Shown in pieces: positions 1 to 46,138 of a stretch of DNA of 46,138 nucleotides. This stretch comes from Anaerolineae bacterium (GTDB lineage Bacteria; Chloroflexota; Anaerolineae; Aggregatilineales; Phototrophicaceae). A program made the translations under genes and the position numbers. The DNA is taken from assembly GCA_019912985.1 (NCBI GenBank), contig JAIOHN010000764.1, forward strand, positions 1-46,138. The letters run 5' to 3'. The notes under the pieces were generated by a model, which saw only the letters and a list, made by a program, of their open reading frames with translations, made no database searches and was not told where the DNA came from. Every line of letters begins with the position of its first letter. Positions within the stretch are counted from its first letter, which is position 1.

Positions 1-2
1 GT

Positions 3-650
3 GGAACGACACTCAAGCAGGCCCTGACCAAGATCGACCTCAGCTCCTTCCCGACGATGGAAAGCGATATTGATCGCTTGAGCACGCGCTTGCAGGCGCT
101 GGTCGAGCCCGAAATCTGCTGGAAGAAGTTTGGGCAGGAAAGCGGCAGCAAGCTGATCAGCGAAGTGACGGACATCTTTTACAGCGCCATCCAGATCGGC
201 GGTGAACCCGAGCGCGTAGGATATTTCTGCTCATTGTTTGCCGCCAAAACCACGCAGCTGCGGGCCAAACGCCGCCTGACCGCCGGCACATTCGCCGGAT
301 TAACCACCGTCATGCAGGCCGTGGTCGCTGGCTTGATGGTCTTTATCCTGTCCATCGTCAAGAACTTTGCCGAGATGGTGAAGGTATTGATGGCCGATAC
401 CGCACAGTCTATGCAGGGATCGTCCTTGAGCTTCGGCATCGTGAACATGGCTCCGGGCGATGTTCAGTTTTTGTCCACCGTCACGATCGTCATGATCGTA
501 TTGCTGGCGCTGGTCGGTGCAACCGCCATCATCCTGTGCGATGGCGGCTACAAGCTCAAAGGCTTCTTCTATCTGTCGCTGACCGTCTTCGTCTCAGGCA
601 TTTGTTTTATCGCCGTGCCACCGGTTGTGGCCGGTATTTTCGCGATGTAA
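3..650 (+). CDS. TadC/FlaJ-type pilus platform protein, C-terminal part
   Basis: The reading frame is open to the left edge of the window, so this is the C-terminal part of a longer gene. The ATG at 57 is probably internal. The visible part has a cytoplasmic helical segment containing a GGEPERVGYF stretch, then hydrophobic segments near residues 82-105, 138-160 and 168-192 counted from the internal Met. This pattern fits the type II secretion F domain of archaellum and Tad-type pili (FlaJ/TadC), the inner-membrane platform that works with a secretion ATPase. Four genes follow on the same strand, including a prepilin peptidase and PilN/PilO-like proteins, which supports a type IV pilus-like machine. 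The family call rests on topology and context more than on sharp motifs. Confidence 0.7.
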   Translation, partial: GTTLKQALTKIDLSSFPTMESDIDRLSTRLQALVEPEICWKKFGQESGSKLISEVTDIFYSAIQIGGEPERVGYFCSLFAAKTTQLRAKRRLTAGTFAGLTTVMQAVVAGLMVFILSIVKNFAEMVKVLMADTAQSMQGSSLSFGIVNMAPGDVQFLSTVTIVMIVLLALVGATAIILCDGGYKLKGFFYLSLTVFVSGICFIAVPPVVAGIFAM

Positions 651-662
651 GGGGAACTATTC

Positions 663-1133
663 ATGTCCTTACTGGAACTGATTCTGGACCAGCAATTGAT
701 TGTCATCACCCTGGGCGCAGCGGCGGGGCTGCTGCTAATCGCAGTGTTAGCCATCGTGGGGATGCGTGTACGAGCCCTGGTCATGCGCTTGCGGGCGAAG
801 AAATCCAAGAAAAAAGCGATAGAGAAGGCCAGAAGACAGCGTGCCATTGCGCACAGAGCCGCCGCGAACGAAGAAGTCGTTGAGACAGCAGCGGCCAATA
901 AGCAGGGTGAGGCTGGATCCGCGGAAGCTGACGAAGAGGATGAGGATGAGGACGAGGAAGAAGAGCCTGCGATCCCACCTGGCATGCAGGATATCCTCAG
1001 CAACGTGTTTGCGGATGACCAGGCTGCCTCTCGTTATGAAGCACTACTAAAAGGCACAGAACCGATCGACATGGATGAGTTGGCGGCATTCACTCAACAG
1101 ATCGCTGCCCGGCTCACGGGTGAAGCACAGTAG
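663..1133 (+). CDS. Single-pass membrane protein with basic and acidic segments
   Basis: This 156-residue protein has one strong membrane segment near residues 12-37, a Lys/Arg-rich stretch at about 41-66, and an acidic run of Asp and Glu near residues 89-102. A helical-looking tail of about 50 residues follows. No family is recognised. It starts 12 bases after the platform gene behind an AAGGGG ribosome site, so it is probably in the same operon. Opposite charge blocks on the cytoplasmic side suggest a protein-protein adaptor in the pilus machine, but that is inference from position only. Confidence 0.75.
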   Translation: MSLLELILDQQLIVITLGAAAGLLLIAVLAIVGMRVRALVMRLRAKKSKKKAIEKARRQRAIAHRAAANEEVVETAAANKQGEAGSAEADEEDEDEDEEEEPAIPPGMQDILSNVFADDQAASRYEALLKGTEPIDMDELAAFTQQIAARLTGEAQ

Positions 1134-1165
1134 CAGTACTGCGAACGTGTGAAAGGGAATCAACA

Positions 1166-1771
1166 ATGGTTATTGTAGTTGGCATGGGTGGGTTGACTCT
1201 GGGGTGGATGCTCCCGTGGGTCGCCTATGTATTCTCCAGATTTTCAAAGCTTGAGACCAAACCCCGCAAAGGGGATTTGCGGATGCATCTGATCAGTGGG
1301 TTGTTCAGTGGAACGTTCCTGGTGTTTCTATGGATGAGCATGACAGAGAACTTCGTGACGCTGGCAATGTGCTATCTGTTTTTGATGATCATTGCCTTGA
1401 TCGACCTGCGCTATCGCATTGTCCCCAACGTGCTGACCTATCCGGCGACGCTGGCGGTATTGATTTTCCAGGTCGCCCAGGGCAATGTCCTCAGCGCGTT
1501 GATCGGCGGCGTTCTGGCCTTTGGATTGTTCTTCCTTGCCGGGCAGTTGAGTCCGTTGGGCTGGGGCGATATCAAGCTGGCAGTGCTCATCGGCCTGGCG
1601 CTGGGATTCCCGCATGTGCTGATCGCGCTGCTATTGGGCGCAGGCACGGCAGCAGTGTTCGCAGTAATCTTAATGAAGACACGCGACGAAGGATTTCTAC
1701 CTTATGCGCCATTCCTATGCCTGGGCGCAATGGTGGCTCTGTTGGTTGGCGTCAATCTGCCCTGGGGTTGA
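1166..1771 (+). CDS. Prepilin peptidase, A24 aspartic family
   Basis: A 201-residue polytopic membrane protein with both catalytic motifs of the A24 peptidases. LIDLRYRIVPN carries the first aspartate (D80) and GWGDIKL carries the second (D135). Enzymes of this family cut the leader from prepilins at the cytoplasmic membrane face. The length fits a short enzyme without the N-terminal cysteine-containing methyltransferase domain of classical PilD, so it probably cleaves without N-methylating. It lies inside the pilus-like operon, 32 bases after the previous gene and 9 bases before the PilN-like gene. No pilin gene is visible here, so its substrates must be encoded elsewhere. Confidence 0.9.
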   Translation: MVIVVGMGGLTLGWMLPWVAYVFSRFSKLETKPRKGDLRMHLISGLFSGTFLVFLWMSMTENFVTLAMCYLFLMIIALIDLRYRIVPNVLTYPATLAVLIFQVAQGNVLSALIGGVLAFGLFFLAGQLSPLGWGDIKLAVLIGLALGFPHVLIALLLGAGTAAVFAVILMKTRDEGFLPYAPFLCLGAMVALLVGVNLPWG

Positions 1772-1780
1772 GGTTCGTTT

Positions 1781-2407
1781 ATGAGTGAAATGCCTGAAAT
1801 GGAAGTCACCAAACCAACACCCTCGCAGGGCCTGTCACGGCTGATTCTATGGCTGCTGGTGCTCAGTATGGGCATCCTGTTTGTGCCGGTGTTCCTGGCT
1901 GGCACCACGATCCAGGAAGAAAATGCCAAGCTGCAAGCGGAGATTGACCAACTGGACGAGTCGCTGAATGTGACCCCAACGCCAGACCCGGCAGAAGCTC
2001 GGCTGAGCGATGAATTGGAAGCTGCCCGGTCGCAGTACAATGCGCTTGGCCCGGCACAGGCGGCGTTTACCAGCCAGCATGTGGATTGGCCGACATTGAT
2101 GAACAATATCCGGCAGTTTGATGCCACCCGCATGACTCTGACAGGGATGCAGCAGAATGATGCTCGACTGACCATTAAAGGCAGCGCAGTGGATGAGCCA
2201 GCAGTAATGGCTTATGTTGAACAATTGGGCAACAATCCGGGCTTTGCTGATGTCGCGGTGTTGGACATCAGCCGGGAAATCCCAGTCACACCAGCACCCA
2301 GCCGTGGACAGCCCAATGAAGCGCCGGCCGTGACTCAAGAACCGGCACAGACCTGGTTGGTCAACTTTGTCATCCAGGTGATGATCGACAGGGAGGCAGC
2401 CTCATGA
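1781..2407 (+). CDS. PilN-like pilus assembly protein
   Basis: A 208-residue protein with a short cytoplasmic N-terminus, one membrane segment near residues 18-41, a coiled-coil-like stretch near 44-62, a Thr-Pro linker, and then an alpha/beta domain. That domain has the PilN pattern: a Trp-Pro helix, a strand with LTLTG, a short strand with LTIKG, a helix ending AYVEQLG and a strand with FADVAVLDI. PilN proteins form the inner-membrane alignment complex with PilO. The gene has a GAGG ribosome site and overlaps the next gene by ATGA, so translation is probably coupled. The PilN call is from fold pattern and pairing with a PilO-like gene. Confidence 0.75.
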   Translation: MSEMPEMEVTKPTPSQGLSRLILWLLVLSMGILFVPVFLAGTTIQEENAKLQAEIDQLDESLNVTPTPDPAEARLSDELEAARSQYNALGPAQAAFTSQHVDWPTLMNNIRQFDATRMTLTGMQQNDARLTIKGSAVDEPAVMAYVEQLGNNPGFADVAVLDISREIPVTPAPSRGQPNEAPAVTQEPAQTWLVNFVIQVMIDREAAS

Positions 2408-3399
2408 GTATTACACAACGTTTGTTCCGGCTGCTGCCGATATTGTTGACCCTGATGATTATCCTTGGGATTGCGATGGTGGTGATCGTCGTGATTATTC
2501 CCAAATGGCAGATTCACGAAGAGCTAAGTGCGGAGGTGGAAACGCGACAGGAAGTCCTGGCCGCGCAGAATGCCGCAGCGGGCGAAAATGAAAACATTGT
2601 CCTGATGCAACATCAGATTGATGAGATCCAGGGCAGCATCGACGAAGCCGCAACGGGCTTCCTGACCGATGCCGAAGTAGATTCGACATTGACCCGGCTG
2701 TACGGTTATGCCAACGTCAATCAGGTGGAAATTACACGCTTGCAGGCGCAGCAGCAGACCGAAGCCGAGACAGATGTAACCACCTATACCACGCTGGCGT
2801 TTCGGCTGCAAATTACCGGTGACGCCTCAAATTTGACCGCTTTCCTGGGGCAAATCGCAGAGGCATCAACGCCAGCGGTGGTGATTGGCAACGTCAATCT
2901 CGATGGCACCGAGGGACAAAGCAGCACCCTGACCATAGATCTCCAGCTATACACCTCACCTTATGCCAGCGGTGGTGCCCTGGGCGACCTGCCGGAAATC
3001 CTGATGCCCACCCTGGAGCCGATGGATGATGCCAACACTATTCCCGTGCTTGACGAAACCATCACTGACCCGGCGCTGCTGGCTGTGGCAGTCACCGAAT
3101 GTCCTGGTGCGCCGCCAACGCTGTTTAAGATAGGCGATACCGTGATCGTAGATTTCGAAGATGGCAGCAGCCTGAACGTGCTGGAACGCGCGCGTGTCGA
3201 TCAGGCTTCCATCCCGCTGCTGAATCGCGTTTATGACAACACCCAATTGCAGATTATGGGTGGGCCGGTCTGCGGCGAATGGAAAGGCAATAAGCTGCTG
3301 TACTGGTATGTCGACAATAATGGCATCAAAGGCTGGGTCGGCGAGGCCACAGCGCAAAACCGCTGGCTTTGCCCCCAGTCCGAGCCAGAGTGCTCGTAA
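2404..3399 (+). CDS. PilO-like protein with C-terminal SH3-like domain
   Basis: A 331-residue protein with one membrane segment near residues 11-33, a coiled-coil-like stretch at about 36-85, and a PilO-like alpha/beta core at about 90-190. The core shows TYTTLAFRLQITGDASNLTAFLGQI and TLTIDLQLYTSP pieces. A Pro-rich linker leads to a domain at about 240-325 with KIGDTVIV, LNVLERA and IKGWVGE pieces, which looks like a bacterial SH3 fold. Ordinary PilO proteins are about 200 residues and end after the core, so the tail is an added module. It may bind cell wall or envelope sugars, but that is inference. The start codon overlaps the PilN-like stop. Confidence 0.72.
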   Translation: MSITQRLFRLLPILLTLMIILGIAMVVIVVIIPKWQIHEELSAEVETRQEVLAAQNAAAGENENIVLMQHQIDEIQGSIDEAATGFLTDAEVDSTLTRLYGYANVNQVEITRLQAQQQTEAETDVTTYTTLAFRLQITGDASNLTAFLGQIAEASTPAVVIGNVNLDGTEGQSSTLTIDLQLYTSPYASGGALGDLPEILMPTLEPMDDANTIPVLDETITDPALLAVAVTECPGAPPTLFKIGDTVIVDFEDGSSLNVLERARVDQASIPLLNRVYDNTQLQIMGGPVCGEWKGNKLLYWYVDNNGIKGWVGEATAQNRWLCPQSEPECS

Positions 3400-3411
3400 A
3401 TTTGGTAATTC

Positions 3412-3478
3412 ATGGGCGGACACATCCTACCTTTGATCTGCTGCTTGATGGAACTCCCCCCGCAGCGTGTCCGCCCAT
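3412..3478 (+). terminator. Long inverted repeat after the pilus operon
   Basis: A perfect 12-base inverted repeat, ATGGGCGGACAC at 3412-3423 and its complement at 3467-3478, starts 13 bases after the PilO-like stop. The spacer is 43 bases and the second arm is followed by TTTTAC. It would fold in RNA and probably ends or trims the pilus transcript. The T run is short and the loop long, so it is not a textbook intrinsic terminator. Confidence 0.5.
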
Positions 3479-3595
3479 TTTACAAATAAACCGTGATGAT
3501 CGGGAAAGTTCATCACCTTCTCTCTATTAGCAAACTACAGTATGTGATGTTATTAATCCCTTACTAGCTTGTGATTTTATTCCTACAGGCTCTTT

Positions 3596-3625
3596 TTGTA
3601 AAAAAACTGAAAATAGTGTTATAAT
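3596..3625 (+). promoter_or_regulatory. Sigma-70-like promoter, TTGTAA-18-TATAAT
   Basis: TTGTAA at 3596-3601 and a perfect TATAAT at 3620-3625 are 18 bases apart in AT-rich DNA. Transcription would start near 3632 and run rightward through the hairpin-rich leader towards the small ORF at 3831 and perhaps the gene at 4251. Confidence 0.5.
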
Positions 3626-3830
3626 AGATTTAGAAGGAAAATTTTTAGAAAAACATTACTGATAAGAATTGCGTTTATTATCTTCACCATCTACTTTCCA
3701 AGTTTGGTGATACCACTTGAATCTTGCTGCAATCTTAAGCAAGATTCAGACATCTCCCCTCACTAGACACGGCCTTAGACCTCATACACCAGCAAACTGG
3801 TTCAACCTTGTTCTAGAAAGAACATAGCTT
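3626..3830 (+). other. Hairpin-rich leader region
   Basis: About 200 bases without a gene. It holds an 11-base perfect stem (TGAATCTTGCT at 3718-3728 with its complement at 3738-3748, 9-base loop), a small ACCAG-CAAA-CTGGT hairpin near 3788-3801, and a TGTTCT-AGAA-AGAACA hairpin ending just before the ATG at 3831. The last hairpin covers the only purine-rich stretch that could act as a ribosome site. It lies between a good promoter and a small ORF, so it may be a structured 5-prime leader or a small RNA. No known riboswitch was recognised. Confidence 0.3.
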
Positions 3831-3956
3831 ATGGTCGATAGACGCACCGGTAAAAAGAAAAAATCCCAAAAGTCTGATGTCAAAGAGCCGATTACGCTTA
3901 ACCAGCCACCTTTGGTAATCGTACCCAAAAAGTCCAACACACCACCCAAGAAATAA
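3831..3956 (+). CDS. Possible small basic protein, 41 residues
   Basis: An ATG at 3831 opens a 41-codon frame ending at TAA 3954-3956. The product begins MVDRRTGKKKKS and ends IVPKKSNTPPKK. It is Lys- and Pro-rich with no membrane segment. It sits downstream of a convincing promoter and structured leader, but there is no strong ribosome site and no recognised family. Its strongly biased composition could mean a real nucleic-acid-binding micropeptide or a chance frame. Confidence 0.3.
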   Translation: MVDRRTGKKKKSQKSDVKEPITLNQPPLVIVPKKSNTPPKK

Positions 3957-4250
3957 AGCTGGCGAAGCGTTGCAGACGAGACCATTATGTTTGTCTGCGC
4001 GCTTCCCTTCCCGTTTGATGACGCCCGCTGACTCCCCGCTCTAACCTGAAGCAGGATTCAGATCCTCTCGCTTATCAAACCAGGCCCCAGTTAGACAGGT
4101 TTACCTTTTCGAAAGATAGAAACTGTGCTGTCGCGGTGCAACCGCGCCACTTGACGCTGTGACAACGTGAAGCACAGGGGCGAAAAGGCAAACACGATCA
4201 TATTCACTCACACATCGGCAGAAATCCTATTAAGAGGTACATCCTCGCAT
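3957..4250 (+). other. Intergenic region with degenerate copy of the upstream leader
   Basis: About 290 bases with no gene seen. The stretch near 4049-4130 resembles 3738-3830. Both contain AAGC-(A/G)-GATTCAGA, then a C/T-rich stretch, a GGCC or GGCCCC block with TTAGAC, a GGTTTACC or GGTTCAACC piece, and TTCTAGAAAG or TTCGAAAGATAG. A CGCGGT-GCA-ACCGCG hairpin lies at about 4134-4148. So the leaders of the 41-codon ORF and of the gene at 4251 appear to be diverged duplicates. Confidence 0.35.
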
Positions 4251-4844
4251 ATGAAAATCAAAAAGTTTAACTGGAAGGTTTTGGTCGCATTACTCATTTT
4301 GGCCGGTGCCGTCATATGGAGCGTGGATTCAATTCGCGCACGTGGGTACGGTGGATCTGATCTCAATGTCGGCGTTGGAAACGGTCTGGTCACGGTCACA
4401 AATCCATCAGACGAAGCGATTCCTGTCCAATTAGTTGGCGAACGTGCCGGTACATTCACCGTCTCAAGCAGTATTGAGGGGGTCTCGGGCCGGTCGGTCA
4501 CACAAGGTAACGGGCGCAATGCCACCCAGTTGCTGGAGTTTGCGCTGCCCCCCGGTGCCAGCCAGTTTACGGTGGTACGCGGCGCAGACATCCATTTCGT
4601 TACCATTGCTGATACACCCCTGGAAGTCGCGGTACAGCCTCTCAATGCGGAGGATACCAGAAACACGCTCCTTATCGCTGGCATCGTCATCCTGGGATCG
4701 CTGTTCTACCTTTCCAGCCTCAACGGCCATCGCTGGATCAGCCCGTCGCGGCGTAAAAAGGCACTGGATCAGGCCGCCATGAAGGAAAATGAGCAGCAGA
4801 ATTTCAAGCGTATGTTTGGAAATGTCACGTCTGAAAAGCCGTAG
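4251..4844 (+). CDS. Two-pass membrane protein, paralogue A
   Basis: The 197-residue protein starts at ATG 4251, where it lines up with its paralogue at 5265 (shared FNWKVLVAL start). An AGAGG site lies upstream. The frame extends left to 4167, but that part has no match in the paralogue. Residues 9-27 form a membrane segment, about 30-135 form an all-beta-looking extracytoplasmic domain (SDLNVGVG, VTVTNPSDEAIPVQLVG), and a second membrane segment lies near 141-158 followed by NGHRWIS and a charged tail. No known family is recognised. The loop resembles small Ig-like or beta-sandwich sensor domains, but function is unknown. Confidence 0.8.
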   Translation: MKIKKFNWKVLVALLILAGAVIWSVDSIRARGYGGSDLNVGVGNGLVTVTNPSDEAIPVQLVGERAGTFTVSSSIEGVSGRSVTQGNGRNATQLLEFALPPGASQFTVVRGADIHFVTIADTPLEVAVQPLNAEDTRNTLLIAGIVILGSLFYLSSLNGHRWISPSRRKKALDQAAMKENEQQNFKRMFGNVTSEKP

Positions 4845-4918
4845 CGGGAGCGGGATGTGAAAGACCGCTTTTACTCAAACCGCTTCAAATTCCCGTCGAG
4901 AGAGTCAAGGAAACGCAA

Positions 4919-5158
4919 ATGACACAAACAATTCGCCCTATTCAAATTGATGAAATACTAAAAACCATTGCCTCCGAATACTCGTCTGATATGGTCACTT
5001 CCCTGGAAGCGTACCTCTCGGATCTGGAGGCGAGGCCGCAGGTAACGGCGACACGCAATAAAGTTACACAAGAACGCGTGTGGTCACATTCACGTGTGAT
5101 AAAACGCGAGCAGCATCGTCGCGAACGAGCACTGCAGAAGCTCAAAGATTTTCAATAA
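4919..5158 (+). CDS. Small charged helical protein, 79 residues
   Basis: A 79-residue protein with no membrane segment. It is predicted mostly helical, and its C-terminal half is very basic (RVIKREQHRRERALQKLKDF). An AAGGAAACGCAA spacer and site precede the ATG. It lies between the two 197-residue membrane paralogues on the same strand, with gaps of 74 and 106 bases, so it may be co-transcribed. It could be a cytoplasmic partner of the membrane proteins. No family is recognised. Confidence 0.65.
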   Translation: MTQTIRPIQIDEILKTIASEYSSDMVTSLEAYLSDLEARPQVTATRNKVTQERVWSHSRVIKREQHRRERALQKLKDFQ

Positions 5159-5264
5159 GGAATTTTGGGTCACAGCTTCATAGTATCTGATGATGCCTGT
5201 GAATCCGTCAGCTGTAACACTTTTCGCTAACTGGATTAGTCGTATAAAAATGGAGTAAACATAG

Positions 5265-5858
5265 ATGAAATTCAATTGGAAAGTTTTAGTCGCATTAGTC
5301 GTGCTGATTGGTGCGCTATTTTGGGGAATTGATTCCGTTCGAACCCGCGCCTACAGCGGGAGTGATCTCAACTTTGGGGTGGGTAGTGGTCCGATCACCA
5401 TTACAAATCCGGCAGATGAGTCGGTTCCGGCACAGTTAGTCGGTACAGGGACGCGCTCGTTCTCCGTCTCGAGCGACACTGAAGTGGTATCAGGCTCTTC
5501 AACCAGGGCAGGCACTGGACGTACTTCCACGCAGTTGTTCGAATTTGAACTGCCCGCAGGTGTCACCGAACTCATGATTGTCGGACGCGGCTCTTCGGTG
5601 AGCTTCGTTGCAGATGCAGATTCCAGGCTTGATGCCTCCGTGCAGCCTTTGACTCCAGATGACGCCCGGACCACCCTGATTATCACAGCAGTCGTCGCGC
5701 TGGCAGCACTCTACTACATTTCCAAAACGACCGGACATCGTTGGATCAGCCAACTTCGTCGCAAGGAAGAAGTGCCACAGGATACACAGCCCACTGCTGT
5801 ACCGCCCACCAGCAAGTCTAATGTGGGAAGAGATGGCCGACTGTACTCCGATTCCTAG
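5265..5858 (+). CDS. Two-pass membrane protein, paralogue B
   Basis: Also 197 residues and clearly homologous to the product at 4251 along its whole length: FNWKVLVAL, GSDLNFGVGSG, ITITNPADESVPAQLVG, the second membrane segment near 137-154, and TGHRWIS. A GGAG-type site precedes the ATG. After the second membrane segment the tail differs, with Pro/Thr-rich DTQPTAVPPTSKS in place of the charged tail of paralogue A. The pair is a tandem duplication around the 79-residue gene. Function is unknown; two membrane anchors around a periplasmic-side beta domain would suit an envelope sensor or scaffold. Confidence 0.8.
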   Translation: MKFNWKVLVALVVLIGALFWGIDSVRTRAYSGSDLNFGVGSGPITITNPADESVPAQLVGTGTRSFSVSSDTEVVSGSSTRAGTGRTSTQLFEFELPAGVTELMIVGRGSSVSFVADADSRLDASVQPLTPDDARTTLIITAVVALAALYYISKTTGHRWISQLRRKEEVPQDTQPTAVPPTSKSNVGRDGRLYSDS

Positions 5859-6155
5859 GTCGTAATAAGGGTTTTTACCCTTATCGGTACCGAAGATCGA
5901 GGCTATTTTCTGGGGTGAGCCGTTTACGGTTCGCCCATTCATCCATCCCAATCCGCTGCAAATTGAGCAACTTCAGGAATTTGCTCATGAGTATCACACC
6001 CCGGAAATGGCCGAAACGGAGGCTACCTGATACGGCCAGCCATGATGCTGCAGGTATTGCGGTCGCGCATGATCCATGCTATTTTCCATCGTATTGCGCA
6101 TTCACGGTTGAATTTCAAAGGACCGCCAGCGTTTATCCACAGGCCAGGAACATAA
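5859..6155 (+). other. Gene-poor spacer
   Basis: About 300 bases. An open frame crosses it from 5915, but it has no ribosome site and a low-information translation that runs into the next gene in another frame, so it was not called. No clear promoter or terminator was found. Confidence 0.3.
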
Positions 6156-7076
6156 ATGCCCGCTTCTTTAAAGCGTCCACTCCAACCCAACGAAATTCTG
6201 GTATTTCTGCATATTCCTAAAACCGCTGGAACCTCCCTGTCCGATATCCTTCATCACCAGTTTCCGCCGCAGACCATCCTTCAGGTTACCGGGATTCAAT
6301 TCCCCGGTTTTCAAGATTACCAGCGTAACGCTGCACACACGGTGATGACCTTTACAGATTATGTCGCCGCTGCTGAGGACCCGGACCTGCACTTAGGGCA
6401 GTTTCGTTTAATTCGAGGGCATATCCCTTACCAGCCGCCGCAGTTTCAAACCCGCCAGTTCGTTTACATGACGATGCTGCGCCATCCGGCCAGGCGATTG
6501 TTCTCCTGGTACCAACACATCCGACAGCATAAAGACAACCCCTGGCATGACCAGGCCAATACGTTGTCTTTTGGGCAGTTCATTTGCCAGGATGACATCC
6601 GAGCACCTATGCAAGACAACATGGTGAGCTACTTGTTGAATCGCGTACCGGAAACACAGGGTGACCTGGAAGAAGCCTGCACACGCCTGGAGCAAATGGC
6701 ATTTGTGGGCATCACGGAGCAGTTCGAAGCTTCAATGAACCTGCTGCATTATACATTTGACTGGACGTATGATTCTCGTGCGCGGCGGCTCAACACTGGC
6801 AAAGTGAAATTGAACGACACCGATCTATCCACTGAAGTGCGTGAGAGGCTGCATCAACTGACCGCCTATGATCAGCAGCTTTACGATTATGGGGTCGAGC
6901 TTTTTAACCAACGCTGCCAGCAAATATCCTGTGGCGAGCTTGCCCAATCTCCGCAACGGACGCCCAGCATCCCTGTTCCTCAGATGGATTTGCCGCGCCG
7001 CGTCTATCATCAGCTGGTACCGCTATCGGTTCGCCTGAAAATGCGCAATGTTCGTGAGGCAATTCTTGGCCGTTAA
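6156..7076 (+). CDS. Sulfotransferase family protein
   Basis: A 306-residue protein with the PAPS-binding signatures of the Sulfotransfer_2 type. HIPKTAGTSL at residues 19-28 is the 5-prime-phosphosulfate loop, and MTMLRHPARRLFSWY at 105-119 is the 3-prime-phosphate motif. RGHIPY at 87-92 is typical of enzymes acting on uronic-acid or galactose-type sugars. The family transfers sulfate from PAPS to a carbohydrate hydroxyl; bacterial members often decorate capsule, exopolysaccharide or glycolipid. There is no signal peptide, so it acts in the cytoplasm. An AGGA site lies 6 bases before ATG. No PAPS synthesis gene is nearby and the acceptor is unknown. Confidence 0.85.
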   Translation: MPASLKRPLQPNEILVFLHIPKTAGTSLSDILHHQFPPQTILQVTGIQFPGFQDYQRNAAHTVMTFTDYVAAAEDPDLHLGQFRLIRGHIPYQPPQFQTRQFVYMTMLRHPARRLFSWYQHIRQHKDNPWHDQANTLSFGQFICQDDIRAPMQDNMVSYLLNRVPETQGDLEEACTRLEQMAFVGITEQFEASMNLLHYTFDWTYDSRARRLNTGKVKLNDTDLSTEVRERLHQLTAYDQQLYDYGVELFNQRCQQISCGELAQSPQRTPSIPVPQMDLPRRVYHQLVPLSVRLKMRNVREAILGR

Positions 7077-7124
7077 CGCAGCAGACCAGCAAAATTCTTC
7101 CTCTCATAATTAGTGCGAACACGG

Positions 7125-7595
7125 ATGGACAATACGACATACATCCCCGCTGACGGCAAAGGCACCTACATCCTTATCCTGCACCTACCCGCCAAGACCA
7201 CCCTTCAGATCGGACGCCTGGGGCGGTTTGAATTCGCGGCAGGCTGGTATGCATATGTCGGCAGTGCCTTCAATTCAGGTGGATTGCGAGGCCGCCTGCG
7301 CCACCACCTGTCACCCATGAAGCGCCCTCACTGGCACATTGATTATCTGCGGCAGGCAGCAGTCTGCCAGCAGGTATGGACGGTGGCAAGCGATACCGCT
7401 TACGAACACACCTGGGCTGCCCTGCTCAGCCAGGTCGCAAAGGTGGCCGTGCCTCGCTTTGGCGCGTCGGACTGCCGCTGCGTGACGCATCTCTTTTACT
7501 TTGAAACGCCGCCTGCGGTAGCGGATTTTCGCGCGCTGGCGGGGCAAAAGGCGATAGATTGCTGGCTGGTAAAGCAGGAAAAACAGGGACTGTGA
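7125..7595 (+). CDS. DUF123 / Uri-type GIY-YIG-related protein
   Basis: A protein of about 156 residues with the DUF123 pattern: GTYILIL, IGRLGRFEFAAGWYAYVGSA, GLRGRLRHHL, HWHIDYL and FGASDCRCVTHLFYF. The domain is found alone or fused to endonuclease III and is related to GIY-YIG nucleases, with the Tyr-Val-Gly, Arg and His residues in the expected places. The family was suggested to act in nucleic acid processing, but its substrate is not established. ATG 7125 is preferred; an in-frame GTG at 7113 is possible. Neither has a good ribosome site. It follows the sulfotransferase gene by 48 bases. Confidence 0.85.
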   Translation: MDNTTYIPADGKGTYILILHLPAKTTLQIGRLGRFEFAAGWYAYVGSAFNSGGLRGRLRHHLSPMKRPHWHIDYLRQAAVCQQVWTVASDTAYEHTWAALLSQVAKVAVPRFGASDCRCVTHLFYFETPPAVADFRALAGQKAIDCWLVKQEKQGL

Positions 7596-7630
7596 AATTA
7601 TAATTTATATCTTTGGTCTTATTTGTTCGT

Positions 7631-7659
7631 TTGTAAAAGCACTCCACCCTTTCTATTAT
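7631..7659 (+). promoter_or_regulatory. Promoter of the first sugar ABC operon, TTGTAA-17-TATTAT
   Basis: TTGTAA at 7631-7636 and TATTAT at 7654-7659 have the optimal 17-base spacing. Transcription would start near 7666, about 70 bases before the binding-protein ATG. No clear operator palindrome was seen next to it. Confidence 0.55.
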
Positions 7660-7735
7660 TAAGGTAGCCACTGGGGAAGGCTTCGGTTTACAACTCAAGA
7701 ATGCTTTTTAGTTAGTAGCTTTAGGAGAGAAAGAA

Positions 7736-9079
7736 ATGCAGAAAAAGATTCATTTACTCCTCGCGTTTGTGCTCATCTTCAGCCTGTCCGGGGCGGCCAT
7801 CGCTCAGGATCCGGTCAGTCTGACCATGTGGACATGGAAGATCTTCCATGTGCCGGGTCTGGAAGCAGTCGCCGCCAATTTTGAGGCGGAAACCGGTATT
7901 CATGTCGATATTCAGGCTTATAATCCGGATGACGTGTACCGCACCAAGATCACGACTTCAGCCCAATCAGGCGAACTGCCCGACATCCTCTCTTACTGGT
8001 CTGGGGGACAGTGGGAGCTGGCGGCGACAGATAATCTGGTCGAGCTGACGGATGTGGTCGACGCGGACTGGGCCGGCGAGTTCCTGCCCGGCACATACGA
8101 AAAGCAGTCTGTCGTTACGCAGGACATCTATGACAACTGCCAGGCGGACGTGGAATGCACCTACTCCAATCTGGAAATGGGCCAGTCCTTCAGTGTTCCC
8201 TATCTGGCCGGTCAGGCATTCTTCGTCTATGGCAACAAAGCCCTGATGGAAGAAGCGGGCCTGGACCCGACCGTCGCCCCTGCCACCGCTGAAGAGTGGC
8301 TGGATATGATGAACACCATCAAGGAACAGACAGGCGTCGCCGGGCTGGTCACTGGTGTGCAGAATCCGGACGTGCTCCAGTTCTGGCTGTTCAACCCGCT
8401 GCTGATCACCAGCTGTGGCCCCGAACAATACGATGCCATCTACGGCGCTGAAGCCAGCTTTACCGATCCCTGCGCGATTCGCGTCCTCAATTGGATCAAC
8501 GAACTCAGCGTTAACGACCTGTGGATGCCCGGTATCCTCAGCACCAATATCGACCCGGCGGACGTGGCCTTCTCGCAGGAGCGCGCGGCCTTCGACCTGG
8601 GCGGTACCTACACCCTCGGCTTCCTGATCGAACAGGGTATGGACCCGGACAACATCATTTCGTTCCCGGTGCCACCGCTGGCCGATGCTGAACTCTCCAC
8701 ACTGGAAATCGCCCCGGCACCGCTGATTGATGCCATGGTGACCACCGACAGTGAGCATCCAGATGAAGCGCTGCAATTCCTGCGCTACCTGACCTCACCG
8801 GCACAGATGGAAGTTTTCGCCAAGACTGTGGGCGACCTGCCAGCAGTGGCTGTCTCCTCTGACCCCGAACTGGTCGGGTCGGTGATGCCGGGCCTGCTGA
8901 ACGCCATTAGCGAATACTCACCCTTCCAGGATGCAACCACACCGCAGCTCAGTGAGCCCAGCGATGTGCTCAAACTGGGTTTGCAGCAGTTCATCACGGG
9001 CGAAATAACGCCTGAAGAACTGGCGCAGAACATCGACGCCGCTAACGAAGCCGCCTGGGCGGAACGTACCGGCGGGTGA
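7736..9079 (+). CDS. Sugar ABC transporter substrate-binding protein
   Basis: A 447-residue extracellular binding protein of the maltose-binding type (SBP_bac_1). Residues 1-24 form a Sec signal peptide ending AIA-Q. The mature part shows VSLTMWTWK, a LPDILSYWSGG segment and many conserved aromatic residues. It captures a sugar or oligosaccharide outside the membrane and delivers it to the two permeases encoded next. An AGGAGAG ribosome site lies 6-8 bases before ATG. Unlike the two Tat-exported binding proteins at 27283 and 31512, it uses the Sec route and is only distantly related to them. The substrate cannot be read from the sequence. Confidence 0.9.
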   Translation: MQKKIHLLLAFVLIFSLSGAAIAQDPVSLTMWTWKIFHVPGLEAVAANFEAETGIHVDIQAYNPDDVYRTKITTSAQSGELPDILSYWSGGQWELAATDNLVELTDVVDADWAGEFLPGTYEKQSVVTQDIYDNCQADVECTYSNLEMGQSFSVPYLAGQAFFVYGNKALMEEAGLDPTVAPATAEEWLDMMNTIKEQTGVAGLVTGVQNPDVLQFWLFNPLLITSCGPEQYDAIYGAEASFTDPCAIRVLNWINELSVNDLWMPGILSTNIDPADVAFSQERAAFDLGGTYTLGFLIEQGMDPDNIISFPVPPLADAELSTLEIAPAPLIDAMVTTDSEHPDEALQFLRYLTSPAQMEVFAKTVGDLPAVAVSSDPELVGSVMPGLLNAISEYSPFQDATTPQLSEPSDVLKLGLQQFITGEITPEELAQNIDAANEAAWAERTGG

Positions 9080-9120
9080 TCCACCTGATAGTCTTGAAGT
9101 AGGCGATTTGTAAATCTCCG

Positions 9121-9148
9121 TAAGGGGATGCAGCCATGCATCCCCTTA
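9121..9148 (+). promoter_or_regulatory. Intercistronic stem-loop
   Basis: A perfect 11-base stem (TAAGGGGATGC, 6-base loop AGCCAT, complement) lies between the binding-protein and first permease genes, with no T run after it. Such hairpins protect the 3-prime end of the upstream message and raise binding protein over permease levels, as in maltose operons. The same arrangement follows the other two binding-protein genes here. Confidence 0.6.
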
Positions 9149-9177
9149 TGCCATTCTAGCTATCAGGAGTATGCGTT

Positions 9178-10158
9178 ATGCCTTCAATGACGGATGTCTA
9201 TTCAACTGCGTCGACGAAGCCGCGCCGCAGCCTGAGACAAATCATCAATGACAATATTGGCTTCCTCTTCATCCTCCCGGCACTGATCCTGTTCCTCGTT
9301 TTCGGGTTGTATACCGTGGTCTTTGCCATCGCGCTCAGCTTCTTCCGCTGGAACGGCTTTGGCAGTTTTTCGATCCTGCCACCGGCCTGTGAGCTGCCGG
9401 AATGCGCCTTTGTGGGCTTGAAGAATTTCCAGGATTTCCTGTACGCCAACCCCACCGAATCCCAGTTTTTCTGGCAGGCATTTCAGAACAACATCATCAT
9501 CGCCATTGCGGTGACGGTCGGCACGATTCTGATCGCGCTGCCGCTGGCACTGGCGCTGAACCGTGCTTTGCGTGGGCAGACGATCTACCGCACGCTGATG
9601 CTGCTGCCGATGGTCACCACCGGTATCGCCGTGTTTTACGTGTGGTCGTTCATCTATGAGCCGGATGGTTCACTCAACGCCATTTTGCAAACAGTCGGGC
9701 TGGAAGCGTTGCGCGCCAGACAGGGTTGGTTAGGCCAACCGGATACGGCGCTTGCCGCGTTAATCGTGGTCATGATCTGGGGCGCGGTGCCTTTCGCCAT
9801 GATTCTGTACTTGGCAGGGTTGCAAACCATCGAAAAAGACCTGTTTGACGCGGCGGCAATCGACGGTGCCAATGCCTGGCAGGTCGTGTGGCGTATTGTG
9901 TGGCCGCTGCTGCGCCCGATCACGGTGATTATCGTCATCACCAGCTTTAACAGCTCCATTCAGGGCTATGAGCAGGTCTATCTGATGACCAATGGCGGCC
10001 CGGCAGGTCATACGGAAGTGGTTGGTTTACAAATCTTCAACTACGGTTTTGGCGACCAGCGGCAGTTAGGGATGGCAAGCGCTATGTCCTGGACCCTGTT
10101 TGTCCTGGCATTCATCGTTGCAATGGCAAACCTGCGGTTCTTCCGCTCGCAGACCTGA
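9178..10158 (+). CDS. Sugar ABC transporter permease, MalF-like
   Basis: A 326-residue inner-membrane permease with six or so membrane segments and the EAA coupling loop (KDLFDAAAIDGANAWQVV...PLLRP) that docks onto the ATPase. A short insertion with CELPECAF lies in the first extracellular loop; the two Cys residues could form a disulfide. It follows the binding-protein gene after a stem-loop and pairs with the permease at 10167. A TCAGGAG site precedes ATG. The order binding protein, MalF-like, MalG-like is that of carbohydrate uptake family 1 transporters. Confidence 0.92.
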   Translation: MPSMTDVYSTASTKPRRSLRQIINDNIGFLFILPALILFLVFGLYTVVFAIALSFFRWNGFGSFSILPPACELPECAFVGLKNFQDFLYANPTESQFFWQAFQNNIIIAIAVTVGTILIALPLALALNRALRGQTIYRTLMLLPMVTTGIAVFYVWSFIYEPDGSLNAILQTVGLEALRARQGWLGQPDTALAALIVVMIWGAVPFAMILYLAGLQTIEKDLFDAAAIDGANAWQVVWRIVWPLLRPITVIIVITSFNSSIQGYEQVYLMTNGGPAGHTEVVGLQIFNYGFGDQRQLGMASAMSWTLFVLAFIVAMANLRFFRSQT

Positions 10159-10166
10159 GGTTCAAT

Positions 10167-11027
10167 ATGATGAGTTTTGCAAAGCGATTTTTGCCAAGTA
10201 AGGTATTTTACTACGTCATTCTGACCATCTATGCTGCGATCAGCATCTATCCATTTTTGTGGATGGTGTCTTCATCGCTGAAGTCGAATCGTGAGGTCTA
10301 CGGCAACAAGTCACTGATTCCCAACGAATTTCACTTTGAAGTCTTGATCGACACCTGGAACCAGCTTGAATTTTTCAAGTACTCAGTCAACAGTGTGGTC
10401 ATCTCAGTGACCACCGTGTTGGGGATTATTTTGGTGTATTCGATGGCCGGATATGGTTTTGCCAAGACGGAATTCAAAGGACGGGATATTTTCTTCCTCG
10501 GTTTCCTGGGCGTGCTGCTGGTGCCGGGAGTCTCCGTGCTCATCCCTCTGGTCCAATTAGTGCGGTCACTCGGATTAGGCGGGGCGAATGCCAGCCAGGC
10601 GGCGACTTACGCGGGTTTAATCTTGCCGATGATCAACGGTGCGGGACCGTTTGCGATCTTTTTCTTCCGCAATTTCTTCCGTTCGCTGCCCAATGAGCTG
10701 CATGACGCAGCGCGTGTCGATGGGTGCAGCGAGTGGGGGATTTACTACCGCATCTATCTGCCGCTCTCTGCACCCGTGATTGCAACGGTGGGCATTCTCA
10801 ACTTTATTGCCAGTTGGAATGGCTACATTCTGCCGTCGATCCTCATCAACAATGAGGACTGGTTTACATTACCGCTCAAACTGCGCGACCTGGACTTGCA
10901 GGCGGTGATTCAGTGGAACGTCCGTATGGCGGGTTCCCTGATTACGGTAGTACCGATTATTATCCTGTTCCTGCTGCTCCAGCGCTATTATATTCGCGGT
11001 CTGACTGCCGGTGCCACCAAAGGCTAG
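10167..11027 (+). CDS. Sugar ABC transporter permease, MalG-like
   Basis: A 286-residue permease with six membrane segments and an EAA loop (NELHDAARVDGCSEWGIYYRIYLPLSAP). It is the second half of the membrane channel with the product of 9178 and starts 8 bases after it. The operon stops here without an ATPase gene, so this importer must share an ATPase. Candidates are the three encoded at 35260, 36445 and 38263. The stop codon overlaps the 3-prime end of a convergent small gene. Confidence 0.92.
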   Translation: MMSFAKRFLPSKVFYYVILTIYAAISIYPFLWMVSSSLKSNREVYGNKSLIPNEFHFEVLIDTWNQLEFFKYSVNSVVISVTTVLGIILVYSMAGYGFAKTEFKGRDIFFLGFLGVLLVPGVSVLIPLVQLVRSLGLGGANASQAATYAGLILPMINGAGPFAIFFFRNFFRSLPNELHDAARVDGCSEWGIYYRIYLPLSAPVIATVGILNFIASWNGYILPSILINNEDWFTLPLKLRDLDLQAVIQWNVRMAGSLITVVPIIILFLLLQRYYIRGLTAGATKG

Positions 11028-11266
11028 GCCAGAACCGCCTCTTGTTTCAACAGCCAGACCCGGGCGACTGTTTTGCAGAGAATGGTGAGGTTTCTGGAGC
11101 GGTTGTGTTCTCCGGCAGTTTCGGCAAGACACAGCAGAATTTCCCCATTTTGGGGGTCTGTTTCCAGCAACTGCCAACCAGCATAACGCGCTGCCAGTTG
11201 AGCCGCATTCATTTCTGTGGCGGTTACCCGGGGAATCATTGGTAAACGTTCCGATAACGACTTCAT
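11024..11266 (-). CDS. Small hypothetical protein, 80 residues
   Basis: An 80-residue soluble protein beginning MKSLSERLPMIPR and ending LLKQEAVLA. A strong AGGAGGG site (11273-11279) lies 6 bases before the ATG at 11266. An in-frame ATG at 11272 would touch the ribosome site, so 11266 is preferred. The sequence looks like a compact alpha/beta protein (AARYAGWQLLETDPQNGEILLCLAET, then a basic helix). No family is recognised. It overlaps the end of the permease gene by 4 bases, tail to tail. Confidence 0.6.
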   Translation of the reverse strand: MKSLSERLPMIPRVTATEMNAAQLAARYAGWQLLETDPQNGEILLCLAETAGEHNRSRNLTILCKTVARVWLLKQEAVLA

Positions 11267-11414
11267 CTTCATCCCTCCTACCTATGTAATGCAATGCATG
11301 ACTGCGGTTTCATCAGGGACTAACAAGCCACGAACGGAGTGCGGGGTTATGGATACTGGATGATGCTTTGGGGAATGAGGATACCCACAACCTGGGGTTG
11401 GATACTTTAACCAG

Positions 11415-11420
11415 ATTATA
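11415..11420 (-). promoter_or_regulatory. Possible -10 element for the 80-residue gene
   Basis: The complement reads TATAAT at 11420-11415, with AT-rich DNA upstream and a weak -35 (TTGCAT, about 19 bases away). It would give a leader of about 135 bases ahead of the ATG at 11266. The -35 is poor, so confidence is low. Confidence 0.3.
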
Positions 11421-11513
11421 GCATAAAATGTAATGTGAAATGCAAGCTAGCGGCGCGACATATAGCAATTTCTAAGTTTTGAGTCGGGAAGCAGCCATGC
11501 CTTGCTGCATTGA

Positions 11514-11906
11514 TCAAGTGTGCAAGAGAAATTGATTTCCGTCGGGATCGACAAACCGTGCTTCTTGATCACCATCACCATCGCCGTATGCGTGACGGAT
11601 AAGCTCCATCGTGAAGTGTACACCGCGCTGTTTCAACTCCTGATAGGTGGCTTCAATATTATCGGCTGTGAAAACCATACCACTGCTAGCGCCAATGCGG
11701 GGGTCATCTGGATCGGCTGGCGCATATAAAGCAATTTGAGTAGCGTACTCGGCTTTGCGAGATGAGGCAGGCATCAGCCAAACGAGGTGGTTTTCGTCAT
11801 CTTTGTATTCCGCGACCTGCTCGAAACCCAGCTTTTGTGAGTAGAATTCAACTGCCCGCTTGAGATCACGCACATAGATGGTAATCATCTGAAGATGGCT
11901 TATCAT
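11514..11906 (-). CDS. VOC family protein (glyoxalase/dioxygenase fold)
   Basis: A 130-residue single-domain VOC protein. Paired beta-alpha-beta modules are visible: ITIYVRDLKRAVEFYSQKLGFE in the first, FTADNIEATYQELKQRGVHF and ARFVDPDGNQFLLH in the second. Members bind a metal or small ligand and act as glyoxalases, epimerases, dioxygenases or antibiotic-binding proteins. The VDPDGN ending is the usual form. A GAGGGGACA site precedes ATG. It stands alone and no pathway partner tells its substrate. Confidence 0.88.
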   Translation of the reverse strand: MISHLQMITIYVRDLKRAVEFYSQKLGFEQVAEYKDDENHLVWLMPASSRKAEYATQIALYAPADPDDPRIGASSGMVFTADNIEATYQELKQRGVHFTMELIRHAYGDGDGDQEARFVDPDGNQFLLHT

Positions 11907-12150
11907 TGTCCCCTCATAGGAAGTGGTAGGAACAGATGTTCACATCATACATTCGAACTACGAGAAGAACAATTTGGCAGCGTTGCTCATTGCCTCGCCC
12001 TATGAGTTTTAGGAGCAATCTCATAAGTGACTGAGTTCAGGGCTTGGTATTATTGGCTAAAGTGCGAACTACTGGCGTGAGTAAATCTGGACAGACTCCA
12101 ATCAGGCCAGCGTGTTGGGGCGAAAAAACAGCGGAGAGAAAGCAGCAGAT

Positions 12151-13590
12151 ATGGCGGAGATTTTGAGCGCGCAGACCCTGCGCCAGATGACAACCTGTAC
12201 GCGCCGGGTGTGGCTCGACCGTTATGGCGACGCAGCAGTACAGGTCCCGGTGGATAACTTTTTTGCGCAGCAGGGCATTCGCCACGAGCAGTTGGTGCGC
12301 GAAGAAGTCATTGGTGAGACGGTGCAGATTGCGGCAGCCTCGTGGGAAGAAATGGTGCAGATCACGCACACGCACCTGCAAGCGGGTACTGCCGGGTTGT
12401 TCGGCGCGGCGCTGGAACGCAGGCTCGATCTCGATGTGGCGGTGATCGTGCACGGTCGGATCGACGGCTTGCTGCGTGTCTCGGAACCTTCCGACCTGGG
12501 CGGCTGGTCTTATCGCCCGATCGAGATCAAACAGCGGACCAGGCTCAACCCTGCCGACCTGCTCCAGCTTGACCTTTATCTGTGGCTGCTGGAAGCCGTG
12601 CAGGGCGTGACACCAGAAGGCGAATTCTGGCTGGGGCGCGATGACAGTGGCATGCCGCTGTACCGCCTGCCCCACAGCTATGATCACGACCGGCTGCAAG
12701 CGGCTTTCCAGGAAGTCGCCGTGGTTTATCAGACCGTGGAAGCCCCCGCCATCTACCTCGGCAAGCACTGCGATCTTTGCCCATGGAGCATGTCATGCCG
12801 CGAAAAGGCCCGCGCCGAAAACAGCGTGACGCTGCTCTCTGGCCTGCGGCGAGATACCTGGCTCGGGCTGCGCCAGATGGGCGTGGAAACGATTGATGAG
12901 GCGGCGGCCCTGGATGTCGAAACACTGGCGAAGCTGCCGGGTGTGGGCGCGAAAAGCGCCGTGCGGCTGCTGGCCGGGGCGCGCTCGATGGCCGAGGGTC
13001 AACCGCAGTGGCGTGCGCCGCTTGCAGCAATAGCCCGCCAGCCAGGAATCATGCTCGACCTGGAAACGGCTGCCGACAGCACCCCCTGGTGCTTCGGCTG
13101 GCTGACGCCCGATGGCGAGACGCAGGTGGCGGTGGTCGATGCTTACTGCGACACAGGCGATTTCGCCCTGCCCGATGGCACAACCGCGACCATCGTTGAG
13201 GACAGTGACAGCGGCTGGATGCTGCTGGCGGAGGCCGCGCAGCGCTGGCCGGGGCCGATCTATCATTGGAGCAATTTCGAGCAGCAGATTTTGCGGAAGA
13301 CCGCCCCGCCGGATGTGGTGGAGCTACTCGAGGATCGCCTGCATGATCTGCTGGCGACCTGCAAACAGGCGGTCATGCTGCCGACCGGGGGCTACAGCAT
13401 CAAAAAAGTGGGACCGTACCTCGGCTATCACTGGCCGGCGCATTCCAGCGCCATGCAAGCCTGGGGTGATTATCAGCGCTGGCTGCTGGACAGTGACCGG
13501 GACGCGTTGGCGCGCGCCTGTGCCTACCAGCGCGCGGATGTCGAATCCCTTCAGGTGGTGTGGCAGTGGCTGGTCGATCACACGCCGTGA
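12151..13590 (+). CDS. TM0106-type RecB-like nuclease with HhH and RNase H-like domains
   Basis: About 479 residues from the ATG at 12151, which has a GGAGAG site; a GTG at 12112 is in frame but less likely. Three modules are seen. The N-terminal PD-(D/E)XK domain shows VHGRIDGLL and PIEIKQ. It has one Cys near the start (CTRRVW) and a late cluster CDLCPWSMSC, as in Cas4/AddB-type iron-sulfur nucleases. A helix-hairpin-helix (LAKLPGVGAKSAVRLL) follows. The C-terminal DEDD domain shows MLDLETA, HWSNFEQQIL and DVESLQ. This is the layout of TM0106-family putative nucleases, whose biological role is unsettled but likely in DNA repair. It stands alone, convergent with the glycosyltransferase gene. 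Confidence 0.85.
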   Translation: MAEILSAQTLRQMTTCTRRVWLDRYGDAAVQVPVDNFFAQQGIRHEQLVREEVIGETVQIAAASWEEMVQITHTHLQAGTAGLFGAALERRLDLDVAVIVHGRIDGLLRVSEPSDLGGWSYRPIEIKQRTRLNPADLLQLDLYLWLLEAVQGVTPEGEFWLGRDDSGMPLYRLPHSYDHDRLQAAFQEVAVVYQTVEAPAIYLGKHCDLCPWSMSCREKARAENSVTLLSGLRRDTWLGLRQMGVETIDEAAALDVETLAKLPGVGAKSAVRLLAGARSMAEGQPQWRAPLAAIARQPGIMLDLETAADSTPWCFGWLTPDGETQVAVVDAYCDTGDFALPDGTTATIVEDSDSGWMLLAEAAQRWPGPIYHWSNFEQQILRKTAPPDVVELLEDRLHDLLATCKQAVMLPTGGYSIKKVGPYLGYHWPAHSSAMQAWGDYQRWLLDSDRDALARACAYQRADVESLQVVWQWLVDHTP

Positions 13591-13624
13591 CTGGCATGCT
13601 CAGTGACCAGCACTGCCTGAATCA

Positions 13625-14383
13625 TCAGGGTGTTTTGTGGGCTGGCGTGCGCGAAGGCTGCGATGAGCCTGGAATGAGCTGCCACAGCAGATAAGCCTGC
13701 AAACGCAAATGCGATTTAATCACCTGCGCCGCCTTCATGCTGGAACGTCCACCCGTGCGCCCGTGCAGCGTGGTTGGATACTCGGCCACACGAAAACCCG
13801 CGCGGATAGCATTCACCAGCAGTTCTGTCCCTTCCGGGAAACCCTGCGTGCCAAAATAGACATTTTCGATCACCGGGCGGCGGTAAGCGCGGAAGAGTGA
13901 GGTCCAGGTGTGCAGGCCGCTCTTCACCAGCAGACGGTATGGCAGCGACGCGCCAATGCTGAACAGGCGGCGATGGAAAGCCACGCCCTCGGTCGTCCCT
14001 TTGGCGCGGTACGGTGATGCGGTCACGATGTCCGCGTGATTGATAATGATGTGCGAAAGCAGCTGCGGGATCGTGTTGAAATCATAAGTGCCATCAAAAT
14101 CTGTGGTAATAACGATCTCGCCAGTGCTGTGTTTAAAACCGGTGCGGAGGGCTGCGCCGATGCCCTGATTCTGCTCGTGGCTGATAATGTGTACGTCAGG
14201 GTCATTCCGGAAAGCCGTTTCCAGTCGGGATAGGGTATCGTCCCGGCTGCCGTCATTGACTAAAATCATCTCAACGTCATAATGCTGTTGGCGCAGATAA
14301 GAGAGGGTCTGTTCCAGCGCCATGGCGGTGTTGTCGACGTTGTCAGCTTCGTTGAAGACTGGAATCACAATTGAGAGTTTCAT
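13625..14383 (-). CDS. Family 2 glycosyltransferase
   Basis: About 252 residues starting MKLSIVIPVFNEADN at 14383, where a GGGGAGG site lies 8 bases upstream; an earlier start at 14407 lacks such a site. GT-A fold motifs are clear: ILVNDGSRDDTL for nucleotide binding, NQGIGAALRTGF, and TDFDGTYDF as the metal-binding DXD-type motif. It resembles dolichol- or polyprenol-phosphate mannosyltransferases and probably moves a sugar from a nucleotide donor to a lipid carrier at the inner face of the membrane. There are no membrane segments at the C-terminus. No glycan cluster surrounds it. Confidence 0.88.
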   Translation of the reverse strand: MKLSIVIPVFNEADNVDNTAMALEQTLSYLRQQHYDVEMILVNDGSRDDTLSRLETAFRNDPDVHIISHEQNQGIGAALRTGFKHSTGEIVITTDFDGTYDFNTIPQLLSHIIINHADIVTASPYRAKGTTEGVAFHRRLFSIGASLPYRLLVKSGLHTWTSLFRAYRRPVIENVYFGTQGFPEGTELLVNAIRAGFRVAEYPTTLHGRTGGRSSMKAAQVIKSHLRLQAYLLWQLIPGSSQPSRTPAHKTP

Positions 14384-14842
14384 CTTGTTGCCTCCCCATT
14401 CACACATTAATAAGGTAAACCCCGCGCCTTGCCCTTACCTAAATACTGTTTGTTATCTTGACCGGAAACAAGGGACTTATCATCGATAAGAACACTGCGC
14501 CATAACGATTCAGGCATCCACCTCTGCTCGAAATTTCAAAGTTCAGTGGAGGATAATCGCAGCCCAGGCATCAAATTTTCTAGAAAATAAGCAATCTTTT
14601 GGGCTTATGAGGTTTGCTGCAAACGAGGTAAGAGCGCCCTTATCAATAGTCTACAGCATTTTTAGGGTTTGAGTCGAGATTTATATAAAAAGTGTTATGT
14701 GTTAGGGTCGCCAGACGAGTTTTCGTCCAGGCTCATGCGCATACCAAGTAAGCAAACTTGAGGGGATTCGTGCGGCAAGCGACCCTACCCCGCGGACAGA
14801 TCATCGTGGAGGAATAAGCCGCTTGCCAGTGAAGAGACGGGG
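14384..14842. other. Intergenic region with structured inverted repeat
   Basis: About 460 bases without a gene. An inverted repeat TAGGGTCGC (14703-14711) and its complement (14779-14787) enclose a GACGA-GTTT-TCGTC hairpin (14714-14727), an ATGCGCAT palindrome and a CTTG/CAAG pair. These could fold into a multibranch structure in either direction. The rest is AT-rich and featureless to me. Confidence 0.3.
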
Positions 14843-15121
14843 TTATTCGTCGAAAGGCTCATCGTCCGCATCATGATTTTTGCGTTTGGGTTTCTCCGGT
14901 GGTACGGATGAGCGCTGCTGACTGATCGCCAGAAAGGTGCCGATGAAGGTGGCCGCGACGGCAATGAAGATGACGAACAACTGGATCGGAAAGCCTCGTT
15001 CGGAATTACTCGTCTGGGTCGCGGTTCCGTTGTTCATAGCGAGACCGGCGACCAGGAGCAAGCAAGCAATGCCCAGGATGAACACCAGGCCCAGCACCCA
15101 CATACGACGCTGCGTAAACAT
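14843..15121 (-). CDS. Two-pass membrane protein, 92 residues
   Basis: A small protein with membrane segments near residues 8-28 and 46-66, a short polar loop (NNGTATQTSNSERGF) and a charged tail KPKRKNHDADDEPFDE. An AAGGAACAACC site precedes ATG. It lies about 100 bases downstream of the triplicated secreted-protein genes on the same strand and could be at the end of their transcript. No family is recognised. Confidence 0.7.
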   Translation of the reverse strand: MFTQRRMWVLGLVFILGIACLLLVAGLAMNNGTATQTSNSERGFPIQLFVIFIAVAATFIGTFLAISQQRSSVPPEKPKRKNHDADDEPFDE

Positions 15122-15218
15122 GGTTGTTCCTTAATCAATAAACATCACCATATCTTATGAACCTATACGAGGAATACCCTTTTAGGGTTGCATCCATCGC
15201 CAACGCGTGCAGCCAAGT

Positions 15219-15977
15219 TTAGTCGTGAAGTAATTCTATGGCTTCGCTGCATGAAGCATCCACCTCGCCTGCAATCCAGCGCTGCATCACCTCGTCGGGA
15301 AGATAATAAGTGTAGGTTAATCGATCCCGGGCTTCCTCTTGATAGGTAGTAGGGGTGAGATAGTAAACGTGCTCAACCTGAAATGCATCCAGCATATCCC
15401 TGATCTCACACGTCTGATTATCCGCCAGCAGTTCAAGAATTAAACCTTGTTTGCGATAGTACAATGTCATGATATTATCGTAAACACTTCCTCCAACACG
15501 AATGACATCAGGTTGCTTCAGCTGTTGCAGTGCATCCGCCAGTGTGACGGATACATTGGGTTTAATCTGCATCGCGCTCATCACGCCATCCCGAAAACTG
15601 AGGAAGCTTCCAATGCTGGTTCTTCCTCCAAAGGAGACATTTCGCCAATAAAAATGAATTCCACCTTCATCCAGAAGCGGCTGTAAATTGAGATTTGAGT
15701 GGACCACCGGTAAATCGTCATCAGTACGGCCAACCTCAACGAACTCATTCCAGAAAAGGTCCGCATTTGCAGAAAGGATTTGAAACGCTTCCTCGGCGGT
15801 AGTTTCACCCGCGCGCATCCCCAACCAGCAGGGCGGCGTGCAGGGATCGCCCACAATGAGCGAGGGCATTTCCGGGGTTGGCTCCGGCGCTTCCTGACTC
15901 GAAACCGTCTCTGCCCAGCCCACAAATATGAGCAGTATCAAGAGCATCGCTACCGTTTTTGAGAACAAGACTCGCAC
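15219..15977 (-). CDS. Secreted tandem-repeat family protein, copy 1
   Basis: A 252-residue protein with an N-terminal signal peptide (hydrophobic about 5-23, cut near SSQ), then a Pro/Thr segment EAPEPTPEMPSLIVGDPC. The PCWLGMRAGETTAEEAFQIL block resembles a repeated domain often seen in secreted Chloroflexota proteins. The rest is alpha/beta with VSVTLADALQQLKQPDVIRVGG and YYLTPTTYQEEARDRLTYTYYLP. The GTG start is supported by AAGGAGGG three bases upstream, shared with copy 2. Three near-identical genes lie in tandem; this is the last transcribed. Two Cys in the PC..PCW region and others near the C-terminus may pair outside the cell. Function is unknown. Confidence 0.8.
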   Translation of the reverse strand: MRVLFSKTVAMLLILLIFVGWAETVSSQEAPEPTPEMPSLIVGDPCTPPCWLGMRAGETTAEEAFQILSANADLFWNEFVEVGRTDDDLPVVHSNLNLQPLLDEGGIHFYWRNVSFGGRTSIGSFLSFRDGVMSAMQIKPNVSVTLADALQQLKQPDVIRVGGSVYDNIMTLYYRKQGLILELLADNQTCEIRDMLDAFQVEHVYYLTPTTYQEEARDRLTYTYYLPDEVMQRWIAGEVDASCSEAIELLHD

Positions 15978-15993
15978 GGACCCTCCTTGTTTG

Positions 15994-16746
15994 TTAATTC
16001 CTCAGCGATTGAATGGCTTCGCTGCATGAAGCATCCACCTCACCCGCGATCCAGCGCTGCATCACGTCGTCAGGAAGATAATCAGTGTAGGTTAATCGAT
16101 CCCGAGCCTCTTCTTGATAAGTAACGGGCGTGAGATAGTAAATATACTCGACTCGAAAGGCATCCATCATATCTCTGATCTCGCACGTCTGATCATCCGC
16201 CAGCAGTTCAAGAATCAAATGCGGCTTACGATAGTACAGCAGCACAATATCATCATAAAGGCGTCCTCCAACACGAATGACATCGGGCTGCCCCAGCCGT
16301 TGCAGCGCATCCGCCAGTGTGACCGTCACATTGGGTTTAATCTGCATTGCACTCATCACACCATCCCGAAGCCTGAGGAAGCTTCCAAGATTGGTTCTCC
16401 CATCAAAGCTGGTTCTTAGCCAGAAAAAATCAATTAATTCTTCCTTCAGAAGCGGCTGTAAATTGAGCACGGCATCCAGGTAATGATCACCGTTGCTGTT
16501 TACTTCAATAAGGTCATTCCAGAAACGGTCCGCGTTTTTAGAAAGAATTCGAAATGCTTCCTCAGCGGTAGTTTCACCCGCGCGCATGCCAAACCAGCAG
16601 GGCGGTGCGCACGTATCGCCCACAATGAGCGAGGGCATTTCCGGGGTTGGCTCCGGCATTTCCTGACCCGAAACCGTCTCTGCCCAGCCCACACAAATGA
16701 GCAGCCCAAGGAGCATCGCCATAGTTTTTGAAAGTAAGACTCGCAC
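15994..16746 (-). CDS. Secreted tandem-repeat family protein, copy 2
   Basis: A 250-residue paralogue of the products at 15219 and 16781. The signal peptide region is nearly the same as in copy 1, including the GTG start and AAGGAGGG site. The segment LIEVNSNGDHYLDAVLNLQPLL matches copy 3 instead. So the gene is a patchwork of its two neighbours, most simply explained by unequal exchange or gene conversion. Domain order is as in copy 1: signal, Pro/Thr linker, PCWFGMRAGETTAEEAF block, alpha/beta region. It starts 16 bases before copy 1 and follows copy 3 by 34 bases. Confidence 0.8.
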   Translation of the reverse strand: MRVLLSKTMAMLLGLLICVGWAETVSGQEMPEPTPEMPSLIVGDTCAPPCWFGMRAGETTAEEAFRILSKNADRFWNDLIEVNSNGDHYLDAVLNLQPLLKEELIDFFWLRTSFDGRTNLGSFLRLRDGVMSAMQIKPNVTVTLADALQRLGQPDVIRVGGRLYDDIVLLYYRKPHLILELLADDQTCEIRDMMDAFRVEYIYYLTPVTYQEEARDRLTYTDYLPDDVMQRWIAGEVDASCSEAIQSLRN

Positions 16747-16780
16747 GGACCCTCCTTGTTTGTAAGACGGCAGTTGCTGC

Positions 16781-17536
16781 CTAATGCCTCAGCAATTGAA
16801 TGGCTTTACTGCAAGAGATGTTCACCTCGCCTGCAATCCAGCGCTGCATCACGTCGTCGGGAAGATAATAGGTGAGCGTCAGCCACTCGCGGGCTTTCTC
16901 TTGATAAGTGGTGGGAGTAAGATAGTAAATGTACTCGACACGAAATACATCAAAAAAGTCACTAATTTCACATGTTTCACGATCAGCTAACAATTCCACA
17001 ATTAAGTGCTGCTCACGGTAGTACAGCAACACAAGGTCATAATACAGATCATAACCTCCTGCACGGATCACATCGGGCGGCCCCAGACGTTGGAGTGCAT
17101 CCGCCAGTGTGACAGTCACATTGGGTTTAATCTCCATCGCGCTCATCACACCATCCCGAAGCCTGAGGATGCTTCCAAGGCTGATTCTCCCATGGAAGCT
17201 AGTGTCTTTCCGATAAAAATGAATTCCATCTTCCTCCAGAAGGGGCTGTAAATTGAGCACGGCATCCAGGTAATGATCACCGTTGCTGTTTACTTCAATA
17301 AGATCATTCCAGAAAAGGTCCGCATTTGCAGAAAGGATTTGAAACGCTTCCTCGGCGGTAGTTTCACCCGCGCGCATGCCAAACCAGCAGGGCGGCGTGC
17401 AGCTATCGCCCACAATGAGCGAGGGCATTTCCGGGGTTGGCTCCGGCGCTTCCTGACCCGATAGGGGGATCGCGCCGCTGCTCAGGCTCACAACCAGCAG
17501 AACAGCGATCATCGTCCGTTTAATCATCATCACCAT
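16781..17536 (-). CDS. Secreted tandem-repeat family protein, copy 3
   Basis: A 251-residue paralogue and the first gene of the tandem array in the direction of transcription. Its signal peptide (MVMMIKRTMIAVLLVVSLSS) differs from the other two, while the mature protein is closely similar from EAPEPTPEMPSLIVGD on. An AGGAAG site lies 8 bases before the ATG at 17536. A strong intrinsic terminator of the upstream gene ends only about 14 bases before this ATG, so initiation needs either readthrough or the promoter noted at 17588. Conserved Cys are as in the other copies. Function is unknown. Confidence 0.8.
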   Translation of the reverse strand: MVMMIKRTMIAVLLVVSLSSGAIPLSGQEAPEPTPEMPSLIVGDSCTPPCWFGMRAGETTAEEAFQILSANADLFWNDLIEVNSNGDHYLDAVLNLQPLLEEDGIHFYRKDTSFHGRISLGSILRLRDGVMSAMEIKPNVTVTLADALQRLGPPDVIRAGGYDLYYDLVLLYYREQHLIVELLADRETCEISDFFDVFRVEYIYYLTPTTYQEKAREWLTLTYYLPDDVMQRWIAGEVNISCSKAIQLLRH

Positions 17537-17550
17537 TTCATGATCTTCCT

Positions 17551-17584
17551 AAAAAAAAGCCCATCACCCGGTGCGGGGATGAGC
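17551..17584 (-). terminator. Intrinsic terminator after the DUF2917-like gene
   Basis: Read on the minus strand, GCTCATC-CCCG, a 3-base loop CAC, CGGG, one bulged T, then GATGGGC form an 11-base-pair stem (one G-T pair), followed at once by eight T. This is a textbook Rho-independent terminator. It lies between the gene at 17634 and the triplicated array, and its T run abuts the array ribosome site. Confidence 0.85.
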
Positions 17585-17587
17585 ATC

Positions 17588-17615
17588 ATATTGACACCTG
17601 CATGGAATGTGTGAA
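17588..17615 (-). promoter_or_regulatory. Possible promoter of the tandem array
   Basis: On the minus strand TTCACA (17615-17610) and CAATAT (17593-17588) are 16 bases apart. Transcription would begin near 17581, inside the 5-prime arm of the terminator, so these transcripts could not form the full hairpin and would escape termination. The match to consensus is moderate. Confidence 0.35.
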
Positions 17616-17633
17616 GACAGGACCGGGTGGTCC

Positions 17634-17897
17634 TCAATCTTCAAATTCATAAACCAGCGGCTGGTTATTGGCGGGTGAGACCACCGCATGGTGCTTCCCG
17701 TGCGAGAGTTTGAGTTCCTCGCCCGGGTTTAAGATCAGATCTTCCCCATCCATCGACACCCATGCGGTCCCCGAGACAATGCGCAGCACCTGCGATTCCC
17801 GCTTTTCCGTGCGCACATAGCCCTTCATGAGTTCAATCGTGGACTGGCTGATCGGTTCCATCGTATGCGTAACACGTTTTTGTTCCGGGGTTGCCAT
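17634..17897 (-). CDS. DUF2917-like small beta protein
   Basis: An 87-residue protein starting MATPEQKRVTHTME at 17897 with an AAGGTG site 9 bases upstream; the longer frame to 18047 has no such site and crosses the promoter. The core VLRIVSGTAWVSMDGEDLILNPGEELKL resembles the DUF2917 domain, a short cupin-like beta fold found in many bacteria, of unknown role. A good promoter lies upstream and an intrinsic terminator downstream, so it is probably a single-gene unit. The basic HGKHHAVV segment near the end is also typical of such folds. Confidence 0.75.
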   Translation of the reverse strand: MATPEQKRVTHTMEPISQSTIELMKGYVRTEKRESQVLRIVSGTAWVSMDGEDLILNPGEELKLSHGKHHAVVSPANNQPLVYEFED

Positions 17898-17955
17898 AAA
17901 AAATACACCTTTTCTAACTTCTTTTTGCCCAATGAGTGACACCCTATGCTTTAAT

Positions 17956-17984
17956 ATATTACACGAGGCGGTCAAAAGGTCAAC
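17956..17984 (-). promoter_or_regulatory. Promoter, TTGACC-17-TAATAT
   Basis: On the minus strand TTGACC (17984-17979) and TAATAT (17961-17956) have 17-base spacing. Transcription would start near 17949, about 50 bases before the DUF2917-like ATG. This is one of the best promoter matches in the window and it excludes the longer reading frame as the true start. Confidence 0.6.
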
Positions 17985-18046
17985 GCATCCGCTGAGGTGG
18001 TGGCAGTGCAAGGAAATGAGATCAACGGACAGGGAGAACGAACGCA

Positions 18047-18595
18047 ATGAAAAACATGAGTATGATGGTGCTATCGATCTTCACCTACATGCTGATCGGC
18101 TATCTGGTGGGGCTGATCACCGGATTGACGGTATTTGAACCGAATAGCGATATTTACGCGCTGCTGGGCATTGTCCTGGCTTTGATCGGGCTAGTCCTTG
18201 GGCTGCTCCCCTTCTTCTGGCGGCGGGTGAACACCGCCTTCGGGGTGTTGATCGGTTACTACCTGGGCATGCTGATCGCCATTCTCATCTGGGGTAATCC
18301 GCAGACGGACAATCTTCTGGAGTTTACCGGGCGTGGTGAGCAGATCATCCTGGCGCTGATCACGGCGGCTGTCGGTGGATTCCTGGCCTCTCGTTGGATG
18401 CCCGACAGGAGCGCGCTTCCTGCCCTGGCGCTTTTACTAAGCGGCTTTCTGGGTGGCTTAATCTTCATCATGATTGGGATTGCCCCGGCCAACTCGCTGG
18501 TTGGCGTGTCGCCATTCGTCATCGGCAGCGGCCTGGTCGCGGCGTTGATCGTGTGGTTCCTGACGAAGGACCGTCTCGTGATCGCCGAAGCTTAG
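18047..18595 (+). CDS. Multispanning membrane protein
   Basis: A 182-residue protein with about six hydrophobic segments (near 7-29, 39-58, 66-86, 100-116, 126-146, 152-174). A charged pair of loops (FWRRVN, SRWMPDRS) fits a positive-inside arrangement. No family motif is recognised. A GGGAGAA site precedes ATG. It is divergent from the DUF2917-like gene, with the two starts about 150 bases apart, so the intervening region may serve both. Two copies of a structured repeat follow it. Confidence 0.75.
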   Translation: MKNMSMMVLSIFTYMLIGYLVGLITGLTVFEPNSDIYALLGIVLALIGLVLGLLPFFWRRVNTAFGVLIGYYLGMLIAILIWGNPQTDNLLEFTGRGEQIILALITAAVGGFLASRWMPDRSALPALALLLSGFLGGLIFIMIGIAPANSLVGVSPFVIGSGLVAALIVWFLTKDRLVIAEA

Positions 18596-18634
18596 TAGCT
18601 TTCGACAGAACCTGAGAAAACGGATTTTGCCCAC

Positions 18635-18727
18635 AAAGCAAAACACCCGCCAAGGTAATTTTTTTAGCCGAACCCCGCAGCGAGTGTCTTGCTCGACATA
18701 TATACACCCCATTCGGGAGCGTGTTAT
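18635..18727 (+). repeat. Structured repeat, copy A
   Basis: About 93 bases that match 18816-18910 in order: AAAGCAAAACACCCGC, a spacer, GCGAGTGT, TTGCT, ACATAT, ACACCCCATTCGGG and GCGT. Weaker stems are possible than in copy B (CGAG/CTCG and GTGT/ACAC). It follows the membrane protein stop by about 40 bases. Confidence 0.6.
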
Positions 18728-18815
18728 GGGTAAGTATACCGGATGGTGTTGATGCGTAAATATTTGCCAGAATTACAGAATCAGGCTATAGTTGGGGAAC
18801 GTGTTTTGTCAAAAG

Positions 18816-18910
18816 AAAGCAAAACACCCGCTAAAGGTTTTTGCCGACCCCAATGCGAGTGTATTTGCTTCAACATATTTAATACACCCCATTCGGGGGC
18901 GTTTTGCTAT
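18816..18910 (+). repeat. Structured repeat, copy B
   Basis: The better folded of two related elements. AGCAAAAC (18818-18825) pairs with GTTTTGCT (18901-18908) to close the element. Inside, GTGTATT (18859-18865) pairs with AATACAC (18881-18887), and CCCC (18887-18890) can pair with GGGG (18895-18898). No T run follows, so it is not a plain terminator. It may be a small dispersed genomic repeat or a structured RNA; reading direction is not known. Confidence 0.6.
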
Positions 18911-18963
18911 GTTCATAGCTTACCGCATATCGTTGAACATTGCAAGTTTATTCGACACGCCTT

Positions 18964-18996
18964 TTGACCGATTTGGGGTGAGAAATCGGTTAGAAT
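18964..18996 (+). promoter_or_regulatory. Dyad operator in a promoter-like region before the 445-residue gene
   Basis: ACCGATTT (18967-18974) and its complement (18983-18990) form a perfect 8-base dyad around GGGGTGAG. TTGACC (18964-18969) and TAGAAT (18991-18996) lie on either side, 21 bases apart. A stretched spacer filled by a dyad recalls promoters worked by MerR-type activators. The -10 ends only 4 bases before the GTG at 19001, which would give a leaderless message. Confidence 0.35.
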
Positions 18997-19000
18997 CGGC

Positions 19001-20338
19001 GTGGAAGAACGTCCCGCAAGACCTCCTGACCACGATTACGTGGCACTCGCCGTCTGGTGCCGCGACCATGCGTCGCACCTGCGCGAGCAAATTAAAGCCA
19101 TCCTCTATGCAGGACTATCAGATCGTGCTTTGCATGATCTGGTCTTTCACCATCCTGAGGACCCACGCATTCAGGCGCTCAATATTCTGGCGTCCATCCC
19201 GGTCGCGCGTCCCGCTCCCCCACCGCCGCCGCGCTATTATGATTATCCCGCGCCGCCGCCCAAAAAAACCGAGAAGGTGCGCCGCCTGGGTGATCTTTTA
19301 TCCAACTTCAGCGCCGCCTTCACCGTGGTGCCAGCAGTCGCGCCCGAAATTCGCGTGGATACAGAATTGGGTCGGGCCTGTATCCAGTTGAATAAGGCGG
19401 CACTCTACCGCCTCTATGTGATCGCGCGGGAACTGACACGGGCGGAAAGCGGCAGCGGCAAAGTCTCGCGCCAGCAGCTCAAAGCGGCCTTGAAAGCCTA
19501 CCAGATCGCCTATACACGGCGGCATATCAACCGCCTGCTGGCTCAGGGCGAAGGCCTGTTCTGGCGTGCGCGGCAGCACCATCTCTATTTGCTCAATCCG
19601 GCGCGGGTGGCGGTCCAGTTGGCTATGCTGGAACCAGCCATTTTTGCGACCAACCGCCCCGGCAGCCGTGATATGCTCCTCTCGCCAGTCGGCGCGCTGG
19701 AACAGTGGGAGGCGATGCTCTACGCCGGTTGGCTGGCCCATCGCAGCGATCCCACCATCTCGCGCGCGGCGCTGGAGGGCCTTTTCTGGCGCAATCAGGA
19801 TACCCTCCGCCGTTGGGAGCAGCAGCGGCTGGACCACATCATCACGATCCAGGCCAATTACTGCCAATGCCCCAACAGCGAACGCTTTTTTGAAGAAATC
19901 CCCGTGCATCGCCTGGAATATGTCGCGGCGGTGCGCTTTAAAGGTCATGTTGAAAAGGAGGTGCGCCTCTACTGGCGCATGCCCAATTCGTATCACACCC
20001 GCACAATCCGGGAATATCCCCACAAAGGACAGGCGCGCAAGGTGCGTGAGGCGGTCAATGACACGCTGGACGAACCTGCTGATGAGAAGCGCGGCGGTGG
20101 CTCAACCCGTCGGCGTTACTTTGAAAACCCCAGGCACCTGCGCAAGCATGTCGAGAAACATGGAAAACCCGGTTATCTGTGGATGGGTGTGAATCGTTAT
20201 GGGCGGCGTCTGTGGGAGATCAACCGTGATGGTTTCCTTTATACCCATGTCAACGAACGGCTGGCCCCGGCAGCAGAGGAGGAATTGATGGGGCCGCGTC
20301 AGGTGTCCCGCTATCTGGATTCATGGGAGTGGGCATGA
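19001..20338 (+). CDS. Unrecognised basic protein with HTH-like segment, 445 residues
   Basis: The family is not recognised. The protein starts at GTG 19001 without a ribosome site; the frame is closed at 18965-18967. Residues about 1-65 are helical (SLDHASHLREQ-type surface, DRALHDLVFHHPED). A Pro-rich linker (RPAPPPPPRYYDYPAPPPKK) lies near 70-90. A central helical block (SRQQLKAALKAYQIAYTRRHINRLLAQGEGLFWRARQHHLYLLNP) looks like a winged helix. The Trp/Tyr/Arg-rich C-terminal half has conserved-looking HRLEYVAAVRFKGHVEKEVRLYW and GYLWMGVNRYGRRLWEIN. A DNA-binding or replication-initiator role is possible because of the HTH-like block, nearby dyads and repeats, but this is inference. Confidence 0.75.
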   Translation: MEERPARPPDHDYVALAVWCRDHASHLREQIKAILYAGLSDRALHDLVFHHPEDPRIQALNILASIPVARPAPPPPPRYYDYPAPPPKKTEKVRRLGDLLSNFSAAFTVVPAVAPEIRVDTELGRACIQLNKAALYRLYVIARELTRAESGSGKVSRQQLKAALKAYQIAYTRRHINRLLAQGEGLFWRARQHHLYLLNPARVAVQLAMLEPAIFATNRPGSRDMLLSPVGALEQWEAMLYAGWLAHRSDPTISRAALEGLFWRNQDTLRRWEQQRLDHIITIQANYCQCPNSERFFEEIPVHRLEYVAAVRFKGHVEKEVRLYWRMPNSYHTRTIREYPHKGQARKVREAVNDTLDEPADEKRGGGSTRRRYFENPRHLRKHVEKHGKPGYLWMGVNRYGRRLWEINRDGFLYTHVNERLAPAAEEELMGPRQVSRYLDSWEWA

Positions 20339-20551
20339 GCGAATCGCCTGTTTGCCGGAGTGGGACATTTTTACGGATGACTCTAAGCGCTAATCTTTTT
20401 GTGAAAGTGGGTTGTTGGTGTGGACTCCAGGGAATCACTTGGGAGAGGACTCTATGCTAAGACTTGCTTTTCCAGGTGCTAGGAGGGGAATCTATGCCAA
20501 TGATAACGCTGCTTTGGGGGGAGAATTAGCTCAAACTAAATCCGCGCGATT
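20339..20551 (+). other. Intergenic region with two start-like motifs
   Basis: About 210 bases after the 445-residue gene. GGAGAGGACTCTATGC (around 20442-20458) and GGAGGGGAATCTATGC (20482-20497) are near copies of one ribosome-site-plus-start pattern about 40 bases apart. The second opens an 11-residue frame MPMITLLWGEN (20494-20529) with an excellent AGGAGGGG site. It may be a leader peptide or a gene remnant. Confidence 0.25.
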
Positions 20552-20567
20552 TGTGAATTATTTCACA
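20552..20567. promoter_or_regulatory. CRP/FNR-type dyad 1, TGTGA-N6-TCACA
   Basis: TGTGAATTATTTCACA matches the CRP-family consensus TGTGA-N6-TCACA in both half sites. It lies between the 3-prime ends of two convergent genes, so its target is not obvious. Confidence 0.45.
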
Positions 20568-20594
20568 GTTAAAATTCGGCAAAATTGGTCTTAT

Positions 20595-20610
20595 TGTGAA
20601 CTTTTTCACA
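20595..20610. promoter_or_regulatory. CRP/FNR-type dyad 2, TGTGA-N6-TCACA
   Basis: TGTGAACTTTTTCACA is a second full consensus site, 43 bases from the first centre to centre, or about four helical turns. It ends six bases before the stop of the minus-strand gene at 20616. A third half-like TTGTGAAAG lies at about 20398. Confidence 0.45.
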
Positions 20611-20615
20611 GCATA

Positions 20616-21143
20616 TTAGCGTCCCAGAACCGTCTCCTCGTAGTACTCCACCAGCGTCAGCAGGATGTCGGGATATACCAGCACATCGTCGCCGGTTTCC
20701 ATGGCGGTCAGCGCCTCACTCCGCAAAAACGCCAGCGTTTCGCGTGGGATCGTGGTGGGTGTGGGGGCCGCCGCGCGCAGGTCAGCATCCATCTCCGCCC
20801 GTGCCAGCAGCGTAATCATGCCCTCACGTATCCGCAGCGCCCAGCCGGGCCTGCTGTCATCAGTCCACACATCGGTGCGCCGCAGCTCCCCATCGGCATC
20901 CATCACCACCGCACGGTAAATGGCTGGTTCACCTGCTGCCGGGGTCGAATAGACGATAAACACGGTCGGCTGAATCTCAACCTCGATACTGCCGGTGCGC
21001 ACAAAATCCCCCACATACATATAGCCGCCAGGCAGCTCTGGATTGACCATGTACACATATTTCGCCCAGTTTTTTTGGTGGAGGTCAGCGCCATCACCAG
21101 CGGTGACCAGCAGAGCCAGGTACAGGTCCATTATCCTTTTCAC
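20616..21143 (-). CDS. Hypothetical protein, 175 residues
   Basis: A 175-residue protein from a GTG at 21143 with a GGGGGAAA site upstream; an ATG at 21131 is the alternative. The N-terminal half is beta-rich (AKYVYMVNPELPGGYMYVGDFVRTGSIEVEI, TVFIVYSTPAAGEPAIYRAVVM) and the C-terminal half helical. There is no clear signal peptide or membrane segment. The family is not recognised. A promoter-like repeat pointing at this gene lies at 21252-21316. Third-position GC is as in neighbouring genes, which supports real coding. Confidence 0.65.
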   Translation of the reverse strand: MKRIMDLYLALLVTAGDGADLHQKNWAKYVYMVNPELPGGYMYVGDFVRTGSIEVEIQPTVFIVYSTPAAGEPAIYRAVVMDADGELRRTDVWTDDSRPGWALRIREGMITLLARAEMDADLRAAAPTPTTIPRETLAFLRSEALTAMETGDDVLVYPDILLTLVEYYEETVLGR

Positions 21144-21251
21144 GGTCCGGTTTCCCCCATCTCGCCTGCATTATCTTGATTGTAGCCAAAACATCCCCGG
21201 AAACCCAAATGCTTGCGGCGGACGCTCTGCGCACTGCTTTTTACGCATTGC

Positions 21252-21316
21252 TATATTCGCAGAAAATAGGGACATATGACCGGACACCTGTCCACCCTCT
21301 CCTGCCCCTTTTCCGC
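21252..21316 (-). repeat. Tandem-dyad promoter-like repeat, copy Z
   Basis: The complement matches the repeats at 45077 and 45902. Two adjoining 12-base dyads, GGACAGGTGTCC (21293-21282) and GGTCATATGTCC (21281-21270), are followed by CTATTTT and a -10-like GAATAT. It points to the minus-strand gene starting at 21143, so it may be its promoter and operator. Confidence 0.55.
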
Positions 21317-21393
21317 TATACTCTGAAGACATAACGTTGGAGACAAAATCTTTTGACTCGTTACGCATTGCTCATCACTCGTTGCTAACCAGA

Positions 21394-21446
21394 TGGCGGC
21401 AACAACACCCTGGCTTCCCGCCGCCGGGGAGGTATCTGCCGCCGCC
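21394..21446 (-). repeat. 53-base dispersed GC-rich repeat, copy 2
   Basis: The complement matches 44399-44451 with two differences in 53 bases. The ends GGCGGCA and TGCCGCC are inverted, so the element can fold, like REP sequences. It lies upstream of Uma2 in a gap of about 350 bases (21144-21497) that otherwise holds only the repeat at 21252. Confidence 0.65.
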
Positions 21447-21497
21447 AGTTCACACCAGCGTCGATCAAGGCTATACTGAGAGTGAAACCAGGACAGC

Positions 21498-22031
21498 ATG
21501 AGGTGGGCGGTGTTACAGCAGCGAGAAATGACCCCCGACGAGTTCTTACAATTCGCCCGGCTTCACCCTGACCAGCGCTTTGACTTTATTGACGGAGAGG
21601 TGGTCGAGGTGTCACCCAAAATTGTGCATGGCCGCATCCAGACCATCATCGCCACCGCGCTGGAAAATTACACCCGGCACAGCCGCGTCGGCAAAGTCTA
21701 TACCGAAGTCCTCCATGTGCTGGATGCGGTGAAGTTTATCCCGGATATTTCCGTAAACCACCCCACCGCCGCCGATTATTTCACACAGCCGCCGCTGCTG
21801 GCCGTCGAAATTCGCTCCGACAGCCAATCCACCGAGGCGCAGCGCCGCAAAGCCCGTGACTACATCACCCACGGAACACAGGCTGTTTGGCTGGTGTTCC
21901 CCGGCGAAGGCCTGGAAATCTACCGTGCGGACGGTAGCGTTCAGGCGCTTGCCACAGATGACACGCTGGAAGATTCCACGCTTCTGCCGGGTTTTACACT
22001 CCCGCTAAGCGATATTTTTGAGGATCTATAA
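21498..22031 (+). CDS. Uma2 family (DUF820) restriction-like endonuclease
   Basis: A 177-residue protein with the Uma2 pattern: MTPDEFLQFARLHPDQRFDFIDGEVVE, HGRIQTIIATALENY, then the PD-(D/E)XK core KFIPDISV, LLAVEIRSDSQS and RRKARDYITHGTQAVWLVFP. D in FIPDI and E in VEIRS are the likely metal ligands, though Arg stands where Lys is common. Expanded families of these genes occur in Chloroflexota and Cyanobacteria; their role is not settled. An AGGA site precedes ATG. Its stop abuts the stop of the convergent isomerase gene with no gap. Confidence 0.9.
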   Translation: MRWAVLQQREMTPDEFLQFARLHPDQRFDFIDGEVVEVSPKIVHGRIQTIIATALENYTRHSRVGKVYTEVLHVLDAVKFIPDISVNHPTAADYFTQPPLLAVEIRSDSQSTEAQRRKARDYITHGTQAVWLVFPGEGLEIYRADGSVQALATDDTLEDSTLLPGFTLPLSDIFEDL

Positions 22032-22838
22032 TCACGCCGGGAAGTGCTGCGCGATCACCTCATAAAGTCGCTTGGCGCTGTCCAGCACATCAAACGCATC
22101 GCTCCCAAGATATTCAATCGAGAAATGCCCGTCATAACCGCGATCCTTGAGCGTGTTGAGCAGCCAGTCAAAATCGACCGCGCCAGTCCCGAATGGCACC
22201 TGCATTTGGTCACGATCCGCATCCCGCAGGTGAACATGCCGCGCATGATCCATCAGCCACACCGTCTCGCGGAGGTCGATGCCCTGCATGACGAAGTGCG
22301 TCGGATCATACACCAGCGGCAGATCGGGCAGGCGTTCCAGCAAACGCCGTGCCTGCCCCAATGACTCGAATGGCGAATTGACATGCAGCTCCAGCGCGAA
22401 GGTCACGCCCACTTCCTGCCCCAGCGTGACCTGCTCCTCCAGGGTCGCGACACAGTCCTCGAAAACCGCCTCATACGCGCGCTCATGGTCAGGCTGGCGC
22501 GGTTGGATCGCCGCGATGCTCACGCCAAGATGCTGCATCAGGCGAATCACGGCCTGAATTTCATCCCGACGCTGCGCATTGATGTCTGGACTGCGCTGGT
22601 GCAGCTGCGGACTCACTCCGCTGTTGATGGCGATCGGCGTAAGTTGGTGCTGCTTGAGCAGTGCATCCACAGGTGCGATAGTCGCATCAAAGTCAGCCAC
22701 CAGATCACGGCTGTGGACGTGGACCCAACCGTCAATCACCAGCAGATCGACACACGGAATACCGATGCGGGCGATGTCTGCCAGTGTGTCCGCCAGTGTT
22801 GAACGTGTGCCAACCGATGTCGAACAAGCGATACTCAT
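22032..22838 (-). CDS. Sugar phosphate isomerase/epimerase-like TIM barrel, first
   Basis: A 268-residue AP_endonuc_2-type TIM barrel. Likely metal ligands and neighbours are visible: ALELHVNSP, VYDPTHF, HVHLRDADRDQ, VPFGTGAVDF and FSIEYLGS. Such proteins isomerise or epimerise sugars, inosose or related hydroxy acids; the exact substrate cannot be read. A strong AAAGGAGG site lies before ATG. It is the last gene of the left catabolic arm, 11 bases after the Gfo/Idh/MocA gene. Its partner at 23914 belongs to the same superfamily but is clearly different, so the two may act on successive intermediates. Confidence 0.88.
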   Translation of the reverse strand: MSIACSTSVGTRSTLADTLADIARIGIPCVDLLVIDGWVHVHSRDLVADFDATIAPVDALLKQHQLTPIAINSGVSPQLHQRSPDINAQRRDEIQAVIRLMQHLGVSIAAIQPRQPDHERAYEAVFEDCVATLEEQVTLGQEVGVTFALELHVNSPFESLGQARRLLERLPDLPLVYDPTHFVMQGIDLRETVWLMDHARHVHLRDADRDQMQVPFGTGAVDFDWLLNTLKDRGYDGHFSIEYLGSDAFDVLDSAKRLYEVIAQHFPA

Positions 22839-22849
22839 CGCAGCCTCCT

Positions 22850-23917
22850 TTATAGTTCGCCGTTTTCGACCATGATCTCCAGCGGGAAACGTGGCTGTTG
22901 CAGCGGCAGCTCAATGCGCTGGCGCAGCCGGGCCGATTCGTAAATCGCCATGACGACTTCCTGCACCTTCAGCGCTGAATCACCGGAAAGCGGATGTGGA
23001 TCACCGTGCTGGATCGTCCGCGCCAGGTATTTGAGGCTGGTGCCAATCGCGTCCTGGCTGTCTGCTGTACCGGACACATCGACTGCCTGCCAGCCTGCGC
23101 CCGATTGATCCTGCATCACCACTGGCGGATCTGCCGCATCACCGTTGCGATAGAGGCGGCCCTGCGTGCCAAAGACCTCGTACATCTGGTATTTGCCACC
23201 TTTGGGCTGTATCCCGCCGGTAAAAATTTCTGCGCGCAGGCCGCCCGCAAAATCGAGCACCGCCATCGCGCCGTTCTCGATGGGATGGCCGTAGCGATAA
23301 CCACCCGAGACATCGTACCCGCTGGCCTTCGGTTCGTTGGGGTCTGGTGGCAGGCGGTAAACCTGCCCGAACACCGTTTTGACTTCGTCATCACCGGAGA
23401 GATGGCGCACGGTGTCGATCAGGTGCGTGCCATCGCTCAGGACATCGCCTGCACAGCTGGCGCGGATGAGCGTAATATCGCCCAACACGCCGGAGTCGAT
23501 CAACTGGCGCATCTTCTGAAAGACGGGCAGCAGGCGGCGCTGGTGATTGACCGCCAGCGCGACCCCGTTCTGGTGACAGACTTCGACCATGCGCTGTGCA
23601 TCAGCATAGTTGGCGGCCATCGGCTTCTCACAGTAGATGCCGCGCACACCCGCCTCGGCTGCCTGAATGGTCAACCGGGCATGCGTGACGTTATTGGTCG
23701 CCACAATCACGACATCCGGTTTTGCCTCGGCCAGCATCTGAGCGAAATCGGTGTAGCCCTTCGCGCCAGGATGCGCCGCCTCAAAATCGCGCAGGCGTTC
23801 CTCGACCAGATCGCAGCCCGCGATCATCTCATATTCATCGAGTGCGGCGGCGGTCTTCGCCAGCCCACGCCCCATGCCGCGATACCCCACAATTGCGATG
23901 CTGAGTTTGTCGCTCAT
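22850..23917 (-). CDS. Gfo/Idh/MocA family oxidoreductase
   Basis: A 355-residue NAD(P)-dependent dehydrogenase. The Rossmann loop is IAIVGYRGMGRG near residues 7-18, followed by GCDLVEERL, ATNNVTHARL and YCEKPMA with the catalytic-region Lys. GTHLIDTVRHL holds the probable catalytic His. Family members oxidise or reduce sugar or cyclitol hydroxyls. It overlaps the upstream isomerase gene by ATGA and precedes another isomerase gene, the usual oxidation-isomerisation grouping in sugar catabolic operons, here next to a rhamnosidase-like enzyme. A 3-keto or deoxy-sugar route is possible but not shown. Confidence 0.92.
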   Translation of the reverse strand: MSDKLSIAIVGYRGMGRGLAKTAAALDEYEMIAGCDLVEERLRDFEAAHPGAKGYTDFAQMLAEAKPDVVIVATNNVTHARLTIQAAEAGVRGIYCEKPMAANYADAQRMVEVCHQNGVALAVNHQRRLLPVFQKMRQLIDSGVLGDITLIRASCAGDVLSDGTHLIDTVRHLSGDDEVKTVFGQVYRLPPDPNEPKASGYDVSGGYRYGHPIENGAMAVLDFAGGLRAEIFTGGIQPKGGKYQMYEVFGTQGRLYRNGDAADPPVVMQDQSGAGWQAVDVSGTADSQDAIGTSLKYLARTIQHGDPHPLSGDSALKVQEVVMAIYESARLRQRIELPLQQPRFPLEIMVENGEL

Positions 23918-24753
23918 GCCCTCGCCTCCAGACTGCGGATAAAGTCCACACTGCGCTCAAACGACTCCATCGGATCGACATCCGAAGGTGGAATCAGTTC
24001 AATCTCCATGACCAGCCGGTCGGGGTGCGGCGCTTTTTCCAGCAGCAGCGCATAACATTCGCGCAGCGGCACATCACCATCGCCGATAATCGATGGTGCG
24101 ACTTCAAAATGCAGCGGGCGCGCATCGGGACAGGGACGCACGTGATGATCTTTGAAATGCGAACCAACCACATAAGGCGCGGCAGTTTCAAAGGCAGGCA
24201 TCGGCGCTTCGCCGATCAGATAGGTGTTGCCGGTATCCAGGAAAATGCCGAGATGTGGCACTCGCTGGCATAACTCGACCAGATCGCTGCAATAGTAATC
24301 GCCATGATTCTCGATGCCGAGCGGCAAATCCATTTCATGGCAGGCCGCGGCCAGCACCGGCAGCACTTCAGCCAGCCGGTCGATCTGCTGTGCCAGCGAG
24401 GGTTCGCGGGTGAAGCGGTGGATGCGCCCTGCCCCCACCGTTGCCAGCGGCGTGCGAGTGAGGGCGCGGTATTTCTCAATCAAACGTGCGCCTTCCTCAG
24501 CCTGTTGTTTGGCGACATTGACATCTGCATTGAAGAAATCAATGTGTGGGCGCACCGTCAGATAGAGGTCATTTTCTTCCAGAAACGCGCCGAGCTTATC
24601 GCGCTCAGCATCGCTCATGTTGTCCACCTGCTGAATGCCAATGCCGGTGGTCTTGAGGTCATATTTCTTCAGCAGCTTGAGTTTGGCGTAAAGCGGATCA
24701 GGGTCCAGTTCAAGGTATTGTTTCATCCAGACAAGGGCGTAACCCCAGATCAT
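23914..24753 (-). CDS. Sugar phosphate isomerase/epimerase-like TIM barrel, second
   Basis: A 279-residue AP_endonuc_2-type TIM barrel with candidate metal ligands in GIENHGDYYCSDL, FLDTGNTYL, SHFKDHHVRP and VMEIELIP. The extra His-Asp-His-His cluster is more like inosose or myo-inositol-type isomerases than simple xylose isomerase. It is first of three coupled metabolic genes, overlapping the oxidoreductase by four bases. It follows the rhamnosidase gene by about 60 bases that include a stem-loop. No strong ribosome site lies before ATG (GGAGACTAAAA-like spacing on the minus strand). Confidence 0.87.
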   Translation of the reverse strand: MIWGYALVWMKQYLELDPDPLYAKLKLLKKYDLKTTGIGIQQVDNMSDAERDKLGAFLEENDLYLTVRPHIDFFNADVNVAKQQAEEGARLIEKYRALTRTPLATVGAGRIHRFTREPSLAQQIDRLAEVLPVLAAACHEMDLPLGIENHGDYYCSDLVELCQRVPHLGIFLDTGNTYLIGEAPMPAFETAAPYVVGSHFKDHHVRPCPDARPLHFEVAPSIIGDGDVPLRECYALLLEKAPHPDRLVMEIELIPPSDVDPMESFERSVDFIRSLEARA

Positions 24754-24781
24754 GATTTTTAGTCTCCAATATTTATATTCA

Positions 24782-24806
24782 GAGGAGCAGTTCGCAACCG
24801 CCCCTC
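24782..24806 (-). promoter_or_regulatory. Intercistronic stem-loop after the rhamnosidase gene
   Basis: On the minus strand GAGGGGC, an 11-base loop and GCTCCTC form a seven-base stem with one mismatch or wobble. It lies between the GH78-like gene and the isomerase gene. No T run follows, so it more likely trims or protects the message than ends it. Confidence 0.4.
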
Positions 24807-24812
24807 ATAAAA

Positions 24813-27206
24813 TTAAAAAGTTGTTTTTCCTGATGGCAGGTCCATCACCTGACCATCGTGATACAGTCTGCCAGTTACTTCCGCAGGTAGTGTAATCTCG
24901 CCGTGGAGTTGACCACCTTCCAGGCGAACATCAGCGTTAATTTCGCCCTGCGGATGCACCAGCGTGCCGCTGGCATGAGTCAGCGAGCCAAGCTGCGGGC
25001 GGATTTCTACCGTGCGGAAGCCCAACCCTGCCGGGCGAATGCCGAGGATGGTCGCAAAGTAGTGATAGAGCGGGTGCGATCCCCAACCATGACAATCGGA
25101 GCGGCTTGGTTCCGGTTTTTCCAGCGTGGTTTTCAAGCCGTGTTCCAGCAGTGGATACCATAGTTCTTGCAGGCGCTGGAAAAACACGTCCATGCGTCCG
25201 GTTTGGCGGCAGACTTCAAGCAGGTAGTGTGAGAAGTAAATCGTCTCGCGTGAAAGATCCGGCGCGGTGAACAACCCTTCGGCCACCTGTTGCGCCCGGT
25301 GGTCATCCAGCACGCCACTGAGCAGCGCGAAACACTGCGCGTGCTCGGAGAATGTCAGCGGCGCGGGCGACATCGTATCGGCGATCAGGCCGCGTTCATC
25401 ATTCCAGAAGGCGTCTAACCCGGTTTGCACCAGCTCAGACTGCCATCGGCGCAGCCGGGCAGCCGATTCGCTTTCACCGAGTCGATCCTCAAGCTCTGCA
25501 GCCAGTGTCAGCGTATAGATCAACTGCCAGTGGAGCACCCCGCTGTAACCGGATGTGGCTTCCGGCGGATTGCCTGCGGTCCACTCCGGCACCCAGTCCA
25601 GCGTGTTCCAGCCGGGCAGCGGCAGCAGCAGGCCATTTTGTGGGTCGATATAGCGGCGAAAGGCTTCCAGCGTCATGCGCACGCCGGTCATGGTCGTCTT
25701 GACGAAGTCCAGATCGTCGCGCCAGTGGGCATATTCATAAACCATGCCCACCCACCACAGGCAGAAGGGGCCGATAATCTGGGTCACGCGGCACGGATAG
25801 CGCGCCTGGGTGAGGCCAAACGGCAGATGTGAGGCGTCATACATGCGCAGCGCCTTGCGTGGCAGCCGATTATCACGGGTCATGACATAGGTGATGAGGC
25901 ATTCCAGCCGTGTATCACCGGCATACATCATTTCTTCATAGTAGGGACTATCGAAGTAGGTTTCGTGAGCCGTAGCCTGCAAAGCGCGGATAAAAAGCGG
26001 CGTCAGTGCGTTGAGCTGTGGTTCGCTGGCGCTGAACTGGCCTTCCATTTCAAGTGGGTAACGTGTCTCGTGAAATATCAGGCTGGAAAGTGTCAGCGGC
26101 TGTGCGCCGGTTTGCACGTAAATCTCGATGTAGCGCCCGGCATTCCACCACAGCGGCATAAAACGGCGTTGATCGCCGCCATCAGGCACAAAGACATCGC
26201 CAAAACCGGTGAAATGCTTGCCTTCGATCTCGTTCCGGTTGCCTTTATCCAGCACCTGCAGGTTGTAATCGTGCGCCAGCGACTCCGCCCAGTGAATGCG
26301 GACGGTGCTGCCTGCGCCGCCGGAGGCAATCACTTCGGGGTAGGCACAGACATAGTTGTTCATGTCGATAATCAGGCGGCGGTGGGTGTTCGGCGGGAGC
26401 GTGACGCTGCCCTCCCCCGCCAGCAGCACCTGCCACTGCTGGGCCTCATCAGCCAGATGTTCCGCTGCATGGACAGGGATGGGAGCCGTATCCGCACCCG
26501 GCACCGCGCTCACATGCCGTACCTCAGCCGATTTCACTGGTTGATTTAGCATGGCGGGCAGCGGCGCAGGCTGCAGGACATGAATCCGGTAGTATTCCCA
26601 GTCGATGATCTTGCCGATGCCATGACCAAGCACCTGCACAGGCTGCCAGTCCTCACCTGCGCCATCTTCGACGCCCCAGGGATAAGCTGTGCCATCAATG
26701 TGCGTGGTGTGGCCGCGCCAGTGCGCAATGCGGGTGGGGATAAAGTCATAACCGGAGAGACGCTTGGTTTCCCAGGGGGCAAGGCCCGTGCTGAGGCGTT
26801 CGGTCCATTCCCCTTCCGCCGCCAGCAAAAAGCCGGGATGGACGCTCATTTGCGCCATCGCCGCTTTTTCACCAAGCGACCAGACCCGCGCGACCAGCTT
26901 GTGATTGCCTGAAGCGAGGTCGAGATCATGGGTTTCGTAGAACCAGTTATAGGGATCACCGCGCTCCGGGCCGCGCCCGATACGCTCGCCATCGAGGAAA
27001 AGCTCGTAACGCTCGTCAGCGGTGACATGGATGCGGATGGACGCTGCGTGATCTAAGATAAAAGACAGGCGATAGGCGCTGACAAAAGGTGGCTCACCAA
27101 TATTCGGACAAGCCACCCAACTGGCAGGCCAGAGGCCGCGCTCGCGCCAGTTCCGATGGGTATTGTGATCAAGAAAAGGGTCTTTTTGAATAATTGTTCG
27201 CATCAT
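24813..27206 (-). CDS. GH78-like alpha-L-rhamnosidase family protein
   Basis: A 797-residue protein with no signal peptide, so probably cytoplasmic. The N-terminal part is beta-rich (FILDHAASIRIHVTADERYELFLDGERIGRGPERG), as in Bac_rhamnosid_N. The alpha/alpha barrel at about 410-720 contains the motif region SPYYEEMMYAGDTRLE, which matches the place of the CPQRDERLGWTGDAQ motif of GH78 but with a variant sequence. SRSDCHGWGSHPLYHYF matches the usual late SHCHAWSAHP motif. A C-terminal beta domain ends with ITLPAEVTGRLYHDG. It likely cleaves rhamnosides or related deoxy-sugar links after import. It lies in the left arm between the binding protein and isomerases. Confidence 0.82.
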   Translation of the reverse strand: MMRTIIQKDPFLDHNTHRNWRERGLWPASWVACPNIGEPPFVSAYRLSFILDHAASIRIHVTADERYELFLDGERIGRGPERGDPYNWFYETHDLDLASGNHKLVARVWSLGEKAAMAQMSVHPGFLLAAEGEWTERLSTGLAPWETKRLSGYDFIPTRIAHWRGHTTHIDGTAYPWGVEDGAGEDWQPVQVLGHGIGKIIDWEYYRIHVLQPAPLPAMLNQPVKSAEVRHVSAVPGADTAPIPVHAAEHLADEAQQWQVLLAGEGSVTLPPNTHRRLIIDMNNYVCAYPEVIASGGAGSTVRIHWAESLAHDYNLQVLDKGNRNEIEGKHFTGFGDVFVPDGGDQRRFMPLWWNAGRYIEIYVQTGAQPLTLSSLIFHETRYPLEMEGQFSASEPQLNALTPLFIRALQATAHETYFDSPYYEEMMYAGDTRLECLITYVMTRDNRLPRKALRMYDASHLPFGLTQARYPCRVTQIIGPFCLWWVGMVYEYAHWRDDLDFVKTTMTGVRMTLEAFRRYIDPQNGLLLPLPGWNTLDWVPEWTAGNPPEATSGYSGVLHWQLIYTLTLAAELEDRLGESESAARLRRWQSELVQTGLDAFWNDERGLIADTMSPAPLTFSEHAQCFALLSGVLDDHRAQQVAEGLFTAPDLSRETIYFSHYLLEVCRQTGRMDVFFQRLQELWYPLLEHGLKTTLEKPEPSRSDCHGWGSHPLYHYFATILGIRPAGLGFRTVEIRPQLGSLTHASGTLVHPQGEINADVRLEGGQLHGEITLPAEVTGRLYHDGQVMDLPSGKTTF

Positions 27207-27222
27207 TTTACCTATGCAGAGT

Positions 27223-27254
27223 CAGCCCCCGGCGTTTACCGCTGCCGGGGACTG
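27223..27254 (-). promoter_or_regulatory. Intercistronic stem-loop after the left-arm binding protein
   Basis: CAGCCCCCGGC (27223-27233) and GCCGGGGACTG (27244-27254) form an 11-base stem with one mismatch and a 10-base loop, between the binding-protein and rhamnosidase genes. It parallels the hairpins at 9121 and 33190. Confidence 0.6.
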
Positions 27255-27282
27255 CTCTCAAAGGACAACTGCCTGGAAATTT

Positions 27283-28947
27283 TTAGCTAATCGCTGGTAG
27301 GACGGTGTTTTCGTACCAGCTCTTAAACACGTTTTCGTGGAAGTCCGGCGCGGTCTCCGCCCAGAAGGCGTCAACATCACCAAAGTAAGCCTGGGCCGCC
27401 GCCTTGAAATCGTCGTCGCTGACACTAGAGCTGAAGCCGTCCGCCTGTTGGTTCCAGGTATTCTGCGCCTGCTGGAGGATTCCTTCTACATCGACATCGC
27501 CGCTGTCATAGGTCAGGGTTGACCATGCATCGTCAATGGCGGTGCTGCTGGGGCCGACATTGGCCTCCGGCGGGAAGTAAGTGCCTTCATCGGGCGGGAT
27601 CGGCACGCTGATAATCTGCTGCAATTCCTCCTGCGTCTGCTGACCGTAAGCATCGGCGAAGGTGCCGGGCACGCCTTCATACTCATACTTGCCATCAATC
27701 GGCAGCGGGTAGTTAAAGACGACCTGGAGATCCTGTGAGATTTCGTACTGACCAGACTTCTGAATATCCCAGCCCGGCCCCAGGAACATATAGTCAACCA
27801 CGCCGACACCGGCATCCAACTCTTCAGCACTGACATCCGGGTTGAAGGCTACACCGCCGACATAGGTCGTGTTGCGGACAAAGGCATTTCTGCCCCTGGG
27901 TTTGCCACGGAAGCCAATGACCTCTTCAAATGGCTTGCCCACCTGCTTGGCGACCGAGGCAATACCTTCACTTACCGAGCCACCGCCAAAGCCTGCTAAC
28001 ACATTTTGGGAGGTGAGGCCGATAGCCCCATTGATAAACAGGTTGGAATAATCCTCGTTCCCACCCAGGGAATTATCAACCAGTACCACACCCTCATCAT
28101 AGATCAGAGAACGGAACTCGCGAGCTATATCAAACCACTCCGGATTACTGGTCAGATCCCGCGACCAGTTCCAGGCAGTATCTGGCGTCGGGACGCGTGA
28201 GAGTAGGTCGAACCCTTCACTGGCAAGGATATCGCCAATGGCAAAGGCCGGTGCGCCGAAGCCCTTGCGATTATCTGCCTCGGAGGTCAGCGCCCGTGCG
28301 ACCGCGAAGAAATCATCCCATGTCCAGTCCACTGGCGGATCTTCCATGCCTGCTTCCTGCAACAGGTCACGGCGATAGAAGAAGCCCTGGTGGCCGGAGT
28401 CGATGGGATAGTTGTAGTAACGTCCACCGACATTAACGCGTGGTTCCCAGGCTGATAGCGCACCGGGGGTCAATTTGTCTTTGAGGCCATATTTCTCGAC
28501 CTGATCGGTTACATCAGCCACCAACCCCTGGACAAACGCCGCGCGTGTGCCGGCGGTGCTGAAGCCACCGATGGTATCGGCATAGACAAAGGTCGGTGCA
28601 GTACCGCCCGCAATCAGCGGGATAATGGCCTGCTGATCCCAGATGTTGGCTTCAATGCGCTCAAAAGTGACATTTGGATGCTCATCCAGCCATGCTTGCA
28701 GCGCCTGATTATAGGCGGCGAGGTCTGGCTGACCGGCAATTTCTTCTTCAGTGCGGATTGGGTTGAGAGGCCAGCCAGAGGTGACCAGCACGATTTCAGC
28801 GTTCTGTGCGCGGGCGACAGAAGCCGGTTTGAGAGCGGAGCCGCTGGCAGCAAGAACGGGCAGGCCACTGGCGGCGACGGCAACACCAGCGCTGCTGGCA
28901 CCCAGAGTCTTTAGAAAGTCACGACGAGAAAGTTTCTGCTTAGCCAT
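27283..28947 (-). CDS. Tat-exported sugar ABC substrate-binding protein, left arm
   Basis: A 554-residue binding protein with a twin-arginine signal, KLSRRDFLKTLGASSAGVAV, and an Ala-rich h-region ending near ARAQN. The mature part has a maltose-binding-type alpha/beta fold (PTFVYADTIGGF, YNYPIDSGHQGFFYRRDLLQEAG, PPVDWTWDDFFAVARAL). It is a full-length paralogue of the product at 31512 and has the same length; both end in APDFHENVF-x2-WYE. No permease gene lies on this side, so it probably feeds the permeases at 33270 and 34219. An AGGAGAAATT site precedes ATG. Tat export suggests folding or cofactor loading before export. Confidence 0.92.
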   Translation of the reverse strand: MAKQKLSRRDFLKTLGASSAGVAVAASGLPVLAASGSALKPASVARAQNAEIVLVTSGWPLNPIRTEEEIAGQPDLAAYNQALQAWLDEHPNVTFERIEANIWDQQAIIPLIAGGTAPTFVYADTIGGFSTAGTRAAFVQGLVADVTDQVEKYGLKDKLTPGALSAWEPRVNVGGRYYNYPIDSGHQGFFYRRDLLQEAGMEDPPVDWTWDDFFAVARALTSEADNRKGFGAPAFAIGDILASEGFDLLSRVPTPDTAWNWSRDLTSNPEWFDIAREFRSLIYDEGVVLVDNSLGGNEDYSNLFINGAIGLTSQNVLAGFGGGSVSEGIASVAKQVGKPFEEVIGFRGKPRGRNAFVRNTTYVGGVAFNPDVSAEELDAGVGVVDYMFLGPGWDIQKSGQYEISQDLQVVFNYPLPIDGKYEYEGVPGTFADAYGQQTQEELQQIISVPIPPDEGTYFPPEANVGPSSTAIDDAWSTLTYDSGDVDVEGILQQAQNTWNQQADGFSSSVSDDDFKAAAQAYFGDVDAFWAETAPDFHENVFKSWYENTVLPAIS

Positions 28948-29067
28948 AATTTCTCCTAAAACTCAATCTATACGGATGAAGTGCGCAAATAAGTAAGTAT
29001 GTACTGTTCTTTGTCCGTGCCTCTCCTCCTTGCTCCAATGAGCCTGTACACCGCTGACTAGACTAAT

Positions 29068-30078
29068 TCAGGCTGTATCGCCGATGAGCAATTCCACCGG
29101 CAGCATGATCTCGCGCTCGACTTCTTTTCCATCAATCAAATCCATCAGGAGGTCAACCGCGGTCGCCGCAACATCTAACCAGGGCGCATGAACCGTCGTA
29201 AGCTTGTAAGCTGGCCGCACGCCGAGGGAAACACCATCAAACCCCGCCAGGGCCAGATCATCTGGAATGCGGATGCCAAGTTTTTCGCAATCTTCAATAA
29301 AGACGTAGGCATGAGAATCCACCCACGAGACTACCACTGTGGGTCGTTCCTCAGGAGCGGATTGAGTGAGCAGCTCGACCTCTCTGCGGGTAATATGACC
29401 GTCGGATGATTCGTTGCTCACCGTCAATGTCAGACCCAGTTCCGTCGCAGCCTGCAAAAACGCATCCCGGCGGCGCACGGTCGAGGTGTGGGTTAATGCG
29501 TCAGCACGGTAATGGACTCGCTGATGTCCTTTATCTACCAGATACTGCGCCAGTAAATAGGACCCTGTGCAGTCATCGACGACTACCGACGGGGTCTCTG
29601 GTTGGCTGTTGGCGATGCAGACAATCGGCAGGTGAGAATTGAGCAGCTTATCCATGACCGGGCTTTTCGGTGTCGGCAGCACGACCAGCCCGTCAATTTT
29701 GCCGCCCGCCAGTGATGAATAGATGTCGTCAACCGAACTGCGCTCGAAACTGCCGAAAATCAGCAAATCCTGGTGGTGATGGTGGCAGCTTTGCTGGAGT
29801 CCATTGAGGACGGTGGCGATGAAAGGATCATGGACATCAAGCGATTCGTGACCGGTGTAGTAGCCAATGATGTTGGTGCGCTGCCCGCGCAGGGCCAGGG
29901 CGACGGCGTTGGGAGTGTATCCCATATCTTTGGCAGCCTTCAGCACACGCTGACGCGTGGCTTCGGAAACGCGCGTGCCGCCATTTGAGGAACCATTCAT
30001 GACCACCGAGACGGTCACGCGGTTGACTCCGGCTGCATTCGCTACATCAGTGACTGTGGGTTTGCGCTTTCTAGGCAC
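29068..30078 (-). CDS. LacI-family transcription regulator, left
   Basis: A 336-residue regulator. The N-terminal HTH is TVTDVANAAGVNRVTVSVVMNG, where Val replaces the common Arg of TVSRVLN. The hinge region GYTPNAVALALRG follows, then a periplasmic-binding-type effector domain ending DGKEVEREIMLPVELLIGD. It starts at GTG 30078 with no clear ribosome site. Its promoter overlaps the 20-base palindrome at 30097, so autorepression is likely. It lies upstream of the binding protein and catabolic genes on the same strand and probably controls the left arm. The effector should be the imported sugar or a derivative. Confidence 0.93.
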   Translation of the reverse strand: MPRKRKPTVTDVANAAGVNRVTVSVVMNGSSNGGTRVSEATRQRVLKAAKDMGYTPNAVALALRGQRTNIIGYYTGHESLDVHDPFIATVLNGLQQSCHHHHQDLLIFGSFERSSVDDIYSSLAGGKIDGLVVLPTPKSPVMDKLLNSHLPIVCIANSQPETPSVVVDDCTGSYLLAQYLVDKGHQRVHYRADALTHTSTVRRRDAFLQAATELGLTLTVSNESSDGHITRREVELLTQSAPEERPTVVVSWVDSHAYVFIEDCEKLGIRIPDDLALAGFDGVSLGVRPAYKLTTVHAPWLDVAATAVDLLMDLIDGKEVEREIMLPVELLIGDTA

Positions 30079-30096
30079 GTTTTTTTAGGTATAATG

Positions 30097-30116
30097 TGAA
30101 CTACACGTGTAGTTCA
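30097..30116. promoter_or_regulatory. LacI-type operator 1, 20-base perfect palindrome
   Basis: TGAACTACACGTGTAGTTCA is a perfect 20-base palindrome with a central CG, typical of LacI-family operators. It covers the predicted start of the minus-strand promoter and is next to a plus-strand TATAAT at 30090-30095. It shares the core TACACGTGTA with operator 2. Confidence 0.8.
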
Positions 30117-30145
30117 AAACTAACCTACCTTGACAGAAATGTCAA
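30117..30145 (-). promoter_or_regulatory. Promoter of the left LacI gene, TTGACA-17-TAGTTT
   Basis: On the minus strand a perfect TTGACA (30145-30140) and TAGTTT (30122-30117) are 17 bases apart. The start would fall inside operator 1, so bound repressor would block it. The -35 is one arm of a TTGACA-GAAA-TGTCAA palindrome at 30130-30145. Confidence 0.5.
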
Positions 30146-30160
30146 TTAGCTTAGAAAAAG

Positions 30161-30189
30161 TTGCTTGCGGAAATTAAATGCATTATAGT
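30161..30189 (+). promoter_or_regulatory. Promoter of the right LacI gene, TTGCTT-17-TATAGT
   Basis: TTGCTT at 30161-30166 and TATAGT at 30184-30189 have 17-base spacing. The start would be near 30196, inside operator 2, giving a leader of about 78 bases. Confidence 0.55.
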
Positions 30190-30190
30190 T

Positions 30191-30204
30191 TGTACACGTG
30201 TACA
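30191..30204. promoter_or_regulatory. LacI-type operator 2, 14-base palindrome
   Basis: TGTACACGTGTACA is a perfect 14-base palindrome with a central CG, directly downstream of a -10 element. It shares TACACGTGTA with operator 1 but differs in the outer bases, so the two regulators may bind their own site, or both. Confidence 0.7.
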
Positions 30205-30273
30205 TTTTGTGCATGTGAATCAAAAAGATACAGACGAAACAAACTTATTGAATTTTATTTTGGAATTTTCCTT

Positions 30274-31356
30274 ATGCGCTCGAGCAATAAAAAGTCGGGC
30301 AATACTACTATTGTTGACATCGCTCGGGAGGTGGGCGTCTCTCATGCCACCGTCTCTCGCGTGTTAAATAACCGCCCCGGTGTGAAAGAGAGTACCCGTC
30401 AAGAAATCCTGGCTGCTGTCCAGCGGTTAGGCTACACCGTGAACCAGCAGGCGCGGCGGCTGGCAGGCGGGCGGTCGCATGTGATTGGCCTGATTATCTC
30501 GGGCCTGACCCACGGTTATTCCAATACAGTGCTGGCAGGCATCGAGGACGAGATCAGCCAGACCGATTACGATCTGCTGCTGTACAGCAGTCACTCGCGC
30601 CAGCGCCGCCAACAGTTTGAAGATTCCTATGTCGACCGCCTGACGAATGGTCTGTCAGATGGCCTGCTGATCCTCTCCCCGTTTTTCTCGCTTGGTTATC
30701 TCGACACGCTGGAAAAAAAGGGATTCCCCTATGTGCTGGTCGATTACTACGAGCCATCACACCAGAGTCCGATCATCCACGCCACCAACTGGCAGGGCGC
30801 GTATGATGCGACTGAATACCTGATTCAACTGGGACACCAGCGGATCGGGTTTATCACCGGTTGGGACCCCCACCCTTCCAGCGGTGAGCGGTTGGCCGGT
30901 TATAAAGCCGCGCTGGAAGCACATCAAATTTCATTCCAGCATGAACTCATAGCGGGCGGTGATTTTTTGCAATCTGGCGGCTACAAAGCTGCTCAAAAGC
31001 TGCTGACACTACCCGCGCCACCTACCGCGATTTTCGCCACCAGTGATGATATGGCGATTGGCACCCTGGAAGCTGCTCGCGAACGTGGGATGCAAGTTCC
31101 GGCTGATTTGTCGATTATTGGTTTTGATGACATCCCTCAAGCCAGCCTGGTGTATCCGAAACTGACTACGGTGAGCCAGTCCCTACCCGAGATCGGACGA
31201 ACCGCTGTCCGCACGTTGATGCGTTATATCGAAACTCCCGACTGTCCCCGCCAGCAACTCGAAATCCAGACGCGCCTCATCATACGGGATAGCTGCCAGC
31301 CGCCTCTTGGCCGCCACTCCCTGAACGGCGCGCAGCGCGTGGACAGGCTAACTTGA
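30274..31356 (+). CDS. LacI-family transcription regulator, right
   Basis: About 360 residues from the ATG at 30274, just ahead of the HTH (TTIVDIAREVGVSHATVSRVLNNRPGVKE), which is fully canonical. The frame is open to 30178, but that stretch includes operator 2 and does not look like protein. The hinge GYTVNQQARRLAGG and effector domain (FATSDDMAIGTLEAARERGMQVPADLSIIGFDDIP) follow. It is divergent from the other LacI gene and precedes the right-arm transporter operon on the same strand. Autoregulation through operator 2 and control of the promoter at 31382 are likely. Confidence 0.93.
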   Translation: MRSSNKKSGNTTIVDIAREVGVSHATVSRVLNNRPGVKESTRQEILAAVQRLGYTVNQQARRLAGGRSHVIGLIISGLTHGYSNTVLAGIEDEISQTDYDLLLYSSHSRQRRQQFEDSYVDRLTNGLSDGLLILSPFFSLGYLDTLEKKGFPYVLVDYYEPSHQSPIIHATNWQGAYDATEYLIQLGHQRIGFITGWDPHPSSGERLAGYKAALEAHQISFQHELIAGGDFLQSGGYKAAQKLLTLPAPPTAIFATSDDMAIGTLEAARERGMQVPADLSIIGFDDIPQASLVYPKLTTVSQSLPEIGRTAVRTLMRYIETPDCPRQQLEIQTRLIIRDSCQPPLGRHSLNGAQRVDRLT

Positions 31357-31381
31357 AATCCCGGTTTATTGATCTGCAATT

Positions 31382-31410
31382 TTGTAGAAGGGAGGTCAGG
31401 GCTGTATACC
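31382..31410 (+). promoter_or_regulatory. Promoter of the right-arm operon, TTGTAG-17-TATACC
   Basis: TTGTAG at 31382-31387 and TATACC at 31405-31410 have 17-base spacing. Transcription would start near 31417, about 95 bases before the binding-protein ATG and just upstream of the dyad at 31445. Confidence 0.45.
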
Positions 31411-31444
31411 AACAAACGATAGGCGAAGCAAGCGCTGTAACCGG

Positions 31445-31460
31445 GTACGAGCTTTCGTAC
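31445..31460. promoter_or_regulatory. Dyad GTACGA-GCTT-TCGTAC in the right-arm leader
   Basis: A six-base perfect dyad around GCTT lies about 30 bases after the predicted start. It shares the GTAC ends of operator 2 but not its centre. It could be a LacI roadblock operator or an RNA hairpin. Confidence 0.35.
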
Positions 31461-31511
31461 AAAGCGAAATTAAGGATTTTTAGAATTTAGGGCGTCTCAA
31501 AGGACAACAAC

Positions 31512-33176
31512 ATGAGCGAAAAAGGTTTAAATCGTCGTCAATTTTTGAAGGCATTGGGTGCCAGCGGGGCAGGTGTGGCTGCCGCTGCTGCTGGTCTTCC
31601 CGTAGCGGCTGCATCTGGTCGTGCGCTTTCTCCGGCCAATGTTGCCCGCGCGCAGAATGCTGAAATCGTCCTGCAAACGGCTAGCTGGCCTTATAATCCC
31701 CTGCCGGAGGCTGAGCCGGAAGGTGGCTACTCGGCTTATGAGCAGGCGCTGACATTGTGGTTGGAAGATAATCCCAATGTCCGCATCGAAACCGTGGAAG
31801 TCGGCATCTGGGATACCTCGGCACTGCTGACCGCCATTGCGGGTGGTACGGCACCGGCCTACTTCTCCAGTGGTGTAATCGGCAGCTGGAGTGTGGCTGG
31901 TTTGCACGCGGCTTACACACAGGGTCTTGTGGCTGACATCACCGAGCAGTTCCAGGCCTACAATTTCAATGACAAGTTCAGCGATCTGATGAAGGCTGGT
32001 GCTGTCTGGTACACGCTTGGCGATCAGGTTTTCGGTGTTGCCAATGAAGTCGCGCCAGGCAACGGTATTTATTACCGCAAAGACTGGCTGGCGGAAGCCG
32101 GTTTGCCAGAACCCACGGTTGATTGGACATGGGATGATGTGCGCGAATACGCCAAAGCACTGACCACGGCTGATCGCAAAGGTCTGGTGACACAAAACTG
32201 GGGCATGGGCTGGCAGTTGGGTGCTGAAGGACTGGGCGAGAACAATCTGCTCAGCCGAATCCCCGACCCCAGCAGCAGTTGGAACTGGCGCTGGGACTAC
32301 AGCTCGCAGCTTGAGACCTACGAAAACACCATCAATCGCTATCGTGGAATGGCCTTCGAAGATGAGTCTATCCTCTCCGATGTCACGTTCAACGATGGTT
32401 CCGTGGCGCAATCGTTCTATAACGAAGAAGCCGCGATGGTCACCAACCCCTCGCAGTTCTACACCCGTGTGACTGAGCCATGGCCTTACGCACTGGCGCA
32501 GAACCTGGATAAACCGATGGAAGAGCTGGTCGGTTTTATGACCCATCCGCGCGGTATGAACGGCCATATCAACCCGGCTTCGCGCGTCCTCATTCCACCC
32601 ACTGGCCTCAACCCGGATCTTTCCAGTGCAGAAAAAGATGCCGCGCTGAATCTGTACAACTACATGGAGATGGAAGACGGTTTTGACCTGCAGCGTCGTT
32701 TGCTGTTTGAAGAAACTGGCGACCTCAAGCAGGCCTTCTCAGTCTTCCCCTTCCCGCGTGCCAAAGACACGATTGACGGGGTAGAAGGCACAGCAGCGGA
32801 TGCCTGGGGTGAGGATTTCATCGCGGTGCTGGATTACCATGCCAAGGTGGTCAGCGGTTATCCCGAAAATGGTCTGTACTTCCCGGCTGAGGAAAACATC
32901 GGGCCGACGGTGGATGCCTGGACTGATGCGCAGTCGACCTTCAGCTACGAGCGTGGCGACCTGGATATCCCGGCCATCCTGAAGCAGGCAGAGGACACCC
33001 GCAACCAGCAGGCCGCGGGCTTTACCTCCAGCACACCGGATGATGTATTTATCGAGGGCGCAACCGCCTACTATGCGGCTCATGATGCCTACTGGTCAGA
33101 GTTCGCGCCAGATTTCCACGAAAACGTCTTTAGCCCGTGGTACGAGTCGGTGATTAAACCGGCGCTCGGCCTCTAA
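31512..33176 (+). CDS. Tat-exported sugar ABC substrate-binding protein, right arm
   Basis: A 554-residue paralogue of the product at 27283, with twin-arginine signal GLNRRQFLKALGASGAGVAAAA and cleavage near ARAQN. The mature domain runs NAEIVLQTASWPYNPLPEAEPEGG, YRKDWLAEAGLPEPTVDWTWDDVREYAKAL and ends APDFHENVFSPWYESVIKPALGL. The region between residues 240 and 400 diverges most from the left paralogue, which fits different ligand preferences. An AAAGGA site lies 7 bases before ATG. It heads the operon with permeases at 33270 and 34219, so it is the cognate binding protein of that importer. Confidence 0.93.
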   Translation: MSEKGLNRRQFLKALGASGAGVAAAAAGLPVAAASGRALSPANVARAQNAEIVLQTASWPYNPLPEAEPEGGYSAYEQALTLWLEDNPNVRIETVEVGIWDTSALLTAIAGGTAPAYFSSGVIGSWSVAGLHAAYTQGLVADITEQFQAYNFNDKFSDLMKAGAVWYTLGDQVFGVANEVAPGNGIYYRKDWLAEAGLPEPTVDWTWDDVREYAKALTTADRKGLVTQNWGMGWQLGAEGLGENNLLSRIPDPSSSWNWRWDYSSQLETYENTINRYRGMAFEDESILSDVTFNDGSVAQSFYNEEAAMVTNPSQFYTRVTEPWPYALAQNLDKPMEELVGFMTHPRGMNGHINPASRVLIPPTGLNPDLSSAEKDAALNLYNYMEMEDGFDLQRRLLFEETGDLKQAFSVFPFPRAKDTIDGVEGTAADAWGEDFIAVLDYHAKVVSGYPENGLYFPAEENIGPTVDAWTDAQSTFSYERGDLDIPAILKQAEDTRNQQAAGFTSSTPDDVFIEGATAYYAAHDAYWSEFAPDFHENVFSPWYESVIKPALGL

Positions 33177-33189
33177 ATTTTCAGGCTTA

Positions 33190-33216
33190 CCGGGCGGTGA
33201 TTGGTCTGCCGCCCGG
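33190..33216 (+). promoter_or_regulatory. Intercistronic stem-loop after the right-arm binding protein
   Basis: CCGGGCGG (33190-33197) and its perfect complement CCGCCCGG (33209-33216) enclose an 11-base loop. A second small GCCCC-GCC-GGGGC hairpin lies at 33243-33255, just before the permease ribosome site. It should protect the binding-protein message and lower permease expression. Confidence 0.6.
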
Positions 33217-33269
33217 AGGTCGCTTTCAGCAAAAGCAGTATGGCCCCGCCGGGGCAGCAAGGAGTTTTC

Positions 33270-34202
33270 ATGGCACAAGAGAGTGTTCGCGTAACTACTC
33301 CACTCGAAACAGAAGACCAGGGCCAGGAACAGGTGCAAACCAAGGTCACCCGCCGTGGCCGCATCGAAAAATGGCTTTTCCTGACCCCGGCAGTCCTTTT
33401 TCAGATCAGTTGGGGTTGGTATCCACTGGTGGTCGCTTTCCTGCTGAGCTTTACCGATGCCCGCCCACGCGGCCCCATCAGCTGGACAGGTATCGAAAGT
33501 TATACGCGTGTCTGGAATGACCCGCTGACCTGGCAGGCATTTCAAGTGACCTTCACCTATGCGATCATGTCCATTGTTCTGACATTCATGATCCCCATTT
33601 TCGTGGCGATTCTGCTGATGGAAATGCCACCGCGCCACATGCGCTGGATGATGCTGTTGTGGTTCCTGCCCTTGAGCGGCATTGCTTCCACCATTCTGTG
33701 GCGCTATCTGTATAACGCCCAGTACGGCCTGTTCCAGTATGTCGCGACCGATGTGCTTGGGTTAGCGCCTCAGCCTTTCCTCAACAGCGGCGATCAAGTG
33801 ATTTTCTGGTTGATCTTCCCCGGCATTCTATTGTTCGGTCCGGGCCTGATTTACATGGCCGGGCTGCAAGGGATTCCGCAGTCGTATTATGAAGCGGCTG
33901 AGGTGGAGGGAGCCAGCTTCTGGCGCAAGATCTGGACGATTACGCTGCCGCGTTTGCGTCCGATCATCGCCATGACCCTGACATTCGCCATTATCGGCAC
34001 GCTGCAAACCTTCGACTGGCCGCAAATTATGACCGGCGGACAACCGGGGGGTGCCAGCCGAACGGTGGTGATGTATCTGTACTCACTGCTCAATAACCTG
34101 CGCTATGCGGACGCGACCGCGCTGGCGATTGTGTTGTTCGCAGTAATTTTCATCATTACGGTTATTTACCGCACCGTCTTTAAAGAAGACCCGGACGCAT
34201 AG
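33270..34202 (+). CDS. Sugar ABC transporter permease, MalF-like
   Basis: 310 residues from the ATG at 33270, which has an AAGGAG site; the frame extends to 33201 but crosses the hairpins. A charged 35-residue N-terminus precedes six membrane segments. The EAA loop (QSYYEAAEVEGASFWRKIWTITLPRLRP) carries Glu in place of the usual Asp in the D-G pair. It forms the channel with the product of 34219. TGGQPGGASRTVVMYLY near the end is the usual periplasmic loop of this family. Confidence 0.92.
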   Translation: MAQESVRVTTPLETEDQGQEQVQTKVTRRGRIEKWLFLTPAVLFQISWGWYPLVVAFLLSFTDARPRGPISWTGIESYTRVWNDPLTWQAFQVTFTYAIMSIVLTFMIPIFVAILLMEMPPRHMRWMMLLWFLPLSGIASTILWRYLYNAQYGLFQYVATDVLGLAPQPFLNSGDQVIFWLIFPGILLFGPGLIYMAGLQGIPQSYYEAAEVEGASFWRKIWTITLPRLRPIIAMTLTFAIIGTLQTFDWPQIMTGGQPGGASRTVVMYLYSLLNNLRYADATALAIVLFAVIFIITVIYRTVFKEDPDA

Positions 34203-34218
34203 GAAAAGGAGGCGCATT

Positions 34219-35250
34219 ATGGCATTATTCCCGAAAGTTGGACGCACACAGCCCCGCCTGCGTTTCGCATGGTATACGGTGATCGCCCTGCTGCTGTTTG
34301 GCATCATCCTGCATCTGCTGCCGTTCTATTACATGATTACCACCTCATTTAAGACGACGCAGGAGACCTTCGCTATCCCGCCGACACTATGGCCGCAGGA
34401 GCCATCCACCAAAGCCTGGGACCTGATCCTCAGTGTGACCACGGCCAACAGCAGCAGCGAACGAATCCGCAACCTGCTGCCGCAGCCGATGCATATCTAC
34501 TTTCGTAACTCGATGGTTCAGGTGTTGGGGGCGATGGCCCTTTCGCTGCCGGTGACGGCCTTCGCTGCCTATGCTAACAGCAAGCTCCAGAGAGGACGCA
34601 GCGCCCGCTGGTTCTTCCTGTTCTTTATCGGCACGTTGATGCTGCCGTTCGCGGTGACGCTGATTCCATCGTTTTTGTTGACGCGTAACTTCCCCTTCCC
34701 CACACCGAACCCGCCATTATTGCCAGGAAGTGAGGACCCCTTCCCCACCTTGCGCATCTGGAACACACCCTGGGCCATTATCATTCCAGCGGGATTTAAC
34801 GCCTTTAACTTCCTGCTGTTCAAAGGTTTCTTTGATACCATCCCCAACTCGATCATCCAGGCGGCGCGGGTCGATGGCGGTTCGGAATTTAACATCTTCC
34901 GCCGCATCGTGTTCCCCATGAGTATCCCGGTGTTCGCAGTGGCGGCCTGGTTCCAGTTCGGCGCATTGTGGGATTCATTCCTGTGGCCGCTGGTGGTGCT
35001 GCAAAGTACCGATGTCATCCCCATGTCAGTGGCGATCAATAACCTGATTCAGGCCTTCCAGCAGGCGGGAATGACCAATGCAGATCAGGCGGCAGGCGCA
35101 TCGCTGGCCTTCCAGGAAGCGCTGAACGCGGGTCTATCGTGGCCGGGCCTGATGGTGCTGGGCATTTTACAGACGATCCCGGTGTTTCTCATGTTCATCA
35201 TCTGCCGCGAATACCTGCTCAAGGGTGTCCGCCTGCGTGGGTTGAAGTAG
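34219..35250 (+). CDS. Sugar ABC transporter permease, MalG-like
   Basis: A 343-residue permease, about 60 residues longer than usual. The additions are in the periplasmic loops, for example TTANSSSERIRNLLPQP after the first segment and FPTPNPPLLPGSEDPFPTL in the middle. The EAA loop is NSIIQAARVDGGSEFNIFRRIVFPMSIP. An AAGGAGG site precedes ATG, 16 bases after the previous gene. The extended loops face the binding protein and may contribute to recognising two different binding proteins, but that is inference. Confidence 0.92.
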   Translation: MALFPKVGRTQPRLRFAWYTVIALLLFGIILHLLPFYYMITTSFKTTQETFAIPPTLWPQEPSTKAWDLILSVTTANSSSERIRNLLPQPMHIYFRNSMVQVLGAMALSLPVTAFAAYANSKLQRGRSARWFFLFFIGTLMLPFAVTLIPSFLLTRNFPFPTPNPPLLPGSEDPFPTLRIWNTPWAIIIPAGFNAFNFLLFKGFFDTIPNSIIQAARVDGGSEFNIFRRIVFPMSIPVFAVAAWFQFGALWDSFLWPLVVLQSTDVIPMSVAINNLIQAFQQAGMTNADQAAGASLAFQEALNAGLSWPGLMVLGILQTIPVFLMFIICREYLLKGVRLRGLK

Positions 35251-35259
35251 GAGCAGATC

Positions 35260-36378
35260 ATGGCGAAAGTTGACTTGCGCAATATCGTCCGCAATTACGG
35301 CGTGCAAGAGGAGGAAGCCTCGCGCTTTGACCGCGACCGGCCTGCGCTGAACAACATCAACCTGACGATTGAGGATGGTGAAATTCTCAGCGTGGTCGGG
35401 CCTTCGGGCTGTGGCAAAAGCACACTGCTCAAGGTTGTGGCCGGGCTGGAATTCCCCGATCAGGGCCAGGTGCTTTACAACGGCTATGATGTCTCCCAGG
35501 TCGAGCCGCAAAAGCGCGGTATCGGCATGGTCTTTCAGGATTATGCGCTCTATCCCACGATGAAGGGCAAAGGCAACCTGCACTATTACTTCGAGGTTCA
35601 CCAGCGAACCGAGGAAGAAATGGAAGAGCGGGTGCATGAAATCGCGCGGATTATGGGTGTGGGCTTCGACCTGCTGATGGGCCAGAAAACTGATACGCTC
35701 AGCGGCGGTGAGCAGCAGCGCGTCGCCATTGGTCGCTGTATCGTGCGTGACCCGCTGGTGTTCCTGATGGACGAGCCGATCAGCAATCTGGATGCCAAGC
35801 TGCGCGAGAGCACACGCATGGAAATCAAGAAGATGCTGCGTAAGTTCAAAGTGACAACGCTGTATGTCACGCACGACCAGCAGGAAGCCATCTTCATGGG
35901 CGATCGCATCGTCGTCATGCGTCAGGGTAATCTGGAACAGGTTGGCTCCTATGATGACCTGTACTATACGCCCAGCAACCTGTTTGTGGCGACGTTTATC
36001 GGTGCGCCGCCGATGGCAATCTTGCCTGTCAGCCACGAGGGTGGCACCCTCACGCTGGCAGATGGGCAAACGCTGGTGCTGCCGGATTACATCGCCGGGG
36101 AGCTGCCCACAGGTGCGATGCGCATGGGGGTGCGCCCCGAAGGATGGATGCTGGGTGAAGGGCTGACCCTGCCGGTGCGCCATATCGAGCGTATCCCCAC
36201 CGAGCAGGCGGCGTTCATTCACGGCTCCATCGCGGAGAAGAATATCGCGGCGGTGGCACCGCTGGATTACCCGCAAGCGGACCAGGTGCAGATGATGCCC
36301 AACTGGGATCAGATTTATTTCTTTAGCGCTGAAGATGAAACACCCCTTTATACGCCAGGGGTGCCAGAACTCTTTTAG
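35260..36378 (+). CDS. ABC transporter ATPase 1 (UgpC/MsmX-like)
   Basis: A 372-residue ATPase. Walker A is GPSGCGKST at residues 47-55, the signature is LSGGEQQR, Walker B is VFLMDEPISNLD and the switch is VTHDQQE. An insertion (VQEEEASRFDRDRP) lies before the first strand end, and the stretch after the Q-loop reads PTMKGKGNLHYYFEVH in place of the common HMTVYENIAFGL. This stretch contacts the permease EAA loop, so coupling may be special. A TOBE-like regulatory domain follows from about 245. An AGGAGC site precedes ATG. It is one of three ATPases in this operon. Confidence 0.93.
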   Translation: MAKVDLRNIVRNYGVQEEEASRFDRDRPALNNINLTIEDGEILSVVGPSGCGKSTLLKVVAGLEFPDQGQVLYNGYDVSQVEPQKRGIGMVFQDYALYPTMKGKGNLHYYFEVHQRTEEEMEERVHEIARIMGVGFDLLMGQKTDTLSGGEQQRVAIGRCIVRDPLVFLMDEPISNLDAKLRESTRMEIKKMLRKFKVTTLYVTHDQQEAIFMGDRIVVMRQGNLEQVGSYDDLYYTPSNLFVATFIGAPPMAILPVSHEGGTLTLADGQTLVLPDYIAGELPTGAMRMGVRPEGWMLGEGLTLPVRHIERIPTEQAAFIHGSIAEKNIAAVAPLDYPQADQVQMMPNWDQIYFFSAEDETPLYTPGVPELF

Positions 36379-36444
36379 TCGGTAGTGGGCGCTGGCCGGA
36401 ACCGTGGTAAGCGCTCAGGATGCGACAGGGTGTGAGTAAATAAA

Positions 36445-37569
36445 ATGACATTGATTCAGGTAGATAATTTAACGAAGCAGTTTGAGAATGAGAAAATCGC
36501 CGTCAATGACGTCAGCTTTCAGGTCAACGAGGGTGAATTTTTAGTGCTGGTCGGGCCATCTGGTTGCGGCAAAACGACCACGCTGCGGCTGCTGGTCGGG
36601 CTGGAAAGTGTGTCCTCTGGCAGCATCCGCTTTGGCGAACGTGTCGTCAATGAAATTCGCCCGCGTGACCGCAATGTGGCGCTGGTGTTTCAGGATTACG
36701 CAGTGTTCCCGCACATGAATGTATTTGAGAACATCGCCTATGGGCTGCGAGCACGCGGCGGCTACTCGCGCGACGAAATCCAATCGCGGGTGAACAATGC
36801 CGCGAAGATGTTTCGCATTGACCCGCTGCTCAAGCGCAAGCCGCGCCAGCTCAGCGGTGGTGAGCGGCAGCGCGTGGCGCTGGCGCGTGCCATGGTGCGC
36901 GATGCCGAGCTGTATCTGTTCGATGAGCCGCTTTCCAACCTTGATGCGCAGCTACGGCATGAAGCGCGTGAGGACATCATGCGGCTGCATCAGGAAAAGC
37001 AGAAACCCACCGTCTATGTTACGCATGACCAATCAGAGGCGATGGCCCTCGGTGATCGTATCGCTGTGATGCGTCTGGGTAACATGGAGCAGATCGGCAC
37101 TGGCACCGAGCTTTATAACCATCCGGTCAATATGTTTGTGGCATTTTTCATCGGCGCGCCCAGCATCAACCTGTTTGATGTGACGCTGGAAGCGGACAAT
37201 GGCGATCTTTACGCCAGGGCTGAGGACTTCCGCGCACGCATACCGGATCAATTCAAAGACCGCTTAAGCGATCATGTTGGTCAAATGGTAAAGATGGGAA
37301 TCCGGCCTGAAGATTTGCACGTGCCGAAGAAAGCGCCGTTCGAGGTCAACGAGGACAACACGATTGAAGGGGTGCTGAATGAGATCGAGCCAACCTCTAC
37401 CGGCTGTGCGGCGTACCTCAGCACCGAGACCACCGAAAAAGACTATATCGCCACCTTCAAGCTGCGCCTGCCAGCCAGCTATCTGGGGCAGACGATTCCG
37501 CTGGGTATTAACATGGATAAAGTCCAGTTCTTTGATGCTCGCAGCGAAAAATCGCTGCTGTATGCCTAG
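36445..37569 (+). CDS. ABC transporter ATPase 2 (UgpC/MsmX-like)
   Basis: A 374-residue ATPase with Walker A GPSGCGKTT (37-45), Q-loop VFQDYAVFPHMNVFENIAYGL, signature LSGGERQR, Walker B LYLFDEPLSNLD and VTHDQSEA. The C-terminal TOBE-type domain contains MGIRPEDLH and GINMDKVQFFDARSEKSLLYA. It is close to the sugar-importer consensus, unlike ATPase 1, so it is a good candidate to power the two permease pairs in the window, including the ATPase-less importer at 9178-11027. It follows ATPase 1 by 66 bases. Confidence 0.93.
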   Translation: MTLIQVDNLTKQFENEKIAVNDVSFQVNEGEFLVLVGPSGCGKTTTLRLLVGLESVSSGSIRFGERVVNEIRPRDRNVALVFQDYAVFPHMNVFENIAYGLRARGGYSRDEIQSRVNNAAKMFRIDPLLKRKPRQLSGGERQRVALARAMVRDAELYLFDEPLSNLDAQLRHEAREDIMRLHQEKQKPTVYVTHDQSEAMALGDRIAVMRLGNMEQIGTGTELYNHPVNMFVAFFIGAPSINLFDVTLEADNGDLYARAEDFRARIPDQFKDRLSDHVGQMVKMGIRPEDLHVPKKAPFEVNEDNTIEGVLNEIEPTSTGCAAYLSTETTEKDYIATFKLRLPASYLGQTIPLGINMDKVQFFDARSEKSLLYA

Positions 37570-37583
37570 TCAGGTGCAGAGAT

Positions 37584-38285
37584 ATGCCCTTTTTCGATGA
37601 TACCGGCGTCAAGACCGAAGTCGAGCGCGGGCCGCTGTGGTCGGCTTTTTCGACTTTCGCCAGCCAGCTTGAGCGGATGATTGTGGTAAATCTCGGCTGG
37701 TCGGTACAGCTTTTGCCCGCCATCATCGGCATCGCCTTCTTTCAGCTTCCCACATGGCTGCGGCTGCTGCTGATTATTTACACACTGGCAGCCCTGCCCC
37801 CGGCGACCGCAGCACTGTATGGTGTTACGCATGAAGTCGCCGATGATGAGCACATCAACCCCGATGTGGTGCGCGATATGCTGCGCCGCCTGGCGCTGCC
37901 GGGCTTAAAGACGCTCACACCGCTGTATGGGTCGCTGGGCTTCCTGGCATGGGCGGCGCAGAACACCGGCTCAATTCTGCTGGTGAGCGCCCTGCTGCAA
38001 CTGGCGCTGCTGATTGAACTGGTGAGCGCGCATTATTGGGGGCCGCTGCTGGTCGAAAACCCACAGCACTCCGCGCTGGCGGTGCTGCGCGACTCGCTGC
38101 TGATGGTATGGCGCTATCCCTCACAGACGGCACTGCTGACCGGCGCGGTCGCGCTGGCGCTGCTGTTAGGCACAATCTCGATTGGCGGCTTGTTTCTGGC
38201 CGTTCCAGTGATTATTGCACTTTTACAGACTTATATGTTTCGGACAATCAAGCAGGGGAACCATGGGACAGTTACAAGTTATTGA
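37584..38285 (+). CDS. YesL-like (DUF624) membrane protein
   Basis: A 233-residue protein with about five membrane segments and an N-terminal segment LERMIVVNLGWSVQLLPAIIGIAFFQLP that resembles the YesL family. YesL proteins are typically encoded with oligosaccharide or pectin/rhamnogalacturonan importers in Firmicutes, and their exact role is unknown. RDMLRRLALPGLKTLTPLYGSLGFLAWAAQ in the middle also fits. The C-terminus overlaps the start of ATPase 3 by 23 bases, so the two are probably coupled. The assignment is from pattern and context. Confidence 0.65.
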   Translation: MPFFDDTGVKTEVERGPLWSAFSTFASQLERMIVVNLGWSVQLLPAIIGIAFFQLPTWLRLLLIIYTLAALPPATAALYGVTHEVADDEHINPDVVRDMLRRLALPGLKTLTPLYGSLGFLAWAAQNTGSILLVSALLQLALLIELVSAHYWGPLLVENPQHSALAVLRDSLLMVWRYPSQTALLTGAVALALLLGTISIGGLFLAVPVIIALLQTYMFRTIKQGNHGTVTSY

Positions 38286-39384
38286 TGTTATCAAGCACCT
38301 GGGCGGCAATCTGATCGTCAACCAGGTGAGCTTTACCGTCGAGGAAGGTGAGTTTTTCGTCCTGTTGGGGCCTTCAGGCAGTGGAAAAAGTACACTGCTG
38401 CGCCTGATCTGCGGCCTGGAAGAGATTGAGTCCGGCCAGATTATCGTCGATGGCCGGGATGTCTCCCGCGTGCCACCGCGTGAGCGCAATCTGGGCATGG
38501 TGTTTCAGGATTACGGGCTGTATCCCAACATGAACGTGTACCAGAACATCGCTTATGGGCTGGAAGCACGCGGCGAAAAACGCGCCGTGATTGAGGAGCG
38601 TGTCCCGGCGGCGGCGGATCGCCTGGGCCTGAGTGAGCTGCTGCAATTCAATGTGGTTGATCTTTCCGGTGGTGAGCAGCAGCGTGTGGCACTGGCGCGG
38701 GCGATGGTCAAGGATGCCGACGCCTATCTGTACGATGAGCCGCTCTCGAATCTCGATCCCAAATTACGGCATAAGGCCCGCCGGGATATCATGTTCGTCC
38801 ACCGTGAGAAGCGCAAACCCAGTGTCTATGTCACGCACGATCAGGCCGAAGCCTTCGCCATGGGCGACCGCATCGCTGTGATGGGCGATGGGCGCTTGCA
38901 GCAGATCGGCTCTACGGAGGACTTGATCCACAACCCGGCCAGTGTGTTTGTTGCGGGCTTTGTCGGCTCTCCGCCGATCAACCTCATCGAAGGCGATATT
39001 GTCACGCAGAACGACCGGCTGCACTTCACTCGCGAACGGATTAACCTGGCGCTGCCGGATAAATGGAAATCACCCCTGGGCAGTTATGGATCACAGCGGG
39101 TGGTGCTTGGTATCCGGCCTGATGCCTTCGCTAAACCCGGTTTAAGCGATGAATTCGAGATCACTTTTGATAACACGATTGATGGCAAAGTCGATTTTAT
39201 CGAGCCGTTGCTGGGTGAAGCGGTGGTTGGGCTGCGGGTCAGCGACCGGATCAACATCTCGGCGACACTGGACGATTCGCTGGCCGAACAACTCATCGAG
39301 GGCGAATCCATGGCGTTGGGTGTGAATCCAGATCGCATTCTGCTGTTCGACATCCAGACCCAGCAAGCAATAAAGCCGGAATAA
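38263..39384 (+). CDS. ABC transporter ATPase 3 (UgpC/MsmX-like)
   Basis: 373 residues from the ATG at 38263, with an AGGGGAA site inside the YesL-like gene. Walker A is GPSGSGKST (36-44), Q-loop VFQDYGLYPNMNVYQNIAYGL, signature LSGGEQQR, Walker B AYLYDEPLSNLD and switch VTHDQAEA. The C-terminal domain includes LGIRPDAFAK and GVNPDRILLFDIQ. It resembles ATPase 2 more than ATPase 1. A carbohydrate importer needs one ATPase dimer, so a third gene suggests a heterodimer, alternative pairing or service to other importers. Confidence 0.93.
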   Translation: MGQLQVIDVIKHLGGNLIVNQVSFTVEEGEFFVLLGPSGSGKSTLLRLICGLEEIESGQIIVDGRDVSRVPPRERNLGMVFQDYGLYPNMNVYQNIAYGLEARGEKRAVIEERVPAAADRLGLSELLQFNVVDLSGGEQQRVALARAMVKDADAYLYDEPLSNLDPKLRHKARRDIMFVHREKRKPSVYVTHDQAEAFAMGDRIAVMGDGRLQQIGSTEDLIHNPASVFVAGFVGSPPINLIEGDIVTQNDRLHFTRERINLALPDKWKSPLGSYGSQRVVLGIRPDAFAKPGLSDEFEITFDNTIDGKVDFIEPLLGEAVVGLRVSDRINISATLDDSLAEQLIEGESMALGVNPDRILLFDIQTQQAIKPE

Positions 39385-39398
39385 GGCGAAAGAAAAAT

Positions 39399-40991
39399 AT
39401 GGCTCACCAGTCTCTGCTCTATCCCCCCTCCTCGCTCCAGAAACTGGCGCGCGGTATTGATCAAATTACCCACCTGATGGCCGCTACCCTGGGGCCGAAC
39501 CAGGGGTTCATTCTCAACCAGACTGGCCCCGGAAAACCGGAACAGCTCACTGATTCGGGCGTGATCGCCCGGCGCTTAACCGAACTGCCGGTTCCCGCTG
39601 AAGATGTCGGCGCGATGCTGGTGCGCGGCATGGCGCAGCAGATGCATGATCGCTATCAGGATGGCGCGGCGACTGCCTGTGTGCTGGCTGGTAGTATGGT
39701 GCGCGAAGCGACGAAGATGGTGGTCGCAGGCAACAACCCCATGCTCTTGCGGCGCGGCATGGCGCTGGCGGTTGAAGCAGCCAATGGCGCGCTGGCCCAT
39801 CAGTGCCAGATGCCGCAGGGCCAGAAGATGCTCAAGCAGATTGCCATGGCAACCATTGGCGATGAGGAATTAAGCGACGTCTTGGGGGAAATGTTCGATG
39901 TCCTCGGCAAATACGGCGCGTACATGGTCGAGGAATACGCCGCGCCGCATATTGATCGCGACTATATTGATGGTGGGCGCTGGCGCGCGCGGCCTGGATC
40001 CCGTCAGCTCATGCCTGCCAATGGCGTTGAACAATCGTTGAACAATATCTTGGTGATGGTGACTGATGACCAACTGGATACGTTCAACAAAGTGCGCCCT
40101 GCCCTGGAACTGGCGATGCGCGCGCCCAACAAACCACCCCTGTTAATCATCACCCGTGGTATCAGTGGGGATGCGCTGCAAGCCCTGAATCTCAATGTGC
40201 TGCAGGGCAAGCTCAATGTCGCCGTTGCTGTCTCAACCGTGCCCACGCCGCGTATTCTCGAAGAGTTGGAAGACATGGCGCTGCTGACAGGCGCGACGGT
40301 TCTGAGTCAGGCCACCGGTCGCGGCCCGGAGCATGTGCGGCCCAACGATTTAGGCCGCGCGCGCCAGATGCGCCTCGATAGCGACTCGCTGACGCTGGTC
40401 GGCGGGGCGGGCGATAAAACGCAAATGCAGCGCCGGGCGGTCGAGCTGCAAAATCGCCTGCGCCGCCTGGATAAGCCCGATGAAGAATGGGAGCGGCTGC
40501 GGCTGCGGGTCGCGCGGTTGACCGGCGGATTGTGCATTCTCAAAGTCGGCGCGTTCACCTTTAAAGACCGTGAGCGGCTCAAAGAGCTGGCGAAAAAAGC
40601 GGTGCGTGTGTTAGAACTGGCACTGGAAGAGGGCGTGGTGCCGGGTGGCGGCGCGGCTTATATCGACTGCATTCCGGCGGTGCTGGCAGCGCGCGACCAG
40701 TGCGCGACGCCAGACGAGGCTTACGGTGTACAGGTGGTGGCGCGGGCGCTGGAAACCCCGCTGCGCCAGATCGTCGCCAATCACGGCGAAATCCACCCGC
40801 CGCTGGCTGTCAGCGAAGTGCAGGCCAGGGGTGCAGGCTACGGCTTTGATGCCATGACCGGCACTTACAGGCCGATGATTGAAGCGGGCATTCTGGACAG
40901 CCGGGCGGTGGTTCAGGGTGCGCTGGAAGCCGCCTACAGTGCGGCAGCAATGGCTATAACGACTGACGTGATCGTACTCCATGGACGCTAA
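39399..40991 (+). CDS. Divergent GroEL-like chaperonin with lost catalytic Asp
   Basis: A 530-residue Hsp60-fold protein. Alignment to GroEL is gapless at key places: TLGP at 30-33 and the Asp at 52 (LTDSGVIARR) keep GroEL numbering. The phosphate loop reads QDGAATA with Asp88, where GroEL has DGTTTAT, so two Thr are Ala. Between KVGA (382-385) and EEGVVPGGG the spacing equals GroEL, and the residue at the place of catalytic Asp398 is Lys400. GILD (497-500) keeps the nucleotide-pocket Asp495 equivalent. The GGM tail is missing and no groES lies nearby. ATP may bind but normal hydrolysis seems unlikely. It overlaps the propeller gene by 11 bases. Confidence 0.88.
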   Translation: MAHQSLLYPPSSLQKLARGIDQITHLMAATLGPNQGFILNQTGPGKPEQLTDSGVIARRLTELPVPAEDVGAMLVRGMAQQMHDRYQDGAATACVLAGSMVREATKMVVAGNNPMLLRRGMALAVEAANGALAHQCQMPQGQKMLKQIAMATIGDEELSDVLGEMFDVLGKYGAYMVEEYAAPHIDRDYIDGGRWRARPGSRQLMPANGVEQSLNNILVMVTDDQLDTFNKVRPALELAMRAPNKPPLLIITRGISGDALQALNLNVLQGKLNVAVAVSTVPTPRILEELEDMALLTGATVLSQATGRGPEHVRPNDLGRARQMRLDSDSLTLVGGAGDKTQMQRRAVELQNRLRRLDKPDEEWERLRLRVARLTGGLCILKVGAFTFKDRERLKELAKKAVRVLELALEEGVVPGGGAAYIDCIPAVLAARDQCATPDEAYGVQVVARALETPLRQIVANHGEIHPPLAVSEVQARGAGYGFDAMTGTYRPMIEAGILDSRAVVQGALEAAYSAAAMAITTDVIVLHGR

Positions 40992-42723
40992 ATTGATGAC
41001 TTTTCAAGATTTTCCTGCAATTAACCTGCCAGCACCGCTGCTGGCTTTACATGCCACGCCGGATGGCCTTTGGGTCGGCGGCACGGGCGGTGTGGCGCAT
41101 TATGCAAATGGGCAGTGGACACCGCACATCGCGGGTCTGCCTCTGACTGTGATTGGCGGGCTGGCGACGGCGGAAGGCTGGTTGTTTGCAGGCGGGATGG
41201 AGGGTATCGCGCGCTCAGCAGATGGTGGCGAAAACTGGCAGTTGGCGACCGTTCACGGCAGTGCGTCAGGCATCGCCTCGATTATCACATCGCCCAATTT
41301 CGCGCAGGATACGGCGGCGCTGGCGGCCACCCTGGAAGGCGGTATTCTGCGCTCGGAAGACGCGGGGAATACCTGGACCGCCTCCAATTTTGGCTTGAGC
41401 GACTTTGAAGTATCGGCCCTGGTGTGGCTGGCTGAGGATGTCGTGGTTGCGGGAACCAGCGGCGGCATTTACCGCTCGCCGAATGGGGGCCGTGCCTGGC
41501 GCGCTGTGGATGGAACCAGCGAACCCGTCGCGGCGCTGGCACAGCTGGCGGATGGTCGGCTGCTGGCTGCATTGGAAAATGGTGGCCTGCTGGTGAGCGA
41601 CGATCAAAGCGCGAACTGGACGCCGCTGGAAAGCGACCTGCTGCGTGATCTGCCGGAGGATGCCCAGTTGACCGCCCTGTGTGTGGCTGGTGATGGCAGC
41701 CTGCTGATGGGGACCTCCAGCGACGGGATTTATCGCTCGGTCGATGGCGGTGTGCAGTGGCACCGCACGCACGAAGCGGGCGCGTTTGCGCTGGCAGCGG
41801 ATCGAGCCGGGACGATGGTTTATGCCGGGACTGGTATTGGCCTGCTGGTGAGCGAAAACAGCGGCCAGCATTTCGAGCAGGCTCCGGCCTCACCCTTACA
41901 TGACCTGCGGCAGCTGCTGATTTACCAGGGCAATCCGCTGGTTTATGGGCGCTACAGCGGTGCGCTTTATTACGAAGCTGGCTGGCTGCCTGTGGAGGAT
42001 TTGGCCCCGCCGCTAAGCCTGCTGATGATTGCGCCGGATGGTCACCTGTATGCATCGGGCATGGATGGTCTGCGCGTGCTGACGGAAGCGGGATGGATCG
42101 CCCTGGCCGAAGGTCAGGCCGGATATTTCGCGCAGATGGCTTTCCGCAAGGATGGCATGGTCTGGGCATGCAGCCACAATTACTCGCACCTCTTTCGCAG
42201 CCCGGATGGTGGGCGCACCTGGGAAACCAGCCCGACCCCGTTTGGTGTGCTGCCGCTGGTCGCGTTGGAAGCGACCGACACGCTGGTGTTCGCGATGACA
42301 TTCGACCCACGCCAGAACCTCGCGCGGTTGTGGCGCTCGTCGGATGCGGGTGTGAACTGGCAGCGCGGCGCGGAGGTGCGGACGCCGTGGCCGGTGGTCG
42401 CGACCTGCTCCGAACCGGCGATCATCGGCATTGGCACGATGATGATTGTCGAGCAGCCGAACGGTGATTGGAACCGGGCCGAAGTCGATGGCCTGAGCAG
42501 CTTCCTGGTGCGCAAGATCGTCAGCATGGGCGATGTGCTGTTGGCACTGACGACCGAGGGCCTGCTGCGCTCCGAGGATGGAGGCAACAGCTGGACACTG
42601 GTGGATGCAGATCAGTTCGACATCGGCAGCGAGGTGATTATGGACATCGCCGTCGATGTGCAGAACCCGGGTGACTTGTATGTGTTGATGGTCGGCGGGC
42701 AGGTGCGGGCTTACCGTTTATAG
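40981..42723 (+). CDS. Nine-Asp-box beta-propeller protein, cytoplasmic
   Basis: A 580-residue repeat protein without signal peptide or membrane segment. Nine Asp-box (BNR-type) motifs are seen: SADGGENW, SEDAGNTW, SPNGGRAW, SDDQSANW, SVDGGVQW, SENSGQHF, SPDGGRTW, SSDAGVNW and SEDGGNSW. They are spaced about 40-50 residues apart, with a gap in the middle where blades are degenerate, suggesting one or two 7-8-bladed propellers. Such folds occur in sortilins, sialidases and photosystem assembly factors and usually act outside the cytoplasm. Here the gene overlaps the chaperonin-like gene, so the protein may be its partner or client. ATG 40996 is an alternative start. Confidence 0.88.
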   Translation: MDAKLMTFQDFPAINLPAPLLALHATPDGLWVGGTGGVAHYANGQWTPHIAGLPLTVIGGLATAEGWLFAGGMEGIARSADGGENWQLATVHGSASGIASIITSPNFAQDTAALAATLEGGILRSEDAGNTWTASNFGLSDFEVSALVWLAEDVVVAGTSGGIYRSPNGGRAWRAVDGTSEPVAALAQLADGRLLAALENGGLLVSDDQSANWTPLESDLLRDLPEDAQLTALCVAGDGSLLMGTSSDGIYRSVDGGVQWHRTHEAGAFALAADRAGTMVYAGTGIGLLVSENSGQHFEQAPASPLHDLRQLLIYQGNPLVYGRYSGALYYEAGWLPVEDLAPPLSLLMIAPDGHLYASGMDGLRVLTEAGWIALAEGQAGYFAQMAFRKDGMVWACSHNYSHLFRSPDGGRTWETSPTPFGVLPLVALEATDTLVFAMTFDPRQNLARLWRSSDAGVNWQRGAEVRTPWPVVATCSEPAIIGIGTMMIVEQPNGDWNRAEVDGLSSFLVRKIVSMGDVLLALTTEGLLRSEDGGNSWTLVDADQFDIGSEVIMDIAVDVQNPGDLYVLMVGGQVRAYRL

Positions 42724-42732
42724 GAGACGATC

Positions 42733-44397
42733 ATGCCCCATTATGACGTGATTATCATGGGTGGAGGACCGGCTGGCGCGACAGTCGGCACGCTGGTTAA
42801 GAAGTATTCTCCACATCTGCGCGTACTGCTGCTGGAAAAAGCACACTTCCCCCGGCATCATGTGGGCGAATCGCTGCTGGCCGGGGCCAGCCCGGTGCTG
42901 AACGACATGGGTGTGTATGACCGCATCAACCAGTACGGTTTTATCGAAAAATCCGGCGCGACCTATGTCTGGGGGCATGATCGCCAGCCGTGGGGCTTTG
43001 ATTTTGATCGCGTGGTCAAGCCGCTGCTGGATCGCGGCATCGCCCTGCCGGAGATGTACAGTAAAGGCTGGCAGGTGCGGCGCAGCGAGTATGATTATCA
43101 ACTGCTGCTGCATGCCCAGGAAATGGGCGTCGAGGTGCGCCAGGGCGCGCGCGTGACCCATGTCCGGCAGGACAGCACAGGCTCGCGGGTGGTCGGCGTC
43201 GATTATCGCGACGAGGATGGCCCGGCCAGCGTCGACTGCACCTGGCTGATGGACTGCACCGGGCAGGACGCGCTGCTGGGTCATGCGCTGGATAACCGCC
43301 AGTACTCCGAGACGATGAATAATTACGCGCTCTACGGCTACTGGAGCGGCTACCAGTGGCACGAGCAGTATATGGGGCATCCGCGCTTTACGCGCATCTT
43401 CCTGGCGACCAGCGCGCGCGGCTGGTTCTGGTGCATCCCGGCCAGCGATACAGTGCTGAGCATCGGGTTGGTGACGAACCGCCAGACGCTGCAATCCCTG
43501 AAGGAGAGCAGCGCGCTCGATCTCTACCTGAGCGAGATCGAAAGCTGCCCGGAGATCATGGCGATTCTGGATGGCGCGCAGATGACGCGGCTGACACCAG
43601 ACCAGAACCGCGATCTGTACGTGGTGCAAGACTGGTCTTACGAAAGCACCCAGAAAGCCGGAAACGGTTGGGCGATGGCAGGCGATGCGGCTGGTTTTGT
43701 CGATCCCATCCTGTCATCGGGTGTGATGATCGCGCATGAACTGGGCCAGAAAGCCGCTTACGCCATCAATTCATCATTTTGCGCCACCAGCGACGCCGAT
43801 ATTCAACGCTACTGGCAGTTTTACGAGGATACTTACCGCACCTATCTCCATGCTTATCGCCAGATGGCCGAGTTCTGGTACGGGAACAACTTCCTCATGG
43901 AAAACTGGTGGTGGGAAGCCCAGCGCACCATCAACCGGACGAACGCGTTGGAGTTGAACGCGGGCGAGGCGTTCATGCGGCTGGCTTCCGGTTATGCTTA
44001 CCGGGCGGAGTCGCTGAGCCTGTTCGGGAGCTACCCGCTGGAAGAGGCGCAGCAGCTGGTCAACGGGCTTTTCGGCGTGCCATACGAAGCGGTCGACGTG
44101 CGCAGCCAGTATGCCGGGAAGCCGCTGAAGCTGAAAGCCAACGCGCAGATGGGCGAAGGGCTGTACTTCTTCCAGGGGCTGGTGCGCAAGACGCGGCGCG
44201 TGATCAACAGCGAAACCCAGGCGTATCTCGATTTGCACCCGGCGGAGGAAATCGTGCTGCGGCTACTGGATGGTGCGCACACGCTGAGCGATCTCGACCA
44301 GGTGGTCAGCCAGATTCAGGCCAAACAGCAGCGGATGCCGATCCGCAACGGGCTGGATATGCTGGTGCAGCTCGACAATCTGGGCGTGCTGGCCTGA
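42733..44397 (+). CDS. Flavin-dependent halogenase-like oxidoreductase
   Basis: A 554-residue FAD enzyme. The dinucleotide loop is IIMGGGPAGAT (7-17), followed by FPRHHVGESLL. The motif WFWCIP at 231-236 fits the halogenase WxWxIP, and GFIEKSGATYVWG has K73 where halogenases hold the catalytic Lys. GDAAGFVDPILSSGV is the second FAD motif. A C-terminal region from about 400 is longer than in simple monooxygenases and may bind the substrate or a carrier. Related GGR-type dehydrogenases share the FAD motifs but not WxWxIP. No carrier protein or flavin reductase gene is nearby, so the substrate is unknown. An AGGAGA site precedes ATG. Confidence 0.82.
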   Translation: MPHYDVIIMGGGPAGATVGTLVKKYSPHLRVLLLEKAHFPRHHVGESLLAGASPVLNDMGVYDRINQYGFIEKSGATYVWGHDRQPWGFDFDRVVKPLLDRGIALPEMYSKGWQVRRSEYDYQLLLHAQEMGVEVRQGARVTHVRQDSTGSRVVGVDYRDEDGPASVDCTWLMDCTGQDALLGHALDNRQYSETMNNYALYGYWSGYQWHEQYMGHPRFTRIFLATSARGWFWCIPASDTVLSIGLVTNRQTLQSLKESSALDLYLSEIESCPEIMAILDGAQMTRLTPDQNRDLYVVQDWSYESTQKAGNGWAMAGDAAGFVDPILSSGVMIAHELGQKAAYAINSSFCATSDADIQRYWQFYEDTYRTYLHAYRQMAEFWYGNNFLMENWWWEAQRTINRTNALELNAGEAFMRLASGYAYRAESLSLFGSYPLEEAQQLVNGLFGVPYEAVDVRSQYAGKPLKLKANAQMGEGLYFFQGLVRKTRRVINSETQAYLDLHPAEEIVLRLLDGAHTLSDLDQVVSQIQAKQQRMPIRNGLDMLVQLDNLGVLA

Positions 44398-44398
44398 C

Positions 44399-44451
44399 GG
44401 CGGCGGCAGATACCCCCCCGGCGGCGGGAAGCCAGGGCGTTGTTGCCGCCA
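44399..44451 (+). repeat. 53-base dispersed GC-rich repeat, copy 1
   Basis: It lies directly after the halogenase-like stop and before the convergent DinB stop. Its ends GGCGGCA and TGCCGCC are inverted. The copy at 21394-21446, on the other strand, differs at two positions. It may act as a two-way terminator between the convergent genes. Confidence 0.65.
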
Positions 44452-44461
44452 CCTGCCCTCT

Positions 44462-44983
44462 CTACAGGGCGATGGGCTGCTCTGGCGTGTAGGGCGCTTC
44501 GGTATCAATATCCCCGACAAACTCCAGCAGATCGGTGTGACCGAGCATCTGGCGCACGGCCTGCGCCTCGCCGATGTGATACCAGTAGTGGTACGTGGTG
44601 CGGAGCATGAGCGAACCGACCGTGGTCCAGATGGGCTTGCCCTTGACGACCGGGCGAGTCAGCAGCGCCTCGGTGGTGAGGGTATCGAGATAAGGGTCGG
44701 CAGCCTGGGTAATGGCATGCCATGCCTGCCACATCTCGTCCAGCGGCGGCGTGCTGGCAGGTGCGCCGTTGGCGGTGAGCTGATTGAGTTCCGGGTGCGG
44801 CGTCTGTCCCTGAGCGAAGGTCAGCCAGTAACGCTGCTCCTGCCATGCCAGATGGCCGATCATCCAACTGATGCTGTTCATGGGCATCAAACGGCGGCGG
44901 GCTTCCTCATCGGTAATGCCTTCCAGGGCGCGCACGAATTCACTGCGGGTGAAGCGAAGCTGGTCTACCAGCGGATGAGTCAT
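44462..44983 (-). CDS. DinB-family four-helix protein
   Basis: A 173-residue protein of the DinB/YfiT-like superfamily. The metal triad is visible: H44 in WMIGHLAWQE, and H132 and H136 in YHYWYHIGEAQAV. Members bind a divalent metal and use thiols such as bacillithiol or mycothiol, or act as small hydrolases; the substrate here is unknown. The N-terminal helix LVDQLRFTRSEFVRALEGITDEEA is typical. A GGGGAT-like site precedes ATG. It stands alone, convergent with the transporter operon. Confidence 0.88.
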   Translation of the reverse strand: MTHPLVDQLRFTRSEFVRALEGITDEEARRRLMPMNSISWMIGHLAWQEQRYWLTFAQGQTPHPELNQLTANGAPASTPPLDEMWQAWHAITQAADPYLDTLTTEALLTRPVVKGKPIWTTVGSLMLRTTYHYWYHIGEAQAVRQMLGHTDLLEFVGDIDTEAPYTPEQPIAL

Positions 44984-45428
44984 TTTATCCCCCTACTTGA
45001 ACGCATGTTCTGTTACTGTGCCGGTAGCATACCCCGTTTTCAGACCCACGCCAAGCAATTTCCAGTTTCAGTATAGGCGAAAACGTGGGGGAAAGGGTGG
45101 ACATGCGTCCGGACATATGTCCCTATTTTGGCATAATATCGGTGTGAAGACTAGTTTAACGAGATAAAGCATTCAAGGCATTGTCATGAGCTGTTTTTGC
45201 TCGAATTTCCAGTATTTGCACAACTGGATCAGCCTTCCCAATAATCGGTCAATACACTAAGCATGAACCTGCTGCGATACGGTGGAATGCGTGTGACCAG
45301 CTTCTACCTTGACCACCTGTTGAGCGGCGGCAGGGCGAACAGGATGGCAAAGAGAATGCTCCCAGATTGTGGGCTGGGGCATGATTTGTAGATATGAAAT
45401 GTAGCTGATGTGAGATCAATTAATTACA
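44984..45428 (+). other. Gene-poor region with repeat X and a possible short frame
   Basis: About 445 bases. It contains the promoter-like repeat at 45077 and a 42-codon frame at 45263-45391 (MNLLRYGGMRVTSFYLDHLL...) with no ribosome site. The frame is GC-richer than the flanks and may be a piece of a lost gene. Nothing else was seen. Confidence 0.3.
45077..45141 (+). repeat. Tandem-dyad promoter-like repeat, copy X
   Basis: Two adjoining dyads, GGACATGCGTCC (45099-45110) and GGACATATGTCC (45111-45122), are followed by CTATTTTGGCATAATAT. The end holds a -10-like element at 45132-45139. No long gene follows on this strand before the convergent gene at 45429, so this copy may drive an RNA or be a relic. 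Confidence 0.6.
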
Positions 45429-45722
45429 TTAATCTTCCTGTAGCCAAGCTTCAAAGCCACAAGAAATGAGTCGCTTCTTCACGCTTTTTATATCCACTTG
45501 ATGAGCGACATCACTAGGTTGAAAACCACATACATCATTATAGACTTCTCCATAGCTTTTTTGAGTGATGGCTGACAATACATCTGCAATATTGCGAAAC
45601 GACATCTCAGAATGTAGGATAGCCATAAGTGCTATGTAATCATCAGTTGACACCTTATCTGGGAATGCACATTTGAGCATCCTATAGGTACTTACCAGAT
45701 AATCAGGTGTATCATTTTCCAT
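45429..45722 (-). CDS. DUF3349-like small helical protein
   Basis: A 97-residue helical protein. The pattern YRMLKCAFPDKVSTDDYIALMAILHSEMSFRNIADVLSAI ... VKKRLISCGF resembles DUF3349 of actinobacteria (Pro-containing turn, D-x2-ALxALL, late RLxxxG). An AAAGGAGGTGA site, a full complement of the 16S tail, lies 6 bases before ATG, the strongest in the window. Base composition is more AT-rich than elsewhere, which with the flanking repeats suggests later acquisition. Function is unknown; many short genes of this type lie in variable islands. Confidence 0.6.
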   Translation of the reverse strand: MENDTPDYLVSTYRMLKCAFPDKVSTDDYIALMAILHSEMSFRNIADVLSAITQKSYGEVYNDVCGFQPSDVAHQVDIKSVKKRLISCGFEAWLQED

Positions 45723-45793
45723 TTAAATCACCTCCTTTTAGATCTTGTTAGTGGATGTACCTACACCCAAAAGTTAACTCCGCGTCCATTAAG

Positions 45794-45901
45794 TTACTTG
45801 ACAGCTTGTCTGTCACCAGTGATGATTTCGATGCCTAGTTGACTACCAGTTCCAAAGCTTATGATGTCATTCATACTCAACCGACTTCCGGGTTTTAGTT
45901 T
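45794..45901 (-). pseudogene. Possible C-terminal gene remnant next to repeat Y
   Basis: Read on the minus strand, this gives FRKLKPGSRLSMNDIISFGTGSQLGI and ends IEIITGDRQAVK. The late N-D, S-x-G and ITGDR pieces are reminiscent of PIN-domain C-termini. Upstream the frame continues straight into repeat Y and an unconvincing ATG at 46015, so the front half seems to have been replaced. Recognition is weak. Confidence 0.25.
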
Positions 45902-45966
45902 GCGAAAACGTGGGATAAAAGGTGGACATCCGTCCGGACATATGTCCCTATTTTGGCATAATAGCG
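45902..45966 (+). repeat. Tandem-dyad promoter-like repeat, copy Y
   Basis: Two adjoining dyads, GGACATCCGTCC (45924-45935) and GGACATATGTCC (45936-45947), are followed by CTATTTTGG and CATAAT (45957-45962). The predicted start near 45969 is about 37 bases before the ATG at 46006, so this copy is well placed as a promoter with a paired operator. Confidence 0.65.
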
Positions 45967-46005
45967 GTATGTGATTGAATTGTTCGCAGGTACGGCACAA
46001 GCAAT

Positions 46006-46138
46006 ATGAAATCACGCTTCAGCAGGCGAATCTCGATCAGTCGAGATGTAAGGATATTCTTATTCACAATCATGATAGGGGTACTTCCCCTCTGCGCGAT
46101 CATTTTCGGGCCATTGGCGGTGGATTATCTTCGCTTCT
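46006..46138 (+). CDS. Start of a membrane protein, cut by the window edge
   Basis: An ATG at 46006 opens a frame that reaches the right edge (44 residues seen). The product has a basic N-terminus (MKSRFSRRISISRDVR) then a hydrophobic segment IFLFTIMIGVLPLCAIIFGPLAV, which is a signal anchor or first membrane helix. The ribosome site is weak (CAGG). Repeat Y is placed as its promoter. The family cannot be told from this much sequence; sensor kinases and HAMP-domain proteins often begin this way. Confidence 0.55.
   Translation, partial: MKSRFSRRISISRDVRIFLFTIMIGVLPLCAIIFGPLAVDYLRF

Follow-up and report, generated by a model that had tools for sequence, protein, structure and literature searches.

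GroEL-like proteins without the catalytic Asp398 form a Chloroflexota clade mostly encoded beside a beta-propeller and, at many loci, a sugar importer

A GroEL-like protein of 530 residues that has the chaperonin fold without the catalytic Asp398 is encoded at 39399-40991, on the + strand, of the 46,138-nucleotide stretch of Anaerolineae DNA analysed here (the window). By sequence comparison it is no one-off, being part of a large, old Chloroflexota branch of such proteins, and their stable association with a propeller protein and with importers suggests that they do something other than general folding. Chaperonins are known as ATP-driven machines, and a natural, conserved clade in which the hydrolysis residue is gone but most of the nucleotide site survives offers a ready-made split of ATP binding from turnover. 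The reading that we favour, at somewhat less than an even chance, is that these proteins are nucleotide-binding, hydrolysis-impaired group I chaperonins that would serve as dedicated holding or assembly factors for the propeller and the importer. We found no description of the clade or the gene pair in the open-access literature, and nothing specific on the gene set, which is not proof of absence.

A complete but divergent group I chaperonin

The reading frame is intact and complete and lies exactly where the initial annotation had placed it. The protein belongs to the Cpn60/TCP-1 family (PF00118, Cpn60_TCP1; 136.8 bits, cut-off 34.3), and chaperonins in the PDB match it across residues 12-526 in a phmmer search. 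An AlphaFold model made with 25 sequences as input (pLDDT 87.8) adopts the GroEL fold. Foldseek matched this model to GroEL over the full length (E 1.9e-42), VIA gave a Z of 40.3 over 513 residues (rmsd 4.0) against the GroEL-ADP structure 4ki8, and the equatorial, intermediate and apical domains of GroEL are all present. The score against the TIGR02348 GroEL equivalog is 317.8 bits, short of the cut-off of 582 bits, and group II models fit poorly (48.9 bits for thermosome and less than 30 for CCT, where GroEL models score 318-322). Just 122.4 and 124 bits are reached against NF038370 and NF038369 (cut-off 600), the models of chlamydial GroEL2 and GroEL3, which come from another phylum and for which we know of no propeller or importer link. 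The chlamydial proteins resemble the window protein in being group I paralogues whose ATP-binding and GroES-binding regions are altered (PMC1892554).

The window, contig 533, belongs to a metagenome-assembled genome (1,030 contigs, 7.28 Mb, 93% complete, 8% contamination) that also carries two ordinary GroELs, one on contig 542, adjoining groES, and one on contig 66 without groES. The latter (L002, about 893-2524) has SPFH/prohibitin-like and response-regulator-like genes as neighbours. In a MAFFT alignment the window protein is 30-32% identical to these housekeeping GroELs, and this identity, together with the presence of two ordinary GroELs in the genome, marks it as an extra, divergent chaperonin. 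The absence of an adjacent groES, remarked on in the initial annotation, is borne out, the assembly's only groES being the one beside the ordinary GroEL on contig 542. An adjacent groES is not a strict hallmark of GroEL, since genuine GroELs without one exist, and groES is present in each of eight genomes checked.

Chloroplast Cpn60 forms alpha/beta mixtures, and the GroEL-like protein could by analogy be a modulating subunit that joins ordinary GroEL in mixed rings and slows or redirects them. In its favour, the genome has its own ordinary GroELs, groES occurs in all eight genomes checked, and the fold matches GroEL over its whole length. We nevertheless consider this quite unlikely given the low identity to the same-genome GroELs, the placement of the genes in importer or propeller operons away from groESL and, in the alignment of the clade, the failure to retain the inter-ring contact residues E434 and E461 and the loss of the GGM tail. 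In most clade members a short conserved Glu-Pro ending replaces the GGM tail; the window protein and the group closest to it have no such ending.

Residue 398 and the nucleotide pocket

Lys400 (codon 40596-40598, + strand) stands at the position of the catalytic Asp398 of E. coli GroEL, as had first been proposed from a hand alignment, and no gap intervenes across KVGA...EEGVVPGGG either in phmmer alignments to PDB chaperonins or in MAFFT alignments to E. coli GroEL and the genome's own GroELs. The numbering of the E. coli row in these alignments was checked against known pocket residues. In the AlphaFold model Lys400 lies within a long helix (residues 388-411) that is the counterpart of helix M. 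An alignment error at this site was considered and rejected, since neither pairwise nor multiple alignments have a gap here and the sister sequences that keep Asp398 (AEDAV...) form a bridge. The other motif assignments made at the outset also hold. DGTTTAT is changed to DGAATAC, such that D88-G89-A90-A91-T92-A93 (39660-39677, + strand) corresponds to GroEL D87-GTTTA with the Mg ligand Asp88 (equivalent to Asp87) retained and T89 and T90 replaced by Ala; the Gly-Pro loop is kept as TLGP; and Asp52 is kept in a register consistent with 40-70 relatives, including sister proteins reading LDDGA. Loss of Asp52 by a one-residue shift was possible in a 4-sequence alignment and was dropped after wide sampling brought in the LDDGA sisters.

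Across the clade, window included, residue 398 is never Asp in 54 members (Lys in 18, Arg in 16, Gln in 8, Glu in 5, His in 3, Asn in 3 and Ala in 1). Conservation of the Lys in homologues, a check proposed at the outset, thus holds for the loss of Asp398 (54/54) but not for Lys itself (18/54). Thr90 is likewise absent from all 54 (Ala in 49, Val in 5). Against this, Asp87, Gly88 and Asp495 are invariant (54/54 each), as are Gly32 and Pro33 (53/53); Thr30 is kept in 52/53, Gly414-416 are retained (Gly414 and Gly416 invariant or nearly so), and the Asn479 position is mostly Asp. By column entropy site 398 ranks at the 59th percentile, while Asp87 and Asp495 show no variation. Asp52 is kept in 40/53 and largely replaced by S, N or K in a second subclade. 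Overall, the likeness to GroEL/Cpn60 (group I, TIGR02348) extends over the whole length in fold and alignment and includes Asp87, Gly32, Gly414-416 and Asp495, whereas the clade lacks Asp398 and Thr90 and the window protein lacks the GGM tail and a groES partner gene and sits in an importer and propeller operon. The K, R, Q, E, H, N and A found at one site provide many natural sequences for testing what a catalytic site can become.

As controls, D398, D52 and D87 are all kept in 80/80 GroELs from viral contigs, and Asp398 is present in all Chloroflexota GroELs outside the clade except one. A separate loss is seen in L137 (contig 44 of genome G049), a GroEL of the ordinary type that does not belong to the clade and has Ala in place of Asp398 (VQAGLSATQAA).

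In GroEL, D52, G53, T89, T90 and D398 touch the gamma-phosphate and D87 touches the Mg ion (PMC8440773). Set against these contacts, the residue counts indicate that the gamma-phosphate contacts are mostly lost in the clade and the Mg/adenosine side is retained. The engineered D398A mutant of GroEL, from which the same catalytic residue has been removed, binds ATP normally, has 2-3% ATPase and releases substrate slowly, and encapsulation by it is still possible (PMC3813556, PMC3326522). The initial premise that GroEL without Asp398 binds ATP with hydrolysis blocked is thus right as to binding and overstated as to a full block. The clade differs from D398A in being natural and conserved, with Lys, Arg, Gln, Glu, His, Asn or Ala at the site, and in carrying more pocket changes; because of the further loss of T90, and partly of D52, turnover would be expected to be slower than in D398A, or nil. 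That these proteins bind but do not cycle ATP can fairly be inferred from the pocket.

A contrasting possibility is a slow but active chaperonin, in which Asp52 or a slow route hydrolyses ATP and the genome's GroES completes a long-dwell cage for a special client. D398A GroEL, with its 2-3% ATPase, still encapsulates and folds protein (PMC3326522), and Asp52 is mostly kept, both as this reading would have it. Its weak points are the loss of Thr90 in all members and of Asp52 in much of the second subclade (to S, N or K), the variation of helix I and of the GroES-contact positions across the clade, and the lack of an adjacent groES, and we regard it as unlikely. The apical substrate-binding positions Y199, Y203, L234 and V264 vary in the clade, which counts against the favoured holding-factor reading, since clients may be bound otherwise than by GroEL or not at all.

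A single early loss of Asp398 in a branch under purifying selection

The set of GroEL-like proteins was assembled from a search among 60 relatives, then class-wide and phylum-wide searches, plus weaker matches in the order, and comprises 54 Asp398-less Chloroflexota sequences (window included) and five related ones that keep Asp398 (L114, L115, L116, L117 and L120). The closest homologue among the 60 relatives is 49% identical and lies in genome G022; the nearest relative with the GroEL-like gene is Anaerolineae bacterium Bin_50_3. The class-wide search added 24 further GroEL-like sequences and the phylum-wide search 16 further clade members and one ordinary GroEL, and the second subclade was recovered from the weaker matches within the order. 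L119, picked up in the homologue search, was set aside as an ordinary GroEL. Full-length comparison covered the Chloroflexota, and all genomes were scanned with short peptide patterns. The scan returned one member, L038 (on the same contig as L036), a single match that reflects a limit of the method, since the genome searches found many members. Plasmid or viral relatives were also considered and discarded, the best matches being 33-34% identical, which is the level of ordinary GroEL.

In an IQ-TREE phylogeny of 66 rows, with near-copies dropped, all GroEL-like proteins form one clade (support 100/100), within which the Asp398-less rows form a single branch (100/98) that excludes the five Asp398-keeping rows. 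Since the Asp398-less rows are monophyletic and the nearest sister group retains Asp398, the residue was lost once in the clade. Its members represent several families and two or more groups of class level. In 13 close pairs, of which one belongs to the Asp398-keeping sisters, dN/dS is 0.046-0.16, and by this measure the branch is under purifying selection since its early loss of Asp398. These values, the open frames, the invariance of Asp87 and Asp495, and conservation of a single clade across this breadth of families and class-level groups led us to reject the idea of a decaying, functionless duplicate of a spare GroEL; the loss of the catalytic residue and of the GGM tail is what such decay might look like, and we rate it as very improbable indeed.

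The beta-propeller partner

The commonest neighbour of the GroEL-like gene encodes a beta-propeller protein. In the window this is an Asp-box tandem propeller of 580 residues (40981-42723, + strand) whose 5' end, from the ATG, shares 11 bp with the 3' end of the GroEL-like gene. Its placement among F510_1955 and YCF48-type propellers differs by profile (PF14870, 42.6 bits, above the cut-off of 27; NF045728, 137 bits, under the cut-off of 175), and its AlphaFold model (pLDDT 90.5) has as nearest PDB folds the tandem propellers of GH74 enzymes; we do not claim glycosidase activity. It is probably cytosolic, as no signal peptide is seen in the sequence.

A propeller gene is adjacent at 45/54 clade loci and at 0/7 ordinary GroEL loci (Fisher p 2.6e-5, with loci treated as unrelated). 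The loci are phylogenetically related, and simple counts of this kind overstate their independence. In five genomes (G000, G022, G171, G116 and G488) the propeller beside the GroEL-like gene is the top profile match genome-wide, far above the next. Tandem propellers of about 580-645 residues accompany the large subclade that includes the window, and mostly short ones of about 300 residues the other. A tandem propeller also follows two of the Asp398-keeping sisters (L114 and L120), and the genome of a third (G562; L115) has a propeller relative on a separate contig (L124). An apparent GroEL-propeller fusion in L026/L121, with an open frame of more than 700 residues, proved to be a frame overlap, the propeller sitting in another frame.

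Nine of the 54 loci lack a propeller. In the f46 group (L064, L066, L069, L070 and L072) the GroEL-like gene, with Lys at 398, is without any propeller; a transaldolase-like gene comes next in 4/5, and L064, L066 and L072 show sugar-importer genes nearby.

The sugar-importer operon

The sugar-uptake operon described in the initial annotation is real, a complete CUT1 set of solute-binding protein, two permeases and MalK-type ATPase in which all genes run on the + strand. The GroEL-like gene is the ninth, and gaps between genes are at most about 160 bp, with some overlaps. In order, the operon encodes a LacI-type regulator (30178-31356; PF00356, PF13377), an extracellular solute-binding protein (31512-33176; PF01547, 56 bits against 26), CUT1-type permeases A (33201-34202; PF00528, 38.7 bits) and B (34219-35250; PF00528, 49.5 bits), a first and a second MalK/UgpC-type ABC ATPase (35260-36378 and 36445-37569; both from profile matches), a putative DUF624/YesL-like membrane protein (37584-38285; a weak match, E 0.02 and under the cut-off, at a position conserved in homologous operons) and, directly upstream of the GroEL-like gene, a third MalK/UgpC-type ATPase (38263-39384; PF00005, PF17912). 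The propeller gene and a flavoprotein gene follow the GroEL-like gene in the operon. The open frame of the third ATPase begins at 38215, and its NF008653 score of 336.7 bits is under that model's cut-off. Compared with usual CUT1 (maltose/UgpC-type) importers, which it otherwise resembles in full, the operon stands out for its three ATPase genes, the chaperonin-like protein and the propeller. Three different ATPase genes (35260-39384) in one importer operon are unusual and recur in L104 and L107.

The neighbourhood in G022 matches the window gene by gene from the LacI-type regulator through the propeller. Linkage to a transporter, which the initial annotation proposed to test among homologues, is conserved in related species (the window, L036, L063 and nine loci of another class), and about half of the 54 loci have no adjacent importer. 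Co-directional importer genes are evident in about 26/54 (the window, L036, L063 and L104-L112; L065, L066, L072 and L076; L123, L127, L128, L130, L131, L133, L138, L139, L141 and L145), a count that may miss some importer parts because neighbours were assigned by BLAST against few reference genes. As background, the assembly of 7.28 Mb holds 144 permease-domain matches, from which we roughly estimate about a one in ten chance that a random gene has a co-directional permease no more than a dozen genes away. The permeases sort into at least four types; members of one type share 54% identity or more, and those of different types about 25-45%. At least four importers that are not orthologous to one another are thus involved, and the link between chaperonin and importer arose or was renewed several times. 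An association of a basic residue at 398 with importer linkage (Fisher p 0.004) was discarded, as independent pairs on the tree give no signal.

Repeated pairing with different importers would also suit a protein that acts purely as a scaffold or sensor in regulating the importer, folds no client, uses nucleotide as a structural cofactor or an ADP/ATP read-out and has the propeller as its effector. Such a protein could do with a pocket in which the gamma-phosphate contacts are largely gone and the Mg and adenosine contacts remain (PMC8440773). It fits poorly with the many members that have a propeller and no importer nearby, and with the f46 members that have importer genes without a propeller, and we think it rather unlikely.

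Proposed function

The reading that we favour, of a holding or assembly factor, begins with the loss of Asp398, once and early, in a Chloroflexota branch of group I chaperonin paralogues, after which the branch has been maintained by purifying selection. The proteins would still form GroEL-like rings and bind nucleotide and would hydrolyse ATP very slowly or not at all, such that the GroEL/GroES cycle would not be run. Nucleotide would then be a structural ligand or slow switch and not a fuel. CCT handles propellers, and in the same manner the GroEL-like protein may bind the co-translated propeller protein; where an importer is co-encoded, it may assist assembly or gating of the importer at its cytosolic ATPase side. 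Neither the propeller nor the importer can be obligatory, as about half of the loci are without an importer and nine without a propeller, and a role in sugar import itself is unproven.

Another propeller is carried by BBS7. The chaperonin-like proteins BBS6, BBS10 and BBS12, which have an altered hydrolysis motif, stabilise BBS7 in assembly of the BBSome (PMC5534436); they are a working parallel only, being eukaryotic and of the group II lineage, with no common origin of the specialisation. A bolder version, which we hold to be speculative and doubtful, is that a non-cycling, nucleotide-liganded ring and the Asp-box propeller form a fixed two-component machine that has been recruited time and again, each time independently, to different ABC sugar importers, whose assembly, gating or regulation it would serve; the chaperonin would then be a transport accessory and not a folding engine.

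Other genes of the neighbourhood

Four proteins of the operon gave no PADLOC match to anti-phage defence systems. A divergent set on the - strand (24813-30078) encodes an alpha-L-rhamnosidase (24813-27206), a TAT-signal protein (27283-28947) and a second LacI-type regulator (29068-30078), and this set hints at rhamnosides as substrates. Downstream of the propeller, a flavoprotein of the halogenase / geranylgeranyl-reductase type (42733-44397, + strand; PF04820, 101 bits, and synteny) is co-conserved in L105, L106 and L108-L112.
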